Source of the DNA: Oscillatoria salina IIICB1
Lineage (GTDB): Bacteria; Cyanobacteriota; Cyanobacteriia; Cyanobacteriales; SIO1D9
Assembly: GCF_020144665.1 (NCBI RefSeq)
Contig: NZ_JAAHBQ010000049.1
Location: forward strand, 1-48,252
Direction of reading: 5' to 3'
Length of the DNA stretch: 48,252 nt
Under the pieces are notes generated by a model. It searched no databases. It was not told where the DNA came from and saw nothing but the letters and a program-made list of their open reading frames with translations. Below, one piece after another: positions 1 through 48,252 of this stretch (positions within the stretch are counted from its first letter, which is position 1; each line of letters begins with the position of its first letter). The position numbers and the translations under genes are program-made.

Positions 1-1
1 C

Positions 2-172
2 GCCATCTCTCTTGGTGGCGACAGTGATACGATCGCTTGTATCGCCGGAGGTATCGCCCAAGCTTATTATGGTAGCGTACCAGAAACTATTGCCCAAGAA
101 GCATCAGCACGTCTCGACAACCATTTGCGTAAAGTTACCGAAAAATTTATCACTCGATACAATCTGAAATAA
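2..172 (+). CDS. ADP-ribosylglycohydrolase family protein, C-terminal end (partial)
   Basis: The first 56 codons of the window are open and end at TAA 170-172; the 5' part lies outside. The segment begins with AISLGGDSDTIACIAGG, the metal-binding signature near the C-terminus of ADP-ribosylglycohydrolase (DraG/ARH-like) proteins, in which the aspartates bind the metal pair used to hydrolyse ADP-ribose from its target. It continues with AQAYYGSVPE and a short helical tail, as usual for the family. The substrate cannot be told from this fragment. The family call is fairly safe because the GGDSDT motif is distinctive. Confidence 0.8.
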   Translation, partial: AISLGGDSDTIACIAGGIAQAYYGSVPETIAQEASARLDNHLRKVTEKFITRYNLK

Positions 173-257
173 TTGTGCTATCACCGTAGCAGTAGCGCGA
201 GTCAGACTCAACTTTTTGCTACTACCCAATCTTAAGAAGTTAGAAATCAGGTGATTT

Positions 258-965
258 ATGGCTGACGTAATCGATTATCAAATCTACGGGAACGATATGC
301 AACTCGTAGAAATTGAACTCGATCCAGGCGAAGGAGTGCGAGCAGAAGTTGGTACAATGACCTACATGGAAGACGGCATAATGATGCAAACCAATACAGG
401 TGGCGGTCTTTTTTCCGGCTTCAAACGAATGCTAACCGGAGAAGGTTTTTTTATCACTACCTTCGCTAACAGTGGCACAAGAAAATCTCGCGTTGGTTTT
501 GCTGCGCCTTATCCCGGTCAAATTATTCCTTTAGACTTAGCAAAGGTAGGAGGTCAATTTTTATGTCAAAAAGACTCATTCCTTTGTGCAGCCAAAGGTA
601 TTGATATTGATATCGCCTTTACTAAACGCATCGGGGCTGGTTTTTTTGGTGGAGAAGGTTTTATCTTACAAAAATTAACAGGTGACGGACTTGCTTTTGT
701 CCACGCAGGCGGTGCAATAATCGAAAAAAACTTAATGCCTGGTGAAAGAATTCGTGTAGATACTGGCTGTATTGTGGCATTTTCGCCGTCTGTCAACTAC
801 GACATTCAATTTGTTGGTGGTTTTCGTAATGCTTTGTTTGGTGGTGAAGGTTTGTTTTTAGCCAACTTAACTGGACCAGGAAAACTGTACTTACAAAGTA
901 TGCCTTTCTCTAAACTAGCCGATCGCATTCTCGCTCATCTACCCACACCTAGTAGCACCAGCTAG
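258..965 (+). CDS. AIM24/TIGR00266 family protein
   Basis: A 235-residue protein rich in glycine and beta strands. It has repeated turns of the type [32 protein letters not shown] and [14 protein letters not shown], which is the internally repeated pattern of the TIGR00266/AIM24 family. Family members are soluble proteins of uncertain biochemical role; the eukaryotic homologue AIM24 is mitochondrial. No signal peptide or membrane segment is visible. The ATG start follows an AGGTG-like ribosome site a few bases upstream. It is probably a single gene, with a hairpin terminator about 90 bp downstream. I make no functional claim beyond the family. Confidence 0.8.
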
Positions 966-1055
966 CGCGTAGCCACATTTACCACTCATCAGTAAACAGT
1001 TTATCGTGTAATTCCTCCTCCAATCCCCAATCCCCACTAGATAAATGAAACCAGA

Positions 1056-1090
1056 GAAACCCGCAACTAGAGCGGGTTTCTTTACTTTTA
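1056..1090 (+). terminator. Rho-independent-like terminator after the AIM24-like gene
   Basis: A perfect 9-bp stem, GAAACCCGC (1056-1064) with GCGGGTTTC (1072-1080), has a 7-nt loop and is followed by a T-rich run TTTACTTTTACT. It lies 91 bp past the stop of the AIM24-like gene and before the next plus-strand gene, so it separates the two transcripts. Confidence 0.75.
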
Positions 1091-1217
1091 CTCGCAATCA
1101 ATAAGTACCTCCTCTCTCGAAGGTAAGACAAACTCTATCTCTCGATAGCGAGATGAAGCAAACTTATTTATTTATTAGTGTGAAAAGTGAAGAGATGAAT
1201 TTTGGAGAAAATAATTT

Positions 1218-2060
1218 ATGGCACTTGCGAAAGTAGCAGATTATTACCCTAATTATAAACGCGAAATATTTAACGGTAAAGACATCAAAGGCTTTGATGT
1301 TTATGCTGGCACAACCAACGAAAAAATCGGCACAGTTCACGACGCTTTAGTTGATGAAACTGGTCGTTTTCGTTATTTCGTAATCGACACAGGCTTTTGG
1401 ATTTTTGGGAAAAAAGTATTACTTCCCATTGGTAATTCTCGCATCGATTACGATCGCGGCAACGTTTATGCTCTGAGTTTGACCAGTAAAGACCAAGCAG
1501 AAGCTTTACCAGAGTATAGAGACGACATGACCGTTGACTTCGACTACGAAGAGCGCGTCAGAAAAGCTTATCGCACCCCAGCAACTACCACGGCAACCAC
1601 TACCAACTATACTCACGATAACTACACATACGATCGCGATCGCGAACTTTACGACACCAATGAACGGGATCATGGCTTGTTACGCTTGTATGAAGAGCGT
1701 CTGATTTCCGACAAAGACCGCTACAAAGCTGGTGAAGTAGCAGTTGGTAAAAAAGTAGAAACTGAAACTGCGAAAGCTTCTGTACCCGTAGAAAGCGAGC
1801 GCGTTGTCGTTGAGCGTCGCACCCCTACGGAGGCTGGGAAAAAAGTGGCTCCCGGTAGTGTTGACTTCAAAGAAGGTGAAGTAGCACGGATGGAAGTATA
1901 CGAAGAAGAAGCAGAAATTGGTAAAGAAGCCTTTGTTCGCGAAGAAGTTAACGTCCGCAAAGAAGTAGACCGCGACACCGTAACTGCTCAAGAAAAACTA
2001 CGTCGTGAAGAGTTAGATGTAGATGTGGAAGGAAATCCTACCGTTCGCCGCGAGCGGTAA
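1218..2060 (+). CDS. PRC-barrel and DUF2382 (YsnF/AvaK-type) stress protein
   Basis: A 280-residue protein with two recognisable parts. Residues about 15-110 form a PRC-barrel-like domain (DIKGFDVYAG, KIGTVHDALVDETGRFRYFV, LLPIGNSRIDYD). Residues about 155-280 match DUF2382, the YsnF/AvaK domain, with the RLYEERL start and the charged GEVAVGKKVETETAKASVPV and VVVERRTP segments. A Thr-rich linker (TPATTTATTTNYTHDNYTY) joins them. The family is linked by expression to general stress and desiccation, but its biochemistry is unknown. A GGAG ribosome site lies about 10 bp before the ATG. The next gene carries a diverged version of the same two-domain plan. Confidence 0.8.
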   Translation: MALAKVADYYPNYKREIFNGKDIKGFDVYAGTTNEKIGTVHDALVDETGRFRYFVIDTGFWIFGKKVLLPIGNSRIDYDRGNVYALSLTSKDQAEALPEYRDDMTVDFDYEERVRKAYRTPATTTATTTNYTHDNYTYDRDRELYDTNERDHGLLRLYEERLISDKDRYKAGEVAVGKKVETETAKASVPVESERVVVERRTPTEAGKKVAPGSVDFKEGEVARMEVYEEEAEIGKEAFVREEVNVRKEVDRDTVTAQEKLRREELDVDVEGNPTVRRER

Positions 2061-2192
2061 ACCAAGACATAATTTGTGCAGCCGCTTTTTGTGGCTGCTA
2101 CAGTCACGAAATAACGCAGGTGAGAGCAACAAACATTTGCTCTACCTGTGTATTTTTCACAAAAATGTTAAATTAAATTCTGGAGTGAAAAA

Positions 2193-2921
2193 GTGAATTA
2201 TCAAAATCTAGAAGATCGACAAAAGGCAGCTATTTTAATAGAAAAGTTAAAAAAAGAGCTCAAAGGTTTTCTGGTACAAACCCAACCAGGAAAATTAATC
2301 GGTACGGTTCAAGATTTACAACGAGAGGATAACGGTAAACTTAACTTGGTTTTATTACCACCAGAAGGGAATGGCAACAAAAATCAGTTTTTATTAAGTG
2401 GAACATTAATTGAAAAAGTCGATCGGAATAAGCGAATTTTGTTGAGCAAACCCGTAGAAGAAAATCAAAAATTAATTTCTGACAGCACATCTTATACTTC
2501 TACTTCCGAATTAGAAAATCTGGAAACAGAATCAGATCGGATTATTCGTTTATTAGCAGAACAGCTAATTGTCGAACGCAGTAAGCACAAAGTGGGCGAA
2601 GTTGTCGTTCGCAAAGAAATCGAAACCCGAATGGTAGAAGTTCCCGTACATCGGGAAAAGTTAATTGTCGAACAAGTGGGAGCGGAAAACAAACAACTAG
2701 CGGAAATCGATTTAGGTGAAGGCGAAGTTACTGGTGTTGAAGTAGGTAAAGCAACAGTTAGAGGCGAATTTATCTCTCCGAAAGCAGCCAGTGACTTGTT
2801 AGCAGCGATCGCGCTGGATAAAAATCACGGTTGTGCGGCGGTGCGCGTGGAAATTGTTCTCAATAACCCAGAACGTAAAGAAACTTATCAACAAATGTTC
2901 GATCGCTGTACCGGGAAATAA
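2193..2921 (+). CDS. DUF2382-like protein with N-terminal PRC-barrel-like region
   Basis: A 242-residue protein starting at GTG 2193, preceded by a TGGAGTG ribosome site. Residues about 28-90 resemble a PRC-barrel (GFLVQTQPGKLIGTVQDLQR, then a strand-rich stretch). Residues about 115-190 resemble DUF2382 (RLLAEQLIVERSKHKVGEVV, then VRKEIETRMVEVPVHREKL). The C-terminal 50 residues (SPKAASDLLAAIALDKNHGC and onward) are not part of the usual family. It lies 132 bp after a full-length DUF2382 gene on the same strand and is probably an old duplicate of it. Role unknown; likely stress related by analogy only. Confidence 0.65.
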   Translation: MNYQNLEDRQKAAILIEKLKKELKGFLVQTQPGKLIGTVQDLQREDNGKLNLVLLPPEGNGNKNQFLLSGTLIEKVDRNKRILLSKPVEENQKLISDSTSYTSTSELENLETESDRIIRLLAEQLIVERSKHKVGEVVVRKEIETRMVEVPVHREKLIVEQVGAENKQLAEIDLGEGEVTGVEVGKATVRGEFISPKAASDLLAAIALDKNHGCAAVRVEIVLNNPERKETYQQMFDRCTGK

Positions 2922-3002
2922 AGCGCGATCGCCGCTTCGCTGTTGGACTCTTGCTTGTTAGGATTTAGATATAGTTTTTGTAGAAAGTGAATTCCTCTTG
3001 CT

Positions 3003-3455
3003 ATGTCAACGGCTGCCCAACCTTTACCCGCTAACCTCGATCGTATTGTGCAACGCTTCAAGCGGCGATCGGACCCAAAGCAGCGTTATCAACAACTGCT
3101 CTGGTATGCGAAAAAACTCGATGCAATGCCAGAAGCAGACAAAACTCCAGAAAACAAAGTCTCCGGCTGCGTTTCTCAGGTTTATATCACTGCCGATTTA
3201 GAAGACGGGAAAGTTTGGTATCACGGAGATTCTGACGCACAACTGGTAAAAGGCTTAGTTGCTCTTCTAATTCAAGGGTTGAATGGTTTAACTCCAGAAG
3301 AGATTTTACAAGTTACTCCTGATTTTATTGAAGAAACTGGACTGAAGGTCAGCTTAACTCCTTCCCGCGCTAACGGCTTTTACAATATCTTCCAAACCAT
3401 GAAGAAAAAAGCTCTTGGTTTTCAAATAGCAACCTCTAGTCAAGAAAATAATTAG
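3003..3455 (+). CDS. sufE: Cysteine desulfuration protein SufE
   Basis: A 150-residue protein of normal SufE length. SufE takes persulfide sulfur from the cysteine desulfurase SufS on its own cysteine and passes it to the SUF Fe-S cluster assembly complex in the cytoplasm. The acceptor cysteine is Cys56 in NKVSGCVSQV, the conserved loop of the family. Other typical segments are LWYAKKLDAMPEADKTPENK before it and GLVALLIQGLNGLTPEEI after it. It stands alone between a DUF2382 gene and a potassium channel, not next to sufBCDS. A hairpin lies 42 bp downstream. Confidence 0.92.
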   Translation: MSTAAQPLPANLDRIVQRFKRRSDPKQRYQQLLWYAKKLDAMPEADKTPENKVSGCVSQVYITADLEDGKVWYHGDSDAQLVKGLVALLIQGLNGLTPEEILQVTPDFIEETGLKVSLTPSRANGFYNIFQTMKKKALGFQIATSSQENN

Positions 3456-3497
3456 GAGTTTATCGCCAAGCGACTAAAGTCACAGTTTGACTAACAA

Positions 3498-3515
3498 AGC
3501 CCGCAGAAGCGGGCT
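3498..3515 (+). terminator. Hairpin, weak terminator after sufE
   Basis: AGCCCGC (3498-3504) and GCGGGCT (3509-3515) form a 7-bp stem with a 4-nt loop. Only a weak T-rich run follows, so termination may be partial. It sits between sufE and the channel gene. Confidence 0.5.
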
Positions 3516-3547
3516 GTTAAATATCTAGATTAATTTTTTGATAATTA

Positions 3548-4462
3548 ATGTCATCACAGCGTCGTCCGCGCAAATCTATGGGTTTGGGTAGTAGTAAGCT
3601 GAAACAATACCGAATTCCCACTTCCCAACCTTTTCAATTTAACTGGAACGATCTCTACCACAGACTACTAATTGTTTCCTGGTTTCAATTCTTCGCTTTA
3701 ATCGTTTTCTCCTATTTAATAATCAATCTTTGCTTTGCTTTTGCTTACCTCTTGCAAGAAAATAGCATTACCAATGCTCAACCAGGTTCGTTGATTGATG
3801 CTTTTTTCTTCAGCGTCCAAACAATGTCAACTATTGGTTACGGCGCTATGTCCCCTCAAACTTGGTATGCTAATTTTTTAGTTACTATCGAGGCTTTATT
3901 TGGTCTTTTAGGCGTAGCAATGGCAACTGGACTGATGTTTGCTCGTTTCTCGCGACCCACTGCTCGCGTAATTTTCAGCCGAGTTGCCGTAATTTGTCCT
4001 TTTAATGGCGTTCCTACCTTGATGTTTCGCACCGCTAACCAACGCGATAACCGCATTTTGGAAGGACAAATTCGAGTCAGTCTCCTGCGTAATGAAGTAT
4101 CGCCAGAAGGAATCCAATTACGTCGCTTTTACGATCTCCAGTTACTTCGTTCTCAAACACCGATCTTTGGCTTAACGTGGATGGTTATGCACCCCATCGA
4201 TGAAAATAGTCCTCTTTTTCAAGTAACAACCGATCTTCTCATTGACTGGGATGCGGAAATTCTCGTCACTCTCACTGGGCTAGATGAGACTTTTTCCCAA
4301 ACTATCCACGCTCGTTATTCTTATCGAGTTGAAGATATTTTCTGGAATCTGCGTTTTGTCGATATTTTTTCGAGAACTACAGATGGTAAAGACTACAAGC
4401 TTGATTTAACTCATTTTAACGAGGTTATCCCTTTACCATCTGAGGGTAAGAATAAATTGTAG
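3548..4462 (+). CDS. Inward-rectifier potassium channel, KirBac type
   Basis: A 304-residue prokaryotic Kir channel. A first membrane helix runs at about residues 41-68. A pore helix at 80-93 leads into the selectivity filter TIGYG (95-99), and a second membrane helix at 105-133 ends in the FARFSRPTARVIFS gate region. The rest is the cytoplasmic immunoglobulin-like Kir domain, with conserved stretches such as FNGVPTLMFRTANQRDNRIL and LTWMVMHPID. The family conducts K+ across the cytoplasmic membrane and is gated by cytoplasmic ligands or pH. Length and layout are complete. It is convergent with the Zur gene, with 28 bp between the stops. Confidence 0.92.
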   Translation: MSSQRRPRKSMGLGSSKLKQYRIPTSQPFQFNWNDLYHRLLIVSWFQFFALIVFSYLIINLCFAFAYLLQENSITNAQPGSLIDAFFFSVQTMSTIGYGAMSPQTWYANFLVTIEALFGLLGVAMATGLMFARFSRPTARVIFSRVAVICPFNGVPTLMFRTANQRDNRILEGQIRVSLLRNEVSPEGIQLRRFYDLQLLRSQTPIFGLTWMVMHPIDENSPLFQVTTDLLIDWDAEILVTLTGLDETFSQTIHARYSYRVEDIFWNLRFVDIFSRTTDGKDYKLDLTHFNEVIPLPSEGKNKL

Positions 4463-4490
4463 CTCTATTTTTATGGCTAATTAAGAAACT

Positions 4491-4997
4491 TTATTCTTCA
4501 CTTTCTGAGATAGTGCGAGAACAACACCAATTACTGGGTAGTCCGGAGGGCCAACCCATGCGTAAGGCTTCTGGACAAATTGCCATGACTGTTAGTTGAC
4601 AGTCGATAAGCTGGAATCCTTGTTTTTCTGTCTGCTTGAGACTTTGTTTCAAGATCGAGTCGTTTTTGAATTCAATCGTCTTATTACATTGAACGCAAAC
4701 CATGTGATGGTGGTGGTGGGGATAAGGATGATTGAGTTCGTAGTGTTTATGTCCTTCAGCTAGCTCTAATTCCCGTAGAATGCCCATGCGTGCCATGAGC
4801 TTGACGCTGCGGTAAATCGTGGATAAGCTGATTGCTTCGCCTCGTTGTTCCAGCAAATTGTGAATTTCCTCTGCTGAAAGATGATTTCCTCTCGGCAGAT
4901 TTTGAAACAGATGCAAGATGGTTTCTCGCTGTGGGGTTAAACGCCAACCTCGTGAATTGAGTTCGGCTTTCAGCGACGTGGCTGTATACGGAGGCAT
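4491..4997 (-). CDS. zur: Fur-family metalloregulator, likely zinc uptake regulator Zur (FurB)
   Basis: A 168-residue Fur-family repressor. The N-terminal winged helix includes LTPQRETILHLF and the recognition helix region AISLSTIYRSVKLM. The metal-binding and dimerisation part holds HYELNHPYPHHHHHMVCVQC, with structural cysteines C101 and C104, and a C-terminal tail containing CPEALRMGWPSGLPSNW, as in cyanobacterial FurB/Zur. I call Zur rather than Fur or PerR because the next genes on the same strand are znuB and znuC with divergent znuA, around a palindromic operator. The ATG at 4997 is preceded by AGAGGA. A dyad site at 5031-5042 may give autoregulation. Confidence 0.8.
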   Translation of the reverse strand: MPPYTATSLKAELNSRGWRLTPQRETILHLFQNLPRGNHLSAEEIHNLLEQRGEAISLSTIYRSVKLMARMGILRELELAEGHKHYELNHPYPHHHHHMVCVQCNKTIEFKNDSILKQSLKQTEKQGFQLIDCQLTVMAICPEALRMGWPSGLPSNWCCSRTISESEE

Positions 4998-5030
4998 ATC
5001 GAAATCCTCTCAGGTATCTCTCTTTATTGA

Positions 5031-5042
5031 CAATGATAATTG
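5031..5042. promoter_or_regulatory. Candidate Zur/Fur-type dyad upstream of zur
   Basis: CAATGATAATTG has CAAT/ATTG arms and lies 34 bp upstream of the zur ATG. It shares AATGAT with the boxes in the znuC-znuA promoter region, which suggests autoregulation. One short imperfect dyad is modest evidence. Confidence 0.45.
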
Positions 5043-5133
5043 CGATCGCTACTTATTTTCAACAAACACTACTAATTGACAATTACTCGCAGTCTTTTAT
5101 CGATCTCTATTGAAAATTGGGGACTGGGGATTT

Positions 5134-5247
5134 CAGTGAACAGTTACCAGTGAGCAGTGAGCAGTTACCAGTGAGCAGTTATTAGTTATCAGTTTGTCCC
5201 CTTTATCTTCCTTGTCTCCCTTGTCTTCCTTGTCTCCCAAGTCTCCC
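5134..5247. repeat. Degenerate short tandem repeats between znuB and zur
   Basis: From 5134 to about 5193 the unit CAGTGAGCAGTTAC recurs with small changes. From about 5203 the sequence is built from CTTGTCTCC-type units. Such low-complexity intergenic repeats are common in cyanobacterial genomes. They reach the end of znuB, whose last codons and stop are written in the same kind of sequence. Confidence 0.7.
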
Positions 5248-6099
5248 TCATCCCCCATCCTTCCCTCTCCAATAACGCAGCAAAATCCCGTGGTTGGGGC
5301 TAAAGAAAAAAGCTAGGAAAAAGAAAGCAAAAATTACTAAAACGATCGCTGGTCCGGATGGTAAATCTAAGTAATAGCTTAAGTACATCCCGCTCACGCT
5401 ACCCAAAACACCAATTATTGAACCTAATAACATCATTTGGTGTAATTCTTTGACTAATAAATAAGCTGTGCTAGCTGGAGCTATCAATAAGGAGATAACC
5501 ATCAAAACACCCACGGTTTGCATACTGGCAATAATTGTCAAAGTGACGGCAGCAATCAAACAAAAATAAATTAAATTTACTGGTAAGCCAAAGGCTTGAG
5601 CGCCCAAAGGATCGAAGGTATAATAAAGCAATTCGCGGTAAAACATTTTGACTAAAATCAAAATGATCAGCGTGGCGATCGCCGTTTGAACTAAGTCGGT
5701 TGGAGTAACACCTAAAATGTCGCCAAATAAAATTGAACTCAGGTCAATTGTGTTAGTTCGCAACAGTTTAATTAGCATTACTCCTAAGCCTAAAAAGCCC
5801 GACAATACTACTGCCATTGCTGCGTCTACATTGACGGGAGATTGAGAGCGAATCCAAGCTACAACTAGAGCGCTTGAGGTTCCAGCAATAAATGCGCCAA
5901 ATTCGAGATTAATTCCTAGAAAAAAGGCGATTGATAGTCCGGGTAAGACGGCGTGGGAAATCACATTACCTAGTAAACTCAGGCGTTCTACAACTAAATA
6001 ACTACCAACTACTGCACAAACTATGCCTAATAAAATTGAAATTATTAAGGCATTTCGCATGAATTCAAAAGTGATAATTGGTTCGATTAGCCAATTCAT
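5248..6099 (-). CDS. znuB: Zinc ABC transporter permease ZnuB
   Basis: A 283-residue integral membrane protein of the ABC-3 family with about eight hydrophobic helices, from NALIISILLGIVCAVVGSYL near the start to VIFAFFFLAFFF near the end. It forms the channel for metal taken from the binding protein ZnuA and is powered by ZnuC. Typical segments are NVISHAVLPGLSIAFFLGI and ASMQTVGVLMVISLLIAPAS. It lies downstream of znuC on the same strand, 103 bp away, with a dispersed palindrome in the gap. The final residues (RYWRGKDGG) run into the neighbouring repeat. Zinc is inferred from the ZnuA ligands and the neighbouring Zur. Confidence 0.88.
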   Translation of the reverse strand: MNWLIEPIITFEFMRNALIISILLGIVCAVVGSYLVVERLSLLGNVISHAVLPGLSIAFFLGINLEFGAFIAGTSSALVVAWIRSQSPVNVDAAMAVVLSGFLGLGVMLIKLLRTNTIDLSSILFGDILGVTPTDLVQTAIATLIILILVKMFYRELLYYTFDPLGAQAFGLPVNLIYFCLIAAVTLTIIASMQTVGVLMVISLLIAPASTAYLLVKELHQMMLLGSIIGVLGSVSGMYLSYYLDLPSGPAIVLVIFAFFFLAFFFSPNHGILLRYWRGKDGG

Positions 6100-6175
6100 T
6101 TTTTATTGGGGATTGGTGATTGGGGATTGGGAGGGCAACCACGGGGGGTTTGCCCCTACGCTGGGGATTAGGGGT

Positions 6176-6203
6176 GTAGAGACGTTGTATGCAACGTCTC
6201 TAC
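6176..6203. repeat. Dispersed palindrome (GTAGAGACGTTG family), copy 1
   Basis: GTAGAGACGTTG (6176-6187) and CAACGTCTCTAC (6192-6203) form 12-bp perfect arms around TATG. The element touches the TAG stop codon of znuC (6203-6205). Related palindromes occur at 11207-11233 and, degraded, at 45462-45490. It may act as a weak terminator or mRNA hairpin between znuC and znuB. Confidence 0.8.
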
Positions 6204-6922
6204 TAGGCGGAGACTAAACTGAGGTCGTGACCGTAGGCTTTTTGAAAGTTAGTTTTGGTTAATACTTCTTGGGGGGAACCAACAGCAATTAATTGTTTAT
6301 TTAGTAATAATAAGCGATCGTAGTAAGTTAAAGTTTCTCCTAAATCGTGGCTGACAATTAAGAGGATTTTGTTTTCAGTTTTGAGTTCTTTGAAAATAGT
6401 CAGAATAATATCTTTGGTTTTGATATCAACTCCGTTAAAAGGTTCGTCAAAAAAGAATACTTCTGCTTGTTGGGCTAAGGAACGTGCGAGAAATACTCGT
6501 TGTTGTTGTCCTCCGGAAAGTTGTCCAATTTGGCGATCGCGCAACTCCCACATATTCACTCGCTTCAGTGCGTCTTTGACAATTTCTTGCGATTGACGCG
6601 AGGGATTTTTCCACCATTTTAGGTGTCGGGTTCGCGCTAGCATGACTACGTTTTTCACGGAAATTGGATAATTCCAGTCAATCTGCGATCGCTGCGGTAC
6701 ATAAGCTACTTTTGCTAATTGATTTGCGAAACCTCTCTCGTTATACTTGACATCTCCACTAGAATGTGGTAACAAACCCAACATAGCTTTGAGCAGAGTA
6801 GTTTTCCCGGCTCCGTTGGGACCGACTAAACCGATTAATTGTCCGGGTTTAATGATAAAGTTTACACTCTCAAGGGCGCAAGTGCCTCGATATTTGACTG
6901 TGAGGTTACGGATTTCGAGCAT
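6203..6922 (-). CDS. znuC: Zinc ABC transporter ATP-binding protein ZnuC
   Basis: A 239-residue ABC ATPase that hydrolyses ATP to drive ZnuB. Visible motifs are Walker A GPNGAGKTT, the signature LSGGQQQRVFLARSL, Walker B EVFFFDEPFNGVD and the switch histidine in LLIVSHDLGE. A longer frame opens at a GTG (6970), but I choose ATG 6922 (MLEIRNLTVKY): the family begins there and AGAGGAG lies about 13 nt upstream. The GTG start would also leave little room for the divergent promoter. It is the first gene of znuC-znuB, divergent from znuA across palindromic Zur boxes. Confidence 0.9.
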   Translation of the reverse strand: MLEIRNLTVKYRGTCALESVNFIIKPGQLIGLVGPNGAGKTTLLKAMLGLLPHSSGDVKYNERGFANQLAKVAYVPQRSQIDWNYPISVKNVVMLARTRHLKWWKNPSRQSQEIVKDALKRVNMWELRDRQIGQLSGGQQQRVFLARSLAQQAEVFFFDEPFNGVDIKTKDIILTIFKELKTENKILLIVSHDLGETLTYYDRLLLLNKQLIAVGSPQEVLTKTNFQKAYGHDLSLVSA

Positions 6923-6985
6923 ATTCGAGCGATCGCTCCTCTGGTGATTAGGAATATCAGTGGGATTCACTTTCTCTATTGTGAA

Positions 6986-7039
6986 CGAAAATGATTCTCA
7001 CTCGCACTGGCAAAAAGTAATAGAATGAGAATCATTCTA
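6986..7039. promoter_or_regulatory. Divergent znuC/znuA promoter region with Zur-type palindromes
   Basis: TAGAATGA-GAA-TCATTCTA at 7021-7039 is a 19-bp perfect 8-3-8 palindrome, 27 bp before the znuA ATG. A second site (6990-6999) reads AATGATTCTC, the exact reverse complement of the core of the first. Two such boxes in a divergent zinc-transporter promoter fit zinc-dependent repression of both transcripts by the Zur protein encoded at 4491. The palindrome is seen directly; its occupant is inferred. Confidence 0.75.
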
Positions 7040-7065
7040 AAATAAATTTTGCTTGGAGTGAGAAA

Positions 7066-8058
7066 ATGGAGAAGTGGAAAAGAATTGGGTGTGTAGGATT
7101 AACTACATTAGCCGTTGCTTTTGCTGGATGTAATACTGTAGAGACAGAAAGCGGGGAAACAGAGAAACTGCAAGTAATAGCGACAACAAGCTTACTTTGC
7201 GACTTAACAGAAAAAATAGCCCAAGACACAGTAACATTAAACTGTTTAATCGAACCAGGAACAAATCCCCATAGCTACGAACCCACCCCAAGCGATCGCG
7301 CAGCGATCGACCAAGCGCAACTAATTTTATATGGTGGTTATCAGTTAGAAGCAAAAATGATTGCTTTAATTGAGTCTACCAGCAGTACAATTGAAAAAAT
7401 CGCCATTTATGAACAAGCTGTACCCAATCCTTTGCTAGGAGAACATCACGAACATCATCACGACGAGGAACACAATCATGAGGAAGAAGAAGTAAATACC
7501 GAAGAAGAACTTGTTAGCGATCCTCATGTTTGGCATGATGCCGAAAATGGCATTAAAATAGTTCAGAGTATCGCCGAAAACTTAGAAAATCTCGCCCCAG
7601 AAAACGCCCAACTCTACCAACAAAACGCCGCAGAATTAACCGAGAGACTAACTGAAATCGACACTTGGATTAGCGACCAAATAGCCACAATTCCCATTCA
7701 GCAACGCAAACTCGTCACCACTCACGACGCATTTGGATATTACGCTCAAGCTTACGGTTTAGAAGTCGAACCCATACAAGGAATTTCTTCCGAAACCAAA
7801 CCAAGCGCAGCCAGATTAAAAGAAATTGTCGGAACCGTAAAACAAGCCGAAGTACCAACAATTTTCGCTGAAGCGACCACTAATCCTAGCGTACTAGAAA
7901 CAATTTCTAGAGAAGCAAATGTGAACATTTCCAAGCAACCTTTGTACGCTGCTGGACCAGGAAGCAAAGGAAGCGAAGTAGAAACCTATGCAGAAATGCT
8001 CATCGCTAATACTCGTGCGATCGTCGAAGGATTAGGAGGCGAATATAGTCCACTGTAA
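7066..8058 (+). CDS. znuA: Zinc ABC transporter substrate-binding lipoprotein ZnuA
   Basis: A 330-residue cluster A-I metal-binding protein. The signal peptide ends in a lipobox, VAFAGC, with Cys22 as the likely lipidated residue, so it is anchored outside the cytoplasmic membrane. Likely ligands are His69 (GTNPHSYEPTP), His154 (SDPHVWHD) and His220 (TTHDAFGYYA). A histidine at the third position, where manganese-binding members have glutamate, points to zinc. A loop at about 127-143 is rich in His and Glu (GEHHEHHHDEEHNHEEEE), a hallmark of ZnuA. It is divergent from znuCB across a palindromic operator. Confidence 0.92.
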   Translation: MEKWKRIGCVGLTTLAVAFAGCNTVETESGETEKLQVIATTSLLCDLTEKIAQDTVTLNCLIEPGTNPHSYEPTPSDRAAIDQAQLILYGGYQLEAKMIALIESTSSTIEKIAIYEQAVPNPLLGEHHEHHHDEEHNHEEEEVNTEEELVSDPHVWHDAENGIKIVQSIAENLENLAPENAQLYQQNAAELTERLTEIDTWISDQIATIPIQQRKLVTTHDAFGYYAQAYGLEVEPIQGISSETKPSAARLKEIVGTVKQAEVPTIFAEATTNPSVLETISREANVNISKQPLYAAGPGSKGSEVETYAEMLIANTRAIVEGLGGEYSPL

Positions 8059-8580
8059 GGGTAATTCCTCCTCTAGTTGGTAGGTAAATCAACATTTATG
8101 ATAACCTCTCCCCCAACCCCTCTCCTGAAAGGAGAGGGGAGAAGAATTGCTACAGATTAAGTATTTCCAAGGATTAATTACTCCCCCTTCGGTTGTAGGG
8201 AAGGGGGTTGGGGGGTTAGGTTAGACAATGGTAGCGTTAATGCGTGCGTGCGCTGCGCGAAATACAAACTCCTCGTTGCGGAAACCAACCCTCTGGTGGT
8301 AGTGTTTTCCAGCACCGTTTTCGTGGTAAAACTTACTACAATAACATCAAGTCAGGCGATTTCGCTCCCATACATCCTCTTAGCAAGTAGTCGGGCGATA
8401 ATTGTTGCTGTAACTTACTGTTACCCGAAAATCTAGGCGATCGCGAATGAGGATTGTTAATTATTAACCTAACTATATTGGCTCACAAAAACACCAATTT
8501 GTCAACTACTAAAACATATTTTTTCATATTGGCTACTTTGAAAAAAACTAATTAAAGCAAGAGAAAAGAGGTGAAAGTAA
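8059..8580. other. 522-bp intergenic region before clpB with cyanobacterial repeats
   Basis: I see no credible gene here. CCCCTCTCCT (8117-8126) and AGGAGAGGGG (8130-8139) form a 10-bp stem with a GAA loop inside a C/G-rich repeat of a kind common in cyanobacteria. A second pyrimidine/purine repeat follows at about 8182-8220. A short open frame at 8248-8436 has no family look and no ribosome site. The last 100 bp are A/T rich and probably hold the clpB promoter; AGAGGTG lies just before the clpB ATG. Confidence 0.6.
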
Positions 8581-11199
8581 ATGCAACCAACAAATCCAAA
8601 TCAATTTACTGAAAAAGCCTGGGAAGCAATTGTTCGCACTCCAGATATTGCGAAACAAAATCGCAATCAACAAATTGAAAGCGAACATTTAATGAAGTCT
8701 CTCCTCGAACAAGAGGGACTAGCTACCAGCATTTTTAATAAAGCAGGTGCAAGCGTCCAAAAATGGCGCGATCGCACTGAGGAATTTCTCAATCGTCAGC
8801 CGAAAGTGGCGAATACTAACGGTTCGGTGTATTTAGGGAAAAGTTTAGATACTTTATTAGACCGCGCTGATGGTTATCGCCAAGAATTTGGTGATGAATA
8901 TATTTCTGTCGAACACTTTGTTTTAGGTTATGCCAAAGATGACCGTTTTGGCAAACAATTATTTAAGGAATTTGGCTTAACAGAAAATAAACTGAAGGAA
9001 ATTATTAAAGAAATTCGAGGTAGTCAAAAAGTGACAGATCAAAATCCAGAAGGTAAATACGAAGCATTAGAAAAATACGGTCGCGATTTAACTCAATTGG
9101 CAAAAGAAGGTAAACTAGATCCGGTCATTGGACGCGACGAAGAAATTCGCCGGACAATTCAAATTCTTTCGCGGAGAACGAAGAATAATCCAGTTTTGAT
9201 CGGCGAACCAGGAGTAGGAAAAACCGCAATTGTTGAAGGATTAGCACAACGAATTGTCAGTCGTGATGTGCCAGAATCGTTACGCGATCGCGCTTTAATC
9301 GCCCTTGATATGGGTGCGTTAATTGCTGGTGCAAAATATCGCGGTGAGTTTGAAGAACGCTTAAAAGCAGTTCTCAAAGAAGTTACCGACTCCCAAGGAA
9401 ATATCATCATGTTTATTGATGAAATTCACACCGTTGTCGGTGCTGGTGCAACCCAAGGTGCAATGGATGCGGGTAACTTACTTAAACCAATGTTAGCTCG
9501 TGGCGAACTTCGTTGTATCGGTGCGACGACTTTGGATGAGTATCGCAAGTATATCGAAAAAGATGCTGCTTTAGAACGTCGTTTCCAAGAAGTTTACGTC
9601 GGTGAACCCAACGTCGAAGATACAATCTCGATTTTGCGCGGTTTGAAAGAACGTTATGAAGTTCACCACGGTGTGAAAATCGCGGATAATTCCTTAGTTG
9701 CAGCCGCAGTTTTGTCAAATCGATATATTAGCGATCGCTTTCTTCCTGATAAAGCAATCGACTTGGTAGACGAGTCCGCAGCTAGATTGAAAATGGAGAT
9801 TACCTCCAAACCCGAAGAACTTGACGAAATTGACCGCAAAATTCTTCAGTTAGAAATGGAACGTCTTTCTTTGCAAAAAGAAAACGATCGCGCTTCCCAA
9901 GAAAGGTTATTAAGACTCGAAAAAGAGTTAGCCGACCTCAAGGAACAACAAAGCCAGCTTAACGGACAATGGCAAGCAGAGAAAGAAAATCTCGACCGAA
10001 TTCGCCAAATTAAAGAAAAAATCGACCAAACTAATTTGGAAATTCAACAAGCGGAACGAGATTACGACCTGAATCGCGCTGCGGAATTGCGTTATGGTAA
10101 GTTGACTGACTTACAACGTCAAGCGAAAGAAGCGGAAAATAAGCTGCAAGAAATGCAGACTACGGGTAAATCCTTACTACGTGAAGAAGTTACTGAGTCG
10201 GATATTGCGGAAGTAATTTCCAAATGGACGGGAATCCCAATTTCTAAACTGGTTGAGTCAGAAAAAGAAAAGCTGCTGCATCTCGAAGAAGAATTACATC
10301 AGCGCGTAATTGGACAAGAAGAAGCAGTCACCGCAGTTGCAGATGCAATTCAGCGATCGCGCGCGGGTTTGGCTGACCCCCATCGTCCCACTGCTAGCTT
10401 TATTTTCCTCGGACCTACAGGTGTTGGTAAAACTGAGTTAGCGAAAGCATTAGCAGCGAATCTGTTTGATACCGAAGAAGCTTTAGTTCGCATCGATATG
10501 TCCGAATATATGGAAAAACACGCCGTTTCCCGGCTTTTAGGTGCGCCTCCGGGATACGTCGGTTACGAACAAGGGGGACAACTTTCCGAAGCCATTCGTC
10601 GCCGTCCTTATTCGGTTATTTTATTCGACGAAATCGAAAAAGCCCATGCAGATGTGTTCAATATCATGCTGCAAATCTTGGATGACGGACGCTTAACTGA
10701 TTCCCAAGGTCATGTCGTAGACTTCAAAAATACGATTATCATCATGACCAGTAACATTGGTTCGCAGTATATCCAAGACGTCTCCGGTGACGAGGAAAAA
10801 TACGAAGAAATGCGATCGCGCGTTATGGAAGCAATGCGTAACAGTTTCCGTCCCGAATTTCTCAACCGCATCGACGAAATTATCATCTTCCACAGTTTGG
10901 AAAAATCACAATTGCGCGATATCGTCAAACTGCAAATCAAACATCTCGAAAAACGTTTAGCAGAACAAAAAATCTCTCTCAAACTCGCTGACGATGCCTT
11001 AGAGTATATCGCCGAAATCGGTTACGATCCAGTTTACGGTGCGCGACCTTTAAAACGAGCAGTACAAAGGTATCTGGAAACAGCGATCGCCAAAGCAATT
11101 TTGCGCGGTGAATTTAAAGAAAATGATACTATCTTCGTCGATGTCGAAGACGAAAGATTAGTCTTCAAACGCTTACCAGTTGAGATGTTAACCTCCTAG
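8581..11199 (+). CDS. clpB: ATP-dependent disaggregase ClpB
   Basis: An 872-residue full-length Hsp104/ClpB chaperone that threads aggregated proteins through its hexameric pore together with DnaK/DnaJ/GrpE in the cytoplasm. The order is an N-terminal Clp-N domain (1-150, [19 protein letters not shown]), the first AAA+ domain with Walker A GEPGVGKT (208-215) and [10 protein letters not shown], a coiled-coil middle domain (about 410-530), the second AAA+ domain with Walker A GPTGVGKT (611-618) and [14 protein letters not shown], and the C-terminal domain ending RLPVEMLTS. The M domain separates it from ClpC. No CIRCE site is visible upstream. Confidence 0.95.
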
Positions 11200-11206
11200 A
11201 AACAAT

Positions 11207-11233
11207 CTAGAGACGTTGCAGCAACGTCTCTAG
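11207..11233. repeat. Dispersed palindrome (GTAGAGACGTTG family), copy 2
   Basis: CTAGAGACGTTGC (11207-11219) and GCAACGTCTCTAG (11221-11233) form 13-bp perfect arms around one base, 8 bp after the clpB stop. It is the same family as 6176-6203. In this position it could serve as a transcript-end hairpin for clpB, although no T run follows. Confidence 0.8.
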
Positions 11234-11260
11234 TGTTATTTAATAGTTGAGAGAAAGCCT

Positions 11261-11315
11261 CTACTTCTGTACGGAATCAGCTCTTCTAATCGGTCTTTTG
11301 TGGGTACTTTAAGTA
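11261..11315 (+). pseudogene. Decayed remnant of a PEP-CTERM gene 3' end
   Basis: CTTCTGTACGGAATCAGCTC and the following 25 bases line up with the intact PEP-CTERM coding end at 11927-11980 (TCTGTACCGGAACCAGCTTC and onward), with several substitutions and at least one small deletion. The reading frame is broken. It looks like the remains of a second PEP-CTERM gene or a duplicated tail just upstream of the surviving one. Confidence 0.55.
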
Positions 11316-11455
11316 ATTATTCTTAATTATGTTATTTTGATGAAGCTAATATATTGTTTTGATGAAGTTCTCGATTAAATATTTACTCGGAAAAAGACGA
11401 TTGTTATACTCGGCATAATAGTGAAAACACTAAGTCGAAGGAAGTAAATTCTCTG

Positions 11456-12025
11456 ATGAAGACTCCACTTACTAAAATCGCTTTTGCTGCTGCTACTGGT
11501 ACTGTCCTCAGCTTAGGAGCAATAGCTAACTCTGCTGAAGCTGCTAGCTTCAACTTTTCCTACACCCTACAAAACGGAGATATCCTCAGTGGGATGTTAG
11601 AAGGGGAAGTCCAAGCAGATAATGATACAGTTATTGTTTCGGAAATTAGTATGGCTAGCTTCAATGATGTACTCGGTCCGGAACTAACATTAATTGAATC
11701 TTTCTTTGAATTTTTGACAGGAACTCCTGGAGTCCCAACTGTTAGCTTCAGTGGTTCGGTAATGGATATTATTGCCTGCGGGACTTCAAATTGTTCCGAT
11801 GGTTTCCTATTTGAGGGTAGCGGTAGCCTTTTCGGTACTCCTGCCTACTCTAGTGGTTTTTCCTATGGCAATACTTTTGACAATTATAACCCAGAAAGAT
11901 GGCAGCTTACTGCGAAAAATGTTACTTCTGTACCGGAACCAGCTTCTCTATTAGGTCTTTTAGCTGTGGGTGCTTTGGGGATTGCTTCTCATCGGAAAGG
12001 TAGTAAGCTGAAAAAGGCTGAATAA
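11456..12025 (+). CDS. PEP-CTERM sorting domain protein
   Basis: A 189-residue exported protein. A signal peptide occupies residues 1-29 (KIAFAAATGTVLSLGAIANS, AEA cleavage region). The C-terminus carries the PEP-CTERM sorting signal: VPEPAS, a hydrophobic helix LLGLLAVGALGIAS and a basic tail HRKGSKLKK. Such proteins are processed by exosortase at the membrane and released to the surface or exopolysaccharide. The middle (FNFSYTLQNGDILSGMLEGE) resembles the beta-rich, poorly conserved part common in cyanobacterial PEP-CTERM proteins; its specific function is unknown. The decayed remnant 140 bp upstream suggests a former tandem family. Confidence 0.85.
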   Translation: MKTPLTKIAFAAATGTVLSLGAIANSAEAASFNFSYTLQNGDILSGMLEGEVQADNDTVIVSEISMASFNDVLGPELTLIESFFEFLTGTPGVPTVSFSGSVMDIIACGTSNCSDGFLFEGSGSLFGTPAYSSGFSYGNTFDNYNPERWQLTAKNVTSVPEPASLLGLLAVGALGIASHRKGSKLKKAE

Positions 12026-12041
12026 TAAATTTTTCTTAATT

Positions 12042-12168
12042 ATATCAAATCCGGTTAATCAGTCATATAGCGGGCAAGATGCCCGCACTAGGCGAAATGG
12101 TTTAATATTGTAGTGCAACCATCTTGGTCGCTCTTTTTATTCTATGGTCATTCTTCCGGATTTGATAT
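12042..12168. mobile_element. MITE-like element with 13-bp terminal inverted repeats
   Basis: ATATCAAATCCGG (12042-12054) and CCGGATTTGATAT (12156-12168) are perfect 13-bp terminal inverted repeats of a 127-bp segment with no coding capacity. Inside is a strong hairpin GCGGGCA-AGA-TGCCCGC (12070-12086) and a TGTAGTGC-type repeat (12109-12132) related to a fragment at 16681-16704. Size and structure fit a non-autonomous miniature transposable element between the PEP-CTERM gene and cas6. No clear target-site duplication is visible. Confidence 0.6.
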
Positions 12169-12195
12169 TACTTTAATAATTCTCAATTTCGCTTA

Positions 12196-13293
12196 TCAAC
12201 TATTTAAAGCTTTGCGGGCAATTTTCGCGTAAGTTTTCACAGTTTCATAAGACATATCTAACTCTAAAGCAATATTTTTTAAAGATTCTCCTCGTTCTTG
12301 TCTAGCTAAAATCGTCGCTCTCGTTTGACAGACATTTAAAGCGCGCGTTCCGCCCGTTCGCTTTTGAGTTTTTAGTAAGTTGGTAGTTAATTCTTCAATC
12401 CGTTGTGCTAATTGAGTTTCTACTGCTAAACTTTCAATTGACGGAGTATTTTCTGTCCAACTGAGTTTAGTTCGTCCTAAGCCAAAAGTGGTTTTATGTC
12501 CGGTTCCGCAGTAAGGTGCGAGTTGTCCTAGTGCAGAAAAAAGATCGACAAATTCTGGTTGTTCAAAAGCAGCTTTTGCGAGACTATATTCGATTGCACC
12601 CACAAAACCTGTAACTGTTCCTCGCTTTCCCGCAGCTACTTTAGTTGTCTGTAATTGATGGCGATTAATTAAGACATATTCGTCTATCCAGTCGAGAAAT
12701 TCATCTTGGGGATAAGGTAAGTTAGAAAAGTCGTTCCAGCGTCGTAAATAACTGTGAAAAACGTTTCTCGGTAAGGGTAGGGGAAAGTGATGTTTTTTGC
12801 GTCGAAAGCTGGTAGGAGAAATAAAGCTGAGATTGAGAGATTTCAGTGTTTTGCTGGATAATAAATGTTGGTAGGTAGTGGGAGGATTGGCGATCGCTAC
12901 TTGTATAATTTCTAAAGGCGCGCTGCGTAAGTCGATGGTTGCAGGTACTTTTTCTAACCATTTTTTCAGCCACTCGACTAGTTCCACTGAAAGGGCGTTT
13001 ACATACCAACGATAAGTTTGCTTTGATTTTAGCTGTAACTGTTTCCCTTGAGTATTGATTTCTCCTTCTAAATCGGAAATTGTAAAAGGTTTTTCTGATT
13101 GTCCATCGTGGAGATATTGAGATAGTTGCGGATTTAATTGACGCACTTGGTCTAAAAACCAAGCGTGCAAACCGATTGTATACTGAGGAAATAAAGTTGC
13201 GTTGGTTTGGGGTACAACTGACAAAACTAACCCGACTAGCTCGGTTTGCTCCGACCAAGTAAGATTAGTTAGGGAGGTTTTGGTTTGCGCCAT
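12196..13293 (-). CDS. cas6: CRISPR endoribonuclease Cas6 with C-terminal helix-turn-helix
   Basis: A 365-residue protein. Residues 1-280 are a Cas6 RAMP protein that cuts the CRISPR precursor RNA in each repeat: the early helix GLHAWFLDQV holds a candidate general base His43, followed by a second ferredoxin-like half with GTVTGFVGAIEYSL and the glycine-rich loop CGTGHKTTFGLGRTKL (262-277). Residues about 320-362 are not usual for Cas6: RATILARQERGESLKNIALE followed by LDMSYETVKTYAKIA reads as a LuxR/sigma-region-4-like DNA-binding helix-turn-helix. It may autoregulate the locus. It is the last gene of the minus-strand operon, 167 bp after the WYL gene. Confidence 0.85.
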   Translation of the reverse strand: MAQTKTSLTNLTWSEQTELVGLVLSVVPQTNATLFPQYTIGLHAWFLDQVRQLNPQLSQYLHDGQSEKPFTISDLEGEINTQGKQLQLKSKQTYRWYVNALSVELVEWLKKWLEKVPATIDLRSAPLEIIQVAIANPPTTYQHLLSSKTLKSLNLSFISPTSFRRKKHHFPLPLPRNVFHSYLRRWNDFSNLPYPQDEFLDWIDEYVLINRHQLQTTKVAAGKRGTVTGFVGAIEYSLAKAAFEQPEFVDLFSALGQLAPYCGTGHKTTFGLGRTKLSWTENTPSIESLAVETQLAQRIEELTTNLLKTQKRTGGTRALNVCQTRATILARQERGESLKNIALELDMSYETVKTYAKIARKALNS

Positions 13294-13460
13294 TGAAACT
13301 GGAAAAGATAGTTGACACTCTCCTATCAGAGCTTAGCTTGACGGGAGATTCTTGTATCAGTTTAACAGTTTCAGTACCATTCCTAGAAAAGTTGCCGACA
13401 AATTTTCTTGATAGAAAAGGATACTTCCACAAGAAATTCGCTCTTGTTTTTGACAACCAG

Positions 13461-14906
13461 CTATAGTTGATAATTAGATAATTCTTGGTTAGCTTCCCTG
13501 GCGAGAGTTTTCCGTAAAGAGATAGGTGCAATTACTTCTCCATTTGGTCGCCATTCGCGCAAACGCATCAAAACGTTAATATCTTCGGTGCGTATCCAGG
13601 CTTGGTAGTAAGCATCGTTAGGATCTCGTTGTAAGATTATTTTAATGATTTCTTGACACTGTTGGGGGTCAGAAATTTCTCGATTAATTAATGATCCTAA
13701 GTTGCTATAGTCAATTGCTTTAAAAGTTGGATGTCGAAAAGTATTTTCCACGTACCAACGTGCAAATTTAGCTGGAAAACGCAAAATTAGCAGTTCGCAA
13801 GGAAGATAAAAGTTAAATCCCCAAGCTTCGTCTAATTTATGCTTGATGTATTCGGGAGTAGGTAATTGATGGTTATTTTTTAGTTGTTGAAGAGGTCGAG
13901 GAATTTGGGGATCTTCCCAAGGGATGATTTTTAACTGAGGAGAAACGAAGCGATCGAGACGATAGTTGTGCCAGCCTATTTTACCATCGGGATTTTGTCC
14001 GTAGGCACTGAGATATTTGGCGCGGCTGAGGTAGTGTAAACAAACAGGATAAGTGGTGACGGTGATTTTGGTTTCAGTTTTGGCTACCCAAGTTTCAAAC
14101 TGAATAACTCCACCGGAGGGATGATGCCAAAGTTCTTCAAGTTGTTGTTGATAGTTATCTACTTGGTCTTGTTTTTCAGAGGTAAGAATGTAGTTAAGGT
14201 GAATAAAAATACGCTGTTTTGGTTCTTGGTAACGTTGTTTTGGTATAGTTTCTGTAAGTTGTTGCCAAAGTGAGTCGATGGCGATCGCTAAACTTGGTTG
14301 AATAAATGAAACTGATTCTAACACGCGCAATAGTTCCCAAGCTTGGTTTGTCGTAAGCCGATCGAGTTGCAGTTTCGTCTCAAGTGGAAGAGGAGGAGTG
14401 GGACATTCTTCAACAGGTATGCAACGATATTTCCCTTGGTTGGGAATTTGTAACCAACCGAGTTGAGACAAATGTTTGAGGTCGTCGCGGAGGGTACGAT
14501 GAACGGTAGCAAAAGGATGTTCTTCGAGATTTTGCTGTAATTCTACTGAGGTTAATCCAGTCATCGAGATTACTTCTGTTTGCCATTGTAAGGTATTCAG
14601 GTTGCTATGGTGAGCAAAAAGTAAATCTGACATCGACTGATGACAGATACATTTATGGTCCCAACAACGCTGAGTCATTTCGGCTGCGGTTAGGCGATCG
14701 CTGGTAGGATGACTAGAGGCGAAAAGAATTTCCCGTAGTCGCGGATAAGTGAATGTTTGCGGTAATTTACTCGCCCAATTAGTTTTTTCGCTATAAAGTA
14801 AGTTTACCAGCTTCCACAGACGCACCGAACGTTGCAAGCGGTTTGCTAGTTGTCCTGCGGCTAGCCATTGTAAGATTTGTGGTGTTGGGAGATAGCGATC
14901 GCTCAA
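13461..14906 (-). CDS. WYL-type CRISPR-associated regulator, TIGR03985-like
   Basis: A 481-residue protein. Residues about 110-165 look like a winged helix (TSVELQQNLEEHPFATVHRT, DDLKHLSQLGWL). Residues about 265-330 resemble a WYL-type ligand-binding domain (HYLSRAKYLSAYGQ, KIGWHNYRLDRFVSP). Its length and place beside cas genes match the cyanobacterial TIGR03985 family, which I recall rather than computed. Such proteins are thought to control CRISPR transcription in response to a nucleotide-like ligand. The frame starts at TTG 14906 (MSDRYLPTPQ). A cysteine cluster, CWDHKCICH (81-89), could bind metal. It lies between the unknown 216-residue gene and cas6. Confidence 0.7.
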   Translation of the reverse strand: MSDRYLPTPQILQWLAAGQLANRLQRSVRLWKLVNLLYSEKTNWASKLPQTFTYPRLREILFASSHPTSDRLTAAEMTQRCWDHKCICHQSMSDLLFAHHSNLNTLQWQTEVISMTGLTSVELQQNLEEHPFATVHRTLRDDLKHLSQLGWLQIPNQGKYRCIPVEECPTPPLPLETKLQLDRLTTNQAWELLRVLESVSFIQPSLAIAIDSLWQQLTETIPKQRYQEPKQRIFIHLNYILTSEKQDQVDNYQQQLEELWHHPSGGVIQFETWVAKTETKITVTTYPVCLHYLSRAKYLSAYGQNPDGKIGWHNYRLDRFVSPQLKIIPWEDPQIPRPLQQLKNNHQLPTPEYIKHKLDEAWGFNFYLPCELLILRFPAKFARWYVENTFRHPTFKAIDYSNLGSLINREISDPQQCQEIIKIILQRDPNDAYYQAWIRTEDINVLMRLREWRPNGEVIAPISLRKTLAREANQELSNYQL

Positions 14907-14976
14907 TTTTTTGTCAAGTTACTGAGATAGTTCAGATCGATTGTAGAAGATTTGAAGCTAAAAATCTCACATTTTT

Positions 14977-15627
14977 TTAGGAAATCTTTTTGATAAATTT
15001 AACTTTCTTCGGTTTTTCATTATTAAGTTCTATAATTTCTACTTTAACTTTCTCACCTACTGCTAAATTATCATACTCTCTCGGTTCTTTTTGAGAGAGT
15101 TTAATTGTTCCATATATTTGGTAGGTTACTTTGTTCCCTTTAGTTTTATTAGTTATCTCCGCTTCAATAATTTGTCCCTCAGCGAAACCTACCTCCTCTA
15201 ACACTTCCGCAATTTTTGCTTGACGAGTAGAAATATTCTCCGGAATGTTAGACTGTTCAATTGATCCTTTTAATTCTCCTAGAGGTACAGAATTTTGGTA
15301 ATATTTAGTTAAGCGAAATGCCCAACCGAGAATTTGCAGCATCACCTCAACATTGTCTTGATACCCTCGCAGATTTTCGCGACAAATTGCTTCCATACTA
15401 CGGTAATAATCAAGAGTACGCCCACTATGACCAATTTTACGTCCATTTCTAGCTAGAGTTTGGAGATAGTCGAAAAAATTTTTTCCAGCATTCTCCTTAT
15501 TTTGGGAAAAGCGCAAATACGCGATCGCCTTTTTTAACTCATTCTCATCCACCTCTTTTAAAACTAACTTTTGCGCCATATTGTGAGCAACTTGCCACTG
15601 AATTTCGTTTAAATCTACCGTCATCAT
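14977..15627 (-). CDS. Unrecognised CRISPR-operon protein, helical N-half plus beta-rich C-half
   Basis: A 216-residue protein I cannot assign. Residues 1-125 are predominantly helical and charged (AIAYLRFSQNKENAGKNFFD, then YLQTLARNGRKIGHSGRTLD), loosely like a small-subunit (Cas11-type) bundle. Residues about 135-216 are strand-rich and basic (GQIIEAEITNKTKGNKVTYQ, EYDNLAVGEKVKVEII, KPKKVKFIKKIS), resembling an OB/S1-like RNA-binding fold. The stop of the preceding RAMP gene directly abuts its start (TAA-ATG-ATG), so the two are translationally coupled and it very likely works with the effector complex. A Cas11-like gene already exists at 20198, so this would be a second helical subunit or an accessory RNA-binding factor. 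Confidence 0.6.
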   Translation of the reverse strand: MMTVDLNEIQWQVAHNMAQKLVLKEVDENELKKAIAYLRFSQNKENAGKNFFDYLQTLARNGRKIGHSGRTLDYYRSMEAICRENLRGYQDNVEVMLQILGWAFRLTKYYQNSVPLGELKGSIEQSNIPENISTRQAKIAEVLEEVGFAEGQIIEAEITNKTKGNKVTYQIYGTIKLSQKEPREYDNLAVGEKVKVEIIELNNEKPKKVKFIKKIS

Positions 15628-16653
15628 TTAATATAATCCTCTAGGTGCTTCCCGATTTGTCGGATACTGCAAAATTTTCTGAACTTGCTGTAATTGTTCG
15701 GCGTGAATTAGTTCCTGATGTGCTGCTTTAATCGCCTTCTGCATATATTTATCCAAATCTTGACCTATCATTGGTTCATCTGAAGAATTATATGTGAGAT
15801 AGCGCGATTTCATAGCTTCATATTTATCTAATTCTGTCACCTCTGTTGTCATTGTACCCATCCCAATTGGCTTACCACCACCTACTTTTAAAGCCAAAGG
15901 ATTCTTCGTATCTTGTCCCAGAATAACCAACAAAGTCCCTAACTCCGCCAAAGTTAAATTCTTAAACCTTAACTTAGTCGTAAACAGCACTTTTTTCCCA
16001 GCCTGTTGTACCGGAATACCTTGTTGTTTTCCCGCATCAATAGCTTGTTGAGCATGATAGTAAAACTTCCGTCCCGGTGGGTTAAAATACTTTTTACGTT
16101 CATCAGGACGAGGACGATATAAAGAAGGCATAAAACCGACGCTATTAGCAACTTCAACACACTCCGCATCTGTAAATTGTATCAATCCTTGCCAATCTAA
16201 TGCACCAAATACCCGACTAGCAGGACAAAGGTCATTAAATACCCGACTAGCAGGACAAAGACGATTTTTATTTTGACACGGAAGATGTTCTCTCGGAATT
16301 TTATTTTTATATTTCTTAGTTACAACTGCTAAAGTGCTATTGGTAATTGCTTCATAAACTGAACGAACTACTCCTTTCAAAGAACTACCTGGAATTAGTA
16401 ACTTTTTACCGTCACTTTGCATCATTTCCTTAATTAGAGAAATTCCATTTTGTCCGATATCTTTCCCCATCACTACTACCCCAGTCGCAACGTGCAAAGC
16501 AGTTTCTACTGTTAAATTTAACGACAAACAGCCGTGAACTCTGTCAGCCGAATATTTATGCTGTCCCGCAGGCTTTTTTAACTGAGGTTTTTCCTTGGGG
16601 AAAGGAACTATTTCGTAAGGTTTCGGTGAAATATTTTGCTGATTATTATTCAT
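15628..16653 (-). CDS. RAMP-superfamily CRISPR protein, TIGR03986-like
   Basis: A 341-residue Cas7/RAMP-type protein. The typical RAMP fingerprints are LHVATGVVVMG, the LLIPGSSLKGVVRSVYEAI helix (85-103), CPASRVFGALDW, and the glycine loop KVGGGKPIGMGTM near residue 260. It would form part of the crRNA-binding backbone. I see no aspartate at the place used by Csm3-type slicers, so it may be structural. A perfect 24-bp repeat at 16207-16230 and 16237-16260 duplicates the CPASRVF motif in frame within a 30-bp tandem duplication. It is coupled to the 216-residue gene; an 85-bp gap upstream contains a repeat fragment. Confidence 0.75.
   Translation of the reverse strand: MNNNQQNISPKPYEIVPFPKEKPQLKKPAGQHKYSADRVHGCLSLNLTVETALHVATGVVVMGKDIGQNGISLIKEMMQSDGKKLLIPGSSLKGVVRSVYEAITNSTLAVVTKKYKNKIPREHLPCQNKNRLCPASRVFNDLCPASRVFGALDWQGLIQFTDAECVEVANSVGFMPSLYRPRPDERKKYFNPPGRKFYYHAQQAIDAGKQQGIPVQQAGKKVLFTTKLRFKNLTLAELGTLLVILGQDTKNPLALKVGGGKPIGMGTMTTEVTELDKYEAMKSRYLTYNSSDEPMIGQDLDKYMQKAIKAAHQELIHAEQLQQVQKILQYPTNREAPRGLY
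16207..16260. repeat. In-frame 30-bp tandem duplication inside the TIGR03986-like RAMP gene
   Basis: The 24 bases at 16207-16230 recur exactly at 16237-16260, a period of 30 bp. The protein therefore reads LCPASRVFND followed by LCPASRVFGA. Because 30 is a multiple of three, the frame survives. The exact identity implies a recent event. Confidence 0.95.
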
Positions 16654-16680
16654 GATTTTTTCCTACACTCTGAAAGTTGT

Positions 16681-16704
16681 TGTAGTGCGATTGTCTCGCC
16701 CGCT
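16681..16704. repeat. TGTAGTGC-type repeat fragment in the cas operon
   Basis: TGTAGTGCGATTGTCTCGCC and the next four bases (CGCT) in the 85-bp gap between the Csx19-like and TIGR03986-like genes resemble part of the MITE-like element at 12109-12132. This suggests an old insertion inside the operon. Confidence 0.5.
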
Positions 16705-16738
16705 AATTTTGCTCATTTAGGCTATTTATTAACATCAA

Positions 16739-17164
16739 CTAAGCTATAGTCAGTGCCACAAAATGCACCGTCTTTGTCTCAGTATCTAGAAAATAACGTT
16801 GTGCTATGTTAACGTTACCAACATCAACTACTTTTGGCAAGCGTGTTTCTGTTGGGGGATAAACACGCCCAGGTAGCTGTTGATACTCCCATTTTTTTCC
16901 TATTAATTGAAATCCAGTTTCTTCATTTTTAGAACTCAACACCAAAACATTGAAACAATCTTTTTTCCACTGCCAACGCAATTCTCGCACTGAATCAAAC
17001 ATCTGTCCTTCGGGAGAAAGTTTGTCTGGTAATTCAGTTGCAAACTTACTAATTTGATGCGCCCAGCGAAAACAATAGTAACTCGATTCAGTTGCAAATT
17101 GAAGCAACAAGTTTTTCAATTCTGCTTCCGTCAAGTTATCGCATTTTCCCACAAAAGCATTCAC
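16739..17164 (-). CDS. csx19: Small type III-D accessory protein, Csx19/TIGR03984-like
   Basis: A 141-residue protein without transmembrane or signal features. ELPDKLSPEGQMFDSVRELR followed by WQWKKDCFNVLVLSSKNEE and GFQLIGKKWEYQQL fits the TIGR03984/Csx19 pattern as I remember it: a small alpha/beta protein found only beside Csx10-containing type III-D systems. Its role in the complex is not established. It follows the 310-residue RAMP gene with an 11-bp gap, so it is in the same operon. The symbol is tentative; I could not run a profile search. Confidence 0.55.
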   Translation of the reverse strand: MNAFVGKCDNLTEAELKNLLLQFATESSYYCFRWAHQISKFATELPDKLSPEGQMFDSVRELRWQWKKDCFNVLVLSSKNEETGFQLIGKKWEYQQLPGRVYPPTETRLPKVVDVGNVNIAQRYFLDTETKTVHFVALTIA

Positions 17165-17175
17165 GCTGCTACTCC

Positions 17176-18108
17176 TTATAATTTACGTCGCCAAGCTTTA
17201 ACTGACCGATTAAACAAATCTTTTACTTGAACTTCTCCTTGCCAAATTAATTGAACACCAAATCCCAAATCCATATCTGTTGCTGCTATTGGCGTTTCTT
17301 CTTCTTCATTAGTAGGAAAACCATAGCTATTTGCTTCATCTATTTCTAAGAAAGCACCTACCCCTAATAATTTCGTGTTCGACCATTTTTTAGTACCTCC
17401 TAAAAGACAAATTTCATCGTCTTTTATCTCACAACCAGGATATTGGACCACAGCCGAATTTAACTGCACTTCTACTAAACCCAAACCGCGAGATTTAGCA
17501 AAACCAATCCCAAACCAACCTTCATTCAAATCTCGCAAAACTAAACCAATTAATCCCAATTGTGCTAAAGTAAAATTCTTGAGATGAATTTCCGTTTTAA
17601 ACTCACCTGCCGTACAAACTTCGTAGTTAAAAGGTCCCACAGCAACCGAACCAAACATTCGGTCAATTGCGACGCCGTTGCGTTCTGATAATTTTAGCTT
17701 TTTCACGTCAACAGGATAAGCATCTTTAATTCTAATTCTACTTGCGATCGCTGTATTACCAAACATTCGATCGGTAAACGAAGAAAGACGATAAACATCC
17801 GGTGGTTCTTTCTTTTCCAAATATTTATAATCGTCATATAAAGGATCGTTCGCCCATAATTCTTGAGGATCTTTTGGGCGTTTATCTTTTCCTACGGTGC
17901 GAACAATTCTTTCTGCATGGGCGCGAATTGCACCTTTTAACGAACTTCCAGGAAGATAAACCGAACGTCCTCCCGGATGATAAGTTTCGACAAATTCCAT
18001 GTCTGGTTTTGTCGGGTCAGCGCCTTCTTTGCCTGATTTAATTAAAATTGGAGTAAGGGGAGTTAAAGTAAACTCAATTTTGCAGTAGTTAACCAGTCTT
18101 TTGTGCAT
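17176..18108 (-). CDS. csm3: Csm3-like Cas7 RAMP protein
   Basis: A 310-residue Cas7-group protein. The first part has TPILIKSGKEGADPTKPDME, where Asp36 sits at the position of the Csm3 target-RNA-cleaving aspartate, followed by the signature VYLPGSSLKGAIRAHAERIV (50-69). Later come FGNTAIASRIRIKDAYPV, the GVAIDRMFGSVA loop and the glycine loop GIGFAKSRGLGLVEVQL. It is one of four Cas7-like proteins in this operon and should occupy a defined slot on the crRNA backbone. It lies 47 bp from the RAMP gene upstream and 11 bp from the Csx19-like gene downstream. The symbol marks a family, not proven orthology. Confidence 0.8.
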   Translation of the reverse strand: MHKRLVNYCKIEFTLTPLTPILIKSGKEGADPTKPDMEFVETYHPGGRSVYLPGSSLKGAIRAHAERIVRTVGKDKRPKDPQELWANDPLYDDYKYLEKKEPPDVYRLSSFTDRMFGNTAIASRIRIKDAYPVDVKKLKLSERNGVAIDRMFGSVAVGPFNYEVCTAGEFKTEIHLKNFTLAQLGLIGLVLRDLNEGWFGIGFAKSRGLGLVEVQLNSAVVQYPGCEIKDDEICLLGGTKKWSNTKLLGVGAFLEIDEANSYGFPTNEEEETPIAATDMDLGFGVQLIWQGEVQVKDLFNRSVKAWRRKL

Positions 18109-18155
18109 AATTGTAATTTTTGGTGAAGGTAAATCAAAATTGACAATTGCTATTG

Positions 18156-19007
18156 CTAAACTGCTGTAGCTTTAGGATCGGGGATTTTGCTGTTTAAATA
18201 CTCAATTAATTTTTGTATCCAACGATCTTGATAGTCGGTTGCATTTTTGTAAATATCAGAATCTTGGTTAACCAATTTTCGTAGATACTCTAACAATAAT
18301 TCCGGATGTCCTTCTACATCTATCCAGCGCATTTCTTCTATTTCTAAACGAACAACTCCCAAACCGCGAGAACGTCCTCCACCGAGGGGTATTTGTTCGG
18401 TTTCAAACTGATGCAAACCTATGATTAACATTCCTAGTTCCCATTCTGCGGCGTTTTCTACTACTGCTTGAAACTCAAACAAAGTTCCTGCGGGAATAAC
18501 TTGAAAGTCGTATAATTTTCCCTCAGCCGCAGTTTCGGTATCTCTATCGATTGCGACTCCGTCTCGTTCCTGATATTGACCGAACCAAGTGTCAGGTTTG
18601 ACGGTTAAATCTCGTACTTGAAATTTACTTGCTAACCAAGGTGAACCAAACAAATGCGATACTAGGTCAGTTTGGTTGATAATTGCGTCGGTAAGTAGGC
18701 GATCGTTGTTATATTGGTCTTTGAGTTCCTTCATCTCTGAAGCAGAAATTGACCATTCATTCTCATTAGCTGGATTAGCAACTAAATGGCGATCGCTACC
18801 TAGTATACCTCGTAAAAAACTTTCCAGACGCGATCGCAGCGCACCTTTGAAACTTGCACCCGGTATCAACGGTTGTCCGTAGATATCTTTGATTACTGGT
18901 AAATCTGAACCAATCGGTTCCATCGAACGTCCCGCACTAATCCGTAAAGCGGTTACTGTTACTAGCGTACCACGAATTTCTAACCGATTCTTAAATACAT
19001 CAAACAT
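18156..19007 (-). CDS. csm3: Csm3-like Cas7 RAMP protein
   Basis: A 283-residue Cas7-group protein. LRISAGRSMEPIGSDLPVIK places Asp35 at the catalytic position of Csm3, so this subunit may cut target RNA at 6-nt steps. It is followed by GQPLIPGASFKGALRSRLES, FGSPWLASKFQVRDLTV, the GVAIDRDTETAAEGKLYDF loop (crRNA-binding thumb) and the glycine loop LGGGRSRGLGVVRLEIEE. Layout and length are like other SSO1426-type Csm3 proteins. It follows the CARF-RelE-like gene by 15 bp in the minus-strand operon. Confidence 0.85.
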   Translation of the reverse strand: MFDVFKNRLEIRGTLVTVTALRISAGRSMEPIGSDLPVIKDIYGQPLIPGASFKGALRSRLESFLRGILGSDRHLVANPANENEWSISASEMKELKDQYNNDRLLTDAIINQTDLVSHLFGSPWLASKFQVRDLTVKPDTWFGQYQERDGVAIDRDTETAAEGKLYDFQVIPAGTLFEFQAVVENAAEWELGMLIIGLHQFETEQIPLGGGRSRGLGVVRLEIEEMRWIDVEGHPELLLEYLRKLVNQDSDIYKNATDYQDRWIQKLIEYLNSKIPDPKATAV

Positions 19008-19022
19008 AGTTAATTTCCTCTC

Positions 19023-20159
19023 TTAGTAAGGATTTTTATTCACATCTGGTTCTTTTCCATACCGATGTAGTAATAAACTACCTTTTGCAGAAGTACAGCT
19101 AACTCGCAAACCTTGCGTTACCCGAAAATGTTCCATATCTCCCTTATTTACATATTTGTCGTACTGTATTCCTCCATCTTTTTTCAAAATGCTAGTATCG
19201 CCGTTTGATTCTGCTAATAAATAAGAAACTTTTGCTAAACTTTCTTGTAGTTTAACTTTTTCCTTTCTTTCGCGAATCCGATTATAATCTTCCCGAAAAC
19301 TATCTTGATATTCTAAATAAGGAAAATCGAGTAATTTTTCAGCAAGTAAGTTTTCTTTACATTGATTCCAGATTAACTGTCCCCAGCTTGAAAGTGTCAT
19401 TTTTCCATCTACTTCTCCCAGTAAAGTTTCGGGAATTTCTTCCGTTTCTTCTTTCGTCATTCCCATCCCTGCATCTAGTAATGCGAGTTGGACTGTGTAT
19501 GGTGCAACTAAACTGTTATCTACCGCTATTGGTAAGCGAGGAATTGCGATCGAATCGGAACCTTTTCCTTCAAAAATGTAAATTATTTCATCTGCATAAA
19601 ACATTCCAATTGTATTCAAGTAACCCTGCAAACTTTTGAAGCCACCGACAAGGTTGAAACAAACTTTATATTTGTTTTCTTTTAAAGGTGGTATTTCTTT
19701 GTCTAACCAAACAATTAAGTCGTCTATCCCTTCAGAAAAATTAAGCGTACTTTTTGTAGATAAACCAGGGGGTTGATAAATACTAACATTAACTATCCCA
19801 TTTTCTTGTAAAAATGTTTGGACAATTTCTGCTGTCGCTTTTCCTTGGGCTGTATCGGTAGCAATAAGATAGTGAATATCTTCTTTTCCTGACAACAGAT
19901 TATCTTGATAAATTCCGTAAATTCCATTTAATTCTGCACTTGCACCCCGAATAATTTCTGTTTTACCTGTTGCTAGTTTTTCTTTTGCTCTCGATTGTAA
20001 AATTTTGATAATTTTCTTGACTTCATCGTCTAATTCTGTATCTAGAAAATTGGCTGTATTTGTTAGTGACTTAAACCAATTTGTTTCTTTATTATCGCCA
20101 CGATTAATTTGTTTTGTCAGTAAACTTGTACCGATAGTAGAAATAACAACACGATTCAT
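19023..20159 (-). CDS. CARF-domain effector with RelE-like C-terminus (Cami1-like)
   Basis: A 378-residue protein. Residues 1-200 form a CARF domain that should bind cyclic oligoadenylate from Cas10: VVISTIGTSLLTKQINRGDN at the start, IHYLIATDTAQGKATAEIVQ in the middle and the conserved NLVGGFKSLQGYLN (169-182). A linker helix region follows (about 255-315). The last 45 residues, HFRVTQGLRVSCTSAKGSL then LLHRYGKEPDVNKNP, look like the basic core strands of a RelE-type mRNA interferase. This is the architecture of Cami1, a CARF-RelE nuclease that cuts mRNA at the ribosome. No HEPN R-x4-6-H motif is seen, so it is not Csm6/Csx1. The RelE part is inferred from pattern only. Confidence 0.7.
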   Translation of the reverse strand: MNRVVISTIGTSLLTKQINRGDNKETNWFKSLTNTANFLDTELDDEVKKIIKILQSRAKEKLATGKTEIIRGASAELNGIYGIYQDNLLSGKEDIHYLIATDTAQGKATAEIVQTFLQENGIVNVSIYQPPGLSTKSTLNFSEGIDDLIVWLDKEIPPLKENKYKVCFNLVGGFKSLQGYLNTIGMFYADEIIYIFEGKGSDSIAIPRLPIAVDNSLVAPYTVQLALLDAGMGMTKEETEEIPETLLGEVDGKMTLSSWGQLIWNQCKENLLAEKLLDFPYLEYQDSFREDYNRIRERKEKVKLQESLAKVSYLLAESNGDTSILKKDGGIQYDKYVNKGDMEHFRVTQGLRVSCTSAKGSLLLHRYGKEPDVNKNPY

Positions 20160-20197
20160 AACTTTATCCTCTTGTGAATTTTCAATATTTTGTGAAC

Positions 20198-20620
20198 TTA
20201 ATTTTGAGAAGACTTTGTTGAATTCAAATACTTAAGACAACGGGAACCGTAGCCGAGGTAACGGCGAATTAATTCGATGTAAACTAGATTTACTTCAGAA
20301 GAATCAGCTTCCTTAGCAATTTTTTCGGCGGCTGATTTAATTTGAGTATCGATATCTTTAATAATCCTTTCTGCTAAAGAATTTTTACCTCGTCCCCACT
20401 TTTCTTCTCTTCCTACTTGGTAGCGAAGAAAATTTTTGATTACTTCGGAACTTTCGGTAGTTTCTGCTACTCGTAACAAGTTCCGAAATTGCGACTCTTC
20501 TAAATCACCGTAAGAACTTTTATTGTCTAAAGCTTTTTCTATCCATTGAACTAAATTATCTTCAGTTTGGCGAATACCTTTTTGGATTTTTAGTTCAGTT
20601 TGCTGTTTGCTTAAGTTCAT
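20198..20620 (-). CDS. cas11: Type III small subunit, Cas11 (Csm2-like)
   Basis: A 140-residue all-helical protein (MNLSKQQTELKIQKGIRQTE at the start). LRVAETTESSEVIKNFLRYQ followed by VGREEKWGRG and LIRRYLGYGSRCLKYL are typical of type III Cas11/Csm2 subunits, which form the second filament along the crRNA backbone. I start at ATG 20620 because it overlaps the csx10 stop as ATGA, a classic coupling junction. A longer frame to 20659 exists but would lie inside csx10. It sits between csx10 and the CARF gene. Confidence 0.75.
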   Translation of the reverse strand: MNLSKQQTELKIQKGIRQTEDNLVQWIEKALDNKSSYGDLEESQFRNLLRVAETTESSEVIKNFLRYQVGREEKWGRGKNSLAERIIKDIDTQIKSAAEKIAKEADSSEVNLVYIELIRRYLGYGSRCLKYLNSTKSSQN

Positions 20621-21828
20621 GCTGGATTCTCCCGCAATACTAAATGAAATGGGTGACAAATTATTACTTGTCCGAAGCCTTCAGTGGTTCGTTTTCCTAC
20701 GCCTGTTTGGGATATCTTTTTTAATGTAGGTAGCCAAGTTTGTTTCTGAGTTGTACTAAAGAGATATACTCCTCCTTTGTTAGTAACTAAATCAATGTCT
20801 TTCATTAAACCCCACGCAGCATTCCACCCGGAAATATAGTCGTAACTGGTATAGGCTGTATGTAAGATTAATGAGGAATCTTGGATACCTGTAAATTCCG
20901 ACAACATTTGAGGGGAAATTACTGTTGTCCGCAACCAATTTTCGGTCAGAATAGCATCCGATTGTAAGTTGATAGTAAAGTAAGTACGCTCTTTTTGCCA
21001 AGGTTGTTGCGGTTCGCCAAAAATACCCCAAGTTTGCCAACGTTGTTGCAATTTTTGATTAAATTGTTCTAAACGAGATTGCAGGTTACTGGTAAATTTT
21101 GTAACGGTTGCTTCGATTTTGACTTTTCCTAATCCTCGTGAAGTCGCCCCACCAAAGCGAAAGTTTTGTTGGTTAATAAATTGGGCGAGAAGATTAGCCA
21201 AAACATCATTGTCAACTATAATTTTGCTACGATAAACTACTGGTTGCTTTTTTTCTCCTTGAGTTTCGTTGAGAACTTCTAAGCTATATAATACTTCTTC
21301 CTCTGAGGTTGCCCGTCGGCGGTTTATTCCTACGCGAGTTAACAAACGTTTACTTACTGAATGAGATTGATATTTTTTGCCTAATTGGGTGTAAAAACCG
21401 CTATAAGGTTCGACTCTTCCTTGGTCTTTCGGACAATTTGGGTCGTAAGGAAAATTATAAGCTTCGGCGCAAAAGCGGTCAATTAAAGTATCGAATACGC
21501 CATTACCTTTATCCCCAAAACCTGGTTTGGTTTTGGAACTAACCGCAGTTGCTGGTAAGACGAAAACTTCTGAATTTTTCTCGTTATTGCTGGGATAAGC
21601 GTTATGGAAAATTGCGGCTTTTTCGTCGAGAAATAAGCTTTGGAAGTCGCCCCCATTTGCGGACAAATCTTGGTTGTCTACTTCAGCATAGCGTAACATG
21701 ACTCCCGCGATCGCGCCCCGAATTACTGAACCAGGTATGTAATCTCTGGCTTCGCTAACTGAACCGGGTTTTTTCTTGCCAATTGCTAAGGGCGACAGGG
21801 CGGTAATTTTTAGTTCTATTTGTTTCAT
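20617..21828 (-). CDS. csx10: Csx10, Cas5-group RAMP of type III-D
   Basis: A 403-residue RAMP protein, larger than Cas7-type members. The N-terminal fold has ITALSPLAIGKKKPGSVSEA and DYIPGSVIRGAIAGVMLRYA. The middle has the glycine loop FRFGGATSRGLGKVKIEATV. A second RAMP half ends in GVGKRTTEGFGQVIICHPF. Two RAMP-like halves with this loop pair are typical of Csx10, the Cas5 subunit that caps the crRNA 5' tag and whose presence defines type III-D. It lies 34 bp after the 247-residue Csm3-like gene and overlaps cas11 by 4 bp. Confidence 0.82.
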   Translation of the reverse strand: MKQIELKITALSPLAIGKKKPGSVSEARDYIPGSVIRGAIAGVMLRYAEVDNQDLSANGGDFQSLFLDEKAAIFHNAYPSNNEKNSEVFVLPATAVSSKTKPGFGDKGNGVFDTLIDRFCAEAYNFPYDPNCPKDQGRVEPYSGFYTQLGKKYQSHSVSKRLLTRVGINRRRATSEEEVLYSLEVLNETQGEKKQPVVYRSKIIVDNDVLANLLAQFINQQNFRFGGATSRGLGKVKIEATVTKFTSNLQSRLEQFNQKLQQRWQTWGIFGEPQQPWQKERTYFTINLQSDAILTENWLRTTVISPQMLSEFTGIQDSSLILHTAYTSYDYISGWNAAWGLMKDIDLVTNKGGVYLFSTTQKQTWLPTLKKISQTGVGKRTTEGFGQVIICHPFHLVLRENPA

Positions 21829-21862
21829 TTCTCACCTTTTAACAAAGTGAATTATTTAGCAT

Positions 21863-22606
21863 TTACTGATTTTGATTTTTGGGAATTAACTTTTGCCAAG
21901 TTGTTTTCTCAATTCCCCAATTATCTTTTTGATAATCCCATTTTAACCATCCTAAACCGACTGATTTTGAACCACCAAGGGCGTTGATATGTTGCAATCC
22001 TGCTAAAACTAAAGCTTTCCCGATATCCGCATCTAAACCAGGTTGTGGTTGCCAAACAATTGTTCCTTTAAATTTTAACTTGGCATTAGCTGGTGACGTT
22101 TCCAGAAAGTAAAGTTTTTGGTCTTCTGCAACTCGGCGACGACGATTTATGGTTACTCCTGGACGCAAAACTTCAGGTAAGTTTTCCGGGTTTTCTTCAC
22201 AAATTAAGTCATCAATAATTAGGCGCGAAGGTAAGGCGGGATTGCCAAAAATTTGACAGATAATGCAATGATATCTTTCCTCACTGGAAACTTGATATTC
22301 TCGGCGGTGAAATTGCCTTTTTTCAGGGTCAGAAAAATTTGCCCGTTGAGGACACATTGTTTGTGGATTAGGAGATTGACAAACTTGCCAACCTAATCCT
22401 CTGGCTAATTTTTCGCATTCGTGACGCAATCTTCCTTTGAATTGGGAAGCGGGAATAAGTAATTTTCCTGCGGCAGTTCGCACAATTGGTTTATCGGCTA
22501 AAGAACCAGAAGAACCACCTGCGCCGACAGATAATGCTGTTTCGATTGTAGCAGTAATTTCGCTTATTTCAGCGCGACGATTTAATAAATTTTGTAACTG
22601 AATCAT
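21863..22606 (-). CDS. csm3: Csm3-like Cas7 RAMP protein with cysteine cluster
   Basis: A 247-residue Cas7-group protein. Its start overlaps the cas10 stop by 4 bp (ATGA). ETALSVGAGGSSGSLADKPI has Asp38 at the Csm3 catalytic position, followed by LLIPASQFKGRLRHECEKLA. A cysteine-rich insertion, with CQSPNPQTMCPQR and YHCIICQIFGNPALP, probably binds zinc, as seen in Cas7-like subunits of type III-D and III-E. The loop GVTINRRRRVAEDQKLYFLE and the glycine loop LGGSKSVGLGWLKW complete the fold. It would be the backbone subunit next to Cas10 or Csx10. Confidence 0.82.
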   Translation of the reverse strand: MIQLQNLLNRRAEISEITATIETALSVGAGGSSGSLADKPIVRTAAGKLLIPASQFKGRLRHECEKLARGLGWQVCQSPNPQTMCPQRANFSDPEKRQFHRREYQVSSEERYHCIICQIFGNPALPSRLIIDDLICEENPENLPEVLRPGVTINRRRRVAEDQKLYFLETSPANAKLKFKGTIVWQPQPGLDADIGKALVLAGLQHINALGGSKSVGLGWLKWDYQKDNWGIEKTTWQKLIPKNQNQ

Positions 22607-24912
22607 CGGTTTGTTTCCTCAGCAACGAGTTTTTCTGTTTCTTTTTCAACAAAAGGATAAATATCTACTAATTCTTGCCAAATTGTCTCATAAGTTGAAG
22701 GTTGCTTTTCTTGATTTAATTCTTGAGAATTTTCTTTTTCTGGGACAGGTTCGAGAAACATCCAAGGTGCTAAATTACCGTTGTTTTTGGGGTCTTTTGG
22801 TGGACACCAAGCTTGCTCAAATTTTTCTTCTAATAGTATTTGCTGATTTTTCTGTAATCGAACGCGAAAATAGCGATAGTTGAGGATTGCTGTATGTTTA
22901 CCGTGGGCGAGTAAACTACGAATCTGATATAATTGCGATCGCGGAAATTTTGACTCTTGCAATGCTTTGGCTGTTTCGATAACTCCACCCAGTTCGTGTA
23001 AAGTATAAGGTGTCGCGTAAAGTTTCAGTCTCGGTTTATCAGGTTGCTTTTTGATTAAGCCTTCTTCTCGGAAGCTTTCTACATTAGAAGAAATCATCGT
23101 AACAGATTTTAAAGTGAGGAAATCAACCGTACCACCGTAGTAATCGTAATTCTTCAGTAATTTGGCTTTTTTCTTGGCTGATTTAAGCAACTTACTAGTT
23201 AAGTTTTCGGCATAATAAACTGGTGTATCATAAGCAATAGTTAAAACTCCGCTAGACATACTCAATTGACAATGAGAATCTGTAGCTAAATCTGGTCGAT
23301 AGCGATGAGTTTTCTTTAAATTAGTTGATGTATCTTCAGAGAGATTATATCTTTGTTTGCTGATTAAAATTCGTTCAAATTCTTCGCCGATAGTTTTGGC
23401 AATATCCAAAGCTTGATTCGCTGGGACAATTAGCAAAACGTCATCGCCGCCGATAGTAATAATCTCAAACGGATGTACCCAAGTTCCCTCGCGATTTCGC
23501 GATTCTAACTTTCTTAAATTATTCAATTTATGGGGTTGGAGATGTTCCCGCAATGCGTAATAAACTGATTTTTCAGTTGCTTCAAAAATATCGTGGCTAA
23601 ACTGTTGATACTCTTCTGGAGTTTTAATCTTTTGGATATAGCCGCCCATATTATTACCGTCGGCGTAGATAAAGCTAATATAACCGTTACTTGCATTCCC
23701 AATTTCTTCTAAACTTAAAGCCTCACTCACCTCATTTTGTGCCACATTTCTGTAGTAATTATGAGGACTTTCTCTCAAAAAGCGAGTAAATTTGTTCGCC
23801 CAACTTTCCACTTCTCCTGGTTCCCAAGTAAAAGGACTTTGGCGATACCAATTTTGTTCTTTATCTTGCTTCGCTCTTTGTCCCATAATCCTTTTCCGGG
23901 CTAAATTCTCTGAAAATTCCGGTTCTCCTGGTAACTTGGTTTTCACAACTGCCGAAGCCCGGTCTCCTTCTTCTCGAATTAGATAAGGATGTGTTTCTAA
24001 CATCGGTGGATAGCGACGGCTGGGTCGATTTTCTGTATCGTTTCCACTGCGTCTCTGATTAAACTGCGTCGCTAATTTACCCGCTAATTCATTAAAGCTT
24101 TTGCGGTTAAAAAATTTGGTAACTATGTCGGTTTCTTTTTCTACCTTGCCAAAATAAGCTTCTACAAGCGGATGCTGATATTCCCGGCGATACCAATCTA
24201 ACCACAGTGTTTTTGGCAGAGGATTTTGTAGCAATCCAAAGCGAAATTCTAGCAAGCGAAAAGTATCTCCAACCGCACAACTATTTGCCGTAATTGTTTC
24301 AGTAGTGTAGCGTTTTTCGATCGCATTAGCTAAGTCATTAACATAAGCTGCCGGACAAAAGGCGAGAATATTTCCTCCGGTTGAGTAGATAATTAATTCG
24401 GGAATTAAAGCTGTCCTTAACTGAGGAAATTCTTCATCCAACCAGTCTCTCAGTCGCTGATAATCTGCTTGTAAACCTTGACTCAATTCTGATTCTGGTT
24501 CTTCTTGGCAAATTTTTGGTTCTTGGTTAAAAAAAGCAGGCAAATCAATTAAATTAATTCGATCTAGTAAGGCAGAAGCGCCACGAATGTCTGGTAATTT
24601 AGCAGAAGTAAAGACATAACCTTTAATTTTGGTTGCGCCGCCGTAAACTAAACCAATAGGAGTCGTTTGCTGAGATAATTCTGGGTAGTCGTTCTCAATC
24701 TCACTAACTTGGTTGGGATAGTAATCTGAAGGAATTGCTTGTAATTTTTGGATTTGAGAAACAAGCTGGCTAACTTCGAGAACTTCTTTTCCTTGGGCGA
24801 GATTTTGCCGCATTTTTGCTAACGTCTCTAAACTCTGCTGCGGTTCCCGCTTCTCTCCCCAAGCGAGACACCAAGCTAAGGCGATGGTCATGTTTTTGCG
24901 TACTTCTGACAT
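22603..24912 (-). CDS. cas10: Cas10, type III CRISPR cyclase subunit
   Basis: A 769-residue large subunit. The cyclase motif GGDD is encoded at 23440-23451 (ITIGGDDVLLIVP), and the first palm carries YISFIYADGNNMGGYIQ, so cyclic oligoadenylate synthesis should be intact. I see no HD nuclease motif in the N-terminal region, as is common in type III-D, so DNA cutting by this subunit is doubtful. The first palm-like part (TPIGLVYGGATKIKGYVFTS) and a helical C-terminal domain (about 700-800) complete it. The open frame reaches back to a TTG at 25011; I choose ATG 24912 (MSEVRKN), preceded by GGTGA, because the extra 33 residues look random. It is coupled to the downstream RAMP gene. Confidence 0.9.
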   Translation of the reverse strand: MSEVRKNMTIALAWCLAWGEKREPQQSLETLAKMRQNLAQGKEVLEVSQLVSQIQKLQAIPSDYYPNQVSEIENDYPELSQQTTPIGLVYGGATKIKGYVFTSAKLPDIRGASALLDRINLIDLPAFFNQEPKICQEEPESELSQGLQADYQRLRDWLDEEFPQLRTALIPELIIYSTGGNILAFCPAAYVNDLANAIEKRYTTETITANSCAVGDTFRLLEFRFGLLQNPLPKTLWLDWYRREYQHPLVEAYFGKVEKETDIVTKFFNRKSFNELAGKLATQFNQRRSGNDTENRPSRRYPPMLETHPYLIREEGDRASAVVKTKLPGEPEFSENLARKRIMGQRAKQDKEQNWYRQSPFTWEPGEVESWANKFTRFLRESPHNYYRNVAQNEVSEALSLEEIGNASNGYISFIYADGNNMGGYIQKIKTPEEYQQFSHDIFEATEKSVYYALREHLQPHKLNNLRKLESRNREGTWVHPFEIITIGGDDVLLIVPANQALDIAKTIGEEFERILISKQRYNLSEDTSTNLKKTHRYRPDLATDSHCQLSMSSGVLTIAYDTPVYYAENLTSKLLKSAKKKAKLLKNYDYYGGTVDFLTLKSVTMISSNVESFREEGLIKKQPDKPRLKLYATPYTLHELGGVIETAKALQESKFPRSQLYQIRSLLAHGKHTAILNYRYFRVRLQKNQQILLEEKFEQAWCPPKDPKNNGNLAPWMFLEPVPEKENSQELNQEKQPSTYETIWQELVDIYPFVEKETEKLVAEETNR

Positions 24913-25016
24913 ATCTGAGTCACCAGCGATCGTTTTGTTTTCTATTATAACTGTTGCGTAGAAAGGGGGTTTTCTATAAACGATCGGGAAAGGAAATCTT
25001 CCTCGACACAATTATT

Positions 25017-25943
25017 TCAACTGCCGACTAGCAAACCAGACACTCTTTCTAACAACTCTTTTGGTAACGTTTTCGTTTCACCGCAAATCCAAGGACCCGC
25101 AGTCATCTTTAAATATGGTTTCTCTTGAGTGACCATTTTCACATCCGTGAGAATACTGAAAATTTCTGCGATCGGGAAAAGATTTCCACGGTCATGACAA
25201 AATTCATGCCATTTTTCAATTTCCTCAGCTTGGGAACTAATAATCAAATAATGGCTACAAGCCTCCAGTAATGGCAGTTTTTCCGGTTGTACCATTCCGC
25301 CCACATCGACGATAACCAAAGCCTTCTGTCGCCGCAATTCCAGGATAGCTTGGGCGTGATAGGGAAAAAAGCGACTACTTAACTGTCCCTTATTCGCCGC
25401 CTTAAATCGTTCAATCTCCTCCTCCGTGGCGTCTTCCCCCAACTCTAAAACATAATTTCCTTCGCCATCCCAGTGGGCGCGTTGGAGATATATGTTAGGA
25501 TTTTTTAACAATAAAGCTTGAAATAAAGCATGGGAAAGAACACTTTTACCACTATTTGGCGGACCGACTATCAGCAACGCCGGACACAAATCTTCGGTAG
25601 AATGTTGTCGTCCGTTGCTGACAGTTATCGGAATCACTTGACCAACTTTCAAGTCGCGAGAGTGAGTTGCCGTCACTACCGCCCCCAGTCTGGGGTCATA
25701 ACAGGCGATCCAACTGGTGGGATGACATTCGTGAGTTAAGTAAGAATACAACCAAATTGGAGCGCGACCAGAAATGACTATCCCCCCGCGAAAGTTGATA
25801 TTTGTTGGTAATTCTAAGTTGCTGATGTCTTCTGGGTCAATAATTCGGTCGGGTGCGGTTAGTTCGATAGTGAGAACTTGGTAGGAAAGATTTTCCCAGA
25901 TTTGCGGTTCGCTGAGGTTTAGTTTTAAGGCGGGGTTGTTCAT
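25017..25943 (-). CDS. csx3: Csx3-ATPase fusion, putative cyclic oligoadenylate ring nuclease
   Basis: A 308-residue protein and the first gene of the cas operon. Residues 1-110 form a Csx3 domain: GGIVISGRAPIWLYSYLTHE then CYDPRLGAVVTATHS. His74, Asp83, Arg85 and His94 are candidate active-site residues and sit at the spacings I recall for the archaeal Csx3/Crn3 enzyme, which degrades cA4. Residues about 118-308 are a P-loop ATPase with Walker A GPPNSGKS (127-134) and the strand LVIVDVGGM as a likely Walker B. Csx3 fused to a P-loop ATPase is known in cyanobacteria; what the ATPase does is unclear. It probably limits the Cas10 signal. Confidence 0.8.
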   Translation of the reverse strand: MNNPALKLNLSEPQIWENLSYQVLTIELTAPDRIIDPEDISNLELPTNINFRGGIVISGRAPIWLYSYLTHECHPTSWIACYDPRLGAVVTATHSRDLKVGQVIPITVSNGRQHSTEDLCPALLIVGPPNSGKSVLSHALFQALLLKNPNIYLQRAHWDGEGNYVLELGEDATEEEIERFKAANKGQLSSRFFPYHAQAILELRRQKALVIVDVGGMVQPEKLPLLEACSHYLIISSQAEEIEKWHEFCHDRGNLFPIAEIFSILTDVKMVTQEKPYLKMTAGPWICGETKTLPKELLERVSGLLVGS

Positions 25944-26078
25944 TTTTCGCGGGGAATGTTGCTGTTGCTATTATTACCCAAGTTTTCTGGTTTGTGGTTT
26001 CCTTCCCCTTGTATCGAATTACATTTTCTTGTCTACTCCCGAACTGGCGATCGCTTAAAATTATCTACAAATTCTCAT

Positions 26079-26120
26079 AAAAGCATCCCCAATGCTCCTT
26101 GAACCATTGGGGATGCTTTT
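26079..26120 (-). terminator. Strong hairpin terminator after nrdB, before the cas operon
   Basis: AAAAGCATCCCCAATG (26079-26094) and CATTGGGGATGCTTTT (26105-26120) form a 16-bp perfect stem with a 10-nt loop. Read on the minus strand the 3' arm ends in TTTT, so it ends the nrdAB transcript. The symmetric A/T flanks would let it work in both directions. The promoter of the csx3-cas10 operon must lie between here and 25943. Confidence 0.85.
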
Positions 26121-26173
26121 GCTCCTCAAACTTTGGGGGACTTTAATTAAAGGTGAGAGCAACAATTCTTTTC

Positions 26174-27274
26174 TTAAATCTCATCCCAACCGCTAATCCC
26201 TGACGACATAACATAACTCGTAACTGTTGCCTCAAAGAAATTCGATTTAGTATTACCTTCTTTTTTGGTATCAGAAAAACGTTCTAAATGAGTATAAGGG
26301 CTTTTCTGATATTTTGCTTCTTTGTACAACGAGTCTAAGCCAATTGCCCGCAACCTAATATTTGCAAGATACTTAGTGTATTGCTCGGTACTTTGTTCTG
26401 TAATTCCCAAAATATTATTGCCAACGATATGATTTGTCCATTGGCATTCGTGATTCACTGCTTGGTCAAACATTTCGTAAATCGTGTCTACAGAATGAGG
26501 AAATACTTGCATCGCTTCTGTCACCACTCGTTGATACAAGCGAACGTGAGAAAGTTCATCTCGATTAATCAGTTTAAACACATCTGCACTTCCAGGCATC
26601 AACATTCGAGAAGCCAAATTGTAGAAGAAAATAAAGCCGTTATAAAAATACATTCCTTCTAGTAAATAATCGGCAATGAGAGCAATAAAATAGTTTTCCT
26701 GTGTCGGATTAGAAACATATTTTTGATACAGTTCTGCTACGAATTGACAGCGACTAAACAGTACTTTATCGGTTCGCCAAAAGTCATAAACTGCATGACG
26801 TTGTTCGGGGGGAATAATACTTTCAATTAAGTATTGGTAACTATGATTGTGCATGGCTTCTTGGGAAATTTGCTCGGACATACACAAGCTAATTTCTGGG
26901 GCTGTGATGCTGCTTTTGATGTGAGGAATATTGCAAGTTTGTACTGAGTCTAAAAAGGTTAAATAACTCAAAATTCCGTTATAAGCATAGCGTTCTTGTG
27001 GTGTCAGATTCCAGTAATCAACAACATCTTGAGTTACATCTAGTTTTTGTGGAATCCAAAACTGTTCTCTCATTTGCATATACAATCCCACAGCCCAAGT
27101 ATAACGAACGTCGTTGAGTTGCATGAGGTTAGTTGTTTCGCCAAACCACATGGTTCGATGAGCGATATCATCGTTACCTTGGGGATTAAAAATAGGGCTG
27201 ATGGGCATTGTCGCGGTTTGAACGACTAGATTGGAAATTGGGGAAAAGGAAGTTATATTTGACAATTCTTTCAT
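26174..27274 (-). CDS. nrdB: Class I ribonucleotide reductase, small (radical) subunit
   Basis: A 366-residue ferritin-like subunit that holds the diiron-tyrosyl radical used by NrdA to make deoxyribonucleotides. Numbered from ATG 27274, candidate metal ligands are Asp109 (LDSVQ), Glu139 and His142 (QEAMHNHSY), Glu206 (LLEGMYF), Glu240 and His243 (RDELSHVR), with Tyr146 as the radical tyrosine four residues after the first histidine. I prefer 27274 (MKELSNITSF) to an upstream start because the longer frame would overlap nrdA. It lies 14 bp downstream of nrdA and forms an operon with it. Confidence 0.93.
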   Translation of the reverse strand: MKELSNITSFSPISNLVVQTATMPISPIFNPQGNDDIAHRTMWFGETTNLMQLNDVRYTWAVGLYMQMREQFWIPQKLDVTQDVVDYWNLTPQERYAYNGILSYLTFLDSVQTCNIPHIKSSITAPEISLCMSEQISQEAMHNHSYQYLIESIIPPEQRHAVYDFWRTDKVLFSRCQFVAELYQKYVSNPTQENYFIALIADYLLEGMYFYNGFIFFYNLASRMLMPGSADVFKLINRDELSHVRLYQRVVTEAMQVFPHSVDTIYEMFDQAVNHECQWTNHIVGNNILGITEQSTEQYTKYLANIRLRAIGLDSLYKEAKYQKSPYTHLERFSDTKKEGNTKSNFFEATVTSYVMSSGISGWDEI

Positions 27275-27288
27275 GATTATGTAACGAT

Positions 27289-29583
27289 TTAATTTGCGCA
27301 AGAGGCACATTCAGAGGTTGTGTCTTTGTAGCCATCTTTTTGGACGGTTCGTATGTAGTAAATGGCTTTACACCCTGATTCCCAAGCTAACATTAAAGTC
27401 TCAAAAATATCTTTAGCTTTAAGGCTGCGTTCGGGTTCGTTGGGGAAATAAACACCTGCGTTCAGGTTGAAAATTAATTCCATCGAAATTCCGGTATCAA
27501 TCCAACGTTGTATAGTCGAGATCGCTTTGATAACAATATCTTGAGATAGGGTTTTGTTTTCGGTATAATACCAGAAACGATCGCTAATAAATGGTGGGGC
27601 AATGGGAACTGTTCCTTTAGCCCATTTATCGTAGAAAAAACGACTATAAACTGGCAATACTGATGCCGTACAACCTTGAACGAGTGATGAGGATGTGTTA
27701 GGCGCGATCGCTGTAATGTGACTATTACGAATACCATAGAGTTGAATATCTTGGGATAACTGTAACCAGCGCTCGCTTTTCGTTGCATTCTCACAAAACC
27801 ATTCAACTGGTTTTGCGCCAATTAAATAACCTTTACTCCATTCGCTACCTGCAAATGCTGGATAAGATCCTCTTTCTTTAGCGAGTTCCATTGAAGCATG
27901 AGTACAGTAATAACCGATGTCCTCAAATAAGGCATTAATTTCACTCAGATTAGTATAAGAAAAACGACGTTTGGCTAACCAATCAGCTAATCCCATTGCA
28001 CCTACGCCAATAGTACGATAGCGATCGTTATGATTAGCGCTTTCTACAAAAGGTGGGGTGGTAATTTCAATGGCGTTATCGAGAAGGCGAACGGCAAGTT
28101 GACAAATATATGGTAATTCTTCAGACTCGATGTTAGCTAAATTTAACGAATCGAGATTACAAGTGTGGGCGAATTTTCCAGGAGTGACATTTGACCATGA
28201 TTCGCAACAGAGATTAACTCCTGGGATATAACCTTCGTGTTGGTTGGGATTTGCTTTATTAATTGTGTCTTTGAATGCTAGGTAAGGCATCCCAGTTTCA
28301 ACTTGCGATCGCATAATATTTTTAAACAATTCCCGTGCTGAAACTTGTTTGTAAAGGGTTAACTTGGGATTGTTAATGTCTAATTGCGGGTTAGCGTCGT
28401 TATCGAGATTAGTTTCAAGATAACCATATTGTTCTTCAAATTGACTACCCCAAAGTTCGGCAAGCTCAATACCAAATTTGATTCGTACTTCATAGGGGTC
28501 AAATAAAGTCCAATCTCGATTATCGCGAACCCGACGCATAAACTCGTCAGTGACAACTAATTGTGGAAAAATATCGTAAGCTTTGCGTCGTTGGTCGCCA
28601 TTTTCTGTTTGTATTTCTAAAAATTCCGGAACATCAAGATGCCAACTGTCTAAACTTACAGTGACAGCTCCAGCGCGACGACCTCCTTGATTGACGGCGA
28701 TCGCGGTATCGTTAAGTAATTTCACCCAAGGTATAACTCCTCCAGATGCACAACTCTTACCCATCACCCAACTACCCGCAGCGCGAATTCGAGAAACATT
28801 AACGCCTACACCTCCACCATTTTTTGAAATTCGGGCGGTGTTAGTGAGTTCGCGATAAATAGATTCTAGATTGTCTTCCATTGCTGTGATAAAGCAAGAA
28901 GAAAGCGATCCTTGAGGGACTCGCAAATTAGCCAGAATAGGGGTTGCAAGAGAAATTTTACGTTGGGCGATCGCTTCATAAAACTTTCTTGCCCAAAATA
29001 GACGATTTTCAGGCTTTTCTGGGATTGCTAAAAGTAACGCACAAGTTAACAAAGCTTCTTGAGGTAGTTCGTTGTCAAGAAGATAGCGCTTCGAGAGTAG
29101 TACCGCACCAGCATAATCGTAATCTAAATCCCAATCTGGGTTAATCCAAGTTCCTGCTTCTGTTAGTTCAGCTTTACTGTAGGTAAAAATCTGTCGATCG
29201 TATCGATATGAAGTGACTTTGTTTTGTACGGTGCGAAAATAATTACTGTATTGATATCCGCGTGCTACACTGGCATCTTTCCACAAACTCCAAATGTGTA
29301 GACGCCCGGCAACATACCGCCAATCTGGCTCTTCAGGAGAACACATTTGTAAAGCGCAGTCAATAAGATTTTCTTGAATCTCACGAGTAGTTACCCCATT
29401 GCGAAGTCGAGTTTTTAGCGTCGATTCAAGAGCGATCGCGTGGGCTTCTAATCCCTCACAAGCCCAATGGACAACCTTTCTAATTTTGCTAACATCTAAA
29501 GGCGCGGCTTGTCCGTCCCGTCGAATAACGTGAATATTTTGGCGATTAATTACACTTTCGGGCTGGGGGATCGTTTGTGGCAT
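27289..29583 (-). CDS. nrdA: Class I ribonucleotide reductase, large (catalytic) subunit
   Basis: A 764-residue catalytic subunit that reduces ribonucleoside diphosphates. It has an N-terminal ATP-cone (about 16-105, IHVIRRDGQAAPLDVSKIRK), the redox cysteine in SLSSCFITAMEDN, the radical-site segment NLCCESWSN with its Cys and Glu, the partner cysteine in HTCNLDSLNL, and a C-terminal shuttle pair in TSECASCAN. The ATP-cone suggests dATP feedback control. It is the first gene of nrdA-nrdB. Its 5' leader contains two hairpins (29608-29651). The nrdAB pair splits the CRISPR locus into an effector side and an array/adaptation side. Confidence 0.95.
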   Translation of the reverse strand: MPQTIPQPESVINRQNIHVIRRDGQAAPLDVSKIRKVVHWACEGLEAHAIALESTLKTRLRNGVTTREIQENLIDCALQMCSPEEPDWRYVAGRLHIWSLWKDASVARGYQYSNYFRTVQNKVTSYRYDRQIFTYSKAELTEAGTWINPDWDLDYDYAGAVLLSKRYLLDNELPQEALLTCALLLAIPEKPENRLFWARKFYEAIAQRKISLATPILANLRVPQGSLSSCFITAMEDNLESIYRELTNTARISKNGGGVGVNVSRIRAAGSWVMGKSCASGGVIPWVKLLNDTAIAVNQGGRRAGAVTVSLDSWHLDVPEFLEIQTENGDQRRKAYDIFPQLVVTDEFMRRVRDNRDWTLFDPYEVRIKFGIELAELWGSQFEEQYGYLETNLDNDANPQLDINNPKLTLYKQVSARELFKNIMRSQVETGMPYLAFKDTINKANPNQHEGYIPGVNLCCESWSNVTPGKFAHTCNLDSLNLANIESEELPYICQLAVRLLDNAIEITTPPFVESANHNDRYRTIGVGAMGLADWLAKRRFSYTNLSEINALFEDIGYYCTHASMELAKERGSYPAFAGSEWSKGYLIGAKPVEWFCENATKSERWLQLSQDIQLYGIRNSHITAIAPNTSSSLVQGCTASVLPVYSRFFYDKWAKGTVPIAPPFISDRFWYYTENKTLSQDIVIKAISTIQRWIDTGISMELIFNLNAGVYFPNEPERSLKAKDIFETLMLAWESGCKAIYYIRTVQKDGYKDTTSECASCAN

Positions 29584-29905
29584 GGAGTCTCACTTCAAAA
29601 ATGACAACCTCACGCTACACACAGCGTAGCTTACTGGTTTTCGCAACCAGTTTTACTAGATGTAGCGCAAATTCAATTATTGCTAATTTACTACTTTACT
29701 GTATTTATCTATAGCGGTCAAAGCTAGAAAAAAACCGGAAAATACGCTATATTATGGCGCTGACTTGCGGGGGTGTGTTGGGCGATCGTTCTAATTCCTA
29801 ATTAATTATGCGCAAAGTTCTTTCTTGTGAGTTAGCAGCGATCGCTTATAATTTAATTTCTACTTCTGCGGTTGAACAACTATCGGCTGTATCGAAAACA
29901 GATGC
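29584..29905 (-). promoter_or_regulatory. nrdA upstream region with two hairpins, and array-distal flank
   Basis: This 322-bp gap has no credible long gene. Upstream of nrdA, ACTGGTT (29633-29639) and AACCAGT (29645-29651) form a 7-bp stem, and the ACGCT/AGCGT pair at about 29612-29627 forms a smaller one; both would fall in the nrdA 5' leader. At the other side, a 43-codon plus-strand frame (29808-29939, MRKVLSCELAAIAYNL...) runs into the last CRISPR repeat. It has no ribosome site and is probably chance or the stub of a broken gene. Confidence 0.45.
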
Positions 29906-32900
29906 TTATATTACCCCTTGCGGGGATTTGGTTATCTAAAACGTTTGGTGAGGTGAGTCATGAGGTCAGCCTTATGGTTCTGGTTTCCGTCCCCTTGCGG
30001 GGATTTGGTTATCTAAAACATTGGACCATTAATACTAGAATACTTAGTTTCTATAAAAGATATTAGTTTCCGTCCCCTTGCGGGGATTTGGTTATCTAAA
30101 ACCTCCTGACTGAGCCAGAAGTAGACATTGAATATTGGGAGTTTCCGTCCCCTTGCGGGGATTTGGTTATCTAAAACGACAAGACCTACCCCATCTCCAT
30201 CAGAGTCACCTTCATTGATCGTTTCCGTCCCCTTGCGGGGATTTGGTTATCTAAAACAGAGCTAATACATCAGCATCAGACTTACTCGCTAAATCGTTTC
30301 CGTCCCCTTGCGGGGATTTGGTTATCTAAAACAAGGAAAAGGTGAAGGAGGAAACTCCAGAACCAGACCCAGTTTCCGTCCCCTTGCGGGGATTTGGTTA
30401 TCTAAAACGTTAAAGAAGAAATCATTTTGAAAGAGAAAGGATGGAAAACGTACGTTTCCGTCCCCTTGCGGGGATTTGGTTATCTAAAACAAGCAAAGAA
30501 TTAGTTAGAAGGCAGGCGATCGCTGGTTTCCGTCCCCTTGCGGGGATTTGGTTATCTAAAACTTTCGGTAGGATTATGATTAAGTGCATTAATTAAACCG
30601 TTTCCGTCCCCTTGCGGGGATTTGGTTATCTAAAACGAGGGAGCTACTCCTCTTCACGTCGTCCCTGCTGGGACGAATTTAAACGCAAGGTTTCCGTCCC
30701 CTTGCGGGGATTTGGTTATCTAAAACGTTATATACAGTTTAGGAAGAGTAATATGAAGAGGAACAAAAAAGTTTCCGTCCCCTTGCGGGGATTTGGTTAT
30801 CTAAAACGTAGTTTGATTTATTCCCCTTTTTCTAAACGTTAGATTGTATATCCCTTGTTTCCGTCCCCTTGCGGGGATTTGGTTATCTAAAACATTCATA
30901 GAAGTATCAAGGTATACAACTCCCTTAATCGCATTGTTTCCGTCCCCTTGCGGGGATTTGGTTATCTAAAACAACATTTTTTCCCGATTGACGAAACTGA
31001 ATGGAACAAATTAGTTTCCGTCCCCTTGCGGGGATTTGGTTATCTAAAACAATACCAACTCCTTCGGCGGTCTATGGATCTAGTATTTACAAGCGTAGTT
31101 TCCGTCCCCTTGCGGGGATTTGGTTATCTAAAACGTAGTTTGATTTATTCCCCTTTTTCTAAACGTTAGATTGTATATCCCTTGTTTCCGTCCCCTTGCG
31201 GGGATTTGGTTATCTAAAACATTCATAGAAGTATCAAGGTATACAACTCCCTTAATCGCATTGTTTCCGTCCCCTTGCGGGGATTTGGTTATCTAAAACA
31301 TAGCGGTATCCGTTAAAAGATCGACAATTTGTGCAACCGTTTCCGTCCCCTTGCGGGGATTTGGTTATCTAAAACAAGCAAGAGCAGTCCTACTCCTCAC
31401 TAGAGGAGTACTGTAGTTTCCGTCCCCTTGCGGGGATTTGGTTATCTAAAACTCTTCTTTGGGGAAGAAGAAATCCTTTTGGGCAAGAGCCCATTCTTTA
31501 GCAGTTTCCGTCCCCTTGCGGGGATTTGGTTATCTAAAACGATGGAGGAGAAAATAAAAGCTCCCGAAGGGGAGTACGGTGTTTCCGTCCCCTTGCGGGG
31601 ATTTGGTTATCTAAAACTCGGCCGTAGCCGACGAGGTTCGCAGTATGTGCAGAGGTCAATGGATTGTTTCCGTCCCCTTGCGGGGATTTGGTTATCTAAA
31701 ACGGTCATCTATTAGCTGTCTCTAGTTATGTTATGGATGTTTCCGTCCCCTTGCGGGGATTTGGTTATCTAAAACTACTTGTATTGAGTCTCATTGAAGA
31801 GTTTGTTAGACTCTCCGTTTCCGTCCCCTTGCGGGGATTTGGTTATCTAAAACACTTCATGACACTCTCTGCTTTACCATTAATGTCAAAGGGTTTCCGT
31901 CCCCTTGCGGGGATTTGGTTATCTAAAACCTTGAATCACTCTCTAACCATTGTTCTAATATTTCAAAGTTTGATTGTTTCCGTCCCCTTGCGGGGATTTG
32001 GTTATCTAAAACCTTGGTTGGATATGTAATCAAAAGGCACTAGTGTCATATTCGTTTCCGTCCCCTTGCGGGGATTTGGTTATCTAAAACCACAAACGCA
32101 AACAACGTTTGGGAAAGAATGAGCGATACATTGTTTCCGTCCCCTTGCGGGGATTTGGTTATCTAAAACCATCGATTATTGCTGCTTCTTCTTTGGCATT
32201 CTCCGGATTCACTAGTTTCCGTCCCCTTGCGGGGATTTGGTTATCTAAAACCGGTGTTGAGGAAATGGCCAAAACATCCTTGGAACAAGGAGAGTTTCCG
32301 TCCCCTTGCGGGGATTTGGTTATCTAAAACGAGGTAACACTGCCTCTAAACATCGAGGTTAGTCTGCCAGAGGAAGTTTCCGTCCCCTTGCGGGGATTTG
32401 GTTATCTAAAACTTAAGATGGATATAAATTTAGCAAAAGCTTTCTGGGAAGGTTTCCGTCCCCTTGCGGGGATTTGGTTATCTAAAACTTATCTACATAT
32501 AGTGTGTAACCAAGAGAGTAACACTAGTTTCCGTCCCCTTGCGGGGATTTGGTTATCTAAAACTCTGTACGTGCAGGAATGGCTCACTCAGCGTAATGCT
32601 GTTTCCGTCCCCTTGCGGGGATTTGGTTATCTAAAACTGTATTATACTAAGGTATAAAGCAACTAGGAGGTTTAATGTTTCCGTCCCCTTGCGGGGATTT
32701 GGTTATCTAAAACAGTCAATACAAAGTATTTGTTGTTGACAATGATTGCTCTCCATTGTTTCCGTCCCCTTGCGGGGATTTGGTTATCTAAAACGGTCTG
32801 AAGAGGCCAGCAAGGACTTTGAGCTAATAAAATGGTTTCCGTCCCCTTGCGGGGATTTGGTTATCTAAAACAGAAGGGAACCTTTACGGGAACCTGGATG

Positions 32901-35900
32901 GACTGGTTGAAAAAGCGTTTCCGTCCCCTTGCGGGGATTTGGTTATCTAAAACTTAGAATAAGATAATGAATGGGAGATTGATTCTCCCGTTTCCGTCCC
33001 CTTGCGGGGATTTGGTTATCTAAAACAAGTAGTGGAGTGGTCAGATGGCCCCTCTATAGACGTAGAGGTTTCCGTCCCCTTGCGGGGATTTGGTTATCTA
33101 AAACACTCATAATAATTTATCCATTTACTATATAAAGGTTTTATTGTTTCCGTCCCCTTGCGGGGATTTGGTTATCTAAAACAACTCAAAAATAACGGAA
33201 GAAGAGATTTTGCTTTTAGAGCGTTTCCGTCCCCTTGCGGGGATTTGGTTATCTAAAACAACTTAGGCTATTGCGGTGCGGCTATTTGCGACAAATCAAA
33301 AAGTTTCCGTCCCCTTGCGGGGATTTGGTTATCTAAAACGGTAGAAATCGAGCAGAGGCACGAAATTTCAAAAGAACAAAATTGTTTCCGTCCCCTTGCG
33401 GGGATTTGGTTATCTAAAACTTAGAGCTGGATAACTTAATTAAAGAGTTAAAGGCTCTTGGATTGTTTCCGTCCCCTTGCGGGGATTTGGTTATCTAAAA
33501 CGCATTGAATCCAACTATCTCACAAAAGTTCTCAAATCATTAGAGCAGAGAGCGTTTCCGTCCCCTTGCGGGGATTTGGTTATCTAAAACTAACAAGTCT
33601 TGGTCAGAGACAGAGATGTCAGTTTCACCTAAGTTTCCGTCCCCTTGCGGGGATTTGGTTATCTAAAACAAGATGAATCATTAGAATACACTTCTATGGT
33701 TATCAATGAGTTTCCGTCCCCTTGCGGGGATTTGGTTATCTAAAACATCTGGGTATGGTAACAGATAATCTGACTATGCAGCAGATGTGTTTCCGTCCCC
33801 TTGCGGGGATTTGGTTATCTAAAACTTGAAGAAAGAGGATGAGGTTCAGTACATTACCCAAACAGGGTTGTTTCCGTCCCCTTGCGGGGATTTGGTTATC
33901 TAAAACGCTTTCTTTTTTTTCTTTTTAGCAGCGTGATACTCCACTGCTGGTTTCCGTCCCCTTGCGGGGATTTGGTTATCTAAAACTTTTAAATAAAGAG
34001 GTTTATTATGATTGACTATAGTGTTGAGAGTGGTTTCCGTCCCCTTGCGGGGATTTGGTTATCTAAAACTGGGGGTATTCTTAGACAAGGAAGGAAATGA
34101 AACCTTCGAGGTGTTTCCGTCCCCTTGCGGGGATTTGGTTATCTAAAACAAGACTGGACCAAAATCCACAGTTGAATTAACAAACGAAGATGGTTTCCGT
34201 CCCCTTGCGGGGATTTGGTTATCTAAAACACTCTTCATCTAACTCCATTCCCTCTAGTAGGGAATCTATTTCACTGTTTCCGTCCCCTTGCGGGGATTTG
34301 GTTATCTAAAACAAGATAGACATATTAAAGGTTCAACCTTAAAAGCTTTATGTTTCCGTCCCCTTGCGGGGATTTGGTTATCTAAAACACAGCTTTGACC
34401 AGGGGCAACCCTGGTATCCCATCTACGAAGTTTCCGTCCCCTTGCGGGGATTTGGTTATCTAAAACTTAACTAAAACATTGCGCGGGAAGTCCCTAATCT
34501 CAGCGAAGAGTTTCCGTCCCCTTGCGGGGATTTGGTTATCTAAAACACTATACTCACCCCCTTGCAGGAGTGGTAGGCTCCTTTAAGTTTCCGTCCCCTT
34601 GCGGGGATTTGGTTATCTAAAACGTAATTTCAGGAATCTCTCCCTCTGTAGAGTATTTGATAAGTTTCCGTCCCCTTGCGGGGATTTGGTTATCTAAAAC
34701 GCGTGCAGAACAAGCAGAAAAAGCAGAAAAGCCCGCTCCACGTTTCCGTCCCCTTGCGGGGATTTGGTTATCTAAAACTAAGAAGACAATCTATCCGTTT
34801 CAATTAAACCATTTCAATGTTTCCGTCCCCTTGCGGGGATTTGGTTATCTAAAACGTTAATAGAAGACTGGGGGGATACTATCCCTGATTGGCTTCGTTT
34901 CCGTCCCCTTGCGGGGATTTGGTTATCTAAAACGTCTAATATCTTTTTTCTTTCTCTTGAAAACAACAACTTCAGGTTTCCGTCCCCTTGCGGGGATTTG
35001 GTTATCTAAAACAGAAACTACGGGAATGGTGATTGGGACAAACGTATCTTGGTGTTTCCGTCCCCTTGCGGGGATTTGGTTATCTAAAACGAGGAATAGA
35101 ACTAAACCTAATCTACGAGATAAATAACGAGGTTTCCGTCCCCTTGCGGGGATTTGGTTATCTAAAACGTAAACAACGGAAACGGAACCAAAGTAGAAGC
35201 AAAAGTTTCCGTCCCCTTGCGGGGATTTGGTTATCTAAAACAAACTGGAAACAGTGGGGATCAATTTGAAATTAGCAAAAGCTTTGTTTCCGTCCCCTTG
35301 CGGGGATTTGGTTATCTAAAACAATATCTAAACCCTACCAAAAGAGGTAGGAGAAACTATGTTTCCGTCCCCTTGCGGGGATTTGGTTATCTAAAACGTG
35401 TAACTAATTTAAAAGAGTTAGAAGATGTTTATAAATGTTTCCGTCCCCTTGCGGGGATTTGGTTATCTAAAACCGCTGCTAGAGATGTAGGTAGAAAAGA
35501 CTTCAGAAACGCTGTTTCCGTCCCCTTGCGGGGATTTGGTTATCTAAAACTTGGGAAACCCTCACTCGTCGGAACAGTTTTGACCAGGGGCGTTTCCGTC
35601 CCCTTGCGGGGATTTGGTTATCTAAAACGTAGTTGATTGTTTGAGTAGCCATGTTGGATTATCTCCATGTTTCCGTCCCCTTGCGGGGATTTGGTTATCT
35701 AAAACTAGAGGGTTCAAATCCCTCCTATTGGTATTTCAATAAAATCGTTTCCGTCCCCTTGCGGGGATTTGGTTATCTAAAACACTCAGTAGATTCCATA
35801 ACATTTCAAACAAAAGGGGGTTTCCGTCCCCTTGCGGGGATTTGGTTATCTAAAACTTTTGCTTTTAGAGCTTAAGTATGCGCCTATCCCAGGAATGTTT

Positions 35901-38900
35901 CCGTCCCCTTGCGGGGATTTGGTTATCTAAAACGGCAAGAATTGTTAAACTTAATTGCCATAGTTAACAATGAACCATGTTTCCGTCCCCTTGCGGGGAT
36001 TTGGTTATCTAAAACGGATGGAGCCATAAAACAAACAGGAGGATATAAAATGACTGAGTTTCCGTCCCCTTGCGGGGATTTGGTTATCTAAAACTCAGGT
36101 GCAGAGTTGGCCTAACCAAGTACAGATACAAAAGGTTTCCGTCCCCTTGCGGGGATTTGGTTATCTAAAACAACAGAGTCTTGCGCAGGCAAAAGAAAGC
36201 GCAAGACGCATTAGCAGTTTCCGTCCCCTTGCGGGGATTTGGTTATCTAAAACGAAAATAACTAAGAATATTAGGGAGATTGATTCTTCCTATGTTTCCG
36301 TCCCCTTGCGGGGATTTGGTTATCTAAAACAGTCTTTTTTCTTTCTATTGTAAACATCAATTAGTAGAAAGGTTTCCGTCCCCTTGCGGGGATTTGGTTA
36401 TCTAAAACTCATGTAGAGGATTGCCTCAAGTCGTTGTTTACGAGAGAGGTTTCCGTCCCCTTGCGGGGATTTGGTTATCTAAAACGGAAGAAGTAGAGAT
36501 AGCCATTAGATGTGTTTCCTTTCAATTGGTTTCCGTCCCCTTGCGGGGATTTGGTTATCTAAAACACGGAATATCCAAAATGGGAAGGCGAAGAAGAAAC
36601 GGTGTTTCCGTCCCCTTGCGGGGATTTGGTTATCTAAAACCCTTGATTGTTGTTGTTGTTGTTGTTGCGTGTGGGTCTGCCTCGTTTCCGTCCCCTTGCG
36701 GGGATTTGGTTATCTAAAACGAAAACTTTTAGTAAATATCTTGTTGAAAAACAGGGGTTTCCGTCCCCTTGCGGGGATTTGGTTATCTAAAACAAAACAT
36801 AAATTAGTAGAAAGGAAACAAGAATGAACTTACCAACGTTTCCGTCCCCTTGCGGGGATTTGGTTATCTAAAACGCGAAGACTATGGAGGCAGTTTTGAA
36901 GGCGCTTGAAAAGTTTCCGTCCCCTTGCGGGGATTTGGTTATCTAAAACTACGACAGCACACCCCATAAGGGGTATCCAATATGTGAACATGTTTCCGTC
37001 CCCTTGCGGGGATTTGGTTATCTAAAACTCGGATTATCTCCCATAAGAATTTCAGATTTACCATCTAGTTTCCGTCCCCTTGCGGGGATTTGGTTATCTA
37101 AAACGTGGCTGCTACTGTTATCCAATACATTAAGCAATTCATGCTTCGTTTCCGTCCCCTTGCGGGGATTTGGTTATCTAAAACGTAATAGGGAGAATTA
37201 ATCTCCCTTATTTTTAGCCTACAGGTTTCCGTCCCCTTGCGGGGATTTGGTTATCTAAAACCTGAGGATAACTCCTCAATCGATTTAGGGTCAGTAGTTT
37301 CCGTCCCCTTGCGGGGATTTGGTTATCTAAAACTCTTTTATAGCTTCATTAGAAGAAGAGGAAGATGTTATCTTTGTTTCCGTCCCCTTGCGGGGATTTG
37401 GTTATCTAAAACACGCAAGTATGCTGGTATTCTAGCTGATATCAAGTCGCTGGAAGTTTCCGTCCCCTTGCGGGGATTTGGTTATCTAAAACAACAACAC
37501 CCACGCAGTCTTTACACAAACCAGTCTAATAACGTTTCCGTCCCCTTGCGGGGATTTGGTTATCTAAAACCGTAAATCCGCAGAAGTAATGATTAGCATG
37601 TTTGAACAAGGCAAGGTTTCCGTCCCCTTGCGGGGATTTGGTTATCTAAAACAGAGTCGATGAAAAGACCTACAAGATTCTTGAGAAGAAAGGTAGTTTC
37701 CGTCCCCTTGCGGGGATTTGGTTATCTAAAACTAATTGAGTACAATACTGGTATAAGAAAATAGAACATCTTAGTTTCCGTCCCCTTGCGGGGATTTGGT
37801 TATCTAAAACTGAGTGGTTGAGAGAACTGCTTAAGGCAGGTGTAGTTATCTAGTTTCCGTCCCCTTGCGGGGATTTGGTTATCTAAAACCCTCCTCTAGA
37901 GGAGGTCCCAGATAATAAAAATAGGGAGAGATTAATGTTTCCGTCCCCTTGCGGGGATTTGGTTATCTAAAACTATGCAAACGTTCATGTAGGTACATGT
38001 AGGTAATAGTAAGTTTCCGTCCCCTTGCGGGGATTTGGTTATCTAAAACCACTCCTTCCACTCCTTCCATTCAACTTTTCATCCAACTTTTCGTTTCCGT
38101 CCCCTTGCGGGGATTTGGTTATCTAAAACTTTAATTCTCTAAATAAATGTGGATATTCTACTTTTATTTCTCTGTTTCCGTCCCCTTGCGGGGATTTGGT
38201 TATCTAAAACCAAGAATTATCTAAGGTAATGGATGAAGGGGTTGAAGTATTGAAGTTTCCGTCCCCTTGCGGGGATTTGGTTATCTAAAACTAAGAAATT
38301 AGTTGCTGGTCGAAAGGGTACTGCCTTGTTTCCGTCCCCTTGCGGGGATTTGGTTATCTAAAACGACTCAAGCGGAACTTTTGGGAAACAATCACTCGTC
38401 GGAACGTTTCCGTCCCCTTGCGGGGATTTGGTTATCTAAAACTAGGATAAATATAATAAGATTTATTATCAAGATTATATTTACTAAGTTTCCGTCCCCT
38501 TGCGGGGATTTGGTTATCTAAAACCCGTGATGCAGACCTCTTCATGGCATTGTTCAATATGGTTTCCGTCCCCTTGCGGGGATTTGGTTATCTAAAACAG
38601 ATACCTACCAACTGCTTATTCCCAAGTGAGAGTCATACTCTCACGTTTCCGTCCCCTTGCGGGGATTTGGTTATCTAAAACAGAATATAACAATACATAT
38701 ACCTTATTAGACTATGCGTTTCCGTCCCCTTGCGGGGATTTGGTTATCTAAAACATTCAATCTATCCTCGCTGGCGGTAATGGCAACCGTTGGCCAGAGT
38801 TTCCGTCCCCTTGCGGGGATTTGGTTATCTAAAACCCAGCACCAAGCTGGTGACCCTTGATTGGGATTTCCCTAGTTTCCGTCCCCTTGCGGGGATTTGG

Positions 38901-40890
38901 TTATCTAAAACAATGCAACTGGTTTAAAAGTAATTGACCTAAAGCTAGAAACCGGTTTCCGTCCCCTTGCGGGGATTTGGTTATCTAAAACCTTCTCTGA
39001 TGTGGTACATATATACTGGGAAACACAAAAAGAAGAGTTTCCGTCCCCTTGCGGGGATTTGGTTATCTAAAACTTCTTCTATTTGTTCTTCAATAGATAA
39101 TTCCTTTATAGCTAAGTTTCCGTCCCCTTGCGGGGATTTGGTTATCTAAAACCATGTGGGAGGAATGGGAAACCAACCAAGAGTATTGGTTGGAAGGTTT
39201 CCGTCCCCTTGCGGGGATTTGGTTATCTAAAACGCGGCCGAGGCATACACGAAAGAGACCGAAAAGGATACAGGGATGGAGTTTCCGTCCCCTTGCGGGG
39301 ATTTGGTTATCTAAAACGTTGAAAGAAACATACTCTAACCTCCGGGAGTATGTTGTTTCCGTCCCCTTGCGGGGATTTGGTTATCTAAAACACCTTCTGT
39401 ACTGCTATGTAGTAATGAGGTATCAAAAGGTAAGTTTCCGTCCCCTTGCGGGGATTTGGTTATCTAAAACGAAAACAGGAGGGGGTGCTCACGCAGTACT
39501 TCTAACGTTTCCGTCCCCTTGCGGGGATTTGGTTATCTAAAACGTTGATGAAGAAAAACCATTTATATTAACAAAAGAGTATCTGTTTCCGTCCCCTTGC
39601 GGGGATTTGGTTATCTAAAACACCCAGATGGTGATTCTGATGGGGATAAGGTTGAGATTGAGATTGAGGTTTCCGTCCCCTTGCGGGGATTTGGTTATCT
39701 AAAACGAATGGAGAAAATTAATCGATTGCTACGGGACAGGAGACGTTTCCGTCCCCTTGCGGGGATTTGGTTATCTAAAACAAGGTATTGCCTTTGCCCT
39801 CAGACAAACACACAACTACAACGTTTCCGTCCCCTTGCGGGGATTTGGTTATCTAAAACACAAGTTAATAGACTGGTACGGGTCCGGTGATTGGGAACGA
39901 AGGGGTTTCCGTCCCCTTGCGGGGATTTGGTTATCTAAAACAGACACAAGTGAGTTAAAGTGGACCCTAGATGAAAAGGATTGTTTCCGTCCCCTTGCGG
40001 GGATTTGGTTATCTAAAACGAAGCTGGGAATGGATACCATTTAGCATCCATCATCAGTTTAATGATACCCTCGTTTCCGTCCCCTTGCGGGGATTTGGTT
40101 ATCTAAAACAAATTGGTGAGGTTAAGTTTAGGAAATCGAGAGATATTGTTTCCGTCCCCTTGCGGGGATTTGGTTATCTAAAACTGAAAAGCAACTCAAG
40201 GTTGCTAAGGTTAACCTTGACTTAAGTTTCCGTCCCCTTGCGGGGATTTGGTTATCTAAAACTCCTGAAAACGGTCAGGATGATTGGCAGGCTTACTCCC
40301 AATGTTTCCGTCCCCTTGCGGGGATTTGGTTATCTAAAACGGGGAAGAGATTGACCAACACAAACTTTCGTGGGGTAAGGGGTGTTTCCGTCCCCTTGCG
40401 GGGATTTGGTTATCTAAAACACGTTCTAGTAAAGATAGACAATTACTACCTAGGATGGGTTTCCGTCCCCTTGCGGGGATTTGGTTATCTAAAACAACAT
40501 GAAGCAGCCGTAGGGTATCACAAGGCTAAAAAGAAAGGTTTCCGTCCCCTTGCGGGGATTTGGTTATCTAAAACTATTATATGTATAGGTATACCCCCTA
40601 CCCCTCCCCTAGGCAAGTTTCCGTCCCCTTGCGGGGATTTGGTTATCTAAAACCAACAGACGAAATGATGGCTGCCATGATGCAGAAAATGCAGGCTGAG
40701 TTTCCGTCCCCTTGCGGGGATTTGGTTATCTAAAACAAAGAATTGCTACACAGGACTACTTTAGCGTATAAAGCCGTTTCCGTCCCCTTGCGGGGATTTG
40801 GTTATCTAAAACATGGTGGATTAATTATGAATCTAACTTTGAGATATTAGAAGGTTTCCGTCCCCTTGCGGGGATTTGGTTATCTAAAAC
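29906..40890 (-). CRISPR. Large CRISPR array, about 140 repeats of 37 bp
   Basis: Near-identical 37-bp repeats begin GTTTCCGT, contain the stem CCCC-TTGC-GGGG and end ATCTAAAAC on the plus strand. I counted about 140 repeats and 139 spacers by hand. Spacers are mostly 36-46 nt, with a longest of 53 nt at 30637-30689. The transcribed strand is most likely minus: there the repeat ends in the hairpin followed by ACGGAAAC, which matches the 8-nt tag of other cyanobacterial Cas6-processed repeats (ACTGAAAC type). The repeat at 29906-29942 is degenerate in its first bases, as expected for the leader-distal end, and cas1-cas2 lie at the other end. Short open frames through the array are repeat translations, not genes. 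Confidence 0.98.
30808..31262. repeat. Duplicated two-spacer block inside the array
   Basis: The spacers at 30808-30856 (49 nt) and 30894-30935 (42 nt) recur identically and in the same order at 31135-31183 and 31221-31262. The offset is 327 bp, four repeat units. This indicates recombination between repeats rather than fresh acquisition. Confidence 0.95.
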
Positions 40891-41152
40891 CCTACTGTTG
40901 TGGAAACATTATTGTATGCAGTTTTCAAGGTACGTTTCCACGATCGCGCGGAGAAATTACTTAACATAACTTTACTAGCTTGGCAATTGAGAATATGAAT
41001 TGCGAAAAACTAGCTCATTTAATAATCTAGTCGAATTTTGCGAAAAAGTCAAGGGGCAATTTACTTTTTATCTCAAAGTTCCTCGCAAAAGCTCTGTCTT
41101 GCTGATTACTGCTCGTTGCGACAAAGCCAAGTCTTTTTTTACATTCTGTTAC
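40891..41152 (-). promoter_or_regulatory. CRISPR leader region
   Basis: A/T-rich, non-coding 262 bp between the first repeat (40854-40890) and the cas2 terminator. Orientation makes it the leader, holding the array promoter and the site of new spacer insertion. GTGGAAAC (40900-40907) and GTTTCCAC (40934-40941) form an inverted repeat 10 bp from the first repeat and echo the GGAAAC end of the repeat itself. A short frame at 41000-41182 has no family look. I could not fix a -10/-35 pair. Confidence 0.65.
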
Positions 41153-41177
41153 AAAAAAAAGCTGGGTATTTCCCAGC
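41153..41177 (-). terminator. Rho-independent terminator downstream of cas2
   Basis: On the minus strand GCTGGGA and its partner CCCAGC form a stem over 41161-41177, followed directly by eight T (41153-41160 on the plus strand as A). It lies 10 bp after the cas2 stop, so the cas1-cas2 transcript ends before the leader and the array must have its own promoter. Confidence 0.88.
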
Positions 41178-41187
41178 CGTGATGAGG

Positions 41188-41472
41188 TTACAAAATCAAA
41201 TAATCGGGGGGTTCGTAAGGTGGTGGACTACCGAAAACTTTGGTTTGTTCTTTAGCGGTTTTGTCTAAGGGATAAGCGCGAAGGCTGTCTTCTTCTAGGT
41301 TCAAAACTTTTAACCAGCGTTTTTCTAGAAGTTTCTCTAGGGTATCGCCAGATATGGGACACTCGAAGACAGAATATTGTACTCGCTGACAGCGTTGTTC
41401 GATGAGTTTTGCTAATTTTTGGCGACGTTTGTCGTTACTCACGTCGTAGCAAACTAGCCATAGTTGGGTCAT
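41188..41472 (-). CDS. cas2: CRISPR adaptation protein Cas2
   Basis: A 94-residue ferredoxin-fold protein of normal size. It starts TQLWLVCYDVSNDKRRQKLA, with the conserved aspartate Asp10 on the first strand, and continues with VQYSVFECPISGDTLEKLL. Cas2 dimers bridge two Cas1 dimers in the spacer-integration complex. It lies 92 bp downstream of cas1 and ends just before a strong terminator and the array leader. Confidence 0.93.
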   Translation of the reverse strand: MTQLWLVCYDVSNDKRRQKLAKLIEQRCQRVQYSVFECPISGDTLEKLLEKRWLKVLNLEEDSLRAYPLDKTAKEQTKVFGSPPPYEPPDYLIL

Positions 41473-41564
41473 GAATTTTCGTTTTTAATGATTAATGATT
41501 TTTAGGTGACAACCACAAGGGTTGTGCTTTGGTTTCGATCTATCTAAAGAAGTGGGAGTTGGTG

Positions 41565-42575
41565 TTATTTGAGAAGAAAGGCTTCGTAATCTAACGTTGA
41601 TTCAATGAAACAGCGTCCTAAGCTACGTGCTTGTTCGAGTATGATTTGACTGTAAGTTAAACGCCGCTTTTGGGGTGGGTAAAGGACGGTTTGACGTAGT
41701 TGTTGTTCGAGTTTGGCGAGGAAGAGTTTTTTGGCGACTAAGCCTAGCCAAATACCTGTGCCGTCGGGTGAGGGTTCAAAATCGAGAGGATCTAAGATAT
41801 CAGCCTCGATGATGGAGATTACGGCTCGATCGACGATCGCGGGACGAAATTCTTCCATTAAGTCTAATACCAAGTTGGGTCGATAAGGTTCGACGGCGTG
41901 GAAAAAGCCTAAATACGGATCGAGTCCGGCTTGGATGCTGGCGGCGAATATTCGTGCGAGTAAAACGCCGTAACCCCAACTGAGTAAGGCGTTGATGGGA
42001 TCGAGGGGTGGGCGGCGATTGCGTCCGGAAAAGTTCCATTTCGGGGGGAAGTAGTGACGCAAGGCTTGATAGTAGGTGCGGGCGCAAATGCCTTCTATGC
42101 CCATCATTTCGGCTCGATTGAGGGGGGTGGAACAATCGTGGAGTCGCAGCATATATGCGCCGATACAGTCGATGGCTTCGCTGAGTTGGGTAATTCTGCC
42201 TTGGGTGGCGCGGTTGCGTCGCTGAAGGAGCGATCGCTGATTGCGAATTTTGCCTAAAACTAATTTTTGGGCTAATGCCATGCCGAAGGTGGTGTCGAGA
42301 ATGCGGTATTGGGCGATGCGAATGGTAGGATTGGTTTGAAAGTTTCCCTGAAGTCGTCCGCGAAAACGACCGTCTTGCCGGAGAAAGATGGTTTCGATGC
42401 CGCGATCGAGCAGTTGGGCGATCGCGTTGTCGGTAAGCTGTACTCCGGGAAGCGCTACTACCAGTTCGACTTCTGCAATCCGACAAGTATGAGTAGTTTC
42501 TTTTTTGCCAATTAAAAAAGAATGGTTGCGATAACGTACTACGGTTCCTGGTTCGGTTAAGTACAAGGTAGTCAC
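41565..42575 (-). CDS. cas1: CRISPR integrase Cas1
   Basis: A 336-residue full-length Cas1 starting at GTG 42575. Likely metal-binding active-site residues are Glu161 (MMGIEGICART), His226 (LGFFHAVEP) and Glu241 (LVLDLMEEFRP). The N-terminal beta domain (TTLYLTEPGTVVRYRNHSFL) and helical C-terminal domain are complete. No reverse transcriptase or Cas4 domain is fused, and none lies nearby. With Cas2 it integrates new spacers at the leader end of the array to the left. The effector operon lies about 15 kb away across nrdAB and the array. Confidence 0.95.
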   Translation of the reverse strand: MTTLYLTEPGTVVRYRNHSFLIGKKETTHTCRIAEVELVVALPGVQLTDNAIAQLLDRGIETIFLRQDGRFRGRLQGNFQTNPTIRIAQYRILDTTFGMALAQKLVLGKIRNQRSLLQRRNRATQGRITQLSEAIDCIGAYMLRLHDCSTPLNRAEMMGIEGICARTYYQALRHYFPPKWNFSGRNRRPPLDPINALLSWGYGVLLARIFAASIQAGLDPYLGFFHAVEPYRPNLVLDLMEEFRPAIVDRAVISIIEADILDPLDFEPSPDGTGIWLGLVAKKLFLAKLEQQLRQTVLYPPQKRRLTYSQIILEQARSLGRCFIESTLDYEAFLLK

Positions 42576-42681
42576 AAGTATGATTTCAAGTTGAATATCT
42601 TCTATTTTGCGCGAACAGTAGAAGTTGCCTTTTCTACACGACCTTTAGAATTGAGATATGATTTCTAAGTAGAGTTGAATA

Positions 42682-43011
42682 ATGATGCCACTTTCTGTAG
42701 CTAAACAGCTTGTACGCTATCGCAATTTGTTGATTGCTTTGGTGAATGCGGGAATTACTTGGATTCTCTTGATTATCGCTCCTTTGGGATTGTTTACGGT
42801 GATTGTTTGCACGGCTGGGGTTTTTCTCAGTAGTCTGGTTTTGGGAACGATCGGCGATTTGGCTGTGTTTTCTTTATTAAAACGTAGTGGTTGGCAAGTT
42901 ACAGGATCGCGGTGGGATGGAGAATCTGTTGCTGAAGGTTTTGATTCGTTGGTTTCAGAAAGCGAGATCCGCTTTAGTAGTGAAAGACGGCGACAGTTAC
43001 CGGAAGATTAA
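42682..43011 (+). CDS. Small membrane protein divergent from cas1, possibly Csx18
   Basis: A 109-residue protein with two hydrophobic helices (LLIALVNAGITWILLIIAPL and GLFTVIVCTAGVFLSSLVL) and a soluble charged tail (about 65-109, RSGWQVTGSRWDGESVAEGF). It is transcribed away from cas1, with 106 bp between the starts. Csx18, as I recall it, is a small cyanobacterial membrane protein found near cas genes with a similar NxGIT...IAPLG stretch, so this may be a relative; I could not verify that. The ATG 42682 is followed directly by a second ATG. A membrane partner beside cas1 could also be unrelated to CRISPR. Confidence 0.5.
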   Translation: MMPLSVAKQLVRYRNLLIALVNAGITWILLIIAPLGLFTVIVCTAGVFLSSLVLGTIGDLAVFSLLKRSGWQVTGSRWDGESVAEGFDSLVSESEIRFSSERRRQLPED

Positions 43012-43082
43012 AGCCAATTGCCAATCCTAGGGTCCCCAATCCTACTACCAAAATAGTTCGGGAAACCGCACTAAGAAAATAG

Positions 43083-43137
43083 TTGCAATTTGCACTGGAA
43101 TTTCGTTACATTAGCACTCGGAAGGCGAGAGTGCTAA
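43083..43137 (+). promoter_or_regulatory. groESL promoter with CIRCE element
   Basis: TTAGCACTC (43111-43119), nine bases, then GAGTGCTAA (43129-43137) is a perfect CIRCE operator bound by the heat-shock repressor HrcA. A promoter-like pair, TTGCAA (43083-43088) and TTACAT (43106-43111) with 17-bp spacing, ends on the CIRCE, so repressor binding would block initiation. The groES ATG is about 97 bp downstream. Confidence 0.93.
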
Positions 43138-43233
43138 CTGCTGAAAATTAAGTAAGCGATGTGTAGCGCTCGAAGCAATTCCGAGAATTTTGCCATTTTC
43201 AGCTAATGAAGTTAAGCAAACGGAGGATTTTGC

Positions 43234-43545
43234 ATGGCAGCAGTATCATTAAGCGTATCTACAGTAAAACCGTTAGGCGATCGCGTATTCGTTAAAGTTA
43301 GCCCTAGCGAGGAAAAGACTTCCGGTGGTATTTTATTACCTGACACCGCGAAAGAAAAGCCCCAAATTGGCGAAGTAGTTTCCGTTGGTTCGGGTAAAAT
43401 CAGCGAAAAAGGCGATCGCAGCCCGATGGAAGTTAAAGTAGGAGACAAAGTTCTCTACTCGAAATACGCTGGAACTGATATTAAACTCGGCGGCGATGAT
43501 TATGTATTGTTATCTGAAAAAGATATCCTCGCCACAGTTTCCTAG
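43234..43545 (+). CDS. groS: Co-chaperonin GroES (Cpn10)
   Basis: A 103-residue GroES that forms the heptameric lid on GroEL in the cytoplasm. [20 protein letters not shown] and the mobile loop [20 protein letters not shown] are typical, as is the C-terminal strand [22 protein letters not shown] lies just upstream of the ATG. It forms an operon with groEL 136 bp downstream and is under CIRCE/HrcA control. Confidence 0.97.
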
Positions 43546-43588
43546 TTAACTAGAAATTACTCAGGACTTACCTAAGAGACGAACGTAA

Positions 43589-45304
<1,716 letters not shown>

Positions 45305-45314
45305 GCAAAATGTC

Positions 45315-45339
45315 AGGGCAATCCTTCTGTGGTTGCCCT
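45315..45339 (+). terminator. Hairpin after groEL, weak terminator
   Basis: AGGGCAA (45315-45321) and TTGCCCT (45333-45339) form a 7-bp stem with an 11-nt loop, 10 bp past the groEL stop. Only a few T follow, so it may stabilise or partly end the transcript. Confidence 0.5.
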
Positions 45340-45461
45340 TCCTAGAATACAGTACCTCCTAGAAAAAATGAGTGAGAAGCGATCGCGGTTTGGGAAAATG
45401 AGCAACGCGATCGCTTTTATTTTTTCTCCGTCTCATCCTCAACGTAATACCATTACAGACC

Positions 45462-45490
45462 TGTAGAGACGTTGCATGTTAGTCTCTACA
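45462..45490. repeat. Dispersed palindrome (GTAGAGAC family), degraded copy 3
   Basis: TGTAGAGAC (45462-45470) and GTCTCTACA (45482-45490) keep 9-bp arms, but the inner GTTGC/GCAAC part is damaged (GTTGCATGTTA). It lies in the 321-bp gap between groEL and ycf3, which otherwise contains HIP1 sites and no gene that I can support. Confidence 0.65.
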
Positions 45491-45625
45491 CAATTTTATG
45501 TAGTACAGCCAAAGCAAATTAGGATAACGAAGTGTAGTGGAAGCATCTGAGACTGCTATTTTTTTGCTTCGAGAACAGCTACCATGATCTAGGATCGACT
45601 AGCAGGGGAAAATAGGTGAAAAACT

Positions 45626-46147
45626 ATGCCACGTACTCAACGCAATGACAACTTCATCGACAAAAGCTTTACCGTGATGGCAGACTTGATTCTCAAGTTG
45701 TTACCGACTAACCAAAAATCAAAAGAAGCTTTTGCTTACTATCGCGATGGTATGGCTGCACAAGCTGATGGAGAATACGCAGAAGCTTTGGAAAACTACT
45801 TTGAAGCACTCGAACTCGAAGAAGATGCTAACGATCGCAGCTACATTCTCTACAATATCGGACTGATCAAGCAAAGTAACGGCGAGCTTGAAGAAGCTTT
45901 AGATTACTATCACCAAGCAATCGAACTCAACCCTCGTCTTCCCCAAGCCCTTAACAATATCGCCGTACTTTATCATCATCAAGGGGAGAAAGCCAAAGCT
46001 GCCGGAGATAACGAAACTGCGGAAGGTTGTTACGACAACGCAGCAGAATACTGGAAACAAGCCATTCGTCTCGCACCCAATAACTATATTGAAGCCCAAA
46101 ACTGGCTCAAGATCACCGGGCGATCGGAAATGGATGTTTTCTTCTAA
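45626..46147 (+). CDS. ycf3: Photosystem I assembly protein Ycf3
   Basis: A 173-residue TPR protein, near identical in plan to chloroplast and cyanobacterial Ycf3, an assembly factor for photosystem I at the thylakoid. It begins [20 protein letters not shown]. Three TPR units are visible: [40 protein letters not shown] and a third from [20 protein letters not shown]. The end is [18 protein letters not shown] lies upstream of the ATG. It shows the host is photosynthetic. Confidence 0.95.
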
Positions 46148-46180
46148 AAAGTTTGCCAATTAATTACAAAATAATCAACG

Positions 46181-46477
46181 ATGATTGACCTCAAACAAGT
46201 TAGAAAAGTTGCTCATTTAGCCCGTTTGAAATTAACTGCTGAAGAAGAAGAAAAATTTACTACTCAACTGAGTGCTATTTTGGAATATTTCGAGCAGTTA
46301 AGCGAACTAAATACAGAAGATGTACCACCAACAACCAGAGCGATCGAAGTTAGTAATATTACTCGTCCAGATGAATTAGAACCTTTTCGCGATCGCCAAG
46401 CTTTACTCCAACAAGCACCCGCACAAGAAGATGACTTTTTGTCCGTACCACAAATCCTCAATACTGACGAAGAATAA
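46181..46477 (+). CDS. gatC: Asp/Glu-tRNA amidotransferase subunit C
   Basis: A 98-residue GatC, the small subunit that steadies GatA-GatB in the conversion of Glu-tRNA(Gln) and Asp-tRNA(Asn). It has the typical start [20 protein letters not shown] and the segment [20 protein letters not shown], ending with the [19 protein letters not shown] motif. It lies 33 bp after ycf3 on the same strand and may share its transcript. A 119-bp tandem triplication begins 23 bp after the stop. Confidence 0.93.
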
Positions 46478-46500
46478 CTCTTGTTAAAAGTGCTTTAGCT

Positions 46501-46857
46501 CAGTTCGTAGTGAGCGCTTTAGCGCTCAACTAATTAATTTTCGGAAAAACTAACCCAAAAATGAATCGTCGAAAGACTTTACTAGTATTTAGACAACCAA
46601 AAACGAGATACAATTGAAGCAGTTCGTAGTGAGCGCTTTAGCGCTCAACTAATTAATTTTCGGAAAAACTAACCCAAAAATGAATCGTCGAAGGACTTTA
46701 CTAGTATTTAGACAACCAAAAACGAGATACAATTGAAGCAGTTCGTAGTGAGCGCTTTAGCGCTCAACTAATTAATTTTCGGAAAAACTAACTCAAAAAT
46801 GAATCGTCGAAAGACTTTACTAGTATTTAGACAACCAAGAACGAGGTACGATTGAAG
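46501..46857. repeat. Three tandem copies of a 119-bp unit
   Basis: Units at 46501-46619, 46620-46738 and 46739-46857 are almost identical; the third has most of the differences. Each holds a palindrome TGAGCGCTTTAGCGCTCA near its start. The right end of the third copy is also the coding 3' end of the DoxX-like gene (46820-46857). The first two copies extend the gatC-side intergenic region. Confidence 0.95.
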
Positions 46858-47254
46858 CTTGTTTCGGATTATTATCTGGTAAAGTATACCAATATGCCCA
46901 AGCAATTAAAACAGCTTGAAAAGGCAGCCTGACAGCTTGAAACCAGGGAGAATCTGGTATACCATCAAGGTGAATATGATTAATAGCCATGTTAAGATTA
47001 GCTGGAAAAACTGCAATGAATAAAGCTATTAACGACCAAGCAGTAGTACGACTAGCCGGTGGTATTAGTAACCCGAAAAAAGCCAAAATTTCCAAAGCAC
47101 CACTGATATAGACGATCGCTGCGGGCTGCGGAAGAATATCTGGTACAATTTTGATAAATGGTTCTGGGACAAGAAAGTGCAAACTCCCCGCAACTAACAT
47201 ACAGACAGCAAGAACAACTCGAAGAATTTCTTTACTTTTCTGAATTTGGTTCAT
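46820..47254 (-). CDS. DoxX-like small membrane protein
   Basis: A 144-residue membrane protein with about four hydrophobic helices: VVLAVCMLVAGSLHFLVPEP, AAIVYISGALEILAFFGLLI, AWSLIALFIAVFPANLNMAI and AVLIAWAYWYTL. The order and the NxxHxxxP-type turn resemble DoxX/DUF4267-like proteins of uncertain function. The last ten residues (IVPRSWLSKY) are encoded inside the third 119-bp tandem unit, so the C-terminus may have been replaced or duplicated with the repeat. It stands alone between gatC and the final gene. Confidence 0.7.
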   Translation of the reverse strand: MNQIQKSKEILRVVLAVCMLVAGSLHFLVPEPFIKIVPDILPQPAAIVYISGALEILAFFGLLIPPASRTTAWSLIALFIAVFPANLNMAINHIHLDGIPDSPWFQAVRLPFQAVLIAWAYWYTLPDNNPKQASIVPRSWLSKY

Positions 47255-47577
47255 GCTTATTTCCCTACTAACTAAACATTACATTAACCAAGAAATTTTC
47301 CCTCAAACTAAACTAAACTATCGACTAACTAAAGATAGATAATCCTATTGGCGATCGGGATTTGAGGGCGATTTAGCTCTCACCTAGATTTTCCCCCGTC
47401 AGTGTAGTGCAAGAGCAAACAAGGCAAAGCCTTAGCAAACTGACAAGCTCGCTACCAAGATACTTTGAATAATTGGTAGGATATCTAGTATGATGAGAAC
47501 TTAAGAGGTTTTTGACAGTTTTTAGTTAGAAAAAATCCTGAAGATCCTGTCTAGATAAATTAAAAGGAGCGGGAGGT
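47255..47577. other. Intergenic region between divergent doxX-like and HTH-like genes
   Basis: A 323-bp A/T-rich gap. I see no gene, strong hairpin or clear operator. It must hold the promoters of both flanking genes. GGAGCGGGAGG lies just before the ATG at 47578 and is a strong ribosome site. Confidence 0.5.
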
Positions 47578-48069
47578 ATGCCACTACGAGACGAACCTTT
47601 GGAATGGGATTTTAATGCCAAGGTTAAATTTTTTCCGATTTATTATCAAGGAGTAGTAGTAGGATTTTTTAACCCAGAGTATGCAGGGCGAATAGTCAAG
47701 ATTTTAAATGAAGATGAAAATTTACGCAAAGCACTGAAAAATGCTTGTCTTGACTTGCTCAAGGAACAAGGGGGAGATAGCAGTGAACTTGAGGGGTTGA
47801 TGAAAAAATACATTTCTGGTACAAAACGACCCCAGTACGGGACAAAAGCGATCGCGTTTTTATTACGGGAACGACAAGCAGAACTCGATATTAGCGATCG
47901 CGAGTTTGCTCGCTTCTGTGACTCTTATCGTTTATCTTGGGAAAATTTGCAAAATATCTATGCTGGTAAAGCAATTGAAGATAGTCTGATTATACCCCTC
48001 TCCCGCATTTTGGGGAAATCTCCAGGTGAGGTGATCGCCGTGCGCGACGGTTCGCCGAAAAAAAGATAA
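47578..48069 (+). CDS. Unrecognised protein with C-terminal helix-turn-helix-like region
   Basis: A 163-residue soluble protein. Residues 1-65 (PLEWDFNAKVKFFPIYYQGV then VVGFFNPEYAGRIVKIL) are not recognised. Residues about 98-155 (ELDISDREFARFCDSYRLSW, then LSRILGKSPGEVIAV) read like an Xre-type helix-turn-helix, so a DNA-binding regulator is possible. It has a strong ribosome site and normal HIP1 and codon character, so it is probably a real gene. I see no partner gene; the next 183 bp to the window end hold no supported feature. Confidence 0.5.
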   Translation: MPLRDEPLEWDFNAKVKFFPIYYQGVVVGFFNPEYAGRIVKILNEDENLRKALKNACLDLLKEQGGDSSELEGLMKKYISGTKRPQYGTKAIAFLLRERQAELDISDREFARFCDSYRLSWENLQNIYAGKAIEDSLIIPLSRILGKSPGEVIAVRDGSPKKR

Positions 48070-48252
48070 AATTCTCAGCAGTTCATCCTCGGCGGGAACT
48101 AATACAATTAGAAAAGACGACATTAACTTTAGCAATTCTTACTTGAGGGTGGGAAGCTGCTGAATCTTACCAAAAAAAATGGGTTTAAAGCCTCGCTGTT
48201 CTACGGCGACTTTGATTGAAAAGAAACTAGAAAGTTAGTACAATAGTTGATA

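Follow-up and report, generated by a model that had tools for sequence, protein, structure and literature searches.

A long CRISPR array beside reverse-transcriptase-free Cas1-Cas2 in Oscillatoria salina IIICB1 has a partial coding-strand bias that fits the type III pattern

INTRODUCTION

Type III CRISPR spacers have been reported to carry a coding-strand bias that averages 65% and to be those whose targets are most often unknown (Vink et al., 2021, PMC8482600). In Thermus thermophilus, a type III system free of reverse transcriptase (RT) is described as acquiring spacers without bias in the absence of selection and as becoming strongly biased once selected by phage (Artamonova et al., 2020, PMC7515739), and for the RT-Cas1 III-B system of Marinomonas mediterranea a crRNA antisense to the transcript is reported to be required, with the orientation of acquisition only loosely controlled (Silas et al., 2017 eLife, PMC5576922). 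Among cyanobacteria, Arthrospira platensis is reported to carry arrays of an RT-lacking III-D system together with RT-Cas1 III-B arrays (Silas et al., 2017, PMC5513706).

Here we analyse an array of Oscillatoria salina IIICB1 that lies in a window of 48,252 nt (the whole stretch of DNA under study). Its bias fits the known type III pattern, here without a matched virus and without an RT in the array's integrase, and since the general rule is already published the array is mainly one more instance, well controlled. As reported by Vink et al. (2021, PMC8482600), mRNA pairing is found in a majority, about 75% here against an average of 65% there, although those authors mapped spacers to targets, whereas we read the strand from the codon signal inside the spacers; our literature search found no paper that does so for unmatched spacers. 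The combination of RT-free III-D and RT-linked III-B within one cyanobacterium is shared with A. platensis as described (PMC5513706), as are spacers that nearly all lack a known source and an RT-linked pool that is distinct (here GC 0.49-0.50 against 0.39), while the present genome adds I-D arrays that serve as an internal control. The T. thermophilus system is likewise reported to use an RT-free Cas1-Cas2 and to become biased after phage selection, although its very strong bias concerns one phage and the 3:1 bias described here a natural long array (PMC7515739); M. mediterranea has an RT-Cas1 fusion, unlike the window Cas1 (PMC5576922).

RESULTS

The array comprises 140 repeats, 139 exact 37-nt copies and a degenerate last one, with 139 spacers of 35-53 nt, 137 of them distinct (the spacer before 29983 included; later counts leave it out, giving n=136 rather than 137). 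The degeneration of the terminal repeat marks the array end distant from cas1-cas2, and all 27 arrays of relatives that could be oriented by motif read away from cas1-cas2, repeat motif and cas1-cas2 side agreeing. The crRNAs are thus most likely transcribed from the minus strand, a reading for which the predicted crRNA 5' handle is ACGGAAAC.

The III-D effector set comprises Cas10, Csx10, several Cas7-like proteins, a small subunit and Csx19 (Table 1). The GGDD motif of Cas10 and the CARF-RelE effector are predicted cyclase signalling parts; as to an N-terminal HD nuclease, the single HD dipeptide of Cas10 lies at residue 473, away from the N-terminus. No RT domain is fused to or next to the array's cas1, whose family covers the 336-aa protein, and csx18 adjoins cas1 in 23 of 26 relatives. 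The nrdA gene that, with nrdB, separates the array from the III-D operon encodes the only NrdA found in the genome at E <= 1e-10.

Table 1. Features of the array, its individual spacers and the neighbouring genes
Feature	Position	Strand	Basis or remark
cas6 with C-terminal HTH-like extension	12196-13293	-	
WYL regulator	13461-14906	-	
csx21	14977-15627	-	
cas7-like (Csm3/Cas7 III-D)	15628-16653	-	
csx19	16739-17164	-	
cas7-like (Csm3)	17176-18108	-	
cas7-like (Csm3)	18156-19007	-	
CARF-RelE effector	19023-20159	-	PDLC01934 E 1.1e-145
csm2-like small subunit (Cas11)	20198-20659	-	
csx10 (Cas5 of III-D)	20617-21828	-	E 1.3e-136
cas7-like	21863-22606	-	
cas10	22603-25011	-	GGDD at residue 521
csx3-AAA (ring nuclease family)	25017-25943	-	
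nrdB and nrdA, between III-D operon and array	26174-29583	-	
Degenerate last repeat, trailer end	29906-29942	-	Repeat match on high-coordinate side only
CRISPR array proper	29983-40890	-	139 identical 37-nt repeats, crRNA-sense GTTTTAGATAACCAAATCCCCGCAAGGGGACGGAAAC
Spacer reading SNFEILEQWLESDS, minority orientation	31930-31975	-	Weak: 17 identical bases
Spacer ending in AGGAGGTTTAAT	32638-32676	+	Sequence
Opposite-strand coding example, reads AVEYHAAKKKKKK	33907-33949	-	Frame
Spacer with Shine-Dalgarno-like AAAGAGG, then ATG	33987-34032	+	Sequence
Spacer with tRNA T-arm-like stretch GAGGGTTCAAATCCCTC, sense	35706-35746	+	Sequence
Spacer with AGGAGG, then ATG	36016-36057	+	Sequence
Spacer with AAAGGAAAC (AAAGGA), then ATG	36794-36837	+	Sequence
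Spacer with intrinsic-terminator-like hairpin and T run, GGGAGAATTAATCTCCCTTATTTTT	37185-37224	+	Sequence
Leader region (putative)	40891-41187	-	Position between cas2 and first repeat
Putative cas2 (94 aa)	41188-41472	-	ORF; orthologous ORF beside cas1 in relatives
cas1 (336 aa), without reverse transcriptase domain	41565-42575	-	TIGR00287 E 2.8e-91, residues 3-326
csx18	42682-43011	+	NF040558, 81.7 bits, cut-off 50

The initial annotation had read the strand from gene signals in single spacers. The plus-strand signals that it named were all located (33995-34010, 36037-36052, 36811-36826, 32665-32670 and 37190-37215), and from the T-loop consensus we take a further plus-strand stretch, at 35706-35746, to resemble a tRNA T-arm. 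Its statement that the opposite strand has no equivalents does not hold: under a rule of GGAG, GAGG or AGGA, a gap of 4-10 nt and then ATG, the motif occurs on plus in 9 of the 137 distinct spacers and on minus in 4 (for example 39318-39354, with GGAGG, 7 nt and ATG), against 5.3 and 2.3 expected from within-spacer, composition-preserving shuffles. When GTG and TTG starts are also allowed the counts become 13 and 12 (shuffles 11.9 and 5.9), and a stricter AGGAG or GGAGG with ATG leaves one on each strand. The plus-strand excess of start signals is explained by the purine-rich plus strand, which yields such an excess by chance. Better measures show the asymmetry itself to be real, and one of them is purine content: spacers are purine-rich on plus in 95 cases, on minus in 40 and equal in two (t = 5.6). 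While start-site and terminator motifs do occur on plus, start signals perform no better than composition, and that such motifs alone reveal the strand is hardly credible. The coding frames reported for plus are present, but minus frames are also clear, as at 33907-33949, a spacer whose homologue at 40496-40537 yet codes on plus (HEAAVGYHKAKKK). Raw open-frame counts were also tried as a strand marker and rejected, since they give no separation (129 spacers open on plus and 126 on minus, of 137); plus stands out only against composition, which expects 111 and 119.

To score the strand from the log-likelihood within spacers, we trained a codon model on four cyanophages; the strand bias that it gives is real but partial. 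Plus is preferred in 98 of 137 spacers (dLL 10.6 against 0.5), or in 97 of 136 (sign test P = 7e-7), and the fraction of spacers with plus as the coding strand is 0.745 (0.645-0.83). The frame signal that remains once composition is corrected also lies on plus (t = 4.0). The model was rightly calibrated on held-out phage genes, returned synthetic mixtures of 0.5, 0.75 and 1.0 as 0.50, 0.76 and 0.99, and in each of four leave-one-phage-out versions gave a plus count of 95-97 of 136. The ratio is therefore about 3:1, with about a quarter of the spacers oriented oppositely. That crRNAs would pair with mRNA, as proposed in the initial annotation, thus survives for a majority and on codon evidence, but not for the reversed quarter nor by the argument from start signals; most likely a clear majority of the crRNAs, about 3:1, would lie antisense to coding transcripts, the orientation that type III requires.

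Within the array the distal third stands at 0.65 and the leader-proximal third at 0.83, the correlation with age is not significant, and a runs test for clustering of passenger spacers is not significant either. Gradual purging of useless spacers would predict a stronger distal bias, and the distal third is not more biased.

Other arrays served for comparison; those of fewer than six spacers or lacking a clear repeat orientation were left aside at the first count, as was a second call of the L097 array. In the same genome the I-D arrays are unbiased, with 66 of 140 spacers positive (0.43, 0.32-0.56); adding L084, a small array with an I-D-like repeat and 10 of 11 spacers positive, brings the pool to 0.49 (0.38-0.60). 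The arrays with the RT-Cas1/III-B repeat (L149-L152, less one L151 array without clear orientation) are biased, with 146 of 221 positive (0.76, 0.66-0.84). These data bear on the possibility that the way phage genomes are organised, or base composition in the form of purine-loaded strands, underlies the asymmetry and that RNA targeting does not. The purine-rich strand is indeed plus in 95 spacers against minus in 40, but the I-D pool of the same genome, with a GC of 0.38 against 0.39 in the window array, is unbiased (one 11-spacer array excepted), and the codon-frame signal outlasts the removal of composition both in the window and in relatives (t = 8.4), so that we regard this explanation as highly improbable.

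The bias extends to relatives, whose arrays beside orthologous cas1 hold 820 distinct spacers, 542 of them positive (0.76, 0.71-0.79; four short three-copy stretches, L098, L131, L132 and L140, were skipped, and L137 and L138 are arrayless). The mean is positive in 26 of 27 relative arrays having at least five spacers. Unbiased arrays also occur in this class, as in G273 (L121, with III-D adjoining), at 16/32 and 5/11, and G143 (L129), at 30/55. A III-D operon directly adjoins the orthologous cas1-cas2-array in 6 of 26 relatives (L086, L087, L101, L105, L121 and L126), in the stretches of the other 20 the window Cas10 gave no tblastn match, and NrdA and NrdB were not found by tblastn in the 26 relative stretches of 10-20 kb. 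The link between array and III-D operon suggested in the initial annotation, despite the intervening nrdAB, is upheld by this synteny.

The bias by itself does not single out III-D, because the RT-Cas1/III-B-repeat arrays share it and the same Cas1-Cas2 class also adjoins other operons in relatives. A query of the whole array against 388 genomes gave matches of which those listed resembled CRISPR arrays, and 20 stretches joined the control set (the control-array count is without L083, L084, L088, L097, L099, L103 and L115). The ACTGAAAC repeat class in this set occurs beside I-A cas genes (L090, L094 and L095 were the only ones scanned, and L091 was assigned to I-A from ORF sizes mirroring L090). 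Near other type III genes, ACTGAAAC arrays show little bias, 0.55 (0.46-0.64), a group in which L093 was placed from a CARF protein alone and two loci (L092 and L102) carry III-D-type effectors; an adjoining type III effector is therefore not sufficient.

The genome encodes an RT-Cas1 fusion (660 aa) on contig C29, with III-B genes, which is its sole RT-Cas1-like RT at E <= 1e-10, and the bias could in principle arise at acquisition, from RNA reverse-transcribed by this protein acting in trans. Its presence, and the bias of the arrays with its repeat, would fit, but the array's own Cas1 lacks an RT domain, orthologous arrays show the same bias where the genome has no RT-Cas1-like RT (15 loci, 302/451 positive, 0.76, 0.70-0.81), and no stronger one where it has a long RT-Cas1-like frame (117/193, 0.70, 0.60-0.79). 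The higher GC of the RT-type spacers points to a distinct pool and thus makes traffic between arrays unlikely. We therefore consider such an origin very unlikely.

The source of the spacers was sought in several collections. A search of 50,697 phage records with the array split in two gave chance-level matches only (57 records for one piece, with a lowest E of 0.7, and 20 for the other, with a lowest E of 3), so that the mapping to phages proposed in the initial annotation yielded no usable match there. Plasmid records were matched by the two pieces in 11 and 8 cases, most spread over the array at 63-71% identity, a pattern that suggests repeats of other CRISPR arrays. The spacer at 31930-31975 weakly resembles the C-terminus of a DUF4351 protein (LEQWLESNSEF) of a Dolichospermum plasmid; the match is non-phage, the gene lies on minus and the remainder extends into the repeat. 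The array's own genome returned other arrays and chance-level matches only. Three degenerate peptide patterns gave no matches in four scans of viral and genome contigs, and of two joined peptides searched by tblastn one gave two weak matches (E 1) and the other none. Pooled spacers (1,710, excluding L149-L152) compared with 606 kb of viral sequence (29 IMG/VR viral loci and stretches of four named phages) gave two short partial matches at E <= 0.0005, neither from the window array, and the arrays of three relatives (one partly) gave none at E <= 0.01 in the phage collection. Because no spacer mapped convincingly, we infer the phage origin of the spacers and do not observe it.

DISCUSSION

The bias is most likely due to selection and not to reverse transcription. 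We think it probable that this array serves as memory for a type III-D system equipped with a dedicated RT-free Cas1-Cas2, that it is transcribed from the minus strand, and that about three-quarters of its crRNAs would be antisense to protein-coding transcripts of mobile elements and would guide the Cas10-Csx10 complex to mRNA. Spacers would integrate in either orientation, in line with the Thermus experiment, cells carrying an mRNA-pairing spacer would outlive infection, and non-functional spacers would persist as passengers, giving a 3:1 and not an absolute bias. A III-B complex is also encoded in the genome and could load crRNAs of this array.

Type I effectors work with either spacer orientation, so that unbiased type I arrays also fit selection. 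A different account is that the RT-free type III Cas1-Cas2 itself orients spacers at acquisition, favouring transcription-linked DNA without reverse transcription. If true, it would account for a bias that goes with the adaptation module rather than simply with having a type III effector: arrays beside this Cas1 are biased, ACTGAAAC arrays near type III effectors hardly so, and the leader-proximal third is no less biased than the rest of the array. Hairpin spacers are moreover abundant in the window (29/136) and in the RT-type arrays (54/221), and a review (PMC9048733) describes ssDNA hairpins as a reported source of newly acquired type III spacers. However, the hairpin-linked preference reported in that review yields a guide orientation that does not work, the Thermus RT-free type III system is described as taking spacers from both strands without selection (PMC7515739), and hairpin enrichment is absent across relatives (96/820). 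We thus hold this account to be unlikely. As a cause of the bias hairpins were rejected, being enriched neither in relatives nor in ACTGAAAC arrays (49/451), with a stem position that has no polarity.

In summary, the codon signal alone gives the strand use of spacers that lack a known target, which is valuable since the proportion of such spacers is greatest in type III. One genome holds three array classes. Its RT-free III-D and RT-linked III-B-type arrays show equal bias and its I-D pool shows none; this argues against the bias being caused by reverse transcription and allows selection to be tested directly against acquisition.

Orientation of the array

Features of the window discussed here
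Feature	Position	Strand	Remarks
III-D operon	12196-25943		behind nrdA/nrdB as seen from the array (trailer side)
nrdA + nrdB	26174-29583		between array trailer and III-D operon
Degenerate repeat	29906-29942	minus	precedes the array at its low-coordinate end
CRISPR array	29983-40890	minus	139 identical 37-nt repeats
cas2	41188-41472	minus	beyond the high end of the array
cas1	41565-42575	minus	beyond the high end of the array

The array holds 139 spacers of 35-53 nt, 137 of them distinct, and its repeat in the minus reading is GTTTTAGATAACCAAATCCCCGCAAGGGGACGGAAAC, ending at the 3' side in a hairpin followed by ACGGAAAC (another array of the genome has CCCCGCAAGGGGATGGAAAC). Reading on the minus strand is supported by this repeat end, by the location of the degenerate repeat on the low-coordinate side and by cas2 and cas1 lying past the high end; arrays oriented by the repeat motif read away from cas1-cas2 in 27/27 cases at 24 related loci. 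Within the array, a perfect 204-nt duplication (30770-30973 and 31097-31300) has copied two spacers with their repeats.

Strand of the spacers

The start-like motifs and terminator that the initial annotation described on the plus strand of spacers are present where it placed them, but they do not serve as proof of strand, as counts of the start-like motifs are no better than shuffle expectation and both strands carry them. A Shine-Dalgarno plus ATG rule finds 9/137 spacers on plus and 4/137 on minus (5.3 and 2.3 expected from shuffles), and with GTG and TTG starts also allowed 13 and 12 (11.9 and 5.9 expected). Opposite-strand equivalents, of which the initial annotation saw none, exist both as minus-strand motif matches and as opposite-strand coding spacers. 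Spacer 35706-35746 carries what we take to be a tRNA T-arm-like stretch, sense on plus.

A better test of strand is a codon-frequency model whose training set was ORFs of 120 codons or more, taken from stretches of the four cyanophages Nostoc N1, Anabaena A-4L, Nodularia kac65v151 and Planktothrix PaV-LD; it assigns the correct strand to 78-86% of held-out 41-mers and recovers synthetic sets at 0.5, 0.75 and 1.0 as 0.50, 0.76 and 0.99. Spacers are called positive when it favours the orientation in which the crRNA is antisense to the coding strand. Plus is favoured by 98/137 spacers, and the fitted fraction, assuming every spacer to be gene-derived, is 0.745 (0.645-0.83; dLL 10.6 over 0.5). After removal of composition by shuffling the frame signal still points to plus (t = 4.0), and random flipping of orientations reached the observed mean in 0/100,000 trials. 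The proposal that crRNAs are antisense to mRNA would hold for about three-quarters of the spacers and fail for about a quarter.

No convincing protospacer was found when the array was searched against 50,697 phage records. The single weak gene-level match opened concerns spacer 31930-31975, of minority orientation, which reads SNFEILEQWLESDS on minus and resembles the C-terminus of a DUF4351 protein of a Dolichospermum plasmid (LEQWLESDS vs LEQWLESNS); in this one case the strand agrees with the model's call.

Local similarity at E <= 0.01 links 11 pairs of spacers, eight on the same strand and three on opposite strands, with palindromic terminator-like hairpins underlying 1/8 and 2/3 respectively. 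Look-alike translations in opposite orientation occur in three pairs (33907/40496, 31930/40813 and 30178/39622), the second being the similar spacers 31930-31975 and 40813-40853. Spacers 34389-34429, 35551-35591 and 38365-38405 overlap on the same strand and by eye have one frame in common (FWETITRRNSFDQGQPWYPIYE), and would therefore represent one gene sampled repeatedly; a search of viral and genome contigs with their 9-residue pattern came up empty, and in phages their peptides reached no better than E 1 by tblastn.

Type III spacers mapped to targets average 65% coding strand, as reported by Vink et al. 2021 (PMC8482600), and the window array is a further case of this bias. As far as the literature searched extends, the target-free strand test, based on four phages, and the three-way comparison of arrays in one genome are new.

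Other arrays of the genome

A cas1 search of the genome returns six matches. Two I-D loci, on contig C65 (Cas10d, Cas3d, Csc1, Csc2) and at the start of contig C29 (Csc2, Csc1, Cas6d, Cas1d), provide an internal control, with 66/140 spacers positive (0.43, 0.32-0.56), or 76/151 (0.49, 0.38-0.60) with a small array of C65-like repeat; the window array differs from them at P = 1e-5, or 1e-4 once that array is added. That small array, of 12 I-D-like repeats (L084:4199-5081), has 10/11 spacers favouring the mRNA-pairing orientation and differs from the other I-D arrays pooled. RT-Cas1 and Cmr genes also lie on C29, and the RT-type arrays, comprising those beside these genes and same-repeat arrays on four more contigs, grouped by repeat only, have 146/221 positive (0.76, 0.66-0.84).

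Mean spacer GC is 0.49-0.50 in the RT-type arrays (L115 and L149-L152, on C29, C99, C73, C113 and C34), against 0.39 for the III-D array, 0.38 for I-D spacers and about 0.41 for host stretches. By GC, the RT-type spacers are a distinct source pool, as RT-linked spacers are described to be in Arthrospira (PMC5513706). Spacers that form hairpins (z of the DNA fold under -2) are common in the window array (29/136) and in RT-type arrays (54/221) but not in I-D arrays (12/140), and number 96/820 in relatives' arrays; either uptake of ssDNA hairpins or the nature of the target pool may account for their frequency.

Relatives and the III-D operon

Of 388 genomes sampled from the order, 27 carry a cas1 ortholog (E <= 1e-90), counting the one under study; the stretch around it was taken in all 26 relatives, and an array is present in 24. 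Over these related genomes, without phylogenetic correction, 542/820 distinct spacers are positive (0.76, 0.71-0.79), and the mean is positive in 26/27 arrays of at least five spacers vs 8/16 control arrays. The weak-bias exceptions are the III-D locus of G273 (16/32 and 5/11) and G143 (30/55). With types assigned from neighbouring genes alone, arrays beside I-A cas genes have 91/158 positive (0.60, 0.49-0.71) and ACTGAAAC-repeat arrays with other type III genes as neighbours (III-A for L089 and L096, III-D-type for L092 and L102, a CARF protein for L093) 126/246 (0.55, 0.46-0.64).

The window's III-D operon encodes cas10 (GGDD), csx10, four cas7-like genes, csm2-like, csx19, csx21, csx3-AAA, a CARF-RelE effector, WYL and cas6. 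A cas2-cas1-csx18 module connects the array directly with a III-D operon in 6/26 relatives, and tblastn matched neither NrdA nor NrdB across the 26 stretches. In the window, groES-groEL come next after csx18, and nrdAB separates the III-D operon from the array. The window therefore looks to be a rearrangement of a common neighbourhood. The nrdAB pair holds the sole NrdA-like gene found in the genome (E <= 1e-10). The link of array to III-D operon, initially drawn from strand, draws its support from this synteny; strand bias argues for it less strongly, being common to RT-type arrays.

Cause of the bias

Since type III complexes are described as needing a transcript that pairs with the crRNA in order to act (PMC8482600), mRNA-pairing spacers would be the useful ones. 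A bias could also be produced by oriented acquisition by the array's own Cas1-Cas2, to which we give a small probability; in its favour, bias tracks the adaptation module, and III-D-type effectors beside arrays of another repeat class (L092, L102) go with little bias. For an RT-free type III system of Thermus, both strands are reported to be acquired without selection, strong bias appearing after phage selection (PMC7515739). Grouping the relatives by identity and frame length of the RT, a grouping of our own, gives 302/451 positive (0.76, 0.70-0.81) at 15 loci of genomes without an RT-Cas1-like RT, 117/193 (0.70, 0.60-0.79) at six with a long RT-Cas1-like frame and 123/176 (0.80, 0.70-0.88) at three with a partial or doubtful RT. 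A bias that is equal whether or not RT is present, in this genome as in its relatives, fits selection, which we infer; mRNA-pairing spacers would be kept by it, and the non-pairing quarter would be passengers.
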